DNA of 64,000 bases from Brachycybe producta. Its lineage: Eukaryota > Arthropoda > Diplopoda > Playtdesmida > Andrognathidae. The notes under the pieces are model-generated. The model searched no databases. It worked only from the letters and a program-made list of their open reading frames with translations, and was not told the DNA's origin. Positions within the stretch are counted from its first letter, which is position 1. Each line of letters opens with the position of its first letter. Of this stretch, positions 1 to 64,000 are shown one piece after another. The position numbers and the translations under genes were made by a program. The stretch spans positions 4,698,233-4,762,232 of the forward strand of contig JAUPFP010000009.1 in NCBI GenBank assembly GCA_036925085.1, given 5' to 3'.

Positions 1-25
1 CTCTTCCCGATTTCTAAATGCCTGT
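1..25. mobile_element. Right end of a 9-bp-TSD MITE cut by the window edge
   Basis: The first 25 bases match the right terminus of the elements at 3616-3820 and 14177-14382 (CCCGATTTCTAA followed by TGCCTGT). Only the end lies in the window, so its duplication partner cannot be checked. Confidence 0.7.
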
Positions 26-469
26 CATGTACACCAAGTGTCAGAAGGAGGAAAAAAAACGTTAAGTGTCAGTTATGACACAGGAATCAAAATGATGTAT
101 GTTTTACACAGCAAGCCGACAATTAATATAAAATTATTAATTTTTATTAGACTTAAACAGTCTTGACAGATAAAAACTCTGCAAATTCAGAGACTTTTTT
201 TTTCTTAGGCCAAGATCCCACATGCAGAAAAAAAAAATAATACAAACCCCTAAAAATATTACTGTAAATAGAATTTGTCTTATTTAAATAAATTTTATTC
301 TAGTTTAGTCTATAGTTGGCAGAAAGTAAGCACAAAAAAAAAACTTAAATTGATATTACTTAAATCAATATTTTCTATTCTGCCAGGTGGAATTAGATTT
401 TATCAGCCAATAGGAAGGCGTATTTTAGACGCATCATTATTTTTTGTCTTAAAAGTGTGACAATCATAA
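26..469. other. AT-rich stretch, nothing recognised
   Basis: No coding signal, RNA gene or clear repeat is seen. The 61-codon reading frame at 275-460 has no recognisable features. Confidence 0.5.
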
Positions 470-1175
470 CTTATAAGGTGCGCTGTTATTTTATGACTGT
501 CACATTATTTTGTACACCAGTTAATGGCAGTCACATGACAATATTTGTCATAATATTTTGGACTTTGTTTTTGTGATTGTTACAAGGTTATAAGCTAGAT
601 GTGATAATTTACTGTCATATGACTTGTCTCTTATTTTATTCTTTCTGTAATAGAGACCTCGGAATAATATGACAGTCATATAATACGAGCGCACAAGCAG
701 GGACATTATAAGGTGTGTTATTATTTTATGACTGTCACATCATTTTGTACACCAGTCAATGACAGTCACATGACAATATTTGTCATAATCATATTTAGTA
801 ATTTGTTTTTTTTTGTGATTGTTATAACGGTTACGAGCTAGATGTGACAATTTACTGTTAAATATGACTTGTCTCATTTTTTTTCTGTAATGAGACCTCA
901 AGAATAGTATGACAGTCATATGCTACGAGCGCACAATCAGTGACATTATATGGTGTGCTATTATTTTATGACTGTCACATTATTTTGTACACCAGTCAAT
1001 GGTTATCATATGACAGTATTTGTCATAATCATATTAAGTAATTTTTTTTTGTGACTGTTATAACGGTTACGAGCTAGATGTGACAATTTACTGTTAAATA
1101 TGACTTGTCTCTTATTTTTTTTTTCTGTAATGAGACCTCAAGAATAGTATGACAGTTATATGACATTATAACGTA
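470..1175 (+). repeat. Tandem array of a ~240-bp unit, about three copies
   Basis: Three successive units begin near 474, 709 and 949. Each carries TTATTTTATGACTGTCACAT, then TTGTACACCAG, then TAGATGTGA and a GAGACCTC segment. Units differ mainly in T-run lengths and scattered substitutions, so the array is old. TGTCA and TGACA motifs recur within each unit, giving local hairpins. Confidence 0.85.
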
Positions 1176-1313
1176 TGATTGTCACAATTTTATGACTTTT
1201 TTATATTCTGTAATATGAGGCAATAAGAGTTCGAGAGAAAGACAATGGGGCAACAAATATGAATCTGCGCCACCCTTAAGTGTGTGTGTGGTGGTGGCTG
1301 GGGTTCTTCTTAC

Positions 1314-1575
1314 CAAAAAACAAGCACATTGCCACATTGATGGATGGTATCCAAGAGGCAGTTGCAGTTGTTGTGTCCATCGAAATGAGAATATCCTTAA
1401 GAAATATTCCAAAACACAATGTTGGCACCACAATAATTTGTCCAATCATGATGATTCCACCGAGAACAACCCATCCCCAGCCACCATCAGGAGGCACCAA
1501 CATGTAACCTTTTGGTGGCTGTGGTGGTTGTTGCTGCTGCTGCTGCTGAGTTTGCTTCTTCTTTTCAGACACCAT
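1314..1575 (-). CDS. SLC16 monocarboxylate transporter-like gene A, first coding exon only
   Basis: On the minus strand this encodes 87 residues beginning MVSEKKKQT, a seven-glutamine run (residues 10-16), then VPPDGGWGW (D30-W35). This is the TM1 signature [D/E]G[G/S][W/F][G/A]W of the SLC16/MCT family. A hydrophobic TM1 and the loop into TM2 (SWIPSINVAMCLFFG) follow. The exon ends in phase 1 at the donor GTAAGA (1313-1308), the same position and phase as in the two complete SLC16 genes downstream. The ATG at 1575 is the first in this frame; the frame stays open upstream only through non-ATG codons. The remaining exons must lie beyond the left edge, so intron 1 exceeds 1.3 kb. Members of the family carry lactate, pyruvate, ketone bodies or related monocarboxylates across the plasma membrane, but substrate cannot be told from this exon. 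Family call is firm; the exact start is less so. Confidence 0.88.
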
Positions 1576-2164
1576 TCTTTTAACATTAGCTGAGTAACAA
1601 CCAAACCAGCCAACCAAGCTCTCAATAAAGACTCTCTTCTTTCTCTTAACTCTCTCAAGCACACAATGTCAGCTAGTTTTTACTTGACGTGCTTGTTTTA
1701 TATTAAAATTTACAAGAATAAAAAAATCTTCATCTGGCAACCTTATCTTTTTTTTTTTTTTTGCTTCTTTTTCTTCTTCTGATTCTATATTTACCTATTG
1801 ATTTTTTGTTCTACATTGAATAGTCACCATACAGTCTATAAAATTACATTGACTCATAGAAAGACAGAGAGATAGAGAGAGAGAGAGAATCGATTTTGTT
1901 TCTATACTGGAGAATCACCATACATTACATTCACTCATAGAGAGAATGAATGAATGAATGAGAGAGAGAGAGATCTCTCTCTGTTGAGTCTATTCACAAT
2001 CATTAACTGAGCTCAATCAAGAGTTTAAACTTTGCTTTTTAAGCCTTTATTTATAATAAAGCCTGGTTAAAACACTGATGAAGTAATTTCTTAATATTTT
2101 CTTTACATTGATGTACCATCAAACTAACCTTGGAAGACAGTTTTTATTTTTTAAAATATTAATT
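1576..2164. other. Upstream flank of SLC16-A with GA-rich microsatellites
   Basis: This presumably contains the promoter and 5' UTR of the minus-strand gene. T-runs occur near 1748-1762 and GA/GAAT simple repeats at about 1863-1890 and 1940-1985. No TATA box or other regulatory motif could be assigned. Confidence 0.5.
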
Positions 2165-2217
2165 CTGAATTTATACAGCATGTCTCATCAAATGTATACC
2201 ACATTTTGGTTGTTAAT

Positions 2218-2433
2218 ACAGACAATTAGAAATCGGGACAAACAGAAAGTTGGCTCCGCCACTTTTTTTTTATGACGAACCCAACTTCTAATTTGTTGGT
2301 CATGTAGTCTGACGTCACATGCTCTCCGCCCCTTTTCAACGTCGAACCCACACCACAAACCAATTAGAAGTTACTGGTCGTCATAAAAAGGGGCGGAGTT
2401 GACTTCTGTTTGTCCCGATTTTTAATTGCCTGT
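2218..2433. mobile_element. Fold-back MITE, ACAGRCAATT ends, 9-bp TSD type
   Basis: The terminal inverted repeats start ACAGACAATTAGAAATCGGG and end with the complement (CCCGATTTTTAATTGCCTGT). The arms fold back over most of the element and contain GGCTCCGCC and GGGCGGAG blocks. The left 9-bp flank GTTGTTAAT (2209-2217) reappears at 2862-2870, beyond the hAT-like element that follows, so the right-hand duplication was split by a later insertion. Confidence 0.88.
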
Positions 2434-2442
2434 GGTGGTTAA

Positions 2443-2861
2443 CAGAGATGGGACGAATCCTAAATTTTTTCGAATCCGAATCTAAATCCTTAGATTTTGT
2501 CGAATATCTCGAATCTCTCGAATCCTTCATATAAGTATCCTATATTATTCATTAAGAAGATACAAATAAATGAAATAATATTAAATATTAAATTATTAAT
2601 AATATTAAAACAAGTGTGGCTGCACTCAGTGTCGCCAAAAGGTGATCCATTGGTGATCCGGGTACTGCCGAAATTGAAAATAATCGCCGGTTTTTTTGTT
2701 AATGAATGCTTTTATTGGACGTCAATGGAGTTAAAACTAATTTTACCAACGTTTTTAACAGTTTTTTCAGATCAGAATTCGAAAGACGGAAAAAGCGTAG
2801 ATTCGAGTATGCAAATCTCGAATGTTTTTCAAGATTCGAGGATTCGAATGTCCCATCCCTA
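2443..2861. mobile_element. Non-autonomous hAT-type element with 8-bp TSD
   Basis: Imperfect terminal inverted repeats begin CAGAGATGGGACGAATCC and end GGATTCGAATGTCCCATCCC. The 8-bp flanks are GTGGTTAA (2435-2442) and GTTGTTAA (2862-2869), one mismatch. Length (419 bp), TIR style and 8-bp duplication fit hAT. The inside is AT-rich with repeated TCGAAT words and no transposase frame; the 121-codon frame at 2497-2862 runs through it by chance. Confidence 0.85.
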
Positions 2862-2993
2862 GTTGTTAATAACTGACATGTTTAGTTTTTTTTTTAAATT
2901 GAATTTAATAATTTTGTAATTAAGAGTACATTTTACAATAAAGATTAGCTATAAAGGTATTACATGTTTTATGTTTGAGTGATGCACTACTAC

Positions 2994-3430
2994 TGTGACG
3001 AGGCTGGCCCTTTAGCACCATCCTTTTGGGGCGGTGCTGGCTGCGGACCAGCCCCTGGTTTAACCGGCCGCGACATTCTGATCGTTCAGGTACTTAATGG
3101 AGTACACAGTCTCTCGCGAACGGCCGTCTTAAAGGCCCACAAAAAGACCTGACTGATTTAGCCGGGGCCGAACGTGGCCCTCCTCACTTCTCGAGTTGGA
3201 ACACACTCAGTCTCGACTCGGAAATCTTACGTATAGTTGCATAACAGACGTCGAAGATACTAGTCCTCTTTAGCCCGGTCTGAAGGTGCCAACCTTCAGC
3301 GATTGTTGGGCCATCGAGCCAAACACAATTTTGGCCTGATCATTAGGCCAACATCTTTATATAAGCGCCAAAGATTGGCATGTTGTTGGTTCTGTGTTGG
3401 CTTGCTGCCTGGGATGTTTGGTGCTTTATT
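2994..3430. other. GC-rich core of the fold-back element with a TATA-like box
   Basis: This ~430-bp island is much richer in G+C than its surroundings. It starts TGTGACGAGGCTGG and contains TATATAAG at 3358-3365 followed by GCGCC. The TG start and TATA box recall a solo LTR, but no matching CA end with a target duplication was found, so it may simply be the element's own core. Confidence 0.4.
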
Positions 3431-3615
3431 GAAAAAAAAGCGTTGCTAATTTTTATGACTCGCTTCGCTCACTGTTAGAAAAAAAAGTAATCGAGTGGAC
3501 CAGGCGCAGATGCCAGATAATATTGCCGACCTAGGATTTTGCAGTCAGTATGTGCCTGCGTTAACTGATGTTTTCAGATCAGTTTCTTACCGATGTCAGC
3601 AAGGCATTGCTGACT

Positions 3616-3820
3616 ACAGGCAGTTAAAAATCGGGGGGAACTTCAGTTGGCTCCGCCCTTGTTATGACGAGCGGCAACTTCTAATTGGTTTGTTGTGTGG
3701 TTCGACGTTGAAAAGGGCGGAGCATGTGACGTCAGACTACATAACCAACCAATTAGAAGTTGCGTTCGTCATAACAAGGTCGGAGCCAACTGAAGTTCTC
3801 CCCGATTTCTAATTGGCTGT
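3616..3820. mobile_element. Fold-back MITE with perfect 9-bp TSD
   Basis: The element runs from ACAGGCAGTT to AATTGGCTGT. The flanks TTGCTGACT (3607-3615 and 3821-3829) are identical, giving a perfect 9-bp target-site duplication. The arms include ACTTCAGTTGGCTCCGCC and its complement, with GTGACGTCAGAC in the loop. A 9-bp duplication and long TIRs resemble Mutator-like elements. A 105-codon frame across it is incidental. Confidence 0.92.
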
Positions 3821-4299
3821 TTGCTGACTCAGTAATATGCCTTGATGAGACTCGACGACATTTTGAAAACTTGAGATAATGAATAATTTAAACATAAAAC
3901 ATGCAATGTTGTCTTAACGAATTTTTATTGTAAGAGTTTTACTCTTAATTATAAAATTATTAAAATTAATAATTTTAAGAAAATAAACATGGCAGTAATT
4001 ATTAGCAACAACCAAAGTGTGTATACATTTTTGGAACACTTTGTATATATCTAAAAAAACCATGAGAATGACTTTGTACTTTCTGTTTTAATGATGGTCA
4101 TATCTAGATTTGTTATCTTTTTTTATTTTATGCATGCTCGTGTTTGATTTTTTTTTTGGACAGATTTTAACCCCATACAGTCTACAAATAAAGAAAAATC
4201 ACATGAATAACAATCGAAAAAAAATTGCATCATTGTGCTGCAACCACCAACGAATGAGTGATTCCTTTCTTATAGGCTCAACTTCAAGAAGGAAATTTG

Positions 4300-4469
4300 A
4301 CAGGTATCTTCTCTCTCTGCCCAGCAGTAAAGTCAGCAGTTGTCAGACCAAATATCAACCAATTAGAAATTCAAAAGGGTGGGGCATGTGACATCAGACC
4401 AAGTAACTAACCAATTAGAAATTGATGACGCTTATAAAAGGGAGGGGCCAACAAAATTTTACTGCCTGT
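4300..4469. mobile_element. Diverged MITE of the 9-bp-TSD family
   Basis: It starts ACAGGTATC and ends TACTGCCTGT, with internal CCAATTAGAAAT words and GGGGCATGTGACATCAGACC as in relatives. Flanks GGAAATTTG and AGAAATTTT match at 7 of 9 positions, consistent with a decayed 9-bp duplication. Confidence 0.7.
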
Positions 4470-4479
4470 AGAAATTTTG

Positions 4480-5960
4480 CCACTTGAACTTGAACTTGAA
4501 CAAGGTTTCCAAAATAATAGAAAAAAGCCTTGTTTTATTTGAGTGCTCTTGAATGGAGTTTTTTTTAAATGATGGAACTCTGTGAAGAGAGTTCAAGTGT
4601 CAAGTTTTTTTCTGTTAAATTTCGTCCTTGAGGGAGTTTTTTTTTTTTTGGAAAAGAAGTATGGGAAGTTTTTAGTTAGAATTTCAGCAAATAAATTGCA
4701 CAAGAATATATGCAATGTGCTGAAGTGAATAATTACTGAGTGAAGTGCTTGAACAAGTGCTACAGTAGTTGAATGATTGATTGCAAGAGTGCTAATTGAA
4801 TAAGTGTTTTAATAGTGAGAAGAAAAAAAAGCACTTGAAAAGTTGCTAAATTACAGCTATGCGATAAAAATGTTAGCTTGAAATTTGTTAGAAACTAGAA
4901 TAGAAAGTGCTAAATGTGAGAAAAAAAATTTTAATAATGTAAATAAAGTACTTGAAAAAGTGCTAAGCTACAATAAAAAAGAGCTAAGCGGACTTTGTAA
5001 TCTCGAAAGTTTGTTAGAAACTAGAATAGAAAGTGCTAATTGAATAAGCTTTTTTTAAATAACGTGAATAAAGTACTTGAAAAAGTGCTAAGCTACAGTA
5101 AACAAGAGCTAAGGGGTCTTTGTAATCGCGAAACTTTGTTAGAAACTAGAATAGAAAGTGCTAAATGAGAAAAAAATATTTTAATAATACGAATAAAGTA
5201 CTTAAACACATTCCAATTAAATGTGTTTAGGTGAATTATACGGAATCCAGTTAAGGACATGAACCAAATAAAAATTGACTTTAATTATTAATATTTTAAA
5301 TTGAAATACTGAATCAATATTTCGTCAATAGTTTATATAATTATATTTAAGTATTAACTCAATATTTTCAGATTATTAACTGAATAAATTGAATTCGACA
5401 TATTGTTTGTTTGTCCTTCACAGGGCTCTGTAGAACACGTTTATTATTTAAATGCATTTAAATTATCAGGTGTGTACTAGGTATTTGGGGGCGTGTAATC
5501 TTGAAAGTTTTTTTTAGAAACTACTGTAGAATAGAAAGTGCTAATTAAATAAGCTTTTTTTTATTAATGTGAATAAGGCACTTGAAAAAGTGCTAAGCTA
5601 CATTAAAAAAAATAGCTAATGGACTCGTAAAAAGCTTGAAATTTTGTTAGAAACTAGAATTGAAAGTGATAATTCAGTGTGTGTTTTAATAATGATAATA
5701 AATCATTTGAAAAAAGTGTTTAGGGGGTCCTATTATATATACAGCGTATAACAGTTAAGGGAGCTTGTAAGATTGAAAGTTTGTTAAAAACTAGAATGGT
5801 AAATGAATGTGCTAACGTGTTAATATTTTTTTTTATAAATACAAGTTATTAGAAAAGTTTTTAAGTTTTAGGTGCAAATAGATCTACTAATAAAGTGCTA
5901 AACAAAATAAATGCTGTTTGTATAAGAGCTAAACTGGTCGCAGTTTGTTAGAAACTAGAA
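4480..5960 (+). repeat. Degenerate ~120-bp tandem repeat, interrupted by a MITE
   Basis: Recurrent words are AAAAGTGCTAAGCTACA, GAGCTAAG, TTTGTTAGAAACTAGAATAG and AAAGTGCTAA, spaced about 110-130 bp (for example near 4925, 5040, 5155, 5520 and 5640). The TACC-ended element at 5213-5484 interrupts the array. The word GTTAGAAACTAGAA is shared with the fold-back family that occupies the introns further right. Confidence 0.75.
5213..5484 (+). mobile_element. TACC-ended element, copy 1 (left end lost)
   Basis: It shares AAATGTGTTTAGGTGAATTA, ACGGAATCCAGTTAAGGACA, the palindrome ATTTAAATGCATTTAAAT and the end GTGTGTACTAGGTA with the copies at 10662, 15303, 15614, 16601, 16900 and 17282. The left terminus has decayed. 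Confidence 0.85.
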
Positions 5961-6339
5961 TATTAAATTGATCCTACGAAATTTATTGACATAGATTATG
6001 ACATATTTCAAAATATAACTATTACCGTATTACGACTGTTTTAATATTTATTAATTTTTTATGTGGAAATAATGATTGATAGAATGCTAAGCGAAACTAA
6101 ACTCGTTGTGTTTTTTTTAGTTTGGAAATGTGTTAGAAACTAGATTAGTAGGTGAGCTTTTTATAGCAGTTTGCAAAAAAAAAATGTAATTTTTAATTAT
6201 GTTGCACAACTGTTGAATGACAAACAAAATTAGTTTTCTTCAACGTATTTGGAAATGAAAGAAAATGCTAGAACTTTATTATCTGTAAAGAAAACAGTGA
6301 AGTAGCATCTGGAAAAAAAAAAACATGATCCGAGTATGC

Positions 6340-6660
6340 CCGGACTGGACTTGTAAAATGTTACCACTGCCATTGTAAGCCTACTCTCATAAAGGCGCCC
6401 TAACAAGAAAATGGGGGACTTCTGGGGTCAGATGAGCACTCCTGACTCATTTTAGAGCATTTAAATATTTTTCGACTTTTGGCCATTTTTTGAAAAAAAA
6501 AAAATACTTGGCTTTTGACCCATTTTTTCGAATTTTAAAAATTCTTGAATCGTTATACTTTTCCAAGCTTTTTGTGACTTCTGAGGCCAGTTGAGTGCTC
6601 CTGAGCATTTAAATATTTTTCGACTTTTGGCCGTTTTTTGAATGTGATTTGTATTACCAA
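6340..6660 (+). repeat. Two-copy ~165-bp tandem repeat
   Basis: The words GACTTCTG.GG, GAGCATTTAAATATTTTTCG and ACTTTTGGCC occur twice about 165 bp apart. No gene is seen here or in 5960-6340. Confidence 0.6.
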
Positions 6661-6920
6661 TTCCGAATCCCGGGATTGAAAATCTTTTGGATTTTCTGAA
6701 ACTACATGTATTTCATTTATTGCAATATTAATATTGTAAATGTATATGTATTTTTAAAATAACTAAAATAGTGAAATTCTAATTATTTATTTGTATGTTA
6801 TTCCATTAATTTGCATGGTCCTTTGTAAAGGAATAATAGCCAAAAAAGTAGGGCCTGCTGAAAGATACTGTGAAAAAGGACGTCAAATACAAATTCAAAA
6901 AGTGAAAACTGAAAGATGCT

Positions 6921-6990
6921 TCTGAGTTTTGAACCCACGACCTATGGTTCAGAAAGCAGTGCTCATAACACCACAGCTATACTGCCAACT
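6921..6990 (-). repeat. tRNA-like sequence in the left palindrome arm
   Basis: Read on the minus strand it contains TATAGCTGTGGTGTTATGAG, resembling an A box, and about 30 nt later GGTCGTGGGTTCAAAAC, resembling a B box. The cloverleaf is poor and no acceptor stem could be paired, so it looks like a tRNA-derived SINE head or pseudo-tRNA, not a working gene. Confidence 0.5.
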
Positions 6991-7378
6991 GCTATAGCAG
7001 AGCTAACAAATTATACTTAGGAATTGTTTAACACCTTGAATATTTCATAAAAAAAAATTAAAAAAAAAACAGCCAAAGTAGATGGAGCCACTGTCTCCAT
7101 TAAAAATTTTTTGCCAAAAAGCAAAAACTTTTTTGGAGGTATAGGATTTTTAACATACAACTTTTTAATTAATGTTTGAAATGTTTGAAGACAGGGGCAC
7201 TACAATCAACTATTACATAGAGTCCATGCAAAAGGTGTTAGGTTAGTGGGTTAGTGTTGGGTTAATGGGGTAGGTTAATGGGTTAGGTTCCATTCTTCTT
7301 TCTATCTATGGCTCTGCTTATTACTGTATTACCTAGAGTCCCTGTATAAAGAAGAGTTAGGTTCAGTGTAATGTTAGG

Positions 7379-7571
7379 ACAGGCATCTGTAGACAGTTTC
7401 AGAATTTTTTTGGCTCCACCCTTTTATGAGCATCAGGCCAAATATCAGCCAATTAGAAATAAAAAGGGCAGGGCATGTGACATCATAGCCAGTAACAAGC
7501 CAATTAGAAATTAATGACACTCATAAAAGAGCAGAGCCAAAGAAATTCTGAAGCTGTCCACAGATGCCTGT
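7379..7571. mobile_element. MITE of the ACAGGCA family in the palindrome loop
   Basis: Ends are ACAGGCATCTGT and ACAGATGCCTGT. The fold-back arms carry GGCTCCACCC and CCAATTAGAAAT. Its 9-bp flanks do not match, so the duplication has been lost or the ends are misjudged. Confidence 0.75.
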
Positions 7572-8074
7572 GTCCCAATCTTAGTTTTTTCAGACCTATG
7601 AATATCATATCATATCATATCTATGGATATAGACTACTATTTAAGTGGTAACAGTTTTTCATATATTTTTTTCGAATTTTACATTTTCCCAATTATATGG
7701 GCTTTTTAGACCCTCTTGAGGCCTTTTTAAATTGTTTCAGGTCTTAAGTCAAAGTTGGTAGAGAGAAGCATCTTACCTAACCTACCCAACACTAACCCAC
7801 TAACCCAACACTAACCTTACCTAACCCAACACTTTATACACGGACTCTATGTAATAGTTGATTGTAGCGCCCCTGTCTTCAAACATTTCAAACATTAATT
7901 TAAAAAGTTCTATGTTAAAAATCCTATACCTCCAAAAAAAAGTTTTTGCTTTTTGGCAAAATTTTTTTAATGGAGATGGTGGCTCCATCTACTTTGGCTG
8001 AATTTTTTTAATTTTTTTATGTGAAATATTCAAAGTGTTAAACAATTCCTAAGTATAATTTATAACCTCTGCCA

Positions 8075-8147
8075 TTGTAGTTGTTGTTATGGCTGTGGTG
8101 TTAAGAGCATTGCTTTCTGAGCTAGAGGTCTTGGGTTCAAACCTCAG
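8075..8147 (+). repeat. tRNA-like sequence in the right palindrome arm
   Basis: This is the inverted partner of the tRNA-like segment at 6921-6990: ATGGCTGTGGTGTTAAGAGC (A-box-like), then GGTCTTGGGTTCAAACCTC (B-box-like). Two copies in opposite orientation follow from the palindrome itself. Confidence 0.5.
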
Positions 8148-8626
8148 TGTTATCTTTTTGTTTTTATTGTATTTGAATTTTTTTTATAATCTTAGATATT
8201 ATATGGAAGCCTGTTTGAGACATTTTGCACAATTATAATTTACGTTTTTTTCCTCCCTCTAATGACGTCGTTTTTCGTGGTATCTTTCCGCAGACCCTAC
8301 TTTTTTGGGGCTATTCTTTTACAAAGGACCATGCAAATTAATGGAATAACTTACAAATAAATATAATTTCACTATTTTAGTTATTTAAAAAATACATATA
8401 CATTTACAATATTAATATTACAATAAATGAAATAGTTTCAGAAAAGAAACATGATAACTGACTTTTGCAGTGGAACTCGGCCACTGAAGTGTGGTCCATG
8501 TGTTAAGACAATAAGTGTTGCCTTGTTATTTGTTGTACCACTCTGTAATTTAATTAAAATAATTCAATTATTTTTGGCAAAATTACTTCGCCAAAAACTG
8601 TTAAAAACATTATTATATATATAATA

Positions 8627-8773
8627 TCCCAGGTCTGTGTATGTGTGTGTGTGTGTGGAGTAACAAAAACCATTGAAGCACGTCGGAATTTATATAAATT
8701 TGAATAAATGAACCGTTTTTTTTTCTCAAGGTCAACTATATGTTGAACTCTTCCTTTGGAAAGTGTAGAAGGG

Positions 8774-8804
<31 letters not shown>

Positions 8805-9005
8805 TGGGAGGGGGTGAGGGGAAAAGTTTGGAAAGTGTAGAAGGGGGAGAGAGAGAGGAAAGTGTAGAAGGGGGAGAGAGAGAAAAGTGGGAGGGGGTGA
8901 CTGAAATTGAAATGAAATTAGTAAAAAAAAAGGAAAAAACGACGCGCATGCGCACAATTGCCTGTGAATTTCGCTCCCGTCATTTATGACGGGTTACCCC
9001 ACTAG
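8627..9005 (+). mobile_element. Helitron-like non-autonomous element, copy 1
   Basis: It starts TCCCAGGTCTGTG after an AT-rich flank and ends CTAG followed by T. The 3' end has the hairpin CCCGTCATTTATGACGGG a few bases before CTAG, the textbook Helitron terminus (stem-loop then CTRR, no TSD). Inside are a TG repeat, GAAGCACGTCGGAATTTATA, a long GA-rich tract and GCGCATGCGCAC. No Rep/helicase frame is present. Frames of 73-133 codons across the GA tract are artefacts. Confidence 0.82.
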
Positions 9006-9008
9006 TTT

Positions 9009-10060
9009 CTTTATAAGGTGCAACATGATCGAGTGACACAACACAAACAAATTGGGTTTTGTTTCTAAGGTTGTCTTGAATAGACTGCACAGACAGTTGA
9101 CATAATGTTGAGTAGTACAGAGACAAAACAAAAATCATTTATTGTTTGCCGAGTTGAGTCGGGACATGGAATTGTTTGTGAAATTACAGACAAAACAAAA
9201 CACAAAACTCGCAGAAATGTTGTAGAATTGTCGTCAATTTGTCTCGAAACATTTCAGTTTCTGTTTTGTTTTGTGTTTTTCCAGCTCTTGATGTGGCACT
9301 TGCCTAAAGATGCTTTATTTTATGTTTCAGTTTTATGTTTCAGTTTTATGTTTCAGTTTTATTTCATAAGATGTCGGGACATGGAATTGTTTGTGAAATT
9401 GCAGACAAAACAAAAACAAAGACATAAAACTCGCAGACATATTCTAGAATTGTCACGAAACACTTCCAGTTTGTGTTTTGTCAGCTTATGTGGCTCCTGT
9501 CTTGAAGATGCGGAATTGAAGGACACGGAATTGTTTGTGAAATTGCAGACAAAACAAAACAGAAATGTTCCAGAATTGTCACCAATTTGTCAGGAAACAC
9601 TTGAGTTTCTGGTTTGTTTGTATTTTGTCAGCTTCATCTGGATCCAGCCTAAAAAAAAGATGCTTTTATTTTTTGTTTCAGTTTTGTTTCACAAGATGTC
9701 GAGACATGGAATTGTTTTTGAAATTGCAGACAAAACAAGACATAAAACTCGCGGAAATATTCTAGAATGTGTAGTGTTGTGTGTTTTGTCAGCTTCATCT
9801 GGATCCTGTCTAAAAAAGAAGTTTTTATTTTGTTTCACAAGATGTCAGGACATGGAATTGTTTGTGAAATTCCAGACAAAACAAAACAGAAATGTTCCAG
9901 AATTGTCACCAATTTGTCACGAAACACTTGAGTTTCTGGTTTATTTGTGTTATGTCAGCTTCATCTGGATCCAACCTAAAAAAAAAAAAAGATGCTTTTA
10001 TTTTTTATGTTTCAGTTTTATTTCACAAGATGTCACTACATGAACCAAAATAAAATACAA
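9009..10060 (+). repeat. Tandemly expanded module of a dispersed element
   Basis: Five units start with GACATGGAATTGTTTGTGAA (or a near match) at about 9163, 9376, 9521, 9701 and 9848, each followed by GCAGACAAAACAAAA and TTTGTCAGCTTCATCTGGAT. The 312-codon frame at 9105-10043 comes from this repetition: its protein is periodic and Phe/Lys/Cys-rich, with no domain. The left part (9045-9200) matches a single-copy version inside the HARS gene at 40340-40790. Confidence 0.85.
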
Positions 10061-10661
10061 AAATGGGCGTGGTGTGAAACACAATATTGATTGATGGTTC
10101 CAAAATAAAATGATGTCATCTTTTCTCTTTTGTACGTATCTCTTTCTGTATTAGAGAGAGAGAGAGGAGAGAATTCTCTCTTCTTTTAGTCAGTTTTCTC
10201 CTTTGAAAACCAGTGCTGAAAACACACCCTTGAAAAAGATGTCTTCACATTGCAGGTAAATATTTCATTTTGGCATTTTATTTCTTCCCCACTGTATTTA
10301 ATTTCACTTATAATAATGATTTTTAAAGACAACAATTACAAGGTTTTATTTTTTCAGGAAATTTTTTATTTCATATTCATTTGGTTGGATTTTTTTCTTC
10401 TTTCATTCTTCTGGTTTTTAATTAATTTTATTTTGGCTTTTTGTGTGGACGGATGAAGTCCGCAATTGGCTCTATATGCTATGGTTGCGTATGCGGTCAT
10501 CAGCTGTTCTTTTTTGTTTGTCTCTTTCTGACATTTCTGACCTTGAGTTAGTTCTCTATACAACTATAGTTAAATACAATATAATTTGGGATTAAATTCC
10601 AAGAAAGATGCCTTTAATACTTGAACCCTTTCAAAAGGGTTCCAACATTAAAAAAAACCGC
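10061..10661. other. No gene recognised
   Basis: A short GA microrepeat lies at about 10152-10170. Overlapping frames of 65-68 codons lie on both strands and show no family features. There is no other structure I can name. Confidence 0.5.
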
Positions 10662-10969
10662 TTATACGTTGTACTCACACATGAGTTAAATAAATTCAAA
10701 TTAAATGTGTTTAGGTGAATTATACGGAATCCAGTTAAGGACATGAAAACCAAATAAAAATTGACTTTATTATTAATATTTTAAATTGAAATACTAAATC
10801 AATATTTTGTCAATCGTTTATATAATTATATTTAAGTATTAACTCAATATTTTTAGATTAATTAACTGAATAAATTGAATTCGACATATTGTTTGTTTGT
10901 CCTTCACAAGCCTCTGTAGAACACATTATTTAAATGCATTTAAATTATCAGGTGTATGTACTAGGCATA
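10662..10969 (+). mobile_element. TACC-ended element, copy 2
   Basis: The left end is TATACGTTGTACTCACACAT, the right end GTATGTACTAGGCATA. The interior is nearly identical to copy 1, including ACGGAATCCAGTTAAGGACA and TTGAATTCGACATATTGTTT. Confidence 0.88.
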
Positions 10970-10984
10970 AGTTGAGGGTACTCA

Positions 10985-12169
10985 ATTAAAGTTCTTTTCT
11001 AGGTTGGAACTCTACTCAGAGAGTTCAAGTTGTCAATTTTTTTTTTAATTAAATTTTTATCTTAAAACAAATGTGGCCCGGCTCCGAACGGAAACGTCAA
11101 ATTTCATGCCTTTTAAATTAATATACAATTTCAGGAAGGAAACTTAAAACTGTAACTTGAACACTCAGAAATAAGGTTGTAAGTTGTGACACAGGAAACC
11201 CCTTAGTTTTATTAGTTAAAAAGGGTATTTAAGATGGTTTATGAACAGGTGATTTTCGAACTCTTTGATTATATATTCTCTATTTTAGAAAAGGAAAATA
11301 TAATCTTATTTTGAGGGTTTAAATGTAAGTTAAGTTTTAATTAACGCAAGAACCCTGTTTAAAGGAAACAGGTTTCTGATGGAACCTGCTCAAAGGGTTC
11401 AAGTTGAAGTCAAGTGTCTAAAGTTAAAATGACTTTAAATACTCAATTTCAATGATGGAAACATAAAACTTTAACTTTGAACTCTAAAAAAAAAAAAATT
11501 ATAACACTGAAAAAAACTGATGATTTATTAATTAAATAACTTATAACAGGGTTTTGTCGGAATCTGCTTTGAGAGTTCAAGTTGAATTCATGGTGTCAAT
11601 TTTTCTACTTGAGTTTGTCCCTTAAGAATTTAACAAAAGTACTTGGAAGTTCATTGAATGCAGTTTTATCAGGAAAGGGGGGGGGAGGGTATTCAGGAGT
11701 GTTTCAAATGTCAAGGTGTTTTTTTTTTGCTGATATTTGGGTATTTTTAAGTGTCCGCTCCTAGGTAGGCTATAATCCGCAAATTGGCAAATATCTACGG
11801 CCGCCAGTAGATCCCATATACCGTGGTATTGCCTTCGGTTCCCGTATTCAAACCACAATTATCTAACCATAAATGTAATTACTACAAAAAGATTGAGACA
11901 GTCATTAAATTTTTATCACAGTCTGGTGTTTTAAGATTTCCTTGTTAATAATTGTGAAATACAGAACTCCTACATGATGTTATTATGAGGATAAATCACG
12001 CAATCATTTAGCTCTCAACGCATTTATTCAGCTTATAAGACTCATTGAGCTTTTTAGCATTTTCAAAATACTCATTTAGCTTTTAAAATACTTATCTATT
12101 TATGAATACACACTCATTTAGCTTTCGAGACTGAAATGAGGCATTTATGTCTGAAACAGGCTTTAAATA
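10985..12169. repeat. Dispersed GAGAGTTCAAG repeat and unexplained segment
   Basis: GAGAGTTCAAG or GGGTTCAAG with nearby GGAACYCTG words occurs at about 11010-11035, 11385-11410 and 11560-11590. The same motif returns at 4590, 29170-29280, 34370-34530 and 57345-57420. A GC-richer piece at 11755-11865 ends GGTTCCCGTATTCAAACCAC, which resembles a Pol III B box; I cannot assign it. The minus frame at 11622-11858 lacks family features. Confidence 0.5.
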
Positions 12170-12690
12170 AACTCACTTAGCACTTATTTAGCACTCAAGA
12201 CACTCATTTAGCACTCCACGCACTCATTTAGCACTCGAGGCTCCAGCTTTTAAGAATGACATCTATCAATGAAGATATTCATTTAGCTTTCAAAACTGAA
12301 AACAGGCTTTAAATAAACTCATTTAGCTCTGAAGGCACTCATTTAGCATTTAAGGCACTCATTTAGCATTTAAGGCACTCATTTAGCATTTAAGGCACTC
12401 ATTTAGCACCCAAGACACTCATTTAGCATTTAAGGCACTCATTTAGCACCCAAGACACTCATTTAGCATTTAAGGCACTCATTTAGCACCCAAGACACTC
12501 ATTTAGCACCCAAGACACTCATTTAGCACCCAAGACACTCATTTAGCACCCAAGACACTCATTTAGCACCCAAGACACTCATTTAGCACCCAAGACACTC
12601 ATTTAGCACTCAAGGCTTAGCTTTTAAAAATAACATCCTATCAATCAAAGCACTCATTTAGCTTTTAAAACACGCATTTAGCTTTTAGAA
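12170..12690 (+). repeat. 20-bp minisatellite
   Basis: Unit CACTCATTTAGCACCCAAGA, alternating with a variant carrying ATTTAAGG. About 15 near-perfect units run from 12318 to 12615, with degenerate copies on both sides (from about 12000). Units are contiguous, without spacers. Confidence 0.93.
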
Positions 12691-13441
12691 GGTGTAAATA
12701 ATAAATTCTTCAGTGTTAAATTAATTTTCGTTGAAAGTATCCTAGATGGTGGTTTATGATTCAAGTTTTTTACTTCTTTTGCTTGATTTAGCTTTGAAAG
12801 CTGTTTATTTAAGCAAGTTTAGCATTCAAGTTATTGATTTAGCTTCAGCCTTCAAAACCCTCATAAATTTCTCCAGACACTTGTTTAGTTATTTGAGACA
12901 CAGACATCCCATTTAATAGGACAAAACATAAGAAATTTCTTAAATAAAAGATGAAGTAAAATAGTTTTTGATTAAAAGATGATCTCTTCTGGGATTCGAA
13001 ATCCGAAATAAACTTGGGAAATCGTTTGTGTTTTGCTAAGATTGGGTCTCAGTACTTGTCAAGCTCAATATTTTCATTGTTTTCTTTCTGAAAGGTTATT
13101 GAACTTTGGCTGACATTTTTTTTTTCTCTCTCTCTCTCTCTCTTTCTCTCTTTCTACAAAATTAATCTTTTTAATTTGATCACTGTCTTTATTAAAAGAA
13201 AACAATAACTCAATTGATTGCAACAATATTTTTAAAATGTGTTTTTATTATTGTTAGTTCAGTAAGTTTTAAAGAATGTCTGTAAGGTCGGCAAGCTGTC
13301 CGTAAGACCCACGGATAAACTTAATTTGTATATTTTCTATGAGCTTCCAATAACAAAGGCTTGAATGGATTGGAAATTTGGAATATTTTTTTTCGTGTTA
13401 AAGATAGTTCATAAACAGTTTATTTTTGACCCCTGATTATT
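12691..13441. other. No gene recognised
   Basis: AT-rich sequence with a T/CT tract at 13118-13155. No open frame or dispersed repeat family is evident. Confidence 0.5.
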
Positions 13442-13560
13442 AAGGCTCGCATTTTTATGCAATATCCAGCAAATATTTTTCAATTTGTGGCCCAAGTGCC
13501 AATTTTGAAGTAACAATCATTATTTAGAGCAAGTGCAAATTATGTTTTTCTTTTTGAAAA
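13442..13560 (+). mobile_element. Fragment of the TAGGGCTCGG hAT-type element
   Basis: AAGGCTCGCATTTTTATGCA followed by CAATTTGTGGCCCAAGTGC matches the left half of the intact element at 52807-53098. The right half is missing. Confidence 0.7.
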
Positions 13561-13617
13561 CCAACAAGAAAATTAAACAAAAAGGTCTAAAAAGTAAAAC
13601 AAAATGTAATCGGGTCT

Positions 13618-13705
13618 TGTCTTGTTGGTGTAGTGGTTAGTGTCTCAGGCTCTCAGCCCATTGATAATATGTTGGTCATGGGTTCAATCCTTTGCAGTGT
13701 GAATT
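13618..13705 (+). repeat. tRNA-derived SINE-like sequence
   Basis: TTGGTGTAGTGGTTAGTGTC is a good A-box region, and GGTCATGGGTTCAATCC a good B box 48 nt later. Paired acceptor stems and a CCA-ready end are not seen. I read it as a SINE head. A body with a matching GGTCATGGGTTTGAATC box is at 59080. Confidence 0.55.
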
Positions 13706-13716
13706 ATATTTTCAAA

Positions 13717-14100
13717 CTAGTGGGGTAACTCGTCATAAATGACGGGAGCAACATTCACAGGCAATTGTGGCCAGCATTAGAATTTCTTTTCCTCCGCCCT
13801 TTTATGACGTCAGACCAAGTAACCCAATTAGAAATTGATGACGTTCATAAAAGGGCGGAGCAAAAGAAATTCTAATGCTGGGCACAATTACCTGTGATAA
13901 ACTGTAGTTTAATTTTGCTACTATTATCCCCTCCCCTTTTTATATTTGAAAGAGAAAATGAGTTTTTCATCTTCTCTGGTGTGCGCATGCGCGCCGTTTG
14001 TTCCTTTTTTACTCCTTTCATTTCAATTTCAGTTTCCCCCTCCCCCTTTCCCCTCCACGTTTCTCTCCCCCCCCCCCTTTACACTTTTTGAGCTACCCTT
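13717..14100 (-). mobile_element. Helitron-like element, copy 2, 5'-truncated
   Basis: On the minus strand the 3' end is a hairpin (one arm base changed) followed by ACCCCACTAG at 13717. Upstream lie an internal MITE, GCGCATGCGCAC and a pyrimidine/purine-rich tract, as in the other copies. The 5' third is absent; the element abuts a fold-back-family arm (GAGCTACCCTTCTAGTTTCT) at about 14085. Confidence 0.78.
13757..13895. mobile_element. MITE carried inside Helitron-like copy 2
   Basis: It runs from ACAGGCAATTGTGGCCAGCA to CACAATTACCTGT with long fold-back arms containing CATTAGAATTTCTTTTCCTC. The ends match the ACAGGCA family. A second copy sits at the same place in the Helitron-like element at 55709-56233. 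Confidence 0.8.
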
Positions 14101-14176
14101 CTAGTTTCTAAAAACACTTTCAATAAGTTTCTCTTAATTTTTCCTCTGAAAGACGACAGAATTACCAGATTTCGAG

Positions 14177-14382
14177 ACAGGCAGTTAGAAATCGGTGAGA
14201 ACTTCAGTTGGCTCCGCCATTGTTATGACGACCAGCAACTTCTAATTAGTTTGTTGTGTGGTTCGAGGTTGAAAAGGGCGGAGCATGTGACGTCAGACTA
14301 CATAACCAGCCAATTAGAAGTTGCCCGTCGTCATAACAAGGGCGGTGCTAACTGAAGTTCTTCCCGATTTCTAACTGCCTGT
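14177..14382. mobile_element. Fold-back MITE with perfect 9-bp TSD
   Basis: The element runs from ACAGGCAGTTAGAAATCGG to CTAACTGCCTGT. The flanks GATTTCGAG (14168-14176 and 14383-14391) are identical. The sequence is close to the element at 3616-3820 over its whole length, implying fairly recent spread. Confidence 0.93.
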
Positions 14383-15300
14383 GATTTCGAGTGGCAGTTT
14401 TACACTTTAAAACCACTTTAAATTAAAATAATAGATTTTCGATTGTTATTTTATTTTTCTTGACACGCATCTGTAAGCTTTTTTTTATGGATGCAGATGC
14501 GGAAGTTTCGTTTTCTAATGTTGGCGGAGTTTTTATTTTTTTTAGATTTGATTGATTTTCCTTTCCAGTTGTAACTGGTTGGTTTGGCTGACGATTTTTT
14601 TTTTTCTGTATTTAATTCTCAGAAATAAGTTTTGTTTTATTCTTTGTTCCTAAAATGTCTTGCTTATAGATTAACATTGATGTAATTTGTTTTACATATT
14701 ACATCATCATCATCATCATCATCATCATGATGTTTGTTAATTTTTCTTGTTTGTTCATCAGTGTTTATAGAAAGAAATCTATAAGCTTTACATTGGAAAA
14801 CAATGAGCTGCTATAACATTATATCTCTATTATAGCAATAAGAGAATTATAAGCCTTTAATTAAATTTAATTTTTTTTTGTAAGTATTTATTAACTATAA
14901 TTTTGATAATAACTTTGTTTTCTTATTTTTTTTAAAAAAAATTATATATATATAAAAAAAATGACGAAAAATGATGACATTGATTTGCGTCACTAATACG
15001 TTTTAAGAATAGTTTGAACATTAATTTTTATTAATAGTTCAGATAATTGCCTTGGATAGTAGGCCTACAATTTTTTTTTTAATTAACTTTTAATGCAATT
15101 TTTTCGTCAATCATTTCGTGATCAATTTTCGTGGTTTGCGTGATGTAAATTGGTCTACACATAATATTGTACACGGCATTCTTAATAATTGCTAAGTCAA
15201 AGCTAGTGCTAAACTCATAACTTAAACTGCATAGAAAAGTTGATGAGTTCAGCTCTACCTTTCACTAAGAAGTTGTTAAGAATACCGTGAATACGACCCT
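14383..15300. other. AT-rich stretch with an ATC microsatellite
   Basis: An (ATC)n tract lies at about 14703-14729, flanked by T- and A-rich runs. No gene or family repeat was identified. Confidence 0.5.
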
Positions 15301-15302
15301 TA

Positions 15303-15903
15303 TACCTTGTACACACATGAGTTAAATGAATTCAAATTAAATGTGTTTAGGTAAATTATACGGAATCCAGTTAAGGACATGAACACCAAATAAAAATTGA
15401 CTTTAATTATTAATATTTAAAAATTGAAATACTAAATCAATATTTTGTCAATAGTTTCTATTATTATATTTAAGTATTAATCTCAATATTTTCAGATTAA
15501 TTAACTGAATAAATTGAATTCGACATATTGTTTGTTTGTCCTTCGTGGAGCTCTGTAGAACACATTTATTATTTAAATGCATTTAAATTATCAGGTGTGT
15601 GTACTAGGTATAATACCTTGTATACACATGAGTTAAATGAATTCAAATTAAATGTGTTTAGGTGAATTATACGGAATCCAGTTAAGGACATGAACACCAA
15701 ATAAAAATTGACTTTATTATTAATATTTTAAAATTGAAATGCTAAATCAATATTTTGTCAATTGTTTATTTATTATTATTTAAGTATTAACTTAAATTTT
15801 GAGATTAATTAACTGAATTCGACGTATTGTTTGTTTGTCCTTCACAGAGCTCTGTAGAACACGTTTATTATTTAAATGCATTATCACGTGTGTACTAGGT
15901 ATT
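15303..15903 (+). mobile_element. TACC-ended elements, copies 3 and 4, head-to-tail
   Basis: Copy 3 (15303-15610) runs TACCTTGTACACACATGA to TCAGGTGTGTGTACTAGGTA, flanked by TA on both sides. Copy 4 (15614-about 15900) starts TACCTTGTATACACATGAG three bases later and lacks part of the right palindrome. The terminal repeats are TACCT(T/A)GTACACAC. The TA flank of copy 3 suggests a Tc1/mariner-like MITE, an inference. Confidence 0.88.
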
Positions 15904-15904
15904 A

Positions 15905-16080
15905 GGGTTGAACACACGCAGACCACTTTTGGTGGTCGATTTCGACTGTAAAAAAGTCGGGTTGTCGCCAAAATCGACCACTTTGAATAATTCTATAAAA
16001 AATACATTGCAACCATAGTTCAACCACCTGCAACTTAATTTTGCAGTCAAAACAACGACCAAAATTGGTCTGTGTGCTAA
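15905..16080. mobile_element. Small fold-back element
   Basis: ACACGCAGACCACTTTTGG at the left is complementary, with few mismatches, to CCAAAATTGGTCTGTGTGC at the right. The ~175-bp body contains further GACCA/TGGTC pairs. No target duplication was recognised. Confidence 0.55.
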
Positions 16081-16129
16081 AACCGTTAAAGTTTCACTTA
16101 AAAGTTTGAGTTTAGCTCAACATTTGACT

Positions 16130-16395
16130 TAAGCGACGATCACATTGGCAATATTTAAAGCAAGATTCACTGCATTGTTCTTGAATTTATTGCAATTGCC
16201 GATGTGATAAGACCTCTTGCAAGACTTGGAAGTGGTTTCTTGAGGAACGCTGATCTTGCACGGAATTTTTACTCGAGAAAAATAGACAGTGTCATTGAGA
16301 ATATGACCCGTAGTTCAAAGCAAATTTTACAAAGTGAATGCAAACTTTTTTTTTTAGAAACAAGAATTGTAGTTGAATTTTCTAAAATATTTTCA
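16130..16395 (-). repeat. Dispersed repeat shared with intron 1 of SLC16-B
   Basis: CGATCACATTGGCAATATTT and GCAAGATTCACTG here match, in the opposite orientation, CGATCACATTGACAATATTC and GCAAGATTCACTG at about 19140-19190. Homology continues through CTTGCAAG words for some 200 bp. Confidence 0.65.
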
Positions 16396-16600
16396 TGACA
16401 AAGTGACAAATATCTTTTAAAGTAAACTTTTTTTATGGCAGTGATCAAATTTTACGTTTTTGTTTTTCGTGGAAAATGTTTTTCTAAGTATCATAAAAAG
16501 TTTTATTTTCATAGTGTCATCATAAAATTTATTTTGGCATATACACCTACTAATTCTAGTTTCTAATATACTTTGAATTTTTCTTAAAAGTTAAAACAGT

Positions 16601-17215
16601 TATACCTAGTACACATCTGATAATTTAAATGCATTTAAATAATAAACGTTTTCTACAGAGCCCTGTGAAAGACAACTAACAATATGTCGAATTCAATTTA
16701 TTCAGTTAATAATCTGAAAATATTGAGTTAATATTTAAATATAATATAGAAACTATTGACAAAATATTGATTTAGTATTTCAATTTAAAATATTAATAAT
16801 TAAAGTCAATTTTTATTTGGGTTCATGTCCTTAACTGGATTCCGTATAATTCACCTAAACACATTTAATTTGAATTCATTTAACTCATGTGTGTATAATA
16901 CCTAGTACACACACCTGATAATTTAAATGCATTTAAATAATAAAGGTGTTCTACAGAGCCCTGTGAAAGACAACTAACAATATGTCGAATTCAATTTATT
17001 CGGTTAATAATCTGAAAATAATGAGTTAATTAACTTAAATATAATCAGATAAACTATTGACATTAAAATATTGATTTAGTATTTCAATTTAAAATATCAA
17101 TAATTAAAGTCAATTTTTATTTGGGTTCATGTCCTTAACTGGATTCTGTATAATTCACCTAAACACATTTAATTTGAATTCATTTACCTCATGTTTGTAC
17201 AAGGTACAAGGTATA
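16601..17215 (-). mobile_element. TACC-ended elements, copies 5 and 6, in tandem
   Basis: Both copies are in reverse orientation relative to 15303-15903. Copy 5 starts TATACCTAGTACACATCTGA. The junction at about 16890-16905 is CATGTGTGTATAATACCTAG, so the first copy lost a few terminal bases. Copy 6 ends in a duplicated ACAAGGTACAAGGTATA. Confidence 0.85.
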
Positions 17216-17281
17216 ACTGCTATTAAAAAGTACCTGAATTACATTTACTTAAATGCCAACTGTATAGTTACTATTGAGTTA

Positions 17282-17576
17282 TACCTAGTACACACTTGAT
17301 AATTTAAATGCATTTAAATAATAAATGTGTTCTACAGAGCCCTGTGAAGGGCAAACAAGCAATATGTCGAATTCAATTTATTCAGTTAATTAATCTGAAA
17401 ATATTGAGTTAATACTTAAATATAAACTATTGACAAAATATTAATTTAGTATTTCAATTTAAAATATTAATAATAAAGTTAATTTTTATTTGGTTCATGT
17501 CCTTAACTGGACTCCGTATAATTCACCTATACACATTTAATTTGAATTCATTTAACTCATGTGTGTACATGGTATT
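17282..17576 (-). mobile_element. TACC-ended element, copy 7
   Basis: Starts ATACCTAGTACACACTTGAT and ends CATGTGTGTACATGGTA, with the same interior as copies 5 and 6. Confidence 0.85.
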
Positions 17577-18305
17577 ACATTTACATTCGGAGTCTTTAAC
17601 TTAAATGAAGAAAGATTTTTTTTTGTCAAAGTCAAGAAGAAGAAAAAAAACAGAATAAACTTGTGACGTCAGCAGAAAAGGGGGAAAAATTCATATATAT
17701 TTTTTTTAAACACTAAACAAAAGTATACAATCCTTTTCTATTTGCTATTTAATATGTGAAAAGTGTTCTCATGTGTATTTCATGAGGTGAAAGCCGTCAC
17801 CTGTCATAAAAATAGAATTTTTTTTTAAAACATGTATTTCTTTTTTTATTTTGTATTTCCAGGTGTGTTTAAAGAAGAACTCTTTTTTTTTCTTTCTCTC
17901 TCTTTGAGATTTTTATCTCAAAATAGCAACCAAAAAAAAGTGGGAAAAAGAGAGAGGCAAATACAGAATGTTTTGACCAACCACAATGAAGTCACGACAA
18001 TCTTGGGAGTTGCGCCCACCTGAAGCTGCGATCAGAATACGAAATCATTTGACTATTATCATCATCAATCAACTACAGAAAAACTTGGCTATAAGTTTCG
18101 AAAAAAAAAGTTTTTGTGATCATTTGAAGGCGAAGATCGTAAGATCGGGATTGTCGTACGCTTTCAAGAGTCCAAGAACCTCTTTTTTTTTCCCCTGACA
18201 CCATGTCTCGTGTCGTAGAATCCATATCAAGAGCTTCGACTCATACTTCAACTTTTTCTTCCGACTTACAGATGTTTTAGAATCCAAGTCTTTTAAGTCT
18301 TAACA
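17577..18305 (+). promoter_or_regulatory. Upstream flank and probable 5' UTR of SLC16-B
   Basis: This lies between the last transposon copy and the start codon. The base composition becomes less repetitive from about 17930. Several short out-of-frame reading frames (for example 17986-18198) precede the start codon and could act as uORFs if transcribed. No TATA box or transcription start can be fixed. Confidence 0.4.
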
Positions 18306-21300
18306 ATGGTCTGTACTTCGGCATCTGCCGAAGCCGATGTTATCGCTTACCGTACAGAACTAGGAACTGTGGCGCAGGAAACGCATTCGGACCACTGTTC
18401 GATAGTGACGGAAAATGGAGACATCGTAGAGCCTCGTACTACAAACGTGGCTGTTGACGGCAACGATGCTCCTGATTTTGACAATAACGACGACACTCAG
18501 AGGATGTTGGCCACTTCTGCTACGTCGGCAGCCGTAATTGTTCCGAAACAGCCACAGCAGCAGCAGCAACAACAACAACAACAGCCGTTGTTGTCATCGA
18601 AACGAAACAGATCATCGGCTTCAATCGTTTCGGCTTATATGATGATGCGTAACGGAAGCGTGAGCAGTCGTAAGATGAGAGACGATGCAAACGAAGAGAA
18701 AACTCCGTTTGGTTCTCCGCTGTACTTCGAAGACTCGGTCGTGGTTTACGATAAGGTTCCTCCAGATGGTGGTTGGGGATGGATGGTGCTACTTGGTACT
18801 GTCATTGTCAACACACTCATTCCAGGGCTGATAAAATCGTTCGGAGTTCTGTTTGTTGAGTTCATGAACGTGTTTCAGGCGACTCCGTTCTCGGTGTCCA
18901 TAATTCCAGCTCTCACTTTTGCCCTTTATAATCTTTTAGGTAAGATTTCGTAAAGGTGATTTTTATGCTGAGAGGGTGTCACAAGATTTCTTGCAAGAAA
19001 TCAGTCAAATATTCCTGGAAATTTTGCACATTTTTTTTGCAAAAAAAAAAAAAACCAAGATCAGAATTTTCTGTAACACTGTGTTGCAAGAAACTCCTTG
19101 CAAGAGTCACCCACTCGTATTGGCAATTACGATTAATTCAAGCGCACATTCCAGTGAATCTTGCCTTGAATATTGTCAATGTGATCGCCGCATTAAACAA
19201 GCGGCTGTCACAATTACTTTGTTAAAAATAAGCAGCTACACATACTATTAAAATATGCTTTCAACTGGCACTTAATTCTCTTAAATTCTACTTTCAGCAT
19301 TCATTTATGCTTTTAATTTATGCATTTATGTGTTTAAGCATATTTAAATGTGTGCAATATGCATCTATGCTTTTAAAATTATCTTAATTATCTTAAAATA
19401 TATTTTTCATAATGAAAGTTTTTTTTTAAAAAAAATAATTTAGTTGAAATTGTATTTTTTTTAAAAAAAATTTACAATAGCAAAATTACATAAATATTTT
19501 AAATTTTCTTAAAAAATATAAAAAAATGTCGATTTAAATATTGACTCAGCTAAACAATTACCAAAAATAATAAAGTTAGCCAAAATGTGCAGTAAAACTT
19601 CTAATAGCTAGAATATATACAGTTTGAATACAGCTTTACAGAGTTTAAGAAGTAACTTAAAGAATAAATTCAATGTATATTCGAAACTAGAAAAGTAGAA
19701 TTCCAGAAAGAATTTTTAAATGATAGAATTTAATGATTTTCATTTTTAGGGCATAAAAACTGCCCTAAAAATGAAAATCATTAAGAAAGGACATCATTTT
19801 AACGTTTTCGCCAATAAAATATTTCAATAGAAATTGATATTTTCTAACTGCATTAAAAAATCTATTTTAAAAGATTTGCTTTTTTCCTCCAAAAAAATGT
19901 CCTTAAATTAATTTTGTTTATTATGTTGTTTGTCTTTTGTAAATTAGGACCAGTGGCAAGTGTCATCAGCATCAAGTTTTCGTGCCGATTTGCCACGTTC
20001 TTGGGTGGATTATCAGCGGCATTAGGACTAGCATTGAGCTACTATGCCAACAGCATTGAATATTTATATTTTAGTTATGGAATATTGGGAGGTAATTTCT
20101 ATTTAAATATATTCGAGTTTATAAGAACGGCATTTGCATATTGATGGATCATTACAAATCTGAAATTAAATTCTCATTAAATGAAGTTGAATTAGAAAGA
20201 GTTGAAATTATTTATGCAATTTTTTTTCTTTCCAACTTGGAATCCAAAATTATGCAAGCCAAGTAAGGATTTATAAGTCTGTAGAAAATGTGCCAACAAA
20301 TTTTAAAATGAAATAACTGCAGGCAAATGACTTGACATGTTTTCTTGAAATTATGCAAAATAGATTCAGCAGGTGGATATTTTTTTCACAATTTTTACAG
20401 AATGACACAAATTCTGTGGAAAATATGTAGAATCTTGTTTAGCACCTGAAATACAGAATAGTCAAGAGTTGGAGGGGCCATTTACGCCTTTAAACCCACC
20501 TGATTAATATTTTTTTTCTATTTTTCAAAAGGAATCGGAGCCGGAATGTCTTACACTCCCGGCATTTTGATTGTCGGTCAGTATTTTAGCAAGCGACGTG
20601 GTTTGGCTAACGGCATATGCGCATCGGGCAGTGCTCTCGGTTCGATCATCTTGCCACCGTTTCTGAATTACCTTTTATCAGAATACGGCCACCGAGGAGC
20701 CATACTTATAATGTGTGCTCTTGTAATGAACGTCTGCGTCGGAGCGGCTCTTTACCAACCGGTCGAACGGCATCTGATAAAGGTTCCGAGAGTTGTCGAA
20801 ATTACGAAAGAAGTGAATCGAAACCACTTCGAACGAACTTACAGCAAACCTGATAATCTAAAAGGGTTAATTCTAGATGGTGACCAGAAAAAATCGAAAA
20901 ATCTTGATAGCAACAGTCCGATTAGTTCGAAAAGAGCAGCGTTACGTAGACCTCAAAGTAATCCTCGTTTTCTTCCTGGTCTCAGTTCGGCTGCCGAAGA
21001 GGGCGATGCCTGTGAAAACTGCGCCGAAGTCGGTGGTACCTCGGCACCGAGCGTCAGCTTTATAGTCGGAGCCGGTTCAAGTCCGCAGAACGTTGCCACG
21101 ACAACCGTGACCGGTCTCGGAATGGGTTCGACATCTTCCAATCTAGCTCCAGTATTGAGTCTCCATCGTTCACCGAGCGTTGTCTCGACGATTTCTTCGG
21201 CCTCACTTGCTTACTTGAGTACCATATATCACGGCAGCACACCAGCTGCTTACCAATTGAATCAGATAGCCAGTGGTCATCGCGATTCCTTGTCCGAAAG

Positions 21301-22481
21301 TAGAGGAGCTCTTTCTCAAACTTTCGGCTCGCAGACACGGTGTCTATGCGATCCGTCGAAAAATTGCAAATGCGGTAAATCTGGTGTCGTCTCCACCGGT
21401 AGTAAAGGTGGTACCGAAAAAGTTTCTATTTGGAAACTAATGTTTGATTTAGCGCTTTTACAGAACACTGTTTTCTTGCTGATTACGTACACGGTTGTTG
21501 CATCCGGTATCGGTTATACCAACTTGCTTATCATGTTACCGGCATATGCTGCTAGTCTCGGAATGGAGAAAACGCAATATTCGCTTTTGTTGTCTATTAT
21601 TGCTGGCGCTGATCTCGTGGGTCGTATAAGCGGTGCTTGGATCTCGGACATTGCATCTTTTCCTTGTAAATATCTTTACATGGGAGGGTTTATCGTGTCT
21701 GGGATTGCGTTGATGTGTATGCCGCAAACTACATCGTTTCGAGGGATGTCTCTATGTTGCGCTGTCTTCGGTCTTTCTTCGGGAATTTATATTGGGCTCA
21801 TGGCTGTTCTTTTAGTTCATTATCTTGGAGCCGAGAAACTTGCCTCGTCTTTTGGGCTCAGTCTTGCGGTCAATGGGGTTGTAATGTTGGTCGGACCACC
21901 ACTTTTTGGTACATTTATATTTTTTTTTATATTCATCTATATGAAAAGTTTATTTTAAAATGACTTAAGAGAAGCAATTGCGTGTGTTTCAGAAACTAGA
22001 AGTGGTAACGTTACATTTTTAGTTTCTAGAACACTCAATTTCTTTTGAATGGATAGAATAGAAAATGAGTAATTTTTGTTTTTATAAAGGATTTATTTAA
22101 ACATTCAATGATTAAAGCTTTAATTAATTGAAACTAGAAGAGTAACGTTAACCTCTGCTTGAAGTTAGGTCATTTTTCGAACTTGACATAAAAAGCTTTA
22201 AAACAAATATCAAACATAAAGATACGTTTAAGTGATTGAGCTACCCTTCTAGTTTCTAAAGCCTCGTTTTCAAGCCTAACTCAAATGTGTAATAATTTAA
22301 TGAATGACTTTTTTGTTTCTCAATTCTTGTAGGTGCCATTCTGAAAAGTCTAGGCAGTTACACTCCGGTTATCTTCATCCTCGGAGTCATTATTTTATCC
22401 GGTGGTTTAATTCTGGTTTTGGAGCCTTTTGCTAACCATCACGAGAATAATAAACTAAACGGTCGTGAAATTTTGGTCTAA
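18306..22481 (+). CDS. SLC16 monocarboxylate transporter-like gene B (complete, 4 exons, 767 aa)
   Basis: Exons 18306-18939, 19948-20091, 20532-21908 and 22333-22481 join in frame with GT-AG introns in phases 1, 1 and 1. ATG at 18306 has a good context (AACAATGG). The long N-terminus is low-complexity, with ten glutamines at residues 84-93. DGGWGW at 154-159 opens TM1. Exon 2 gives GPVASV and TM3-TM4. Exon 3 has the family's TM5 motif QYFSKRRGLANGICASG, a loop of about 200 residues between TM6 and TM7 with a Cys-rich patch (CLCDPSKNCKCGK), then TM7 onward. Asp620 and Arg624 in DLVGRI correspond to the substrate/proton-coupling pair of MCT1 TM8. It should be a twelve-helix plasma-membrane carrier of monocarboxylates or similar small acids; substrate is not determinable. 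The large loop is much longer than in MCT1-4 and resembles the insect and MCT9/12/14-like branches. The next SLC16 gene faces it. Confidence 0.96.
18955..19215 (+). repeat. Dispersed repeat in SLC16-B intron 1
   Basis: Partner of the segment at 16130-16395 (see GCAAGATTCACTG in reverse complement). It contains GATTTCTTGCAAGAAATC, a local palindrome. The 89- and 91-codon frames here are not coding. Confidence 0.6.
19731..19783. repeat. Perfect 23-bp-arm hairpin in SLC16-B intron 1
   Basis: TAATGATTTTCATTTTTAGG (arm continues GCA) is followed by a 7-base loop TAAAAAC and the exact complement. It could be a small fold-back remnant or an intronic RNA stem. Confidence 0.85.
21985..22290. mobile_element. 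Fold-back family (TAGAAACTAGAA ends) in SLC16-B intron 3
   Basis: CAGAAACTAGAAGTGGTAACG at the left and GATTGAGCTACCCTTCTAGT with TTCTAAAG at the right are inverted arms with an AT-rich loop. This family recurs in at least 15 places in the window; see the entries at 23690, 26290, 27225, 30330, 30540, 32655, 34600, 36700, 45530, 46550, 49875, 54530, 55555, 57480 and 59510. Confidence 0.75.
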
Positions 22482-24889
22482 ATTATTCAAGTACAAACTA
22501 GTAACAAACAACGAATAAGAAAAAAAGTATCCTTCAATTGAATTTTATTTTCCGTAATCTAAAAAAAACTGCAATGATATTTATAGATAGTAATTTAAAA
22601 TTTTGGTAGTTTTTGTAAATATCAAATTGCAGTCGAAACAAAAAAAAATGGGTCAATTTTTGTTGTTGTTGTTGTTGTTGCATTTATGCTAATTTCTGGC
22701 ATAATAATAATTTCTACTGTAATTATACTAATAAGACTGCATAAGTATGACGGAGGAGTTCAAAATCTCGCGTTAAGTTCATAATATTTTAACCAAGAGT
22801 ATTTCTTATATATACTTTATTTTATATTTAAAACTTTTGTTTTTTGATGTTTCAGAGTAAACATTTATAGATTTTTGAACATTTATTTCTAACGGTTGTG
22901 AACGACTGTTGTGTAAAGTTGTGACAATGGTTAAAGAAGAGAAAAAAAAATATTTAATTTGTTCTTGTAAAATTAATTATAATTAAATATGCCAGTTTCC
23001 ATGAAGTGTTATTTGGAAGTTGCATAAAGTTCATGTGAGCTTTTTTTGTTAGTAAGTTGTTGTTTTTTTCCCCCCTCCCCCCCCCCCCAAAAAAATATAA
23101 TTTGTTAAAAACTAGAATAGTAATTAAAAAATTTTTTTTCTTCTTAATTTTACTCCTGAAAGACAGACTAACCCAGAGTTCAAAAGATTTTTACACTTTA
23201 AAACCACTTTAATGGTAGTTGTTAACTATGTAATTACACAAGGAATGAAATAAATTGGTAGAAAATTTTAAAAAAGTTATTATTTTTAAAAAAAATTGTT
23301 TCTTTCAGAAAAAAAAAATTACAATTTAAATCTTTTTAAGAATCATTCAAAATGCTTGCAACTAACTGTTTAAAAATAATTTATATAGTTGTAATTTCGT
23401 TACGTTTTAAGTTACTAATTACTTTTTAGTCGTTTCAAAGACATGATTTATTCTTAATTGCTTTTTAATTGTTTTGATAAGTAATTTAAGCTGCTTTTTC
23501 AGATGTAAGTTAATTTATAATTACTTTGAAATTGTTTTTGTTGTTCTTCCAAAGGAAATGAGCTTTTGATGACTTGGCTTTTGAAGCAACTATTGTTACT
23601 TTCTTCATTACAAGTTAACAACTTACACTATTAAAAAGCAATTAAAAGTTGAGAAATTATAAGAAACAATTTACTAAATTATTTCATTAAGGTAGTTTAA
23701 AGTGTAAACGTCCCTCGAACTCTGGTTGTTGTGTCTTTCAGAAGCAAAATTAGGAGCACATTTCGAAGTGTTTTAGAAAACTAGAAGTGCAATATTTTTT
23801 TATGTTTTGATATCTTTCAAAATAAGCTTTTTTATGTAGCTTAAAAATGACCCAACATTAAGCGGATGATATTTTTAATTTTAGTCTATAAAAAAACTAT
23901 TTTAAAAGATATCAACTTGAAAATAATTCAAAGCGCCGTTTCTAGTTTCTAATTAACACTTTCAATTTTTTCTTAATTTTGCTCCTGAAATGCAGAATAA
24001 CCAAAATTAGCTGTTGATAAAACATTATATTGTTACGTATTTTTAAAGAGCTTTGTTGGAGTTGGTTTAAGTTCGCAGAAAGTGAAAGAAAATTAAGAGA
24101 AATGCAAATTGTTTATTTTGGCACAAATGGTAAATTTTGATGAAATCTTCTTCAAGAATAAACTTCGTATTCTAAATAAATACGCCATGGAATCAGAACA
24201 TATTTCTATTATGAATAAGTTTCATATTTATCCTGCAGTGTTGGGGTCGTTCCCCATTTTTGTTTTTGTTTTAAATAAGTTTCAATATATTTTTACGATA
24301 ATCTCGGAACGGTTTTGAATTGGAGCCAAAAAACCTTAAAGCTAAATTTAAACTTTTCTTTTTGTTTGGGTTTCGACCTCGATCAAGGAAAATACGGTTA
24401 CTCTTTTTAGAAAAGTTATTAGCATTTAAAAATGAATTGCATTAGAGAGTTTGCGACGCTTTACAACAACTTCGTTGATGGTAACAACTTTTTGTATAAA
24501 GTCGTTTTTCAATGTGAAAAACTTGTTGTTGTTGTCTTTGTGTTGTGCCATAATGGCATTTGCATATTTTATATATTACAGAAAAATACAATAATATTAC
24601 AACTGAGAAATTCTCACCTACAATTCCTCTGAATATCTGCCCATAATGAAATAGACATATGACTATGACTTGGAAGCGGATTTATTTGCTATTACATATT
24701 TTGTATGCAGATGTTTGAACGTACATCTTATTGCATGTTTAACTTCTTTCCGGCATATAAATGAATATTTTTATAATTTTTAAGTAAAAATTAAGTTACT
24801 TTTTAAAGCAATTCACAATTAATATAAATTAGGCAAAATGTAATTTGAAAAAAAAAACTCAATAATTTCAAAGATTTAGAAAAGTAGAA
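22482..24889. other. 3' flank of SLC16-B and intergenic repeats
   Basis: The first part is probably 3' UTR, with a (TTG)n tract at about 22663-22680. A poly-C run lies at about 23071-23089. Fold-back-family sequence occupies about 23095-23215 and 23690-24030 (CTTTCAGAAGCAAAATTAGG ... GAAATGCAGAATAACC). Short frames at 24109-24318 and 24432-24632 look random. No polyadenylation signal can be chosen confidently. Confidence 0.55.
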
Positions 24890-25560
24890 AATTTAATGAT
24901 TTTAGAAATTAAAAAATTTGATAATTGAAGAAATTTTAAAAATTAATTTGAAAATTTAATGCTTTTAAAAATTGAAGAAATTTGAAAATTTAATGCTTTT
25001 AAAAATTGAAGAAATTTGAAAATTTAATGATTATAAAAATTCAAGAAGTTTGAAAATTTAATGATTATAAAAATTGAAGAAATTTGAAAATTTAATGATT
25101 ATAAAAATTGAAGAAATTTGAAAATTTAATGCTTTTAAAAATTGAAGAAGTTTAAAAATTTAATAATTTTAAAAATTGAAGAAATTTGAAAATTTAATAA
25201 TTTTAAAAATTGAAGAAATTTGAAAATTTAATAATTTTAAAAATTGATGAAATTTGAAAATTTAATAATTTTAAAAATTGATGAAATTTGAAAATTTAAT
25301 AATTTTAAAAATTGATGAAATTTGAAAATTTAATAATTTTAAAAATTAATGAAATTTGGAAATTTAATAATTTTAAAAATTAATGAAATTTGGAAATTTA
25401 ATAATTTTAAAAATTAATGAAATTTGGAAATTTAATAATTTTAAAAATTAATGAAATTTGAAAATTTAATAATTTTAAAAATTAATGAAATTTGGAAATT
25501 TAATTTTAAAAATTAATGAAATTTGGAAATTTAATTTTAAAAATTAAAGTTGTAGATTTA
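24890..25560 (+). repeat. 34-bp AT-rich minisatellite
   Basis: Unit AAATTTGAAAATTTAATAAT followed by TTTAAAAATTGATG. About 18 units are present; early units carry GAAG and ATGCT variants, later ones AATG and TTTGG variants, and the last two are shortened by deletion. The gradient of variants shows stepwise local duplication. Confidence 0.92.
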
Positions 25561-26036
25561 ATGATCTTAAAATTTAAATTTAAATTAATATACATTTTCA
25601 TTACATTTAAAATTGCAAAATCCCAGTATGTACGTTACGAAATACAATCATGCATATTTCTAAAAAAAAATTAGTGCATGTAAATCCGCTCCTTACATAT
25701 TATATGCAGCAATAACTTTCAGTGTTGTATAGGTTTTAATAGAAACGCCAACTTAAGATCGACTTTAGATTCGATTTGTCATAAAATGTAATTTTTGTGG
25801 CAAAAATGCTATCAAAGCAACAAAAAACACAGAAATTATATATTTTTAAAACATTCTTATTCCTATATTGAAATTTACACAATCGTAATTTAAAAAAAAA
25901 AAAAACTCATACTGCAAAAAAAAATTCTAAAGTTTGATAAATACAAATAGAAGAGATCTTACAATTTAAAAATTCCTATTTTTTTTTAAAAAAAAGTGAA
26001 ATTTGTAAAAAAAAGAAAAAAAAAATAGCTAAAATT

Positions 26037-29000
26037 TTAGATCGAAGTTTCAACTGTTTGATTCCTTTTTTGTTTTAGTTTATCGTATCGTTGAGCGCAC
26101 GGCATCAAGAACATAGCGACCGCAGCTCCGAACGCTATGCTACCCATCAGAAGAAATCCAGGTTGATAATATCCAGTTGTATCCTTTAGTAAACCTGGAA
26201 AGGGAACAATAGTATTTTTTCTTTAAAATTAATAATTAAGATGTTTTATGGAACACCTTATTTATGAACTTCGGTTATTGTGCCGTGTCAAGAGAAATTG
26301 AAAATGTTTTAGAAACTAGACTGGGTAGCTAAATCATTTAATAGTATTTTTATGTTATCTTTCAAAATAAACTTTTTATAGTCAAAATTTTTAAAAAGTA
26401 GCTTAAAGATGGTTAATTTTTTTGAACTACTGGAACATTAAAACGCTTAAGTGATTGAGCTACCTTTCTAGTTTCTAAAACACTTTCTAAGTGTTTTTTT
26501 AATTGTGCACCTGAAGGACAGAATAATCAAGAGTTTGAAAATCAGCTGTTCATAAAATATCTTAATAGATTATTTTGACCAATGCATTTCTTATGCAGTT
26601 TCTGGACTAAATTGTCCTTGTGGCATGAGCCCTTTGAAGCTGATTGCAGATTAGTTATTCAACATTTGACACATTATGCATAATTGCACACCAGGAAGTA
26701 ATTGCAACAGTATATAGTGAATAACGACGTTGCATTGCTGCTTGCATTTACTTGATGGGTGTTCACAATACCCTTAATCTTGACTAACCTGCAACAGGAG
26801 GCATGATAAGCATAACAAATCCTTGAAAAAGCCTCATTAAACCATAAGTAGAAGGTAGTTTCTCCACTCCATGATTATCAGCTAGGATGACTGGTAACAG
26901 CATAAATGATGTTCCAGATCCAAATCCAAATAATGCAGTGCATATAGTTAAAGTGACATAAGAATTTGCAAGCGGTAAACACAATGTTCCGATGGCACAA
27001 ACTAAACAGCTGCCAGAAAAGAAAAGAAAAGGGAGAATTGGTTAGAGAAGAAGTGGCCTCGAAATTCCACTTTTGAGAGGCTGAGATTGATCCTAACGAT
27101 ACTTCAGGAACTTATTTTAGATTCCATTCAGTTCGGACCTTAAAATGTGAATTAACCGTTATGAGTTGTAAAAATCTTGATTGTTTTTAGATGAAAATTA
27201 GTTATTTAATTACAAATGTAAACATTTTTTGTTTCAGAAATAACATTTATGAAATTATGATAAAATTCAAATTTGCTTAGAAACTAGAATAGCAACGATA
27301 GTGCTAAAAGTATTCAAGAAGAACTAATTATATTTAAAAATAAACTTTTTAATGGAAATATGACTCGTTTTAAATTTTCTGAAAATTATTTTTGATTTTT
27401 TTTTTCCCCAAAAAAAGTGAATTTATTTTTAAAAATTGTGAACATTTTTATCATCAACATTTGCTATCCTAGTTTCTAAAAAACTTTGGATTTTAAATTA
27501 TTTTAAAAATTTGCGAAACAAAATTTTTTAAGTAATGCAATGTTTTAGTTAAAAATTGCAAATTACATTCAATTTAACTTAAAATATAACCTAGTTAGCA
27601 ATAATACTTGTATTAAAATTATTAAAATATGATCAATATAAATTTAGTCAATTAATTTTCAAAACAGTTGATGATTTTGCATTTTTGAAAACATCTTAAA
27701 AGCGTTAAAAAAAAAAACCAGAAGAGTAACCGAATCACTTAATATTTCTAAAAATAAACTTTTTATGATAGTTTCTTTTAAAATGGTGTTTGATATTTGC
27801 CCTAAAAACACTCGCCCTACAGTGGTTTTAGAGCAAATATCTCTATATTGCAAGTGATTTTAGGGAAAATGTCCCTTTAAGGCTAATGTATTTAGGGCAG
27901 GTGTCGCTTTAGGGCAAAAAAATATTAGGGTAATCATCCCTTTAGGATAATTCACATTAGGGCAAATGGCTTTAGTAGATGTGTTTTTAGGGCAAATGTA
28001 CAAATACCATTTTAAAAGATATCATCCTGAAAATACCCTTAAGTAATTCGTATACTCTTCACCACAAAGTTGCGCCACAAAGTGGTCTGTGGTAAAGATT
28101 GGCAGCCCAAGTCATACTCAATCATGCCAGCGGCTGTAAAACCATAAATTTACCTAAAAGCTAATCCATGACACCGTTTGACAATCTGAAGATCCATAAA
28201 GTACCCATATGCAATTCTGCCAACCAGATCTACTCCGGAACAGACCGACAATAACATTGCGGCATCCACTTTTGTGATCCCCATAGTCTTTGCGTAAACC
28301 GGCACGAAGAATAAAACGTGAGGAAACGCTCCAGCGATACAAATTGCCGTAACTACGGTCACTGTATAAGTCACTTCATTAAAAAGTTTAAAATCTAGAC
28401 ACATGCTAAGAAATTTAATCATTTGTTTTCCGAATTTTAGAATCCGTGCTTTGGAATTTAATTTTTTCTTATTGTTTCTATAAGGCGACGAGGTGTTTTC
28501 GTCGTCGGTCGTGTCTTCGTCGTCGTAAAAGACACTTGCGGTGGACACATCGTTAAAGCTGTGTCCCATACTCGTACTTAACATTTTCGTATGATTTTCT
28601 CTTGTCGAAAAGGAGCTCGATCTTGGTGGTAAAAGCGACTGCTGCGTATTACGGTGATTTAGTGGCGGTGTCCAAGTGCCGTGATCTTTAAGATGTGGTC
28701 TCGAACTCAAAATCGATGTCTTACGCATTAATTTCTCATCCATTGATTTATTACGGATCATTTTGGTATGTGTTTCATTGGATGGAACTCTTTGAGAGTT
28801 ATTATTGACGTTTTTCGTCGGTGTCGACGACGTTTTCTGAAAATCAGGATGATCGCGCCTCTTTGCGATTTGCCACTTGCCGTTTGGAGTAAACAATAGC
28901 GAGCACGCACTCACGTGTAAGATTATTGCTCCCATGATTAACATCGCACCGCGAAAAGTATAAGCACTGACTAGCATTTTAACAAATATCGGTATCGTAA

Positions 29001-31681
29001 AAGAACCGACGGCTGCTCCCGATAAGCAAAAGCCGCTGGCCAAGGCGCGTTTCTTTACAAAGTACGAATTGATTACGATCACACTCGGTGTTGTACAGAG
29101 TCCAGCTCCGATACCTACCAAACAAAATAGTAAATTAAAATTAAAAATTCATGATGGAAACTTGGTACTTTTGAACCCTCAGAGTAACCCTACTTTGAGG
29201 GTTCAAGTTCAAGAAAACACCTTGTTTGATTAAGTTCGCTTAACAGGGTTTTTATATATTGAAACCCTGCTCTGAGGAAACTAAAGGAAAACTCATGAAA
29301 ACGGTTTTTTTTTTCTTTCAGAAACAGCAACTTGAAAGTGTTTTAGAAACTAGAAGAGTAATTGATAATTTTTTTTGTTAAGAGGCTAGATACATCGTTT
29401 AGTTCAAAATTTCTCCGAATGTAGGCGCTGCGATAGGTTGTTGATTGAAAAACGGTTTTTTAACGTTTTTTCTCCCGGTTCGAAGTCACATAATAATTAA
29501 TAGAAAAATAATTTCGCGTGCTAATCTTATAAAAGGAAAACATTGTGAAGCCAGTAGATTAATGCACGTAATAATTATTTTGTTATTGTTCTGAGTTGTT
29601 TTTGACGGGAGTTCTTCAAATGTTTGGGTGACGGTTTTTTGCTCCTATGGGACTTAACATGGAGTTAAAAAAACGTAAGATTTTAAATGTTATTTAAAAA
29701 TAGAAAGCCCTTTTAAAATTTAGAAGAAGGAATAATCCTGAAGGCAATAAACACATGTAAGTACGTGTTAATTTTTCTGATTGCTCTAAATCATTTTAAT
29801 GAGAGTTCTCTTAACTTTTGTTGGACGGTGTTTTAGTCCTATGGGACTTAACATGGAGTTAAAAAACGTACGATTTTAAACGTTATTAAAAAATAGAAGG
29901 ACCTTTTCAACATCTATAAAAAGGAAACATCGTGAAGCCAATACATGAATGTATGTGCTAATAATTTTGTTATTGTTCTAAATCGTTTTTAACGAGAGTT
30001 TTTCAAATGTTTGTGGGACGGTTTTGGGGCCAATGGGATTTAACATGGGGTTGAAAAAACGAACGACTTTGAACGTTGTTTAAAAATAGAAAGACCTTTT
30101 CAAAAATTATATAAATCGAGCACATGAAGAACAATAGTTTTTATTGCATTTTGCGCTTTACTTTATTTTAATTGAGCGATTGTGAGGCGATTTCTTTCAG
30201 TTTTAGTAACACTATATAAGAACACTCATTTGCCTCGTTGTCGTCTGCTCAAAACAACAAGATGGACGTGGATCTAGGCTCTTAATATGTCTAATTACCA
30301 AGTTTTAAATTTTTGGATATTATCAAGAATTAGAAATTGTCATAAAAAGTTTATTTTGAAAAAAAATCTCTCTTAAATGACTCATTTATCTTTTCTAGTT
30401 TCTAAAACATATGAAATTCTTTCTTAATGTTGCTTTTAAAACACAGAATAACCATATTTTCATTTTATTTTTCTCATTCATTTGCATAATTTCTCATGGC
30501 TACTTTTCAAAACACTTTATTGCAATTAAATTCATGTTAAATTCATTTTTTGGTTATTCTGTCTTTCAGAAGAAAAATTAAGAGAAACTAAAAAAGTGCT
30601 TTAGAAACTAGAAGAGCAGTTTAATCACTAAAATAGTATTTTCATGTTGATATCTTTCAAAATAAAACGTTATAGACTCAAAATAAAAAAAAATATATAT
30701 ATTTGAATTATTAATTTTCAAACTTTTATAAAAGTTATCAAGAAAATACCATTAAGTGATTGAGGTACCCCTTCTAGTTTCTAAAACACATTCAAGTTTC
30801 TCTTAATTTGGAGAGTTTATACTTTTAAAACCACTTTATATAAAACACTTAAGATAATACATTCAGAGTGTGTTGTCTTAATTACCAGTCTGTAATTAAG
30901 TCATTATATTACCTGTGATAAGTCCAAAAGTGATATAAAGATAAAAAATGCTGTTAGCAAAGTAACTTAGTGATAAACCAAGCGAACAACAGAGTCCGCC
31001 TACGAACACCACATTACGGCATGAGTAGATTTTTCCAAGAACTGCTGAAATCGGTGCTTTTGAGTAACCAGAAACAAATAAAATAATATTAAAAAAAACA
31101 CCCCCCTTCATTCATGTAAGTGGTTTTTATAACATACCCAGCCCGATTGATATGGAGCTAAGAAATGCCGGAACCCAACCGGCTTCGGCTTCGGTGCAAT
31201 CTGGAAAAGTCTCGAGGACTTCCAGATGTACAGCACCGTAAGACCTAATCATTCCCGGTATGAACCAGTATACTACAAAGGCTCCAAAAACTACTACCCA
31301 TCCCCAACCACCTTCGTGTGGTTCTTCGAGCTTTACAGCACACTCTTTATTATCGCCTTCTTCTTCTTCTTCTTCGGTGTCACTCTCAGCCTCTTCGGTG
31401 TCTTTCTCGGAACGGTGCTTCTCTGCCAATGTCGCTAGCGAAGACTTGCGACGAGGTATTTGAGAATTTGCCATTTTTACGATAGTTGGACACCTCGATC
31501 CTTGAGGTTTGGCATCTAAGAGCCGTTCATTTGCTTTGAGTGCCGAAGTATGTTTCGATTGTTCGAGAATGGAAGAAGGACACCGAGGATACGAAGCACC
31601 AGTGGCTGCTTCTTCCATAGTCACGGTGTCCTCGGTGCTGATTTGACCGTACTTCTTTGTGTTCATTGCTCCTCCGTCCAT
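26037..31681 (-). CDS. SLC16 monocarboxylate transporter-like gene C (complete, 5 exons, 675 aa)
   Basis: Minus-strand exons 31681-31138, 31056-30913, 29114-28154, 27009-26789 and 26194-26037 join in frame (phases 1, 1, 2, 1). The N-terminus has an acidic stretch (TEEEEEEGD near residue 105), then HEGGWGW (E123-W128) and TM1. Exon 2 is 144 bp, the same size and phase as exon 2 of gene B. Exon 3 carries SYFVKKRALASGFCLSGAAVG (TM5 motif), a polar loop of about 150 residues, and SGVDLVGRI with Asp525 and Arg529, the family's TM8 charged pair. The last exons give TM9-TM12 and the short tail ending VETSI. ATG at 31681 is the first in frame; 31666 is an alternative. An extra intron in the TM8-TM9 region distinguishes it from gene B. 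It is a predicted plasma-membrane monocarboxylate-type carrier with unknown substrate, convergent with gene B. Introns hold several fold-back-family copies. Confidence 0.96.
26290..26560. mobile_element. Fold-back family in SLC16-C intron 4
   Basis: GTTTTAGAAACTAGACTGGG and, inverted, GAGCTACCTTTCTAGTTTCT delimit AT-rich arms with ATCTTTCAAAATAAACTTTT. The right outer flank GGACAGAATAATCAAGAG is typical of the family. Confidence 0.8.
27225..27495. mobile_element. Fold-back family in SLC16-C intron 3
   Basis: Delimited by TTAGAAACTAGAATAGCAAC and GCTATCCTAGTTTCTAAAAA, arms with an AAATAAACTTTTTAATGG core. A following stretch at 27785-28010 repeats TTTAGGGCAAATG-like words seven or so times. 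Confidence 0.75.
29380..30115 (+). repeat. Dispersed segment plus ~190-bp tandem repeat in SLC16-C intron 2
   Basis: At 29380-29455, GAGGCTAGATACATCGTTTA and GAATGTAGGCGCTGCGAT are repeated almost exactly at 38345-38420. From about 29540 three ~190-bp units follow, marked by TATGGGACTTAACATGGAGT near 29646, 29840 and 30032 and by AAAGGAAACATCGTGAAGCC. Confidence 0.82.
30330..30830. mobile_element. Two adjacent fold-back-family copies in SLC16-C intron 2
   Basis: A partial copy (about 30330-30450, right arm with TCTTTTCTAGTTTCTAAAAC) is followed by a full one (about 30540-30830) starting GGTTATTCTGTCTTTCAGAA and ending CTTCTAGTTTCTAAAACACA. Confidence 0.78.
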
Positions 31682-32654
31682 TAATAATTCATATTGCAGA
31701 CACAACTTACAAAAGTGAGGTCTTTATATTTTTTTCTAGTTAATTATTTCGCGAACACGTGCTTTTTTCTGTGAAGAACAAAAGTAACTTATGTGCTTAA
31801 ATTAAGTACCATTTTTCATGATAAGATTGATGGATTTGATTTTAGAAAATATAAAAAAAAAAACAATTGGCCAATCAGTGGTTTGCCACTTGACTATTAT
31901 TATCCACCCCCCAGATTTATTTTTCGTCTTATTGTTCTTTGGTGTAACATTTTTTTTTTATTAATGAAAAATGTATGTTACATTTTTTAAAATAATATTG
32001 CTGAGTCAATAATAAAAGTGGATGTCATCTTTTATTAAAAAAATTATTTAGGTACATAAGTTTTTATTTTATTTCTCAAGAGAGATTTATGTACAAAAAA
32101 TGTTAATACAGCGAAAATCGTTTAAAGCGAAAAATTATTAACACGAAATATATTTCTAGTTCTCTTGATTTCTTAGAACAACAAGCATAAAAAATACATT
32201 TTTAATACGAAAATAAAATATTTTGGTCAATTTCATTTCGTGTTAAATGGTTTCCACAGTTACCGGGTATAGAATTAATATAGTTTTATTATTCACAGTT
32301 TTATTTTCTTAATTCTTTAAATATGGAAACAAAATATGGAACTTATTCTAAAATCAACGCTTTATTATGTAGGCTTTCCCAGACTAAAGCGGAACACGGT
32401 AGGGCGGTATTGGGTATGTCGCGGGACATCCAACATATGGCGGCCCCGCCAACGCTACGGCACCGCCGGCGGGTGGGGCCCATTGCACGCCATATATATT
32501 GGATGTCCCGCTGCTTACCCGCTCCCGTGTTGGTCTAGAAGAGCCTTATTTTAGTACATAGTTAAGTGGTACAGTACATTGTTTAAAATTTATTATCTCG
32601 AAAATAATAAACGCTACTCATTTAAAATTTAAAGTGCTTGTTAAGAATGTTTTA
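31682..32654. other. Upstream flank of SLC16-C, with a GC-rich fold-back at 32370-32545
   Basis: The first ~300 bp presumably hold the promoter of the minus-strand gene; no motif is assigned. At 32370-32545 AGGCTTTCCCAGACTAA and TTGGTCTAGAAGAGCCT are inverted, as are GCGGGACATCCAACATATGG and its partner at 32493-32512. The element is strikingly GC-rich beside its AT-rich flanks. The 71- and 72-codon frames inside it are not genes. Confidence 0.65.
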
Positions 32655-32875
32655 AAGTCGTTCAGAAGCATAAATTAAGAGAGACATGAAAGTGTTTTAG
32701 AAACTAGAGGGGTAATTAATCACAAATTTTCATTTTGATATCTTTTAAAATGAGCTTTTTGAGCTATAAGAAGTTCATTTTGAAAAATATCAACCATTAC
32801 CATTATAGTTTCTAACACAATTTGAATTGACAATTTCTCCGTATTTCTAAAATCAGCTGTTCAGAAAACATCTTA
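32655..32875. mobile_element. Fold-back family copy
   Basis: GTGTTTTAGAAACTAGAGGG and CCATTATAGTTTCTAACACA are inverted ends. Interior as in other copies (TTTTGATATCTTTTAAAATG). Confidence 0.72.
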
Positions 32876-35454
32876 ACAAAATGTAAAATGTAGCAATACA
32901 AAAATGTTATAAATTTGAATATAATTAAAAGTGATAGTGAATTTAAAAAAAAAACACTAAACCATAAAAATTCTTTCCTTTAGAAAAATAAAACCTCAAT
33001 TTTTTTAAAAAAATTAATAACTTTAATTCATTAAAAGTATTTTTTGCACAACTACATTTTGATATGTTCCACTTCCTGGCAATCAACTGCAATTTGAAAA
33101 CTGCAGCATTTATAATTTCTGAGATATTTAATTTTGAACGATTTAGCTATGCCACTTTATTTTTGGCTCGTTAATTTCGGGACGTACTGTATATTAAAAT
33201 TTAAATGAAAATCATATTCAGACTTAATTAATAAAAAGTATTTATTTAGAGACTAAAAATATGAGCTAATCTGAACAGGAGATTCACATTCAGTTTAGTT
33301 CTAACTAGTTTGGTTTAGTTTTGTTCAGTTTAGCATTCTATAGGTCCTGTTTTTTTATTATTTAATTTAGTAATTAATTAGTTTTTGATTTTTATATAAT
33401 GTTGCATTTATTTTTAGCTTATTAACTCAGTTCTCATTTAGTTTAGTTCTTTTACATTGTAAGATATTAATACAATTTCATAAGTTTCATCATTATAATT
33501 AATTATTAATTAAATATTAATACTAGCAATTCATCATTTTCAAGTTAATTATAGTTCGAATTAAGTGTTATAAATAATTGTTACAAGCAACTCAAATTAC
33601 ACACAAATGATACACATTTAAATTACAAGTTAAGTGTATTTTAAAATTGTAATGTTGTTAGTTTTATAAATTTAAAGAAATGTCATGCAACAACAAAATC
33701 AATGACAATAACAAAACTCACCAATTTTTCAGCCTTGAATTTCAGTTATTTCACCGATTTGTGAATATATTTAAAAAAAAAATAAGAAAAGAATTCATAA
33801 AATTCTAAATTGAATAAATTAATTATTTATAATAATAAACTGATTATAATTTCTTGTAAATTAGAATTATTAAGAAAATTTAACCAGTCTCAGTGTGGTT
33901 AAAGTGAATACTTGTTGGTCAAGCCATCATATAAAATAGATTTGGTCCAAACAAAATTCATTATCGAAAACAAAAGAGGATTTTTAGTGGTCCTCCTCCA
34001 CTTTTAACACTTTACTGTGGTACAACTTCTCAATGATTGCAACTAACTTTTGGCATTTTCTCTTTAAAAAAAATGAACAGAAGGGGGTGCCACATACCTC
34101 CCCTCCTATTTTTTTAAGTCAAGGTTTCAACTAGCAATAGAATTAACATAACAGCTCACTGCTAACATTACTGCTTGGTAAATTTTTTATTTGGAACATA
34201 TCCATTGTCAATACTGTCATGTTGACTGACAGCTGAAATTTTCAGAACAGTAAAGCCCAAATTCAAAAATTAAACTTAGCTCATGAAACGTCTGAACTGG
34301 AATCTAACATAGAAAAGCCATGTTTCATTAAATAAACTTAAAACAAGGTTTTGTTCTATTTTGGAACCCTGTTCAGAGAGTTCAAGTTGAATTTGTACCT
34401 TAGCTTTTGAACTTCAACTTCAAGCCTCTCTGAGCCGGGTTCTAAATTTTAAAAAAATTACCCTATTTTGTTAAGCAACCTTGAAAAGTATTTTTGTGGA
34501 ACGCTGTTCAGAGAGTTCAAGTTCAAGTTCAAATTCAAAGTTTCCATCTTCCATTTAAGAGTAAGAATTGTTATTGCAGTAAGTATGTTTCATGTCAATT
34601 TAATCTTTTTAGACGTAAAATTAAGAAACCAGAAATTTTTTGTTAAAAACTAGACTAGTAGTCGATTACACTAAAAGTATTTAAATGCGGACGGACATCA
34701 TTAAAAAATAAACTGTAGGACAATGTCAAAAAATTCATGTTTTTGCATCAAAATTTTTTTTTTAAAAAAAGAATTGCCATAAAAAGTTTATATTTAATTA
34801 TATTATCATCATTCTGAAAAACATTTTTAAAATATTTATCCTTACTTTTCTAGTTTTTAATAAACTATTACCTTTTTTTAAATTACTTATTAATGCATTT
34901 TTGTCTGAAATGTTTTCGACATTTTTTTTCTTCTTGATGAACTATAAGTATGTTATAGCAATAGTTTGCTAAGTGAAATCTCAGCTGAGATTTTGCACAC
35001 AAAAGCATTTTTGGCAACAACATTTTAAGCCAAAAAAAAAAAAAACTACTCCAGAAATAACTTAAGCCTACATCCCATCAGCTGGTTTGATACCAGTTTG
35101 TCTACCATTTGAAAATAACATTATGGAATTTTCTGTTGGTGACAAACACATTTTACATTGAAATATAAAAGAATCCTTTTTTTACAATACAAGGCTATGG
35201 AAAGCTTTGAGTAAATAAACATTACAAATTATAATAAAATTCTTAATAATTAATTATTATATACATAGTAAAGGCCGTTTAACACGAAAAACCGGATAAA
35301 AAATAACACGAAATTTTTCCTTCTATCTCTTAGAATAAGCATGGACATTTTTTTTTAACACGAAATTCGTTTTAACACGAAAAAAATATTCCAGTACTTT
35401 TCATTTTGTGTTAAATTGTTTTCACTTTATTTAAACACTTTTATTTCTTGAGGT
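32876..35454. other. Intergenic AT-rich region, repeats only
   Basis: A diverged fold-back-family copy lies at about 34600-34880 (TTAAAAACTAGACTAGTAG to CTTTTCTAGTTTTTAATAAA). GAGAGTTCAAG repeat words lie at 34370-34530. Paired AACACGAAAT/ATTTCGTGTT words occur at about 35280-35430, also seen at 32110-32245 and 63035-63075. No gene is visible. Confidence 0.55.
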
Positions 35455-36212
35455 TTTTTCTTTATTAACTCTCAAGATATCTCTCAGAATTTCAGAAAGT
35501 AAACTCTCAAGATATCTCTCAGAACTTCAGAAAGTAAACTCTCAAGATCTCTTTCAGAATTTCATAAAATAAACTCTTTTGATATCTCTCAGAATTTCAG
35601 AAAGTAAACTCTCAAGATATCTCTCAGAATTTCAGAATTAAAACTCTCAAGATATCTCTCAGAATTTCAGAAGTAAACTCTCAAGATATCTCTCGGAATT
35701 CCAGAAAGTAAACTCTCAAGATATTTCTCAGAATTTCAGAAAGTAAACTCAAGATATCTCTGAGAATTTCAGAAAGTAAACTCTCAAGATACCTCTCAGA
35801 ATTCTAGATAGTAAACTCTCAAGATATCTCTCAGAATTTCAGAAAGTAAACTCTCAAGATCTCTTTAAGTATTTTAGAAAGTAAACTCTCAAGATCTCTT
35901 TAAGAATTTCAGAAAGTAAACTCTCAAGATATCTCTCAGAATTTCAGAAAGTAAACTCTCAAGATATCTCTCCGAATTTCAGAAAGTAAACTCTCAAGAT
36001 ATTTTTTAGAATTTCAGAAAGTAAACTCTCAAGATATCTTTTAGAATTTCAGAAAGTAAACTCTCAAGATATCTCTCAGAATTTCAGAAAGTAAACTCTC
36101 AAGATATCTCTGAGAATTTCAGAAAGTAAACTCTCAAGATATCTCTCAGAATTTGAGAAAGTAAACTCTCAAGATATCTCTCAGAATTTCAGAAAGTAAA
36201 CTCTCAAGAAAC
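35455..36212 (+). repeat. 35-bp minisatellite, about 21 units
   Basis: Unit ACTCTCAAGATATCTCTCAG followed by AATTTCAGAAAGTAA. Most units differ by one or two bases; a few have short deletions. GATATC sits in most units. There are no spacers between units, so this is not a CRISPR array. Confidence 0.95.
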
Positions 36213-38640
36213 TTCACTAAATAACTCCACTTATTAATCTGGGTTATTAGAACATAAAAACAAGATTATTTTATTTGTTTAACAAATTATTTTGTTTGCA
36301 ATTTTTTAGGTCAACATTTTAGGGTCTAGGTTAGGGTTTAGATCTGTTTTAGTAAACTTATTTAGGTCTTGAAACTTTCAAAATATTTTGTTGAAAGTTT
36401 TCCATTCTACAGGGTGTCTTACAAATGACAAGCTAGTTGTGCTGCATCTTTATTGTGTAATATACTTCCTGGCTATTATTTTTAACTAATAATATTGGGT
36501 TTTAAATCTTGAGTAAATGCTTGAAACTAGATGCACCAACCAGTTTGTGCTTCATTTCTATTGTTTTGTACTTGTATTAATTATTATTAATAATTTTATA
36601 TTGAGAACAATTTTATATTGAGCTGCAAAAAAATCATTTTTTTTTAATAATTTTGATAACAATTTTATCAAAAAATCAGCTCCATTTTAAACATTTTTAA
36701 GAACAATTAAAACTATCAAAGTTTATTAGAAACTAGAATAATTGTTGTGTTTTTCGCCTTTAAAAATAATCTCGAAAATCTAGAAATAAATTTCTTAAGC
36801 TGTTTTTAAAGTGTAAATGCCTCTGAAACTCTTCCTATTGTTCTACCAATAAATAAAATTAAGAAAAATTTGAATTGTTTTAGAAACTAGAAAGGCAACT
36901 CAATCACTTAATTGTTGTCATCTTTTAAAATAAACGTTTTATGCCATGTTTGAAAATGATCCATAATGTTTTCATTTTTTTTTTGTCTATAAAAAGTTTA
37001 TTTTGAAAGATAATCAAACTGAAAATACTCTTATGTGATTCAATTAATGGTATAGTTTCTAACAATCTTTTAAAACTTTGAAACTCAGAATAACCAGAGT
37101 TTGAAAATCAGCTGTTTTTTAAACATTTTGCGACACACTGTAATTACAAACCATACAATTACTAGACTAATAATAGAAAATATATTTCTGAGAATCGGTT
37201 AAAAATAAAACAGAAATCCTTCATTTTAATAAATTTCTGTGTTTCTCTCTTGTTTTTCATTCCCCCCAACTGTTGATTGAATGAAGGTTTTATTATTTTT
37301 TAGATACAGGTGAGATCTAATGTATAAAACATAAATTTTTAATACCAAGTATGAATCATTTTTATTTGAGATGAGCTCAGGAATATTTTCTTTAGTCATT
37401 TTGAATTGTTCATTGTTACTAACGCCAGTGTTTTAAATACAATATGATGTGACGGCCAAATAACATTGTGAAAATAAATATAATGCCTAAAATTAAATTG
37501 TTTTACAAGTTTTTTTTTGTTAAAATATTTTTTTAAAAAAAAAACTAGACCAAAATTTGAAATTTCCTGAAAGGTCTTAAATTATCAACAATTCTCTGAT
37601 ATTCCCAAAAAACTTAATTAAAAAACTAACTCCAAGATTGTTTTGAAAAAGCCAAAACAGATTAAATTGCCAAAAAAAAAATATTCTGAAAAGATCTCGG
37701 AAATGTTTCCAATTCCTGAGAATTATCAAAAGTTCTAAAAAGATTTTAACAAATGTTAAGAAAAGCCTAAAAAGAAATTCAGTGAAATGTACTGAAAAAA
37801 CAATGAAAGGACTTCAGTTCCCAAAAATTCTTAAAATTGTCCTTAAGAAATCCAACTAAAACAGTCTCAATGATCAGAAAACCAAAGAAAGTTCTTGAAA
37901 AGCCATAAAACAATCAAAAACTACCGTGAAAGACCAAAAAAGCTGTAATAGGACCAATTTTTTTTAAAAAAAATACTCAAATTCTAAAACTTTTTGAAAT
38001 GTCAATAAAAATTATCAGAAATTCTAAAAAGTTCATACATTTTTAAAAAAATATGACTATGTTTAACCTAACAAGAAAACGAATACAATGCCAAGACACC
38101 AAGGCCTACTATGTACTATGTGCTTTATGTGCACTAGTCAGTTTTAACTAAAAATTAAAATTCATAAAATGTACAAATTGCATAATTTTTGAAAATTTGC
38201 ATAAAGTTGCAGAATTTCAACTTGTGTTTTTTTTTTTATAAAAAAAAGATGGCCAAAAATTTAAAAGCAATGTTTAAATTGCTATATAAAGTTATGAAAA
38301 TGCCTCAGAAGAACTCAATGGGTATCAGAAGTTATGAAAAAGCTTAAGAGGCTAGATACATCGTTTAGTTCAAAATTTCTCCGAATGTAGGCGCTGCGAT
38401 CGTTGTTGATTGAAAAACGGGTTTTTTAAATAATTTTTTTAAAATTAGAGATTTTTTAAAATTTTTTTTAAAAAAGTGAAGTGTTCACCTTTTTTTTAAT
38501 AAAATGAGCAAAAATCGAAAAATGTCTGAAAAACAATTTGTAAATTTCTTTATTTGATTTTATAAAAGTTTCATTTTTTTGCAGTGTGGTATTAATTTTA
38601 TGGAACACTCTGTATAGTTTAACATTAGAAAAATCTTATA
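36213..38640. other. Intergenic region upstream of the synthetase gene
   Basis: A fold-back-family copy occupies about 36700-37110. The segment at 38345-38420 duplicates 29380-29455. The rest (37440-38340) is A-rich with loose AAAATT words and no frame worth reporting. The promoter of the synthetase gene presumably lies just before 38640; no motif is identified. Confidence 0.55.
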
Positions 38641-38710
38641 AGATCGACGACGACACTACCGCCATCTGGTGCCATCATACGTAACTACAGAAGTTAAAGA
38701 ATACGAACGA

Positions 38711-41700
38711 ATGCTAAAAATGGCTAACACCGATTGTCTAAAGTTGAAATTGGTCGACGAAATTAAGGTTAAAGGAGGTTTAATTCGTAAACTACAATCT
38801 GAAAATGCAACTAAAGAAGAGGTTTGTGTTTTTTCGTGCTTTATGACGAGTCATTAATAGAAAATTTAAGTTTGTAATTGCTTTAAACGGTGAAATATGG
38901 ATTGTCTTGACACGCGGCGAGTACGTCTGTGACGTCACCTGGAGCATTAGAGTGCTCAAAGAGATTTGAGCGCTAATTCCAAAGTTTTTTTTTTCTTACG
39001 AGTGTTTTCGCTACTCGATAGCTTTTTAGTGCTAATTGCAATTTCAAATACTCCAGATGACGTCATTCACGCGACCTTATTTGAACCACGTGTTTTTCAG
39101 CACGGTTTTGTCCCCTTTTAATGCACGTTATGACGTCATAAATTAAAATAGGGTAACTCAGTTACTTTTTTTAAAAAAGTAGCTGAAGTTACTTTTATAT
39201 CAAAACATTTTTTTTTTCTGTTTCTTTTTAATTTTTTTTTCTCGGTTTCGTCATCGATTTTTGAAGAATTTCTGATCAAAATACGGTTGGCTTTTGACTT
39301 TTCTTTTTCATATTTTATGATGATTTTGGCTTCGTCGTTATTCCGACTGCGATTCCTGTTCGCTTCGAAAACCGTTTTCCGTTCGTGCTTTCCGTACGAA
39401 CTTTCGTCCGTCACGTCTTCGTTTCAAATCCGATTTAAAAACACGTCCGATAACCAGGTTTAAAATCATTATTTCGATTCAGTTCTTTCTTTAATATTTT
39501 TTTCTCTCTCTCTTGTATAGATCGATGCAGAATTGGCAAAACTTTTAGAACTAACTGCGAAAATACACGAAGATGCGAAACCGCAGAAGTTCTCACTTAA
39601 GAATCCGAAAGGAACTCGAGATTTCGATCCGCAACAGATGGCAATACGAGAGAAGGTTTTTGAGAAGATCGTCACTTGTTTCAAGCGTCACGGAGCGGAA
39701 ACAATCGACACTCCAGTCTTCGAACTTAAGGTTAACGTTTTTCACAAGAAAAACATTATGAAAAAAAGCCTCTTACTGAACTATAAAGATGGAATTTAAA
39801 AATAAATAACTCAATAAAAACAGATTTGCATAATTCAAAATGAAATTGCTTTTTTTTTTCTCTTCTAATTCGGCTTTTTAATTCATTTTCTAAAAATTGC
39901 TTTCGATCGTTTCAGGACGTCCTAACTGGAAAATACGGCGAAGATTCTAAATTAATCTATGATCTTGCGTATCAAGGAGGAGAATTCCTTTCACTACGTT
40001 ACGATTTAACCGTAACCTTACTAATTTTTTTTTTTTTTTTTTTTTTAAATCTTATGTTAAGTTATGAGCAGTTGTGTGTTTTTTGACACGATTATTATTT
40101 CAGGTTCCATTTGCTCGTTACTTAGCAATGAACAAAGTGACGAACATAAAAAGGTATCAGATCGCAAAGGTTTATCGTCGTGATAATCCATCGATTGCTA
40201 GAGGTCGCTATCGAGAGTTTTATCAATGTGTAAGTATTGCGAAGTACGACTTAACGGGTGGGTCGAGAAACTCGGAGTAGAAACTATTACAAATGAAATC
40301 TAGCCTTTAAATGAATTGATTTTCGAAAACGGATTTTTAGTTGTTTTTTTCATAAACATTAAACTGACAAAAATGCAACAGGAGTTCGAGACAAAAACAT
40401 AACAAAAACGCAAGATAAAACACTGATTTTGAAAATAAAACAAAACTGAAACAACTGTCAGCAATACTCAAGACAAACAAACAACAAATTTGTGACACAA
40501 GACAGACAAATTTGGGGTTTGTTTTTGTTTCTATAACTGTCCTTACGTAAGCAACGCAACTGTTCTGCTGTTGTTTTAATACTAACTGTCCACACTGCAC
40601 AAATAGTTGACATAATGTTGCATAAAACCGAGACAAAACATAAACATTTTGATGTTTACCGACTTGTGGTCGGAAAAATAGAAATAGTTTGTGAAATTGC
40701 AGACAAAACAAAAAAGTCACAAATGTTTTGGCGTTGTCACAACTTCGTCTCGAAACGCTTGAGTTTCTGTTTTGTTAGCTTGGTGTCGACCCCCCCCCCC
40801 TCCCCCTTCCCCCCCCCCCCCCCCGCCTATGAATTATTGTCTTTTGAATTAACGTTTATTTAGAAATACTATTCTAGTTTCTAACTGTAAATATATTGAT
40901 TGTTTAAAATGAAGTATTGTTTCCCGGATTATTATGTGTACAGGATTTCGATATCGCCGGTCAGTACGATCCGATGTTACCGGACGCCGAATGCGTTCGT
41001 ATCGTAACCGAAATTCTACGAGATTTGGATTTAGGGACTTTCACTATCAAAGTAAATGAATTTCTTTTTAAAAAAATTTATCATTGTATTTTAAACACTT
41101 CGTTCGGTTTCTTGACAAAGGTAAATCACCGTCAAATTTTGGATGGAATTTTTGAAACTTGTGGCGTTCCGAAAGATAAATTTCGAACAATTTGTTCGTC
41201 CGTGGATAAATTGGACAAAGTAATTTAATCATTTCGAGTTTTTTTCTCGTTAAGGTTTGACTGAATTCCTTTTTCAAACTATTTTTTCAGAGTCCGTGGG
41301 ACGAAGTAAAGTTGGAAATGACTCAAGAGAAGGGTCTCGATCCGACGATTGCCGATTTTATTGGTGGTTACGTCCTTCAGAGTGGAGGTCTCGAATTAGT
41401 CGAATTGCTTTTGGCCGATCCGAAGATGAACACTATCAAATCGGCCAAAGAAGGACTGGAAGCGATGAAGCTCTTTTTGCACTACTGTGATCTTTTAGGG
41501 GTTCGTGATTGCGTTTCGTTCGATCTCAGTTTGGCTCGAGGTCTCGATTATTACACCGGAATCATTTACGAAGCCGTGCTTCAAGGTAAAGAAGCATCGG
41601 AAGTTAAAATATCAACTGAGCTTTCAATGCTCTGGATTTACGTTCACGAAATATTTCTTTTTTTTTCTGATAAGGTTACAGCGAGATCACTTCAAATGAC

Positions 41701-42621
41701 GGTTCTTCGGAAACTACGGGAGTCGGTAGTATCGCTGGCGGTGGTCGCTACGACAACCTTGTCGGAATGTTTGATGCTAAGGGAAAGAAAGTTCCTTGTG
41801 TTGGAATCAGCATTGGTATCGAGAGGATATTTGCTATTTTGGAAGCAAAAGCAATGGTACAAATGTTATTTTAAATTTATAGTTTGAAACATTTGTTCGT
41901 TGGAGTTCCTATCAAGTTTTAGTTTCTCTTGAAGTGGAAAATGAAAATAATAATTTTCAAACTCCCATAAAAAGTTTGATTTCAAACGTTCCGTCACTCA
42001 AATTCTTCTAGTATCGAATTGATTTTGAATTTCTTTTAAATGTTGCCACGAAAATTACGCTGGTTGCATCTTAATTAAATTAAAATTTAAAAAAAAACTC
42101 TTAATATTGTATTTTATGAAAAGGAAATTTCTCAAAATAAAAATGTCAATTATTTAATTAGGCTTCGCAAACAAAAGTGCGAACGACTGAAACTCAGGTG
42201 TATGTTGCGTCTGCTCAGAAGAACCTTATGGATGAGCGACTGAAACTTTGCAAGGATCTTTGGGATGCAAAAATAAAGGTTCGGAACTTTGCGCGTAAAG
42301 TTTCTTTTACGTCGAGACGTTCGTTAGAATTTTGAAAACACTGATCTCATTTCAGGCGGAAACTTCTTACAAGAAGAATCCGAAAATGTTAGATCAGCTT
42401 CAGTATTGCGAGGACAAATCGATTCCTCTGGCTCTTATCATCGGAGAGAGTGAATTGCAGAAAGGGGTTGTGACTCTGAGAAACGTTTCCACTCGAGAAC
42501 AGGTCTGTTTTTATTTCTGTATCGTTGTTTGATATCGCTTCTAATCTGTTTTATTTTCTCACAGCGTGAGGTTCCAAGGAGTCAACTTGCCGAAGTAATC
42601 CAATTAACAACTTTACAGTAA
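38711..42621 (+). CDS. HARS1: Histidyl-tRNA synthetase (complete, 11 exons, 515 aa)
   Basis: Exons 38711-38821, 39521-39730, 39916-40011, 40104-40229, 40944-41051, 41121-41219, 41291-41585, 41675-41856, 42162-42278, 42356-42502 and 42565-42621 join in frame with GT-AG introns. The protein starts with a WHEP domain (about residues 1-50, [18 protein letters not shown]). The class II catalytic core follows: [20 protein letters not shown], the motif 2 region [14 protein letters not shown] (172 on), the histidine-binding [10 protein letters not shown] (331-340) and the motif 3 region [10 protein letters not shown] with GISIGIERI. The C-terminal anticodon-binding domain includes [10 protein letters not shown] and [17 protein letters not shown]. 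It charges tRNA-His with histidine in the cytosol, as a homodimer in known relatives. Length is close to the human enzyme. ATG 38711 is the first in frame; 38720 has the better context (AAAATGG). TAA at 38639-38641 closes the frame upstream. Confidence 0.97.
40340..40825. mobile_element. Dispersed element in HARS intron 4, with a poly-C tract
   Basis: TAGTTGACATAATGTTGCAT, GAGACAAAACA and AGTTTGTGAAATTGCAGACA match the left portion of the array at 9045-9200, here as a single unit. An inverted relation to the left part (40370-40560, CAAAACTGAAAC ... TTTCTGTTTTG) suggests a fold-back structure. A C-rich run spans about 40790-40824. The 127-codon minus frame here is not a gene. Confidence 0.65.
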
Positions 42622-42773
42622 CCTTTTTTTACTTTTTTCTATCCACATTCCTAGTGAGAATTGTTAGTTTGGGGTTCAAAGGTCACTTTTATTTGGCTAT
42701 TTATTGAATTGTTAATGTTAAAAGAAAGAACCAAAAAAAAAAATCCTGAAAGACTGGATAATATACAGTATCT

Positions 42774-42779
42774 AATAAA
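42774..42779 (+). terminator. Polyadenylation signal of the synthetase gene
   Basis: AATAAA lies 153 bases after the stop codon and is the first canonical hexamer downstream. Confidence 0.6.
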
Positions 42780-43223
42780 AGATTACACAATTTCTTTAGC
42801 TCATGTTAATAATCATTTGTTGTAGAATAAGGTGCGTTACAGCTGGGACAACACCACAAATTGGAGGTGGAGGCTAGCTGTGACGTGAAGGTAATAATGT
42901 GCAAATAAGAAATAATCCCTAAAATATGCAAGAAAATGTTGCTTCTTATGCAAATATAACCGTTTATTTTATAACAAATGCACAACTAATTAAACGTCCG
43001 AAGCAAATCATAGCTACAATCGCCAGAAGCAGTAATAGAAAATGCAATAGTTATTTTTATGGTACAAAAAATTGTGAGACTTTATGCAAATTTTCACTCA
43101 GTTTGTACATTTTATGCATTTTTTTATTATTGCACATTTGGCACTCATGTGATATCCTAAGTGTGCCCAAAGGCTGTCGGCACCATCAATATGCGTTTTG
43201 GGCATTGTATGTATACTTATGAC
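42780..43223. other. Intergenic, no gene recognised
   Basis: AT-rich with scattered ATGCAA words resembling the adjacent hAT-type element. The 98-codon frame at 42926-43222 shows no family features. Confidence 0.5.
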
Positions 43224-43838
43224 CAGGGCAAGGAGGTTAATGCACTTAAAAGCAACAGAATATGCGAGTATTCATGCAACAAAAACAACTAAATATGCTA
43301 TTAAATATGCACTATAAAAAAATCTTATTCAAAATTTCACCCATAGAAAATTGAAGAAAAATGTTTTATTAGAACTTACATATTGCTATGGCAACAAGCA
43401 ACATTTTTAAATTTTCATCGATTTTTTGTCAAAAAATTTTAATATTTAGAAAAATTTCTCTCAACATCAAGCCTAAGTGGTTAGAGTTTCATTTACATCA
43501 AGTTTATCGTTAATTCCATTTATAAGATGGATCTGATTCTATGTTCCCCTTATGCAGTATATTTCCACAATTTTCATGAAGTCAGAAAAGTACTGAGATC
43601 TATTTTTTTGTTTGAAAAAATTGCAAAAATTACAATTTATGCACTTTTTTTTTGCCAATTTTGACAGAATATGCATGCTTTGAAAAAAAAAAATGACAAA
43701 ATATGCAACAACATGCATTATAAAATTCATATTTAGCTTCAGCATGATATGAATCATGTTCCTATCTCATTTAGCATGAATTCTGAGCCAGAATACTAAA
43801 CATGCATGAATTGCATTTGCATGAACCTCATTGCCCTG
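43224..43838. mobile_element. Non-autonomous hAT-type element, perfect 8-bp TSD
   Basis: Terminal inverted repeats CAGGGCAAGGAGGTTAATGC and GCATGAACCTCATTGCCCTG are flanked by identical CTTATGAC (43216-43223 and 43839-43846). The 615-bp interior is AT-rich and dotted with ATATGCA/TGCATG words, and has no transposase. TIR form and 8-bp duplication indicate the hAT superfamily. Confidence 0.93.
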
Positions 43839-43846
43839 CTTATGAC

Positions 43847-44538
43847 CTTAGTAATTATTCGTATTCAAATAAATCGACAGACGTGCAACCGAAATAAAAT
43901 GGTTTGACTTTCTAAGACGAGAAACATTCCTTTCTGTCCAAAGGTACTTTGAAAAGATGAAATGAATTGATCTCTGCAAGTTATAAACTTGCACGAAGGT
44001 TAAATTGATAATGAACGTCTTGAATAGTGGACCAAATGCTAAACTGTACAAAGGTTAAAATGGTGACGAACTTTTATGAACTGCAAGGAAGTTGACAGTG
44101 TGATTCACTGTACCAAGACTAAAACAAGCAATAACTAAGTGGAATAAGGACCAAAAAAAAAGGGTTATAAGGTAACTGAAAACGAAACAATAACAGCGAA
44201 ACTAAACTAAAAGGGCCAAGAGCTAAAATGAACAGTAATTTAGCTGTACTCATGCTAAAGTGATCAAGGGCTGACCTACTATAATTGGACCTTGCAATAA
44301 ACTTTGCAGAAAATTAAACACGTTTTTGTTGTACAGATGAACAAAAAAAAAAGTGAGATTTTGTAGAATGCATTCTAAAAAAAAAGTTTATCTCAATCTG
44401 TACAAATATTGAAGTTGTTTATAATGTGAATTTGCGTCAGTCTTAAAGTCAATATAAAAGGTATAGAGTAAGTGCAAATACAAGCTCGCGATGAGGGAGT
44501 CTAGACTTTTATTTTCAGGAAGTTGAAATAGTATTAAA
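43847..44538. other. Upstream flank of the TMD0 gene
   Basis: Loose repeats of GTACAAAGGTTAAAATGG-like words occur at 43985-44290. The promoter and 5' UTR of the next gene presumably lie in the last few hundred bases; no motif is assigned. Confidence 0.45.
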
Positions 44539-47227
44539 ATGGTTCTTGAATGGAATAATGTTTGTGGAAATTCCTCTCTATTTTGGGTAAGAAAAACTCG
44601 TTTTCAACATTTCTCATTAGATTTTTTTTTAAAAATATATACTGTATTTTTTTTGGTGGGGGTATTTTTGATTTACTTTAAAAATAGGATTGGAATTTAA
44701 TTTGGAATTCGACATTTACTCATTTTCCTGACTGTTTCCACAATACTGTTTTAATTTGGTTTCCATTTGGATTTCTTTGGTTATGTCTTCCGTTTGAGAT
44801 TTATACTTTAAGAAATAGTCGAAGTGGCTTTGTACCGTGGTCCGTAATAAGTGTTACTAAAATGGTATGCTAATATTTCAAAGGAAATCTACTGTTTTCT
44901 CAGCGTGTGAAAAATTATAATTCTGTTTTAATTCTACAGGTCTTTTGTGGCTGTTTGGTTTGTCTTTTCATTGTGGAATTCAGTAATGTTTTATTTGCGC
45001 ACAGTCAAGGAAAATCTATTTTGACATTCGAGATTTATAATCCGATCATCAAGGCGTTGACTTTAGTGAGCCAGATTCTGTCATAACTTTGTATACAACC
45101 TTTTAATTTATCTTATACAGTAACTGCAACTTGAAATGAGAGTTACTTTTTTTAAAAAGTAACTATAACTAAAGTTACTTTCTTGAAGTAACGGTAATTC
45201 AAAAGAACGGTCACTTCTAGTTACTTCTTTAAAGTATGCCTATGTGCTGATTAATTTACTTTTCTTTTTGGATTTAGTAAAAGTTAAGTTACGGTCTGAG
45301 AGTAACTACACCTCTGGAAGTAAATGCAATTTAATAAAAGTAATTATTTAAGATACTGTTATGTATCTGTAAGTTTATTTTCTTGGTGTAAATGCAACTT
45401 ATGTTACTTTCTGGTAGTAACTGCAAATAGAGATACTTTTTGAAAGTAACTTTCAACTGAAATTCTTTTAGTAAGTTACTTTGATGGTACAGCGATAATT
45501 TTTTAATGACAACTTTTATAAAAAAGACTATCGAAATTTATTGGCAATTGGAATAGCAGACGGTTATTCGTTTTTCAATATAAACATGTAGTGAAAAAAT
45601 ACCATGGAATGTTTATTTTTGTTACATATAATAAAAATGTCTATTTTCCATCGACTATTCGAGTTTTTTTGTAATTCTTTTAAATCTTTTCATAAAGTAA
45701 TGGCACCAATTAGTAATATATTTTTTTAAAAAATTAATTACCAATCAAAGTAACTATAATTCCAATTCATGATTGAAAATGACCCAACTTTCAGCAGACA
45801 ATATTTTGTTACTTTTCTCTATAATAATTTGTTTTGAAAGAGATCAATATGAAAAATACTCATGATGCAGATACTATTCTAGTTTTTAGCACAATTTTAA
45901 TTTTTATTTAAGCAGCGTTTTTAAATCAGCTGATCATAAACATCTTAATTCTGTTTTTTTTTTTGCAGTTTGCATGTATCATTTTGGTTCATTCAGAACG
46001 AATGTATGGAATTCAATTTTCTTATGTTTTGGCCTCATTTTGGGCTTTAGTGTCTTTTGCAGGAGCATTTACATATTTTAGTCTTCTTGGCAAAACTTTG
46101 AATGAAGTAAGTTTTTTGTTTGTTTCAAATTTGTTTCATTTATCAATGTTGTCTTTGTTTCTTCTTTTTTTTTAAAAAAAAGTTCACTTTAGTTGACGAA
46201 AACCAGTTTACTGTTTTTATGATTTATTATCCATTGAGTTTGGCTCAATTTGGAATTCATCTCGTTAGAGATGTCGAGCCTTTATATACATGTATGGAGA
46301 CTGAAACTGACTTGAAAGCCGTAAGTGATATTAATATTTGAATGCAGTACTTTCACTTTAATGCTATATATTATCATTTTAATTATTTATATTCAGTTTA
46401 ATGAAGTATAAAAATGTATATTTATTCAGTTTATTGTTTTATTTTAATTTTCATGGCAGTTTTCTCTTTTTAATGTACTTTGTTTTCCGTTTATAATGAA
46501 GTATTTATATTCTCATGTCATATTTTCATTTTAATTAGTTTTTTTTTTTTGGTTGTTTTCAGAAGCAAAATTAAGCATAACTAGAAAGTGTCTTATATAC
46601 TAGAAGGGTGACTGATCAATAATAAGCTTTTTGTTTTGAGTTTGAAAATCAATATTTTGAAAGATAACATTATATATATATAATATCCCAGGTCTGTGTG
46701 TGTGTGTGTGTGTGTGTGTGGAGTAACAAAACCATTGAAGCACGTCGGAATTTATATAAATTTGAATAAATGAACCGTTTTTTTTTCTAAAGGTCAACTA
46801 TATGTTGAACTCTTCCTTTGGAAAGTGTAGAAGGGGGGGGGAGAGAAAAAAGTGGTAGGGGGTGACTGAAATTGAAATGAAAGGAGTAAAAACAGGAAAA
46901 AACGACGCGCATGCGCACAATTGCCTGTGAATTTTGCTCCCGTTATTTATGACGGGTTACCCCACTAGTTATTAAAATAATAAGTGATTGAACTACCTTT
47001 CTAGTTACTAAAACCCTTTCTAATTTCTCTAAATTTTGCTCCTAAGTTCGAAAATCAGCTGTTTATAAACCATCTTAATTTATTATTTCCTATTTTGTAA
47101 TTTTATATAATATTTATGTATTTTTTTTCACACTTTAAAAAAAAATCAAATTTTGTTTTAATAGCCTTTACTGCAAAATGAAGATAATTCCGAAGAAGAA
47201 ATTATTGACGACTCTTCGCTTCGTTAA
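44539..47227 (+). CDS. ABCC/MRP-type TMD0-only protein (6 exons, 229 aa)
   Basis: Exons 44539-44586, 44688-44864, 44940-45065, 45969-46106, 46183-46320 and 47165-47227 all join in phase 0 with GT-AG introns. The protein begins MVLEWNNVCG, then FWDWNLIWNSTF and CFHNTVLIWFPFGFLWLC, which closely match the extracellular N-terminus and TM1 of ABCC1-type multidrug resistance proteins. Five hydrophobic segments follow (about residues 40-58, 72-100, 110-130, 140-160, 170-190), the full TMD0. The next exon should enter the L0 linker and the first ABC core; instead it encodes PLLQNEDNSEEEIIDDSSLR and a stop. No Walker A, signature or core membrane helices follow before the anoctamin gene 1.2 kb on. 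It is either a stand-alone TMD0 protein or the remnant of a larger transporter gene. Intact frames and splice sites in all six exons argue for selection. A strong Kozak (AAAATGG) supports the start. Confidence 0.85.
45110..45490 (+). repeat. AGTTACTTT-rich repeat in TMD0 gene intron 3
   Basis: GTTACTTTTT and AAAGTAACT recur about ten times in both orientations, able to pair with each other. A shorter example lies at 39150-39200. Confidence 0.6.
45530..45945. mobile_element. Fold-back family in TMD0 gene intron 3
   Basis: Diverged copy: arms carry AATATAAACATGTAGTG on the left and ATCAATATGAAAAATACTCA with TATTCTAGTTTTTAGCACAA on the right, followed by the flank AATCAGCTGATCATAAACAT. Confidence 0.6.
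46550..47080. mobile_element. Fold-back family split by a Helitron-like element
   Basis: The left part (46557-46670) has TTCAGAAGCAAAATTAAGC and ATACTAGAAGGGTGACTGAT. The right part (46970-47080) has AAGTGATTGAACTACCTTTC and AAAATCAGCTGTTTATAAAC. The two halves flank the insertion at 46686-46968 in intron 5 of the TMD0 gene. Confidence 0.78.
46686..46968 (+). mobile_element. Helitron-like element, copy 3
   Basis: TCCCAGGTCTGTG start, (TG)n, GAAGCACGTCGGAATTTATA, shortened GA tract, GCGCATGCGCAC, 3' hairpin with one mismatch (CCCGTTATTTATGACGGG) and terminal ACCCCACTAG before T. It is nearly identical to copy 1 apart from the GA tract. Confidence 0.85.
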
Positions 47228-48466
47228 AAACTATTTTAAAGTATTTTTATTTTACTGTTATAAAATGAATCTGCATTTAATTAATTTTTTTAGATTAATT
47301 TTTAATTTTTAAAAAAAAATATTTTGCACAAAGTGTTTATAGAAAATGTTTTAATTGATTAAATATTGTTTTGATCATTTTTTTTAATAATTTCTCAATA
47401 CAATTCACTTATAATAATTAAGGATAAAATATTGTGAAATAGGGATTTATGATTGAAACTGCGAAAAGCTATGAGCATAGGGTATTTGCGGATGCGTGTT
47501 ATAGCTATGCGGATTATAGTTAATACACTTAATCACAATTTACATATTTATCAAATTGAGACGTGCTTTTTAATAATTTTTTAATTAGGCATTGGACCTT
47601 GATATATGACAGAATGCAACAAAAAAAATAATTGAAATTCTATACAACAGGATGTGTATTTTTTTAATTAAAATGTCAAGGCCGCTTTACGTAAGCGTAT
47701 ACTGATGTGTGTTATGCTTTGTTAGAACTTATAAAGCTGTTAGATTTTATAGAGCAATTTTGGTCAATAGCGGTCTATAGGTAAATTGACGTCACGAGCA
47801 CTCGGAGTGAATAAGAAAACGCTTCCAATATTATAAGCTAACCGTGTAGCACAGCCAAAGAAGGATGCAGATGACAGATGATATGTTTATTACGAAATGT
47901 TTTGAAGCGCAGACTGCGCAGTGCAGGACGAAGATTATCGTTTATATTAGCGAGAAGGGTGTACTAACATGGTGTTATGATTCAATATAATATAAGCGGT
48001 TAGTCGCCGTATGAATGTACTGTAGGAAAGCTTCATACAAATGACGTCATGTTACAGGCGTCGTTTTTTTTCTCTTCTTCATTTGCTTGAAACCTGACGT
48101 TGTTGTCTTGTTGACATGTTTTTGACATGAAATGGATTGACTGCTGATGAAAATGTAAGTTTCTTGACTTTATATTCGTTAATTTCTATGCGGAAATGTA
48201 ATTAATATATTTCAGAGTGATTCATAAGTTGTATTTATACGTAAAAACTTGAAAAATATGTTATTTGCTAAATGTTTTGATGCATAAAGGCGGCTGCTGC
48301 GGTTATTTGATTGCAGTAAAAACCGCAATCGCATCATGGTTATGTATGCTTGTGATGCGCATGCGGATATATCCGCAAATGAACTGTCTACATGTATATT
48401 TTATTTTTCTGTCGTTGAAGAAAAGCAGAAGACGTGCGGATCGAACAACAGTGAATTGAGTCAGCG
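47228..48466. other. Intergenic: TMD0 gene 3' flank and anoctamin upstream region
   Basis: ATTAAA at about 47358-47363 may serve as a polyadenylation signal. GATGAAAATGTAAGT at about 48140-48155 looks like a splice donor and could end a non-coding first exon of the anoctamin gene. The in-frame TGA at 48452-48454 shows the anoctamin start is downstream. No other element is recognised. Confidence 0.45.
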
Positions 48467-48990
48467 ATGGCTAAACGACCGTTCAGCACTCCTGGTAATA
48501 TTTATCCGCATTTCAATGGAATGACGTCAGATACGGATGTCTACTCAAGTGCTCCGCAGAGTCCGCAACATAATGGGACCAATTCTTATGAGACGGGTGG
48601 GTTGTTTTTGTGTTTATTACGGTTCTTTGTGTAAATACAAGAAATTATATGCAACGTTTTGTATAGAATGTTTCAAAATTAGGGTTTTCTTTAGAGTTGT
48701 TCCTAATTTAAGGTATGCCGCTTCAAATTATACATTTTTATTGCACCAATATGGTAACGTCAATGCCTCTTCGCGTTCTAGGTTCGATCCTCCTGGAACA
48801 AGTAGTTTGTATTAGACGTGGTCCGAGCTCAGATCTCATTTAATACAAACTAAATTTTCCATCATTTTCTAACGTTACTTTAGAATTTTCATTGAGATGT
48901 ATGTAGTTTTCTGCATAATAAACAATTATCTTGCATAAAAAAGTGTTAAGAAATGATTTTTACTGAAGTCAAAATCCAAATTTACCAATC

Positions 48991-49064
<74 letters not shown>

Positions 49065-52000
49065 CCCTTTTTTACTACGTTCTTCCTTCATGCTTTCTAT
49101 GGATTAAGCAATTGACAGAAGAGCTAAAGAAAAGTAGAGAATTAAATAAGTGATTCACAACCGACATGCATCATTTCGTTTTTTTTTTTTTGCAAAACCT
49201 ACAAATGTTGTTACTAAATAATTGCCAATTTTTTTTAGCTTCCGAGATGAGTGTCTATCAAAGTGCGTTGGATTTGAACGAACCGATTCGACCGTCTGCA
49301 GCTTCTGTACTTAAAGACGATGGGTTTAATTCGAGACCTCCTCCTCCTTACGGTCGTCCGTCTTCAATTATTCCTTTGGTTGAAGAGTCGTCTCAACGAA
49401 CTTCTTCCACTCATCACTCAGTGGTAGAAGTTTTAGCTTATTACTAGTTTTTTATGGACGAATCCTGTTTTAATGCGATGATTTCGTATTGGTTTCTTTC
49501 TTAGCCAAACACAGATTTGTACTTTCGTAACGGAAGACAAAGAATTGATTTCGTGTTAGTTTACATGAAAGCAGAAGGAAACAGAGAAGAAAGGAACGTC
49601 GAAGCACGGAAGACGTTTGAAGATAATCTTATCGGCGAGGGTCTTGTATTGGAATATGAAATTGAGGTTCATTTTTGTACTTTGGGTCACAACGTATAAC
49701 GTTTTTTTAAAATTTATTTTTCGAAATTATTTTTTTTTTCCTGTTTATTAGGATGGAAGAGATTTTAATTTTGTCAAAATTCATGCACCATCGGATGTTC
49801 TGATGCGTTACGCTGAGATTATGAAGTTTAAAATGCCAATGAAGAGGGTAAGGGAGGAGTTTTTCAGTGAAGTATAATTTTCAGAAGTTTCATTAGAAAC
49901 TAGAATAATTGGTCGTTGTGCTAAAAGTATTTTCATAAAAATAAACTTTGTATAGCAATTTTTGAAAATTATTTTTTTTTTATGAAAAAAAAAAAACGAC
50001 GATAAAAATTGAAATTTTACTTTTTTGAGTGACTTACTATTCTAGTTTCTAAAGCGGATGCTACACGTAGCAACAATCAAGCAACAATACTAGTTGTAGC
50101 AACAGTAGTTTCCTATTTGTTGCAAGCAACACCTATGATACATGTTGCAACGTTCATGAAACTTAGATGAAAACAACAACCAATGAAACAAAGAGGCTGT
50201 GAGCCAAAGACTGTAGACATTTTGCTTCGTCTTTCTCTTCTTCATCAGTTGAAAATTTGAAATAGTCATGTGATTATTCAAGCCGTTTTTATTGGCTGTT
50301 GGCTGAATTGAAAATTCTGTTGCAACAATTTGGGTTTGAGCAACAATTTGGGTTTGTTGCTGTTATGACAGATGTTTCAACTTTCATGAAACAATAGAGC
50401 AACACGGCTATGTTGCTCTAAAGTTGCTGAATTGTTGCTACGTGTAGCATCGGCTTAACAATTTTAACTTTTAAGTTGCTTCTAAAAAAATGTTGCGTTC
50501 GTTTGAAGTTGGGAAGTTCGAAACATTTTTTTTTAAACTAATAATGATTTTAACGGTTTCTTTCTATCGTTCGGATTGTATTTTAGTCGGTAAGTTGTTT
50601 TATATGTTGTTTTCGTTACCATAAATTAGAAAGTAGAAGGTTTTTTTTATTGATTTTTGTTTTGTTGACATATTACAAGCAATATTTATCAAAATTAATT
50701 ACTTGCCCCTCTGCCACAGGCCTTCTTTGCTGCTTGTGCAAGTACTTATTTCGCAAGCAGTCTAAATGGGCCTATGGCAGGGGAACTACTTAGTTCAAAA
50801 TTAATCAAAGTTCGTATAATGTAACCAAATTGCAAAGAAGCATTTTAATTTTGCAAATTTTATCGTGATATTTTTTCGTACTAATAACGCATGATTGTAA
50901 CGTGAAGTAAATTTTTAAGACGAAGTGTTTCAAAAGAGGCTTTTCTCTGCATGTGTTATGTGTGTGTGTGTGTGTGTGTTTCAGTTGGAAAAGTTGACGC
51001 AGATTGGGCGAGTTAACGATGAAACCAATCCGATTGGCCTAACACTAGCTTTCAGTCACGCTAGTATCTTTTCTAACGTAAGCATTTTTGATGTCATCTT
51101 GAAGAGTTTTATATGATTATAAAAATCTTAATTTAAGCTGGGCAACAGAAGATTAATCTTGAGAAATTTGAATTTTAAAAATTGTATCTGTAAGCAGCCA
51201 AGAAGGCTTGTGGCAGAGGGACAAAAGAGAGCACATTAGAGCATACAAATGCAGTGTTAAAACCCAAAGATATAAACCGAATAACAATTGCAGTGTGTTC
51301 TGGTGCATCTGTAATAATGCATTGTCAGAAAATTAAAGAGCTTCCTTAACGCAAGTTTATTTTCATGCTTGAAAAACCTGAATTGTGTTTCAGTATCTAC
51401 AGAATGTTGCGAGCAGTTGTGGTGCGTTTGTACTAGGTGACGTATGTTTTAGACAGTTATAAGATACTTTCTATTAAAAAGAAATCGACTTATGTCTTTT
51501 TAAGAGGCTTCTGCGCGTTTCTTGGCAATAAAGCAAACGAAGTCTACGGAGACTTGAGTTTTTCAATGTTTTTAGGCGTTCAGCGCAAGTTTAATCCTTT
51601 GGAGCCCTCCTATTTTATGGCAATTTAACACTTTTTTGGCCGTTTGTCTCGAAGTGGCATTTAGACATGCAAATCTTTTATTCTAACAAAAAACCTTTTA
51701 CGGAACGGAACTTTCTATCTTTCCTTATATTTTCTGTTTTCACATTAGAATAATTACGTTCGTGGCAGACTTATTGAAGGTCTGTAAGCTTTACTTTGTT
51801 TCACCTCGTAGCTTTCAAGAGAAGATATTACTAGCAACGCGGTACGAGCAGATGAACACGAGCTCAAAGAGGGTTTTCTTAACCGATTGTGCGTTGGTTG
51901 CTTCATGAATCCTATTACGTTACCTCGTAAAGCAAAACAAGTAAAAGCAGAGTTTACTAGAGAGAAGTCGTTTTTGTAGGTTTCAACTTAGTGGACAATA

Positions 52001-55000
52001 ATCGGCGACGTTTCTGGATTAATATTTATATTGTTTGTCCGATGCCTACTTAGGTTCGATATTCCTCCGAATAAGGGCGAGTTTTTCAGTACATCGCAAA
52101 GAAGTCGAATAGTCGATTTTATTTTGAAGCGGAAACGATTTACGAATAATTTGGAGAACATCTTTTCTTTCGGTAATTTCTTGATGTTGATATTTTCTCA
52201 TATTTTTTTAAAAAAATGTGTTTTGTGTCTCAAATTTGTTTTATTTTTAATTATTATAGGCATAACGAGACTTTTGGCCGACGAGGTTTATACGGCTGCT
52301 TATCCTTTACACGAGGTATTTCAAATTTTGTGTTCAAAGTTGATATTGTTAAAAATAGACTTGAAAAAAGTAAAAAAAAAAAGTTATTTTCATTTCGAGT
52401 CGGACCAAAAATATAATTTACAATTTGGTCATTTTCAAACTGAACCATAAAAGTTTATTTTTTAAAGATTTCAAATCTAAAAATTGTCGATTCAGTTATT
52501 CTTTTTTCAAAATACGGAGTATCTAGAGATCACGTTTTCATTCTTTTCTGTTGGCAATCAGGGAGATCCCAATTGTGCCGATGCTTCTGATATGCAGTCA
52601 GTGTTACGTTGCGAATGGGCATCTTTGTCCAATATTTACAAATACCAACCACTGGACACAATCAAGTACGATTTGTTTTTAGTGTATATTAAAAGCTTAG
52701 AGACACTCCAGAGTTACACGTGTTATGAGGCAGGGTCAGTTTTATAAACTTTCGAAAGTTGCTCGAGTTGCTCTAGCAACCAAACAGCAATTCGAATCGT
52801 CATAATTAGGGCTCGGATTTTTATGCAATATCAAACGTTTCTCAATTTGTGGCCCAAATGCTAATTATTATCATTCGAGCAATTATAATTTTTTAATCAA
52901 AATGACTGGTCAAAGGCTAGATGTCTTGGTTACTAATATAGCTGTCAACTACAGTTCTAGCCTCTAACCGGTGTTTTTGATTTAAAAAAAAATATAACTT
53001 GTTGGTTGATCGAAACGGAAGATTGTCCCTTCACAATTGGCTCTTGGGCCACAGATTGAGAAACATTTGCTTTATATTGCATAAAAATCCGAGCCCTAGT
53101 CATAATATTACCTTAATACCTGAAGAGCACATTAAGGAATCGACACCATTTTTCTTAAAGGAGAAATATGTTCCTGGAGAATGAAATGTATTTAGCAAAA
53201 TGCTTCTTTTTAAGGGCCAATGGCCTTTAACATGAGTTGAACAAATTAGCGGAATTCAAGATTGTATTAAATAAAACCCCATTTGAATATTGCAACCAAG
53301 AGACCTTAAAACCTGTATACAAAACTCAAGCAGTAATTGCAACTTCAATTATTGTTCGAAGCACAATTAGAAGAGGGATTTGTACTTAGAATCGAGAGAA
53401 TGTTTCTGGAAACAACATATTTCGATTAACGTTGCGTCAATGGCATCGTGCACACTGGAGTGTCTTATAGGCTCTTAATGCAATGGCTGTCTTAATATTG
53501 TAATTTTTTTTTCTTTAAAGAGAATATTTCGGAGTTAGGATTGGTTTGTATTTTGCTTGGCTCGGGTTTTACACGTTCATGCTTATTCCTCCTTCGATCG
53601 TCGGCCTCGTTTGCTTTTTGTACGGATGTTTTACATTTTACAGTTTCGTTCCGAGGTTTTGCACCGTTGAAGATAACATTACGATTTGTTAACACGTGCG
53701 GATTGTAAGCAAGCTTTTTTAAAATGTGTGATTTGTATAGTGCGGAAATATGTGGCAGTAATAAGACGTTTGTGATGTGTCCCGTTTGCGACCGTTGCGA
53801 GTTTTGGAAGGTCGAAGAGTCTTGTATTCATTCACGCATCATGTCAATCGTGGATAACCCAGCCATCGTTATTTATGCTGCGTTCATGTCTTTTTGGGGT
53901 CAGTTCATTTTTTTCAGGCTGATTCAGTTATACTTATAGTTTCTAAAAACCCTTTTATGTTTTTTTTACGTGATTATGTTTTATAAATGCGGAATATCTA
54001 GAATTTTCTGTGGCATTTTTTATTTGAAATTTAATAGTAAATGCCTCGTAGTTTTTCATTTTGCGCTTTCTCCTTTCTTATCTGTAAACGCAGCCCTGCC
54101 ATTCTTTACTTTTTTTAGGAGCCTTATTTTTAGAACTATGGAAAAGGTACTCTGCCTCAATCACTTATCAGTGGGATTTGACCGTTTTTGACCAAAGCGA
54201 GGTTCATAATTTTACACACTGCACAAATTAACTGGTCAATTTCTTGGATCTGGTGGATTTAAAATATATATTTTGATGTTATTTTTTGAAAAGGAACATC
54301 CTCGACCAGAATATCTAGTCAGATTTCAACATATGACAAAGAAACAAACTGTAAATCGTGTCACGGGGGTGAGATTTTTTAAATAAGAAAAATTAGGCTG
54401 TTTAAGGTGGTTTAATAGATATTTATTTTGCTTTTGTCTCTCTCCGAACCTCTCCCCAGACGTTATTTTGGAAAATTTGGACGTAAAAACGAAAAGCAAA
54501 CGTTTTTTTAGAGGCAGTATTACGAAAAAATTCAGATTTGTTTTAAAAACTAGACGGGTAAAAGATTAAAAATACCCGTTTTTCCATTGACATTTTATGA
54601 AAAACTATTTTGGCCTTTTTCAAACTGTCATAAAAAGTTCATTTTGAAATATATCATCATTTTCACCAACTATTCTAGTTTATAACACACTTTGAATTTT
54701 TTTTTGTACTGCTTTTGGCAAAAAACGTTCGCTTGAAAAATACATTTTTTTTTCTAAACTGCGAGTGGAGGGAAAGATATAATAGTCACTGCAGTGCCGC
54801 CATCCATTGAGATGAAAACAGAGTAAATATCTACACAGCCACCTTAAGATGTTTTATAAATTGCATATTTTTTTTCTCAGACCATAGAACCGTACATATC
54901 ATTTTGGCGTCGTAAATTTCCGGCTGGCGTCGTTTCCGTTTCGATAGTTTTGCTTTTAGTCAGCATTGCTTTTGCTGCAGTTTTCGGAGTTATATTCTAC

Positions 55001-58000
55001 AGAATGTCTTTCAGTGCCGCACTTTCGATTCAGTACGATTCACACGCTGCGAATAGTGTTATTAATAGAAACGTTCCGATCATTACGACTGCAACTGCCG
55101 CTCTTATTAATCTGGTGTGCATAATGATCCTAAATCGAGTAAGTTTTCGATACTTCGAAATAGAAAGATTTTCACCACGTAATACTAAAGCCTATGTTTT
55201 TATGTGTCTTTTACGTAGATATATGCACGTGTTGCCGAATATCTTACGGAACTCGGTAGGTCACTGAATTCGTTTCTTTTATGGTCACATGGAATTAAAG
55301 GAAACGTTTTTCGTTTTTAGAACTTCCACGGACTCAAACAGAATATGACGATAGTCTCACACTCAAAATGTTTTCATTACAATTTGTTAATTATTATGCA
55401 TCGATATTTTACATTGCCTTCTTCAAGGGGAAGTAGGTTTCGGTTTTAAAATTTTGTCACCATTTTGTTCTGTGTAAAAAAAAGATCATGCTAAATTGCT
55501 GCTTTTGTTTGAATGTAAAGTTTTTAGTTTTTATTTTATCTCAGCGAATTTCTGTCTAAAAAGCTTTTCAGAAACAACTTCAAGAAGAAGAAACTGGAAG
55601 TGTTTTCAAAACTAGAAAAGTGAGAGAAAAAAACAAGCAGATTTTTCTTCCCAATGTTATTATCTGTAAAAATAAACTTTTTATGACCTTTTGAAAATGA
55701 TATATATATTAAGCCAGGTCTGTGTGTGTAACATCGGAATTTATATAAATTTAAATGAATGAACCGCTTTTTTTTCTCAAGGTCAACTATATGTTGCACA
55801 CTCCCCATCCAAGAACCCCATGATATTAAATTGGATAGGGGAAAAGGTTGGAAAGTGTAGAGGGAGAGAGAGAGAGAGAAACGTGGAGGGGGAAAAAAGA
55901 AGGAGGGGGTGACTGAAATTGAAATGAAAGGAGTAAAAAAGGAACAAACGACGCGCATGTGCACACCAGAGAAAATGAAGAACTCATTTTCTTTTTCAAA
56001 TATAAAAAGGGGAGGAAATAAAATAGTAGCAAAGTTAAACTAGAATTTATCACGGGCAACTGTGCCCAGCATTAGAATTTCTTTTCCTCCACCCTTTTAT
56101 GAACGTCATCAATTTCTAATTGGTTTGTTACTTGGTCTGACGTCATAAAAGGGCGGAGGAAAAGAAATTCTAATGCTGGGCACAATTGCCTGTGAATTTT
56201 GCTCCCGTCATTTATGACGGGTTACCCCACTAGTTTTAAAATAAAAGCCGTCAGAGTTGAAGACAATCAATACATTCTGTCGTTTTCAAACTGATATAAT
56301 AAAAAGTTCCTTTCTAAAGATTTCAACAAGGAATAATCCTCTTCAGCTAGTTTTTTTTTAACTTTTCTAGTTTGTAAAATACTTTCAGTATCTTCTTAAA
56401 GTTGTTTGAAAAGCTTTAACACAGAAATTAGCCGAGGTAAAAGACCATCTCAGATGATTTTTCTTGTGTTTCATCTTTAAATATAAACTTTTAGTATCAG
56501 TTTGAAAATAACGGATTATTTTTACTCTCTTCCAACTTTGATGGCTTTTATTTCAATGTTTTTAAAAGGCCATAGAAAGTTTATTTTTTAAAGATATCGA
56601 ACCTGAAAGAAAAAAAAACATCATAGCTTGTTTTTTAAATTTCTGGTTTCTAAAACATTCCATTTGTTTTCGTAAAAAAATTGTTTCTGAAAAGAACTAT
56701 AAAAACAGCAGTTTAGCTTGATATTTTTTTCTTCGCAAGGTCAAAGTTTAGATAATAATCTAACCTCAAAAAATGCATTCAGGTTGATAGGTTATCCTGG
56801 AAATTATGAGCGGTTATTCGGTTATCGTCAAGAAGAAGTAATTATCCAACTCTTTCTTCTAATCTTATTTAATCATATGGGTTTGAGAAGTATTTTAAAA
56901 TATTTTATGTTCGAAAGTGTGGTCCTGGTGGTTGTTTGATGGAACTTGGAATCCAATTAGCAATTATAATGGTTGGCAAACAAATTTTGAATGGTTTGAT
57001 GGAAATGTTTATTCCGTGAGTTGAATTTCTAGTAAATTTTCTTATTTTTTCAAAGTTGAAAACATGCTTTTTAGAGTTCATTAAATTTTCTAAAGGCTTT
57101 TCTATTACTGGCTAAATGTGTTTCGGAACAAGTTTCGTCCTGATCATTCACCAGAAAAGATCATTCCCAGTTGGGAAAGAGATTACCATTTGGTCGAAAT
57201 GGGTTCTCTAGGACTGTTTTGGGAATATTTGGAAATGGGTTAGTATTTGATTTATGTTTTCTGTTCAATTTTTAGTCAGGGCACAAATACAAGACGGACA
57301 AACGGAAACATAGTACATAAATTTCAACTTGAACCCTCTAAGTAGGGTTTCAACACAATAACTTTATTGAATCAAGTTTCGGTTAAAATATTACATTTGA
57401 ACCCTGTTTAGAGAGTTCAAGTGCCAGTTTTTGTTTTTGGATTTGGCTCTTGAGACGATTTTTGAGTAACTGAATTTCGAACTCTGATTTATTCTGTCTT
57501 TCAGAAGAGCAAAATGAAGAGAAACTAGAGTTGAGAAACTAGAACGGCAGCTCAACCACTGATTTGTATTTTCATGTTGATATCTTTAAAAATAAACTTT
57601 TTATGAACTAAAATTAAAATAGCGTCTACTGAGTGTCGTCTGCTTAAAGATGTTATTTTCAAACTCTCATAAAAAGCTTATTTTGAAAGATATCAACATG
57701 AAAATAACTTGCAGCTTATGTGATTGAGCTTATCCTTCTAGTTTTTAAAACACATTCAAGTTACTCTTCATTTCGCACGGGAAAAACTTAATTAAGAATC
57801 CGAGTTCAGTTTCATTTATTTTCGTCATTATTACTTTGTGAATCTGTTGCGAGATCTACGATCTCGTATTGTTATCGGCAGATCTGTTATTAATTTATCT
57901 TATTATTTCCAGTTCTTCAGTTTGGATTTGTAACTATTTTCGTGGCTGCGTTTCCTTTAGCTCCGATTTTTGCACTTTTAAACAATGCATTAGAAATGAG

Positions 58001-60481
58001 ATTAGATGCAAAGAAGTTTCTGAATCTGTATCGTAGACCCGTGTCACAACGAATTCGAAGTATTGGTCTGTATTTTATTTATGAGCGTATTATTGAAGCC
58101 AATACGGATGTAAATCATATAATTCTAAACCTGAATTTGTCAAAACTACTTGTTTTATTTTTCGTAGGAGTTTGGTATCGTATTATGGATTGCATTGGAA
58201 AAATCTCTGTCGTTACAAATGTACGATGTTGTTCGTAAATTGAAATTTCTTTTTAATAAGTCATGAATTGGGGAAGGATGTTAATTGTTTGTTACGGGGG
58301 AAGAAAATATAGGAATTAAGTAAATGAACGAACCAAAATCTTAACTAAAAATGCCATGTAATCTTTACATCTACTAATTAGCAGTGTTGGAAAGCAATTT
58401 GCTAAAATTATTAAATTACTGTAATTAATTAAGTTTAATTTGCCGAAAAAAAAATTGAATAATGGAGAAATGAAGTAAAATGCTTTTATTGCTCATTTTA
58501 TTTACTTTTTTGTTTAAACCGCAGGCTTTTATTATTGCATTTACTTCCAACTTCATTCCGAGCCTTGTCTATCGTGCGACTGTAAGTCCCGATGGTTCTC
58601 TGGACGGTTACTTAAACTTTAGTTTGTCTTACTTCAGCGTCGATGATTTCGAGACAAACTATCTACCGAAAGAATCAGGACTGTCACTTAATTTAACTTA
58701 CTGCAGGTTATTTTTGTTGGTTTATTTATTGTCTTTCAAATAATAAGTGTTCATAGGAAAAAATGTTTTTATTTCAATTTAGGTACAATGATTTTCGTGA
58801 GCCACCGTGGTCAGATAACAAATATGAGGAAACATCGTTTTTCTGGTATTTGTTGGCTGCTCGGCTTGCATTTGTAGTCGTTTTTGAGGTAATGAAAGTA
58901 TTTTTTACTATTTATTGATTTTTAGAAATGCAACGAGAACTTTTAAGCACTATGTATCTTGAAAAAAAAAATTGATCTAGAGTTTTCTAGAGTCGTAACT
59001 GAAAAAAATCGAAAATTGTGAATTTGAAATATGCCATAAAAGTTCATTTTTAACGATTACAAAATGAAAATTCAGCTGATGCGTCAATAGAACAGTGGGG
59101 GTTAGGGGGGTCATGGGTTTGAATCTCGGTTGAGAGATGGTTGTTGTGTTTGTCTTGTATGATTTCTCTGTCATTGCGGAGTAAACCTCACGCAGGGAAG
59201 CCGGTTGTAAAATACATTTCGCTAAATCCGATTCGTTTGTTGGATCATTCAACGCCGTCAACATTTGACCGTGGGACGTGGTCCAGGAAAAGAAGAAGAA
59301 GGAGGAAGACAAAATGAAAATTCTTTTACTCATCTAATTTATATAAAAAAAAATCAAATTTTTTTAGGCCTGGATCCTATTGTGCATGAATAAGTAAAAA
59401 ATAGAAACAGAAATAAAAAAGTTGTCTCTACATTTCTGCTTTCTTAAGTATTTAAAAGGGCTTAAACATTACAATACAAAACAATTCAAAGACATTTTGA
59501 GTTTGTAGAAGTAAGGACCTTGAAGGAAGTGTTTGAAACTAGAATTGTAACTGGAAAACTCTAAAATGTCATTACATTGTTTTCTGTTGTAGTCAGTGAA
59601 ACTCCTCAAATGTGAAAGAATGCAGAATTACAGTAGAAACCTAATTCCGATTTTTTTTTTTAAATTTCTGTTTCTATTTTCTGCTTGTTTTTCTACATAT
59701 GTGAACTATTATCATATATTAAGCCAGGTCTGTGTGTGTGTGGAGATAACACTGTACAAAAACCTTGAAGCACGTCGGAATTTATATAAATTTAAATGAA
59801 TAAATGAACCACTTTTGTTTCTCAAGGTCAACTATATGTTGCACCCTTCCCATCCAAGAACCCCATGATATTAAATTGGAGAGGGGAAAAGGTTGGAAAG
59901 TGTAGAGGGGGGAGAGAAACGTGGAGGGGGAAAAGTGGGAGGGGGTGACTGAAATTGAAATGAAAGGAGTAAAAAAGGAACAAACGACGCGCATGCGCAC
60001 CTGTGAATTTTGCTCCCGTCATTTATGACGGGTTACCCCACTAGTCCCTTAATGTTGTTTCTAAAAAGTAAAATAACCAAATTTTTATTGCATGTTTTGC
60101 AATTGCTACAACGAAAAACCTCCCACATTTTACACGTTACAAACTGTTGTGAAACTTTATATTCATTTAAAGCTATTTGTTAATATATACTGTAATTATG
60201 GCTGTTTTTAGAACATTGTTATGCTGGTCATAACACTTCTCCATTGGCTCGTACCTGACATCCCAAAGCACATACAGGAAAAGTCACGGCATGATGCTTA
60301 CCTAATCAATGAGATTATTGTGGAGCATGAGTATGTACGATCCAAGAGATTTGCCACAGCCGATCTAAAGGGTAGAAGAAATGCCGAGACAATGGTGCGA
60401 GACGAAGACCTTCGTCGCAGCAACGTCAACAGCAAAGATGTTCCGTCTCATTCGAAACTCGTAACGGAAAGTCTCGTCTAA
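48467..60481 (+). CDS. Anoctamin / TMEM16 family channel or scramblase (complete, 24 exons, ~1010 aa)
   Basis: Exons: 48467-48596, 49239-49429, 49505-49666, 49752-49847, 50985-51077, 51812-51975, 52054-52172, 52260-52315, 52562-52665, 53521-53655, 53741-53898, 54119-54201, 54294-54368, 54881-55138, 55219-55255, 55321-55432, 56783-56837, 56918-57015, 57096-57238, 57913-58065, 58168-58220, 58525-58706, 58783-58888, 60212-60481. All phases agree. The N-terminal cytosolic dimerisation domain ([36 protein letters not shown]) is followed by [27 protein letters not shown] (TM1) and ten-helix core landmarks [18 protein letters not shown] and [20 protein letters not shown]. Residues matching the TMEM16A Ca2+ sites are all present: Asn701/Glu705, Glu752/Glu755, Glu784/Asp788. 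So it should be a Ca2+-gated Cl- channel and/or lipid scramblase. Which it is, and the paralogue, cannot be told. Exon 2 could also end at 49420. The tail after TM10 is basic and Ser-rich. Confidence 0.96.
48993..49062 (+). repeat. (AG)35 microsatellite in anoctamin intron 1
   Basis: An uninterrupted AG tract of about 70 bp, the longest pure dinucleotide run in the window. Confidence 0.97.
49875..50485. mobile_element. Fold-back family split by a Harbinger-like MITE
   Basis: The left arm (CATTAGAAACTAGAATAATT) and right arm (CTATTCTAGTTTCTAA) are followed, after the insertion, by CAATTTTAACTTTTAAG, the usual continuation. Confidence 0.72.
50053..50455. mobile_element. PIF/Harbinger-like MITE, 3-bp TAA TSD
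   Basis: Terminal inverted repeats start AGCGGATGCTACACGTAGCA and end with the near-perfect complement (TGCTACGTGTAGCATCGGCT). TAA flanks both sides (50050-50052 and 50456-50458). The 403-bp interior is rich in TTGTTGCAACA words. The 3-bp TWA-type duplication suits PIF/Harbinger; no transposase is present. Confidence 0.85.
50704..51224. repeat. Inverted repeat pair flanking anoctamin exon 5
   Basis: CCCCTCTGCCACAGGCCTTC (arm 50704-50739, continuing TTTGCTGCTTG) pairs with its complement at 51190-51224 (AGCAGCCAAGAAGGCTTGTG, continuing GCAGAGGGACA), about 31 of 35 positions. Exon 5 (50985-51077) lies in the loop. A third related piece, GGGCCTATGGCAGGGGAAC, is at about 50768. Confidence 0.8.
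52807..53098. mobile_element. hAT-type MITE with perfect TIRs and perfect 8-bp TSD
   Basis: Perfect 25-bp terminal inverted repeats begin TAGGGCTCGGATTTTTATGC, with the flank GTCATAAT on both sides (52799-52806 and 53099-53106). Arms continue imperfectly (CAATTTGTGGCCCAA / TTGGGCCACAGATTG). At 292 bp it is non-autonomous. It lies in anoctamin intron 9; a half copy is at 13442-13560. Confidence 0.95.
54530..54700. mobile_element. Fold-back family in anoctamin intron 13
   Basis: TTTAAAAACTAGACGGGTAA to CTATTCTAGTTTATAACACA, with CATAAAAAGTTCATTTTGAA in the right arm. Confidence 0.72.
55709..56233 (+). mobile_element. Helitron-like element, copy 4, long form
   Basis: It starts near TTAAGCCAGGTCTGTGTGTG, then GTCGGAATTTATA, a GA tract, GCGCATGTGCACACCAGAG, a 130-bp AT-rich segment, an embedded MITE and the 3' hairpin CCCGTCATTTATGACGGG with ACCCCACTAG. 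This long form shows the segment missing from copies 1, 3 and 5. The 142-codon minus frame across it is an artefact. Confidence 0.85.
56052..56193. mobile_element. MITE carried in Helitron-like copy 4
   Basis: Fold-back from ACGGGCAACTGTGCCCAGCA to GCTGGGCACAATTGCCTGT. Flanks GAATTTATC and GAATTTTGC agree at 7 of 9 bases, so it apparently inserted into the Helitron-like element with a 9-bp duplication. Confidence 0.75.
57320..57795. mobile_element. GAGAGTTCAAG repeat and fold-back copy in anoctamin intron 19
   Basis: AACCCTGTTTAGAGAGTTCAAG-type words at 57345-57420 belong to the dispersed motif seen at 11.0-11.6 kb. From about 57480 to 57790 a full fold-back copy follows, with inverted arms ATGTTGATATCTTTAAAAAT and GAAAGATATCAACATGAAAA. 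Confidence 0.75.
59080..59315 (+). repeat. SINE-like element in anoctamin intron 23
   Basis: GGTCATGGGTTTGAATCTCGG matches a Pol III B box and the box at 13682. A unique ~150-bp body follows (GAGTAAACCTCACGCAGGGA, GACCGTGGGACGTGGTCC) ending in a GAAGAAGAAGGAGGAAG tail. The tRNA-like 5' part is truncated. A 118-codon minus frame here is spurious. Confidence 0.6.
59510..60070. mobile_element. Fold-back remnants around Helitron-like copy 5
   Basis: GTTTGAAACTAGAATTGTAAC at 59530 and AATGTTGTTTCTAAAAAGTA with AAATAACC at about 60050-60080 resemble the two ends of the fold-back family, on either side of the Helitron-like element. The copy is badly decayed. Confidence 0.5.
59719..60044 (+). mobile_element. 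Helitron-like element, copy 5
   Basis: Starts near TTAAGCCAGGTCTGTGTGTG, with GAAGCACGTCGGAATTTATA, a GA tract, GCGCATGCGCACCTGTGAAT, the intact 3' hairpin and ACCCCACTAG before T. The MITE present in copy 4 is absent, leaving only CACCTGT. Confidence 0.85.
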
Positions 60482-60939
60482 ACGTTCGTAATCGTGAGTT
60501 TTGATATTTATTTGCTACGGATATTCGTAAGTAGAATTTTGTGATATTTTTTTTCTTTGAATTTACTTTTGAATCTCGTTCGGTTTTTATACGAAAATTT
60601 ATTCGTATTTTTGATCACAATTGTTTTTGTTTTTTTGTTTTTTATAACTGAATTATTGTTGGTACTTAATTTTAAATTTGTTATTTTTGATGTCAATGTT
60701 TTTTTTTACAGTCGTAAATAATTAATCCGTGCATTTTCAAACTACATAAACGCGAAATAAGCAACATAAGCCCCTTAAGGATAGGTTTAGTTTAGGTTTT
60801 TTCATCTTGAAGCTTATTGCTTAAAGCTTTTTAATTTTGTAAATGCAGTAAAATTTATTCTTAAGTAAAAAAAAAAGACCAGATTAATTAATTTTGAAGT
60901 GGTTTATAATAAGTACAAATTTAACACCATGGCTGTTGA

Positions 60940-61490
60940 CATTGTGTAAAAGCCAAATAAGTCATGGAGAGTTGACTAACATAATTGGCTTATGTAGCTT
61001 ATTTTGGTTTGTATGTGGCTTGCAGAAAGTTTTATGGGCGCTTTAAACATCATCAGGTTAAGCATTTCCGAAGTCGTAAGTTGTAAAAATGCCAAATAAG
61101 CCGTGGAAATTTGACTAAAATAATGTCTTAGACAGCTTTTTTTTTTGGTTTGTGGCTTGCTGAAAGCTTTTACAAGATGCTTTAAACAGAATAAGCTCGA
61201 GCGTTTAAGAAGCCGAAAGTTGTTAAAAAGCCAAAGAACCCATGCTAAATTGCCTGAAATCATGGCTTTATAAAGATTTCTCTGGTTTGTGGCTTGCCGA
61301 AAGCTTTACACGATGCTTTAAACAGAATAATCTCAAGCGTTTAAAAAGCCGAAAGTTGTTAAAAAGCCAAAGAACCCATGCTAAATTGACTGAAATCATG
61401 GCTTTATACACATTTTTGGTTTGTGGCTACAGAAAGCTTTAAGGATGCATCACAAGCTGTTAAAAAGCCAAATAAGCCAATGAAAAGCCA
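60940..61490 (+). repeat. ~138-bp tandem repeat
   Basis: Units are marked by AAGTTGTTAAAAAGCCAAAG near 61215 and 61350, with weaker versions near 61075 and 61455. Each continues CATGCTAAATTG, ATGGCTTTATA and TTTGTGGCT. The 66-codon frame at 61242-61442 falls inside. Confidence 0.8.
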
Positions 61491-62821
61491 CCGTCAACAA
61501 CTAAAACTACAAAATAACTGGAGTGTTTATGGTTTATTATAAGTTTATAAGCTCAATGCATCGTATAACTAGTAATTACTGTTTTTTTATATTTATGTTA
61601 CTCATGTTCCAAAGACAAAAGCAGAAGTTTCATATTTTCTTTGTAAAAGATGATTATATTTTGTTCAGTTTCTATTATATGTGATACTTTATTCGTAGAT
61701 TTTTTTGTTGCAAAAAAATATAATGTGCCAATAATGTACTTATATTATGTGTATGATCGGACGACGATTCAATAAGCTCAATAATTTATTTATGTTCAAT
61801 TTTACGTCAACTCGAGAGAGAAAAAAAAAACGTTTTTTTTTTCGTGCGGGTTTCGGACAATACTCTAGTTTTACCAAATATTTGTTTTTAGTTTTGAAAG
61901 AGCATTTAGGCTTATTAGACGTGAAAATTGCACTATAACAAAACTGGCATTTGTGCTTAATTTACGAACAATGATACACTTAACATGACAATCGTAAAAA
62001 ATTCAAAACTCCATTAACTCGGAGAGATTTCATAGATTTCAATATAATGGAAGAAGTATGTAGAAAATGTTCGTGAATGTTGATTGACTTCATTGACATT
62101 TATTTGGTCTTTTTGTTAAATTTATATTTTTTAAAAAAAAATAGCTTTGCATTTTTTTTTAAAAAAAAGGCCAATAAAATTGAAAAAGTTCTGAGGTCTT
62201 CAAAAATAGATTCGAAAATAATTAATTTCATAAACTACTTCTATCTTTATTCAGATGTTTAATTTAATAATAGTTTAAATTGATTTCAAGGAATTTGATT
62301 GAGAATTTTTTTTATTAAATAAAAAAAAAAGATAATAACAATTTTAGAAATAGTTTTTTTTTTCTTCTTCAAAAATTGCACTCATTTGACATGGTTAGTT
62401 TTTGTCAAGTGAAATGCCGGGTGCTAAAATATAATTTTATTATTGCAAATTTCAATGATTCCTCCGACTTCTCGAAATTGATTTTCTCATGTCTTCCAGA
62501 GGACAACACAATTTAAACATTTTTCATTTTAAAATACATGTGATCTACTTTGTGATCTACATTGAAAAGTTTAAAATAATATAAGCTCGTAATTTTAAAA
62601 AAATATACAGATATAAAGTAGATATTTTATTTTGCGAGTTAAGACGATGTTTTTTCTTCAGTTTTTTTCTTATTGAAATCCAAAAGAATCTCATTTTTAT
62701 AATAAATTTCTTAATTATTTTTTTAAAAAAATCATGTGATTTAAATTCAGGAAATTATTTAATTTAAACTACATAATTTTGAGATATTTTGTTTATTAAT
62801 TTTTAATACTATTTTTTTTTT

Positions 62822-62890
62822 CTGGAAAATTAAAATATTAAGTAAATCCGTCATTTTATGATGGATTTACTTAATATTTTAATTTTCCAG
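62822..62890. repeat. Long near-perfect hairpin
   Basis: CTGGAAAATTAAAATATTAA at the left end and its exact complement at the right end form arms of 28 perfect base pairs, extended by GTCAT/ATGAT with one mismatch, around a TTT loop. Confidence 0.93.
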
Positions 62891-63893
62891 TTTTGATAGT
62901 GTTTTAATATTAAACCTGATTTACATCGTTAAATCAGAAAGATCAAAATTGTATAATTTTAAATGAAGAAAGAAAACATTTTATATTATAAGCTAAAAAG
63001 GCTTGAAATAGGCACTGCAGTGAAAACTGTTTTAACACGAAAACAGGTAACACCCTTCCATTTCGTGTTTAACGATTTCCATTGTAAATTTCTTACTCTC
63101 AAACTGATTATAAAACAATTACTTGAAAGTTTTTTGTTTTTATAAAAATGTGTTTATAAATTTTTTTGGCTCCACATACAAAAGAATCTCAGTTTTTAAT
63201 AAAAAAAAATTAAAACTTTCGAAAAATAATTTGACGGAATTATTTCATTTAAACGACACAACTCTTAAAATATTTAGAAAAAAATGTAAAATATTTCAGT
63301 GTTTTTATGAAAAGTTATGTTGTTTTTTAATATAAATGTTGATAAAATGGTAATTTTGTACTAAATATATAAGTATTGTACAAGTGTGTTTTTATGATTT
63401 TCATTTGTGTGGCTCTTTAAAATAAATAGCTGGCACCAGTTTTAACTGAAATTTGACATGCTATTATTAAATTTTGAGAAAACGTTGTGTATATTTTTTT
63501 TTTGCTAAATATAGGTTCAAAGGGTGTTTAACTAAGTTACCAATTAAGAAACTGTAAACTGTCATGTGACTTAAATATACGGTATACTTGGTGTTAAATT
63601 ACACTTTTGTATATTTTGGTTTGTATGCAAGGTCATAATTTAAGCTGGTTGCTTAATAAGATGCATCTAAAAGAAACTTATTGTTCATATTTCACTTTTT
63701 AAGAGAAAAAGAAAAAACCCCTCTGCCGTTCATAATTTAAAATTTGATATCTTAAAACATCTGGATTGGTCTGACTGATATTCAAAGTTAAAATTTAATA
63801 ATTCAATTGTTTGAATGTCTTCTCAGTTTACATTCAAACTTGTATTTGTTATCTACGGTTGCATTGACAAAAATCGAATTTCTGAATTTAAAA

Positions 63894-64000
63894 ATGGCGG
63901 CTAGTCAATCAGAAATTTTGAATAATTTACGATTATTTTTTGTAAGGTGTCTTTTCGTGATCACTGTTTTGGAACAGTTTCATACAGGTTGGTATTTTTA
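63894..64000 (+). CDS. Possible first exon of a new gene (cut by window edge)
   Basis: ATG in a strong context (AAAATGGCGG) opens MAASQSEILNNLRLFFVRCL and a hydrophobic stretch FVITVLEQFHTG. The frame remains open to the window end. A donor-like CAG|GTTGGT lies at 63987/63988 and a donor-like TTT|GTAAGG after the F16 codon. Local sequence is less AT-biased than the flank. I do not recognise the family; it may be the N-terminus and first helix of a membrane protein, or a chance frame. Confidence 0.35.
   Translation, partial: MAASQSEILNNLRLFFVRCLFVITVLEQFHTGWYF

Follow-up and report, generated by a model that had tools for sequence, protein, structure and literature searches.

A candidate stand-alone TMD0 gene of the ABCC1 type in the genome of Brachycybe producta

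The window analysed here is a stretch of 64,000 nucleotides of Brachycybe producta contig C9 (JAUPFP010000009.1, positions 4698233-4762232), taken from a genome assembly of 295 Mb in 442 contigs. Between a histidyl-tRNA synthetase gene upstream (Pfam match, 6.4e-7) and an anoctamin gene downstream (Anoct_dimer, 2.8e-12, and two Anoctamin matches), a gene of six exons lies on the forward strand at 44539-47227. The joined exons comprise 690 nt and encode 229 residues and a stop codon, with no internal stops, and all five introns are of the GT-AG type and in phase 0. The joined exons and their introns thus confirmed the six phase-0 exons and the complete 229-residue protein proposed in the first-pass annotation. 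The features of the gene, in window coordinates, are as follows.

44539..44586, forward strand: exon 1, with the start codon, the N-terminal segment, cysteine 9 and the sequon N11-S-S
44688..44864, forward strand: exon 2 (177 nt), with the sequon N23-S-T, C32, TM1 and the start of TM2
44940..45065, forward strand: exon 3 (126 nt), with the remainder of TM2 and the first half of TM3; donor gtgagc
45969..46106, forward strand: exon 4 (138 nt), with the remainder of TM3, a loop and TM4
46183..46320, forward strand: exon 5 (138 nt), with TM5 and the start of the predicted cytosolic tail; donor gtaagt
46321..47164, forward strand: intron 5, the position at which the paralogues continue to an L0 exon
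47165..47227, forward strand: exon 6, with the acidic tail PLLQNEDNSEEEIIDDSSLR and the stop codon, in place of the L0 exon
47358..47363, forward strand: possible polyadenylation signal ATTAAA, 131 bases past the stop (a pattern match only, one of four such patterns)

Retention of intron 5 would close the frame six codons past exon 5. This intron carries a dispersed repeat at approximately 46669-46984, for which 39 other long copies with 85-95% identity and shorter pieces with 70-92% identity were scored, and a second, short dispersed repeat at 46990-47104 with 39 other matches (78-89%). An Rfam search of 42000-50000 returned no matches. Elsewhere in the window, monocarboxylate-transporter-like genes were found at 18297-21955 (forward strand), 26787-31723 (reverse strand) and 1279-1668 (reverse strand), a likeness that we take from their PDGGWGW-type motif. 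Pfam assigned MFS_1 to 20504-21955 and 28153-29148 and no family to 31130-31723 or 1279-1668.

The encoded protein matched the Pfam family TMD0_ABC (PF24357) with 28.4 bits (cut-off, 27), the sole family above its cut-off; the other of the two families listed, GCK (E 0.24), was below its own. All 12 distinct PDB sequences found at E <= 0.1 were ABCC1, ABCC2 or ABCC3. The best match was MRP1 (E 6.8e-23), residues 11-199 of the query corresponding to residues 11-199 of MRP1, followed by ABCC3 (1.2e-16) and ABCC2 (1e-13). These Pfam and PDB matches bear out the initial view that the protein represents an ABCC1-type TMD0 alone. The same annotation had drawn a comparison with SUR1. The likeness to MRP1 stood, and that to SUR1 was weaker: no SUR chain appeared among the PDB matches at E <= 0.1, and the closest similarity was not to ABCC8 or ABCC9. 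Five hydropathy peaks (threshold, 1.2) were located at residues 36-54, 69-87, 107-125, 134-152 and 173-191, with two additional shoulders at 114-132 and 143-161, and these five predicted segments match the five-helix layout of a TMD0. The protein has N-glycosylation sequons at N11 and N23 and cysteines at positions 9 and 32, and N23 and C32 align with the same-numbered residues in MRP1, where C32 pairs with an N-terminal cysteine. The N-terminus is presumably on the outer side, an orientation carried over from MRP1. At the opposite end, the final 29 of the 229 residues include 10 acidic and two basic ones.

In the two relatives on contig C1, a short L0 exon (NACPRNTASF.. or AACPRNTASF..) comes after exon 5, and exon 7 (..LLWRGYRT.. 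or ..LLWKGFRT..) comes next. No relic of these exons was recognised at 46321-48470: four queries scored 29, 23, 24 and 25, values equalled by 33, 95, 92 and 69 of 100 base shuffles, respectively, and two control queries on the region of copy C1b scored 99 and 145. The earlier description of an acidic tail where L0 should begin is therefore upheld, with the exon 6 tail and its stop at this position and no L0 relic. A broader search with 117 ORF pieces from two C1 core regions, many of which are not exons, recognised no core exon, either within the window or in the 6 kb upstream of it. It produced 22 hits at E <= 0.1 (best, 3e-6 at 53110) which, inspected by eye, cover no core exon and look like repeats of introns. 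Outside C1, the 60 best hits of these queries fell in the C3 cluster (54) and another C3 piece (6). On contig C9, no ABC membrane or nucleotide-binding matches were present among the candidates scored, namely the best 19 of 212, the best 85 of 141, 109 of 109 and 29 of 29 in the respective searches; since only the best candidates were scored, the absence of a distant core is not proved. The L0, two core TMDs and two NBDs of an ABCC transporter were thus not found in the window, the 6 kb upstream or C9, within the scope of these searches. It had also been claimed that no ABC core or NBD precedes the next gene, and this was borne out within the same scope, as no core exon was recognised before the anoctamin gene. 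Without a core transmembrane or nucleotide-binding domain, ATP-driven transport by the protein itself is excluded.

A search of the genome with the TMD0 protein gave 14 matches, six to the gene itself and eight elsewhere; the latter define seven additional loci, of which C1 carries two and C3 five. The Pfam TMD0 profile run on the genome returned eight hits, none above the cut-off and none at the gene in the window, probably because single exons are short, and the loci counted here are those of the protein query. With TMD1 of one paralogue as the query, 10 matches were obtained at seven loci, each lying downstream of its own TMD0 by approximately 2-11 kb, and NBD2 matches were present beyond each of these seven TMD0/TMD1 loci. 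The genome thus holds eight TMD0s versus seven ABCC1-type cores, and no core was found without a TMD0; this pairing covers ABCC1-type cores, with less similar ones, such as that on C22 (55-59% in NBD2), set apart. Given that each core lies beside its own TMD0, relocation of a core is unlikely. A split gene, in which the relocated core is now a separate protein pairing with the free TMD0, would have a precedent in TAPL, whose TMD0 and core function as separate chains according to the available text of PMC6199259, but the position of all seven TMD1 loci just downstream of their own TMD0s makes it very improbable here. Splicing of exon 5 to a distant core was likewise considered and was unsupported: the matches listed included none on C9, and the search for ABCC1-type cores turned up no unpaired one. 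The possibility raised at the outset that the gene continues from exon 5 into a distant ABCC core therefore received no support from the genome search, in which the seven cores were near their own TMD0s.

The ABCC1-type paralogues have introns at corresponding places, all in phase 0 up to intron 5 in the copies located. The end of exon 1 (CGNSSLFW) resembles exon 1 of copies C1a and C3B. Of the seven paralogue copies located, six have an exon 2 of 177 nt and one has an exon 2 of 180 nt; exon 3 has 126 nt in C1a and 123 nt in C1b; the 138 nt of exon 4 recur in C1a, C1b and C3A; and exon 5 measures 129 nt in C1a and C1b versus 138 nt in the gene on C9. This comparison of lengths was restricted to limits set by splice sites, so that exons 3 and 5 of C3A and exon 4 of C3E, with limits set by peptides, were left out. 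The corresponding exon limits identify the gene as an eighth ABCC1-type member that stops exactly at intron 5. It is an ABCC1-type copy that has the first five exons, no core past intron 5 and a short acidic last exon with a stop codon. The suggestion that it originated from a duplicated transporter is supported by the corresponding introns, the ABCC1-type TMD0 and the absent core.

The TMD0 on C9 shares 30-39% identity with its paralogues and 27% with bovine MRP1, and the paralogues share 35-48% among themselves. Judging from these values of 27-39% to its relatives, the gene is an old lineage. In a tree of seven TMD0s, two of which were partial, it grouped with one C3 copy with a support of 0.84, and the deeper node had a support of 0.37; owing to this weak support, no parent copy is named. 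Within the family, three ABCC1-type copies on C3 (exon 2 at 588447, 601558 and 620779) encode an identical 59-residue exon 2 peptide, which, on the basis of this identity, is a sign of recent duplications.

Several further observations concern the assembly as a whole. A single-strand array of many ABC_membrane and NBD2-like exons at C8:6175087-6359025 probably represents short ABCC transporters. The ABC matches at C6:3413397-3419480 and C158:20259-26345 were nearly equal in score and spacing, suggesting a duplicate haplotype contig or a very recent copy. In addition to the likely mitochondrial contig C442, COX1-like stretches were found at C1:12697416-12698753 and C17:4027703-4029047, one of them with an in-frame TAA, and these two are probably nuclear copies of mitochondrial DNA.

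Loss or misjoining of real core exons past exon 5 through an assembly error could also produce a gene of this form, and the dispersed repeats at approximately 46669-47104 are the kind of place that is prone to misjoins. However, the best 40 of 774 candidates for 46990-48200 included no second match past 47104, the sequence continues into a recognisable anoctamin gene, and no unpaired core of the ABCC1-type clade was found. An assembly error is thus hardly to be expected. Read-through or alternative splicing might instead join exon 5 to an anoctamin exon and yield a TMD0-anoctamin chimera. Acceptor-like sites at 49247, 49505 and 49752 are in frame with exon 5 for 66, 64 and 41 codons, respectively, and the exon at 49505 is part of the anoctamin dimerisation domain (Anoct_dimer, 2.8e-12), but such compatibility of frame is often expected for phase-0 exons. 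Furthermore, visual inspection suggests that the anoctamin gene possesses an ATG of its own (48467) as well as an upstream exon followed by a donor, and exon 6 already provides a stop codon. A chimera of this kind appears highly improbable.

The alternative that carries real weight is that the gene is a functionless fragment, left when a duplicated or rearranged ABCC1-type gene recently lost its core, with exon 6 arising by chance or remaining unused; we consider this a serious possibility at somewhat below even odds. The frame is open, and no disabling change was seen in it or in the ten splice dinucleotides, all of which are intact. Synonymous divergence among the paralogues (dS of 1.8-2.0 in three of six pairs, undefined in the other three) indicated saturation, so that dN/dS between paralogues was uninformative. 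The persistence of the open frame was evaluated by simulated neutral drift from the present sequence (2000 runs, substitutions only, without indels), in which the frame and ATG remained intact in 40% of the runs at K=0.02, 12.1% at 0.05 and 1.7% at 0.1. The 20 splice bases would stay intact with probabilities of 0.67, 0.37 and 0.14 at the same values of K, and these figures multiply those for the frame. Neutral decay beyond approximately 0.05 substitutions per site is thus unlikely, and the open frame and intact splice dinucleotides, taken together with this simulation, imply that constraint has been kept or was lost only recently. The open frame counts only against a loss of constraint older than approximately 0.05 substitutions per site.

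Other features of the coding sequence are consistent with such a fragment. Of the 33 positions at which the other four complete TMD0s all carry the same residue, the TMD0 on C9 has lost that residue at 10, among them S and G of the SSG motif, and the same leave-one-out count for those four was 4/27, 1/24, 3/26 and 6/29; the count used the five complete TMD0s, leaving out two partial ones and two more copies from C3 that share the exon 2 peptide. This excess loss counts in favour of a functionless fragment, and it is equally compatible with relaxed constraint and with a domain released from its core. Third positions are AT-rich, with a GC content of 0.29 versus 0.255 in introns 1-4 and 0.316, 0.333 and 0.556 in paralogues. 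Intron 5 carries the dispersed repeats described above, and any acceptor would yield some tail and a stop codon, 25 pyrimidine-rich AG sites being present in 46330-50000. In the spider mite, ABC fragments are common and mostly silent, as described in the excerpted report PMC3724490.

The codon score of exon 6 is that of coding sequence and argues against a functionless fragment. It was the highest among the six exons, and against 2000 open noncoding stretches of equal length it ranked in the top 2.5%; exons 2-5 were in the top 1.3-6.7% and exon 1 in the top 22% of such stretches. The null comprised 2000 stretches per exon (1881 for exon 2), and the exact peptides served as training. The score of the whole CDS was approximately 0 (-0.015 per codon) versus -0.3 for noncoding sequence, and this near-zero value counts against a functional stand-alone protein. 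Seven of the 20 residues of exon 6 are acidic, a proportion matched by two of 3623 overlapping open noncoding 60-mers; as this property was chosen after being seen, the figure is suggestive only.

On balance, a selected free TMD0 that acts in trans on ABCC transporters is favoured over a young functionless fragment, with a rough probability of 0.45. The structural part of this reading, a complete TMD0 with its own C-terminus, is seen in the sequence, and from it we infer expression, topology, partner and effect. The product of the gene would span the membrane with five helices, carry glycans on an N-terminus exposed on the outer side and extend an acidic tail into the cytosol. Through the contact surfaces that a TMD0 normally uses, the free TMD0 might influence in trans how one or more full-length ABCC1-type transporters are assembled or sorted, or how stable they are, and thereby be an escort or a competitor; the acidic tail could serve sorting. 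By analogy with the TMD0s of SUR1, TAPL and ABCB6, binding in trans to ABCC1-type transporters would be its likeliest function. More generally, we tentatively propose that a natural free ABCC-type TMD0 is under selection here as an independent regulator, an escort or dominant competitor, that acts on full-length ABCCs or on a different membrane partner and has gained an acidic tail for sorting. The gene offers a modest lead that can be tested, rather than a new system. Because TMD0 is normally attached to the pump, its role in MRP-type transporters is difficult to investigate. If the gene is expressed, a natural free TMD0 would make partners and sorting accessible in isolation from the transporter and would illustrate how truncation can create a regulator. 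If it is a mere fragment, arthropod ABC families contain many others like it.

Among known systems, the TMD0 of MRP1 (PDB 9j9f, 6bhu) is similar in that residues 11-199 align with only a two-residue gap, five helix peaks are present, and N23 and C32 are retained. Unlike in MRP1, the TMD0 on C9 is not joined to L0, TMD1, NBD1, TMD2 and NBD2, with the acidic tail and stop codon replacing L0, and the conserved SSG of the TM3-TM4 loop is FSY. The ABCC1-type paralogues examined share corresponding introns and nearly equal exon lengths with the gene, but they continue into L0, TMD1 and NBD2 where it stops. According to the available text of PMC3870925, the TMD0 of SUR1 alone binds Kir6.2 and alters its surface expression and gating. 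The accessible portion of PMC6199259 describes that the TAPL TMD0 in trans restores lysosomal targeting of the TAPL core, that the ABCB6 TMD0 alone localises correctly and reaches lysosomes, and that in MRP1 and SUR1 the helices of TMD0 make no contact with the core. As far as these sources go, the three TMD0s can be made as separate chains, sorted and bound to partners, as the proposed function of the C9 protein supposes (PMC3870925, PMC6199259), although they are laboratory constructs and the C9 TMD0 is a natural gene. The trafficking or regulatory role suggested in the first-pass annotation would thus have an experimental precedent in other TMD0s. Phrases such as “stand-alone TMD0” were not found in the literature searched, a scope outside which most subscription journals lie; three other TMD0 phrases do occur there, at least on TAP, TAPL and KATP.

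The spider mite Tetranychus urticae has 41 loci with incomplete ABC genes that were judged likely fragments or pseudogenes, nearly all of them unexpressed, in the excerpted account of PMC3724490. These resemble the gene on C9 as arthropod ABC-related loci without a core domain, and the mite ones are mostly ABCC or ABCH (PMC3724490, same excerpt). In the part of the literature represented by the available text of PMC10816444, the nearest natural case is URG7, which derives from human ABCC6 pseudogene 2: a truncated ABCC copy whose N-terminal part exists as its own protein, with a cytosolic C-terminal region. It comprises 99 residues with one helix, the first 75 identical to ABCC6 and followed by a new tail, and activity of its own has been reported (PMC10816444). 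In contrast to the single helix of URG7, the gene on C9 holds the whole five-helix domain in an old, diverged lineage. A complete, diverged and natural five-helix TMD0-only gene would thus extend the known truncated ABCC copies.
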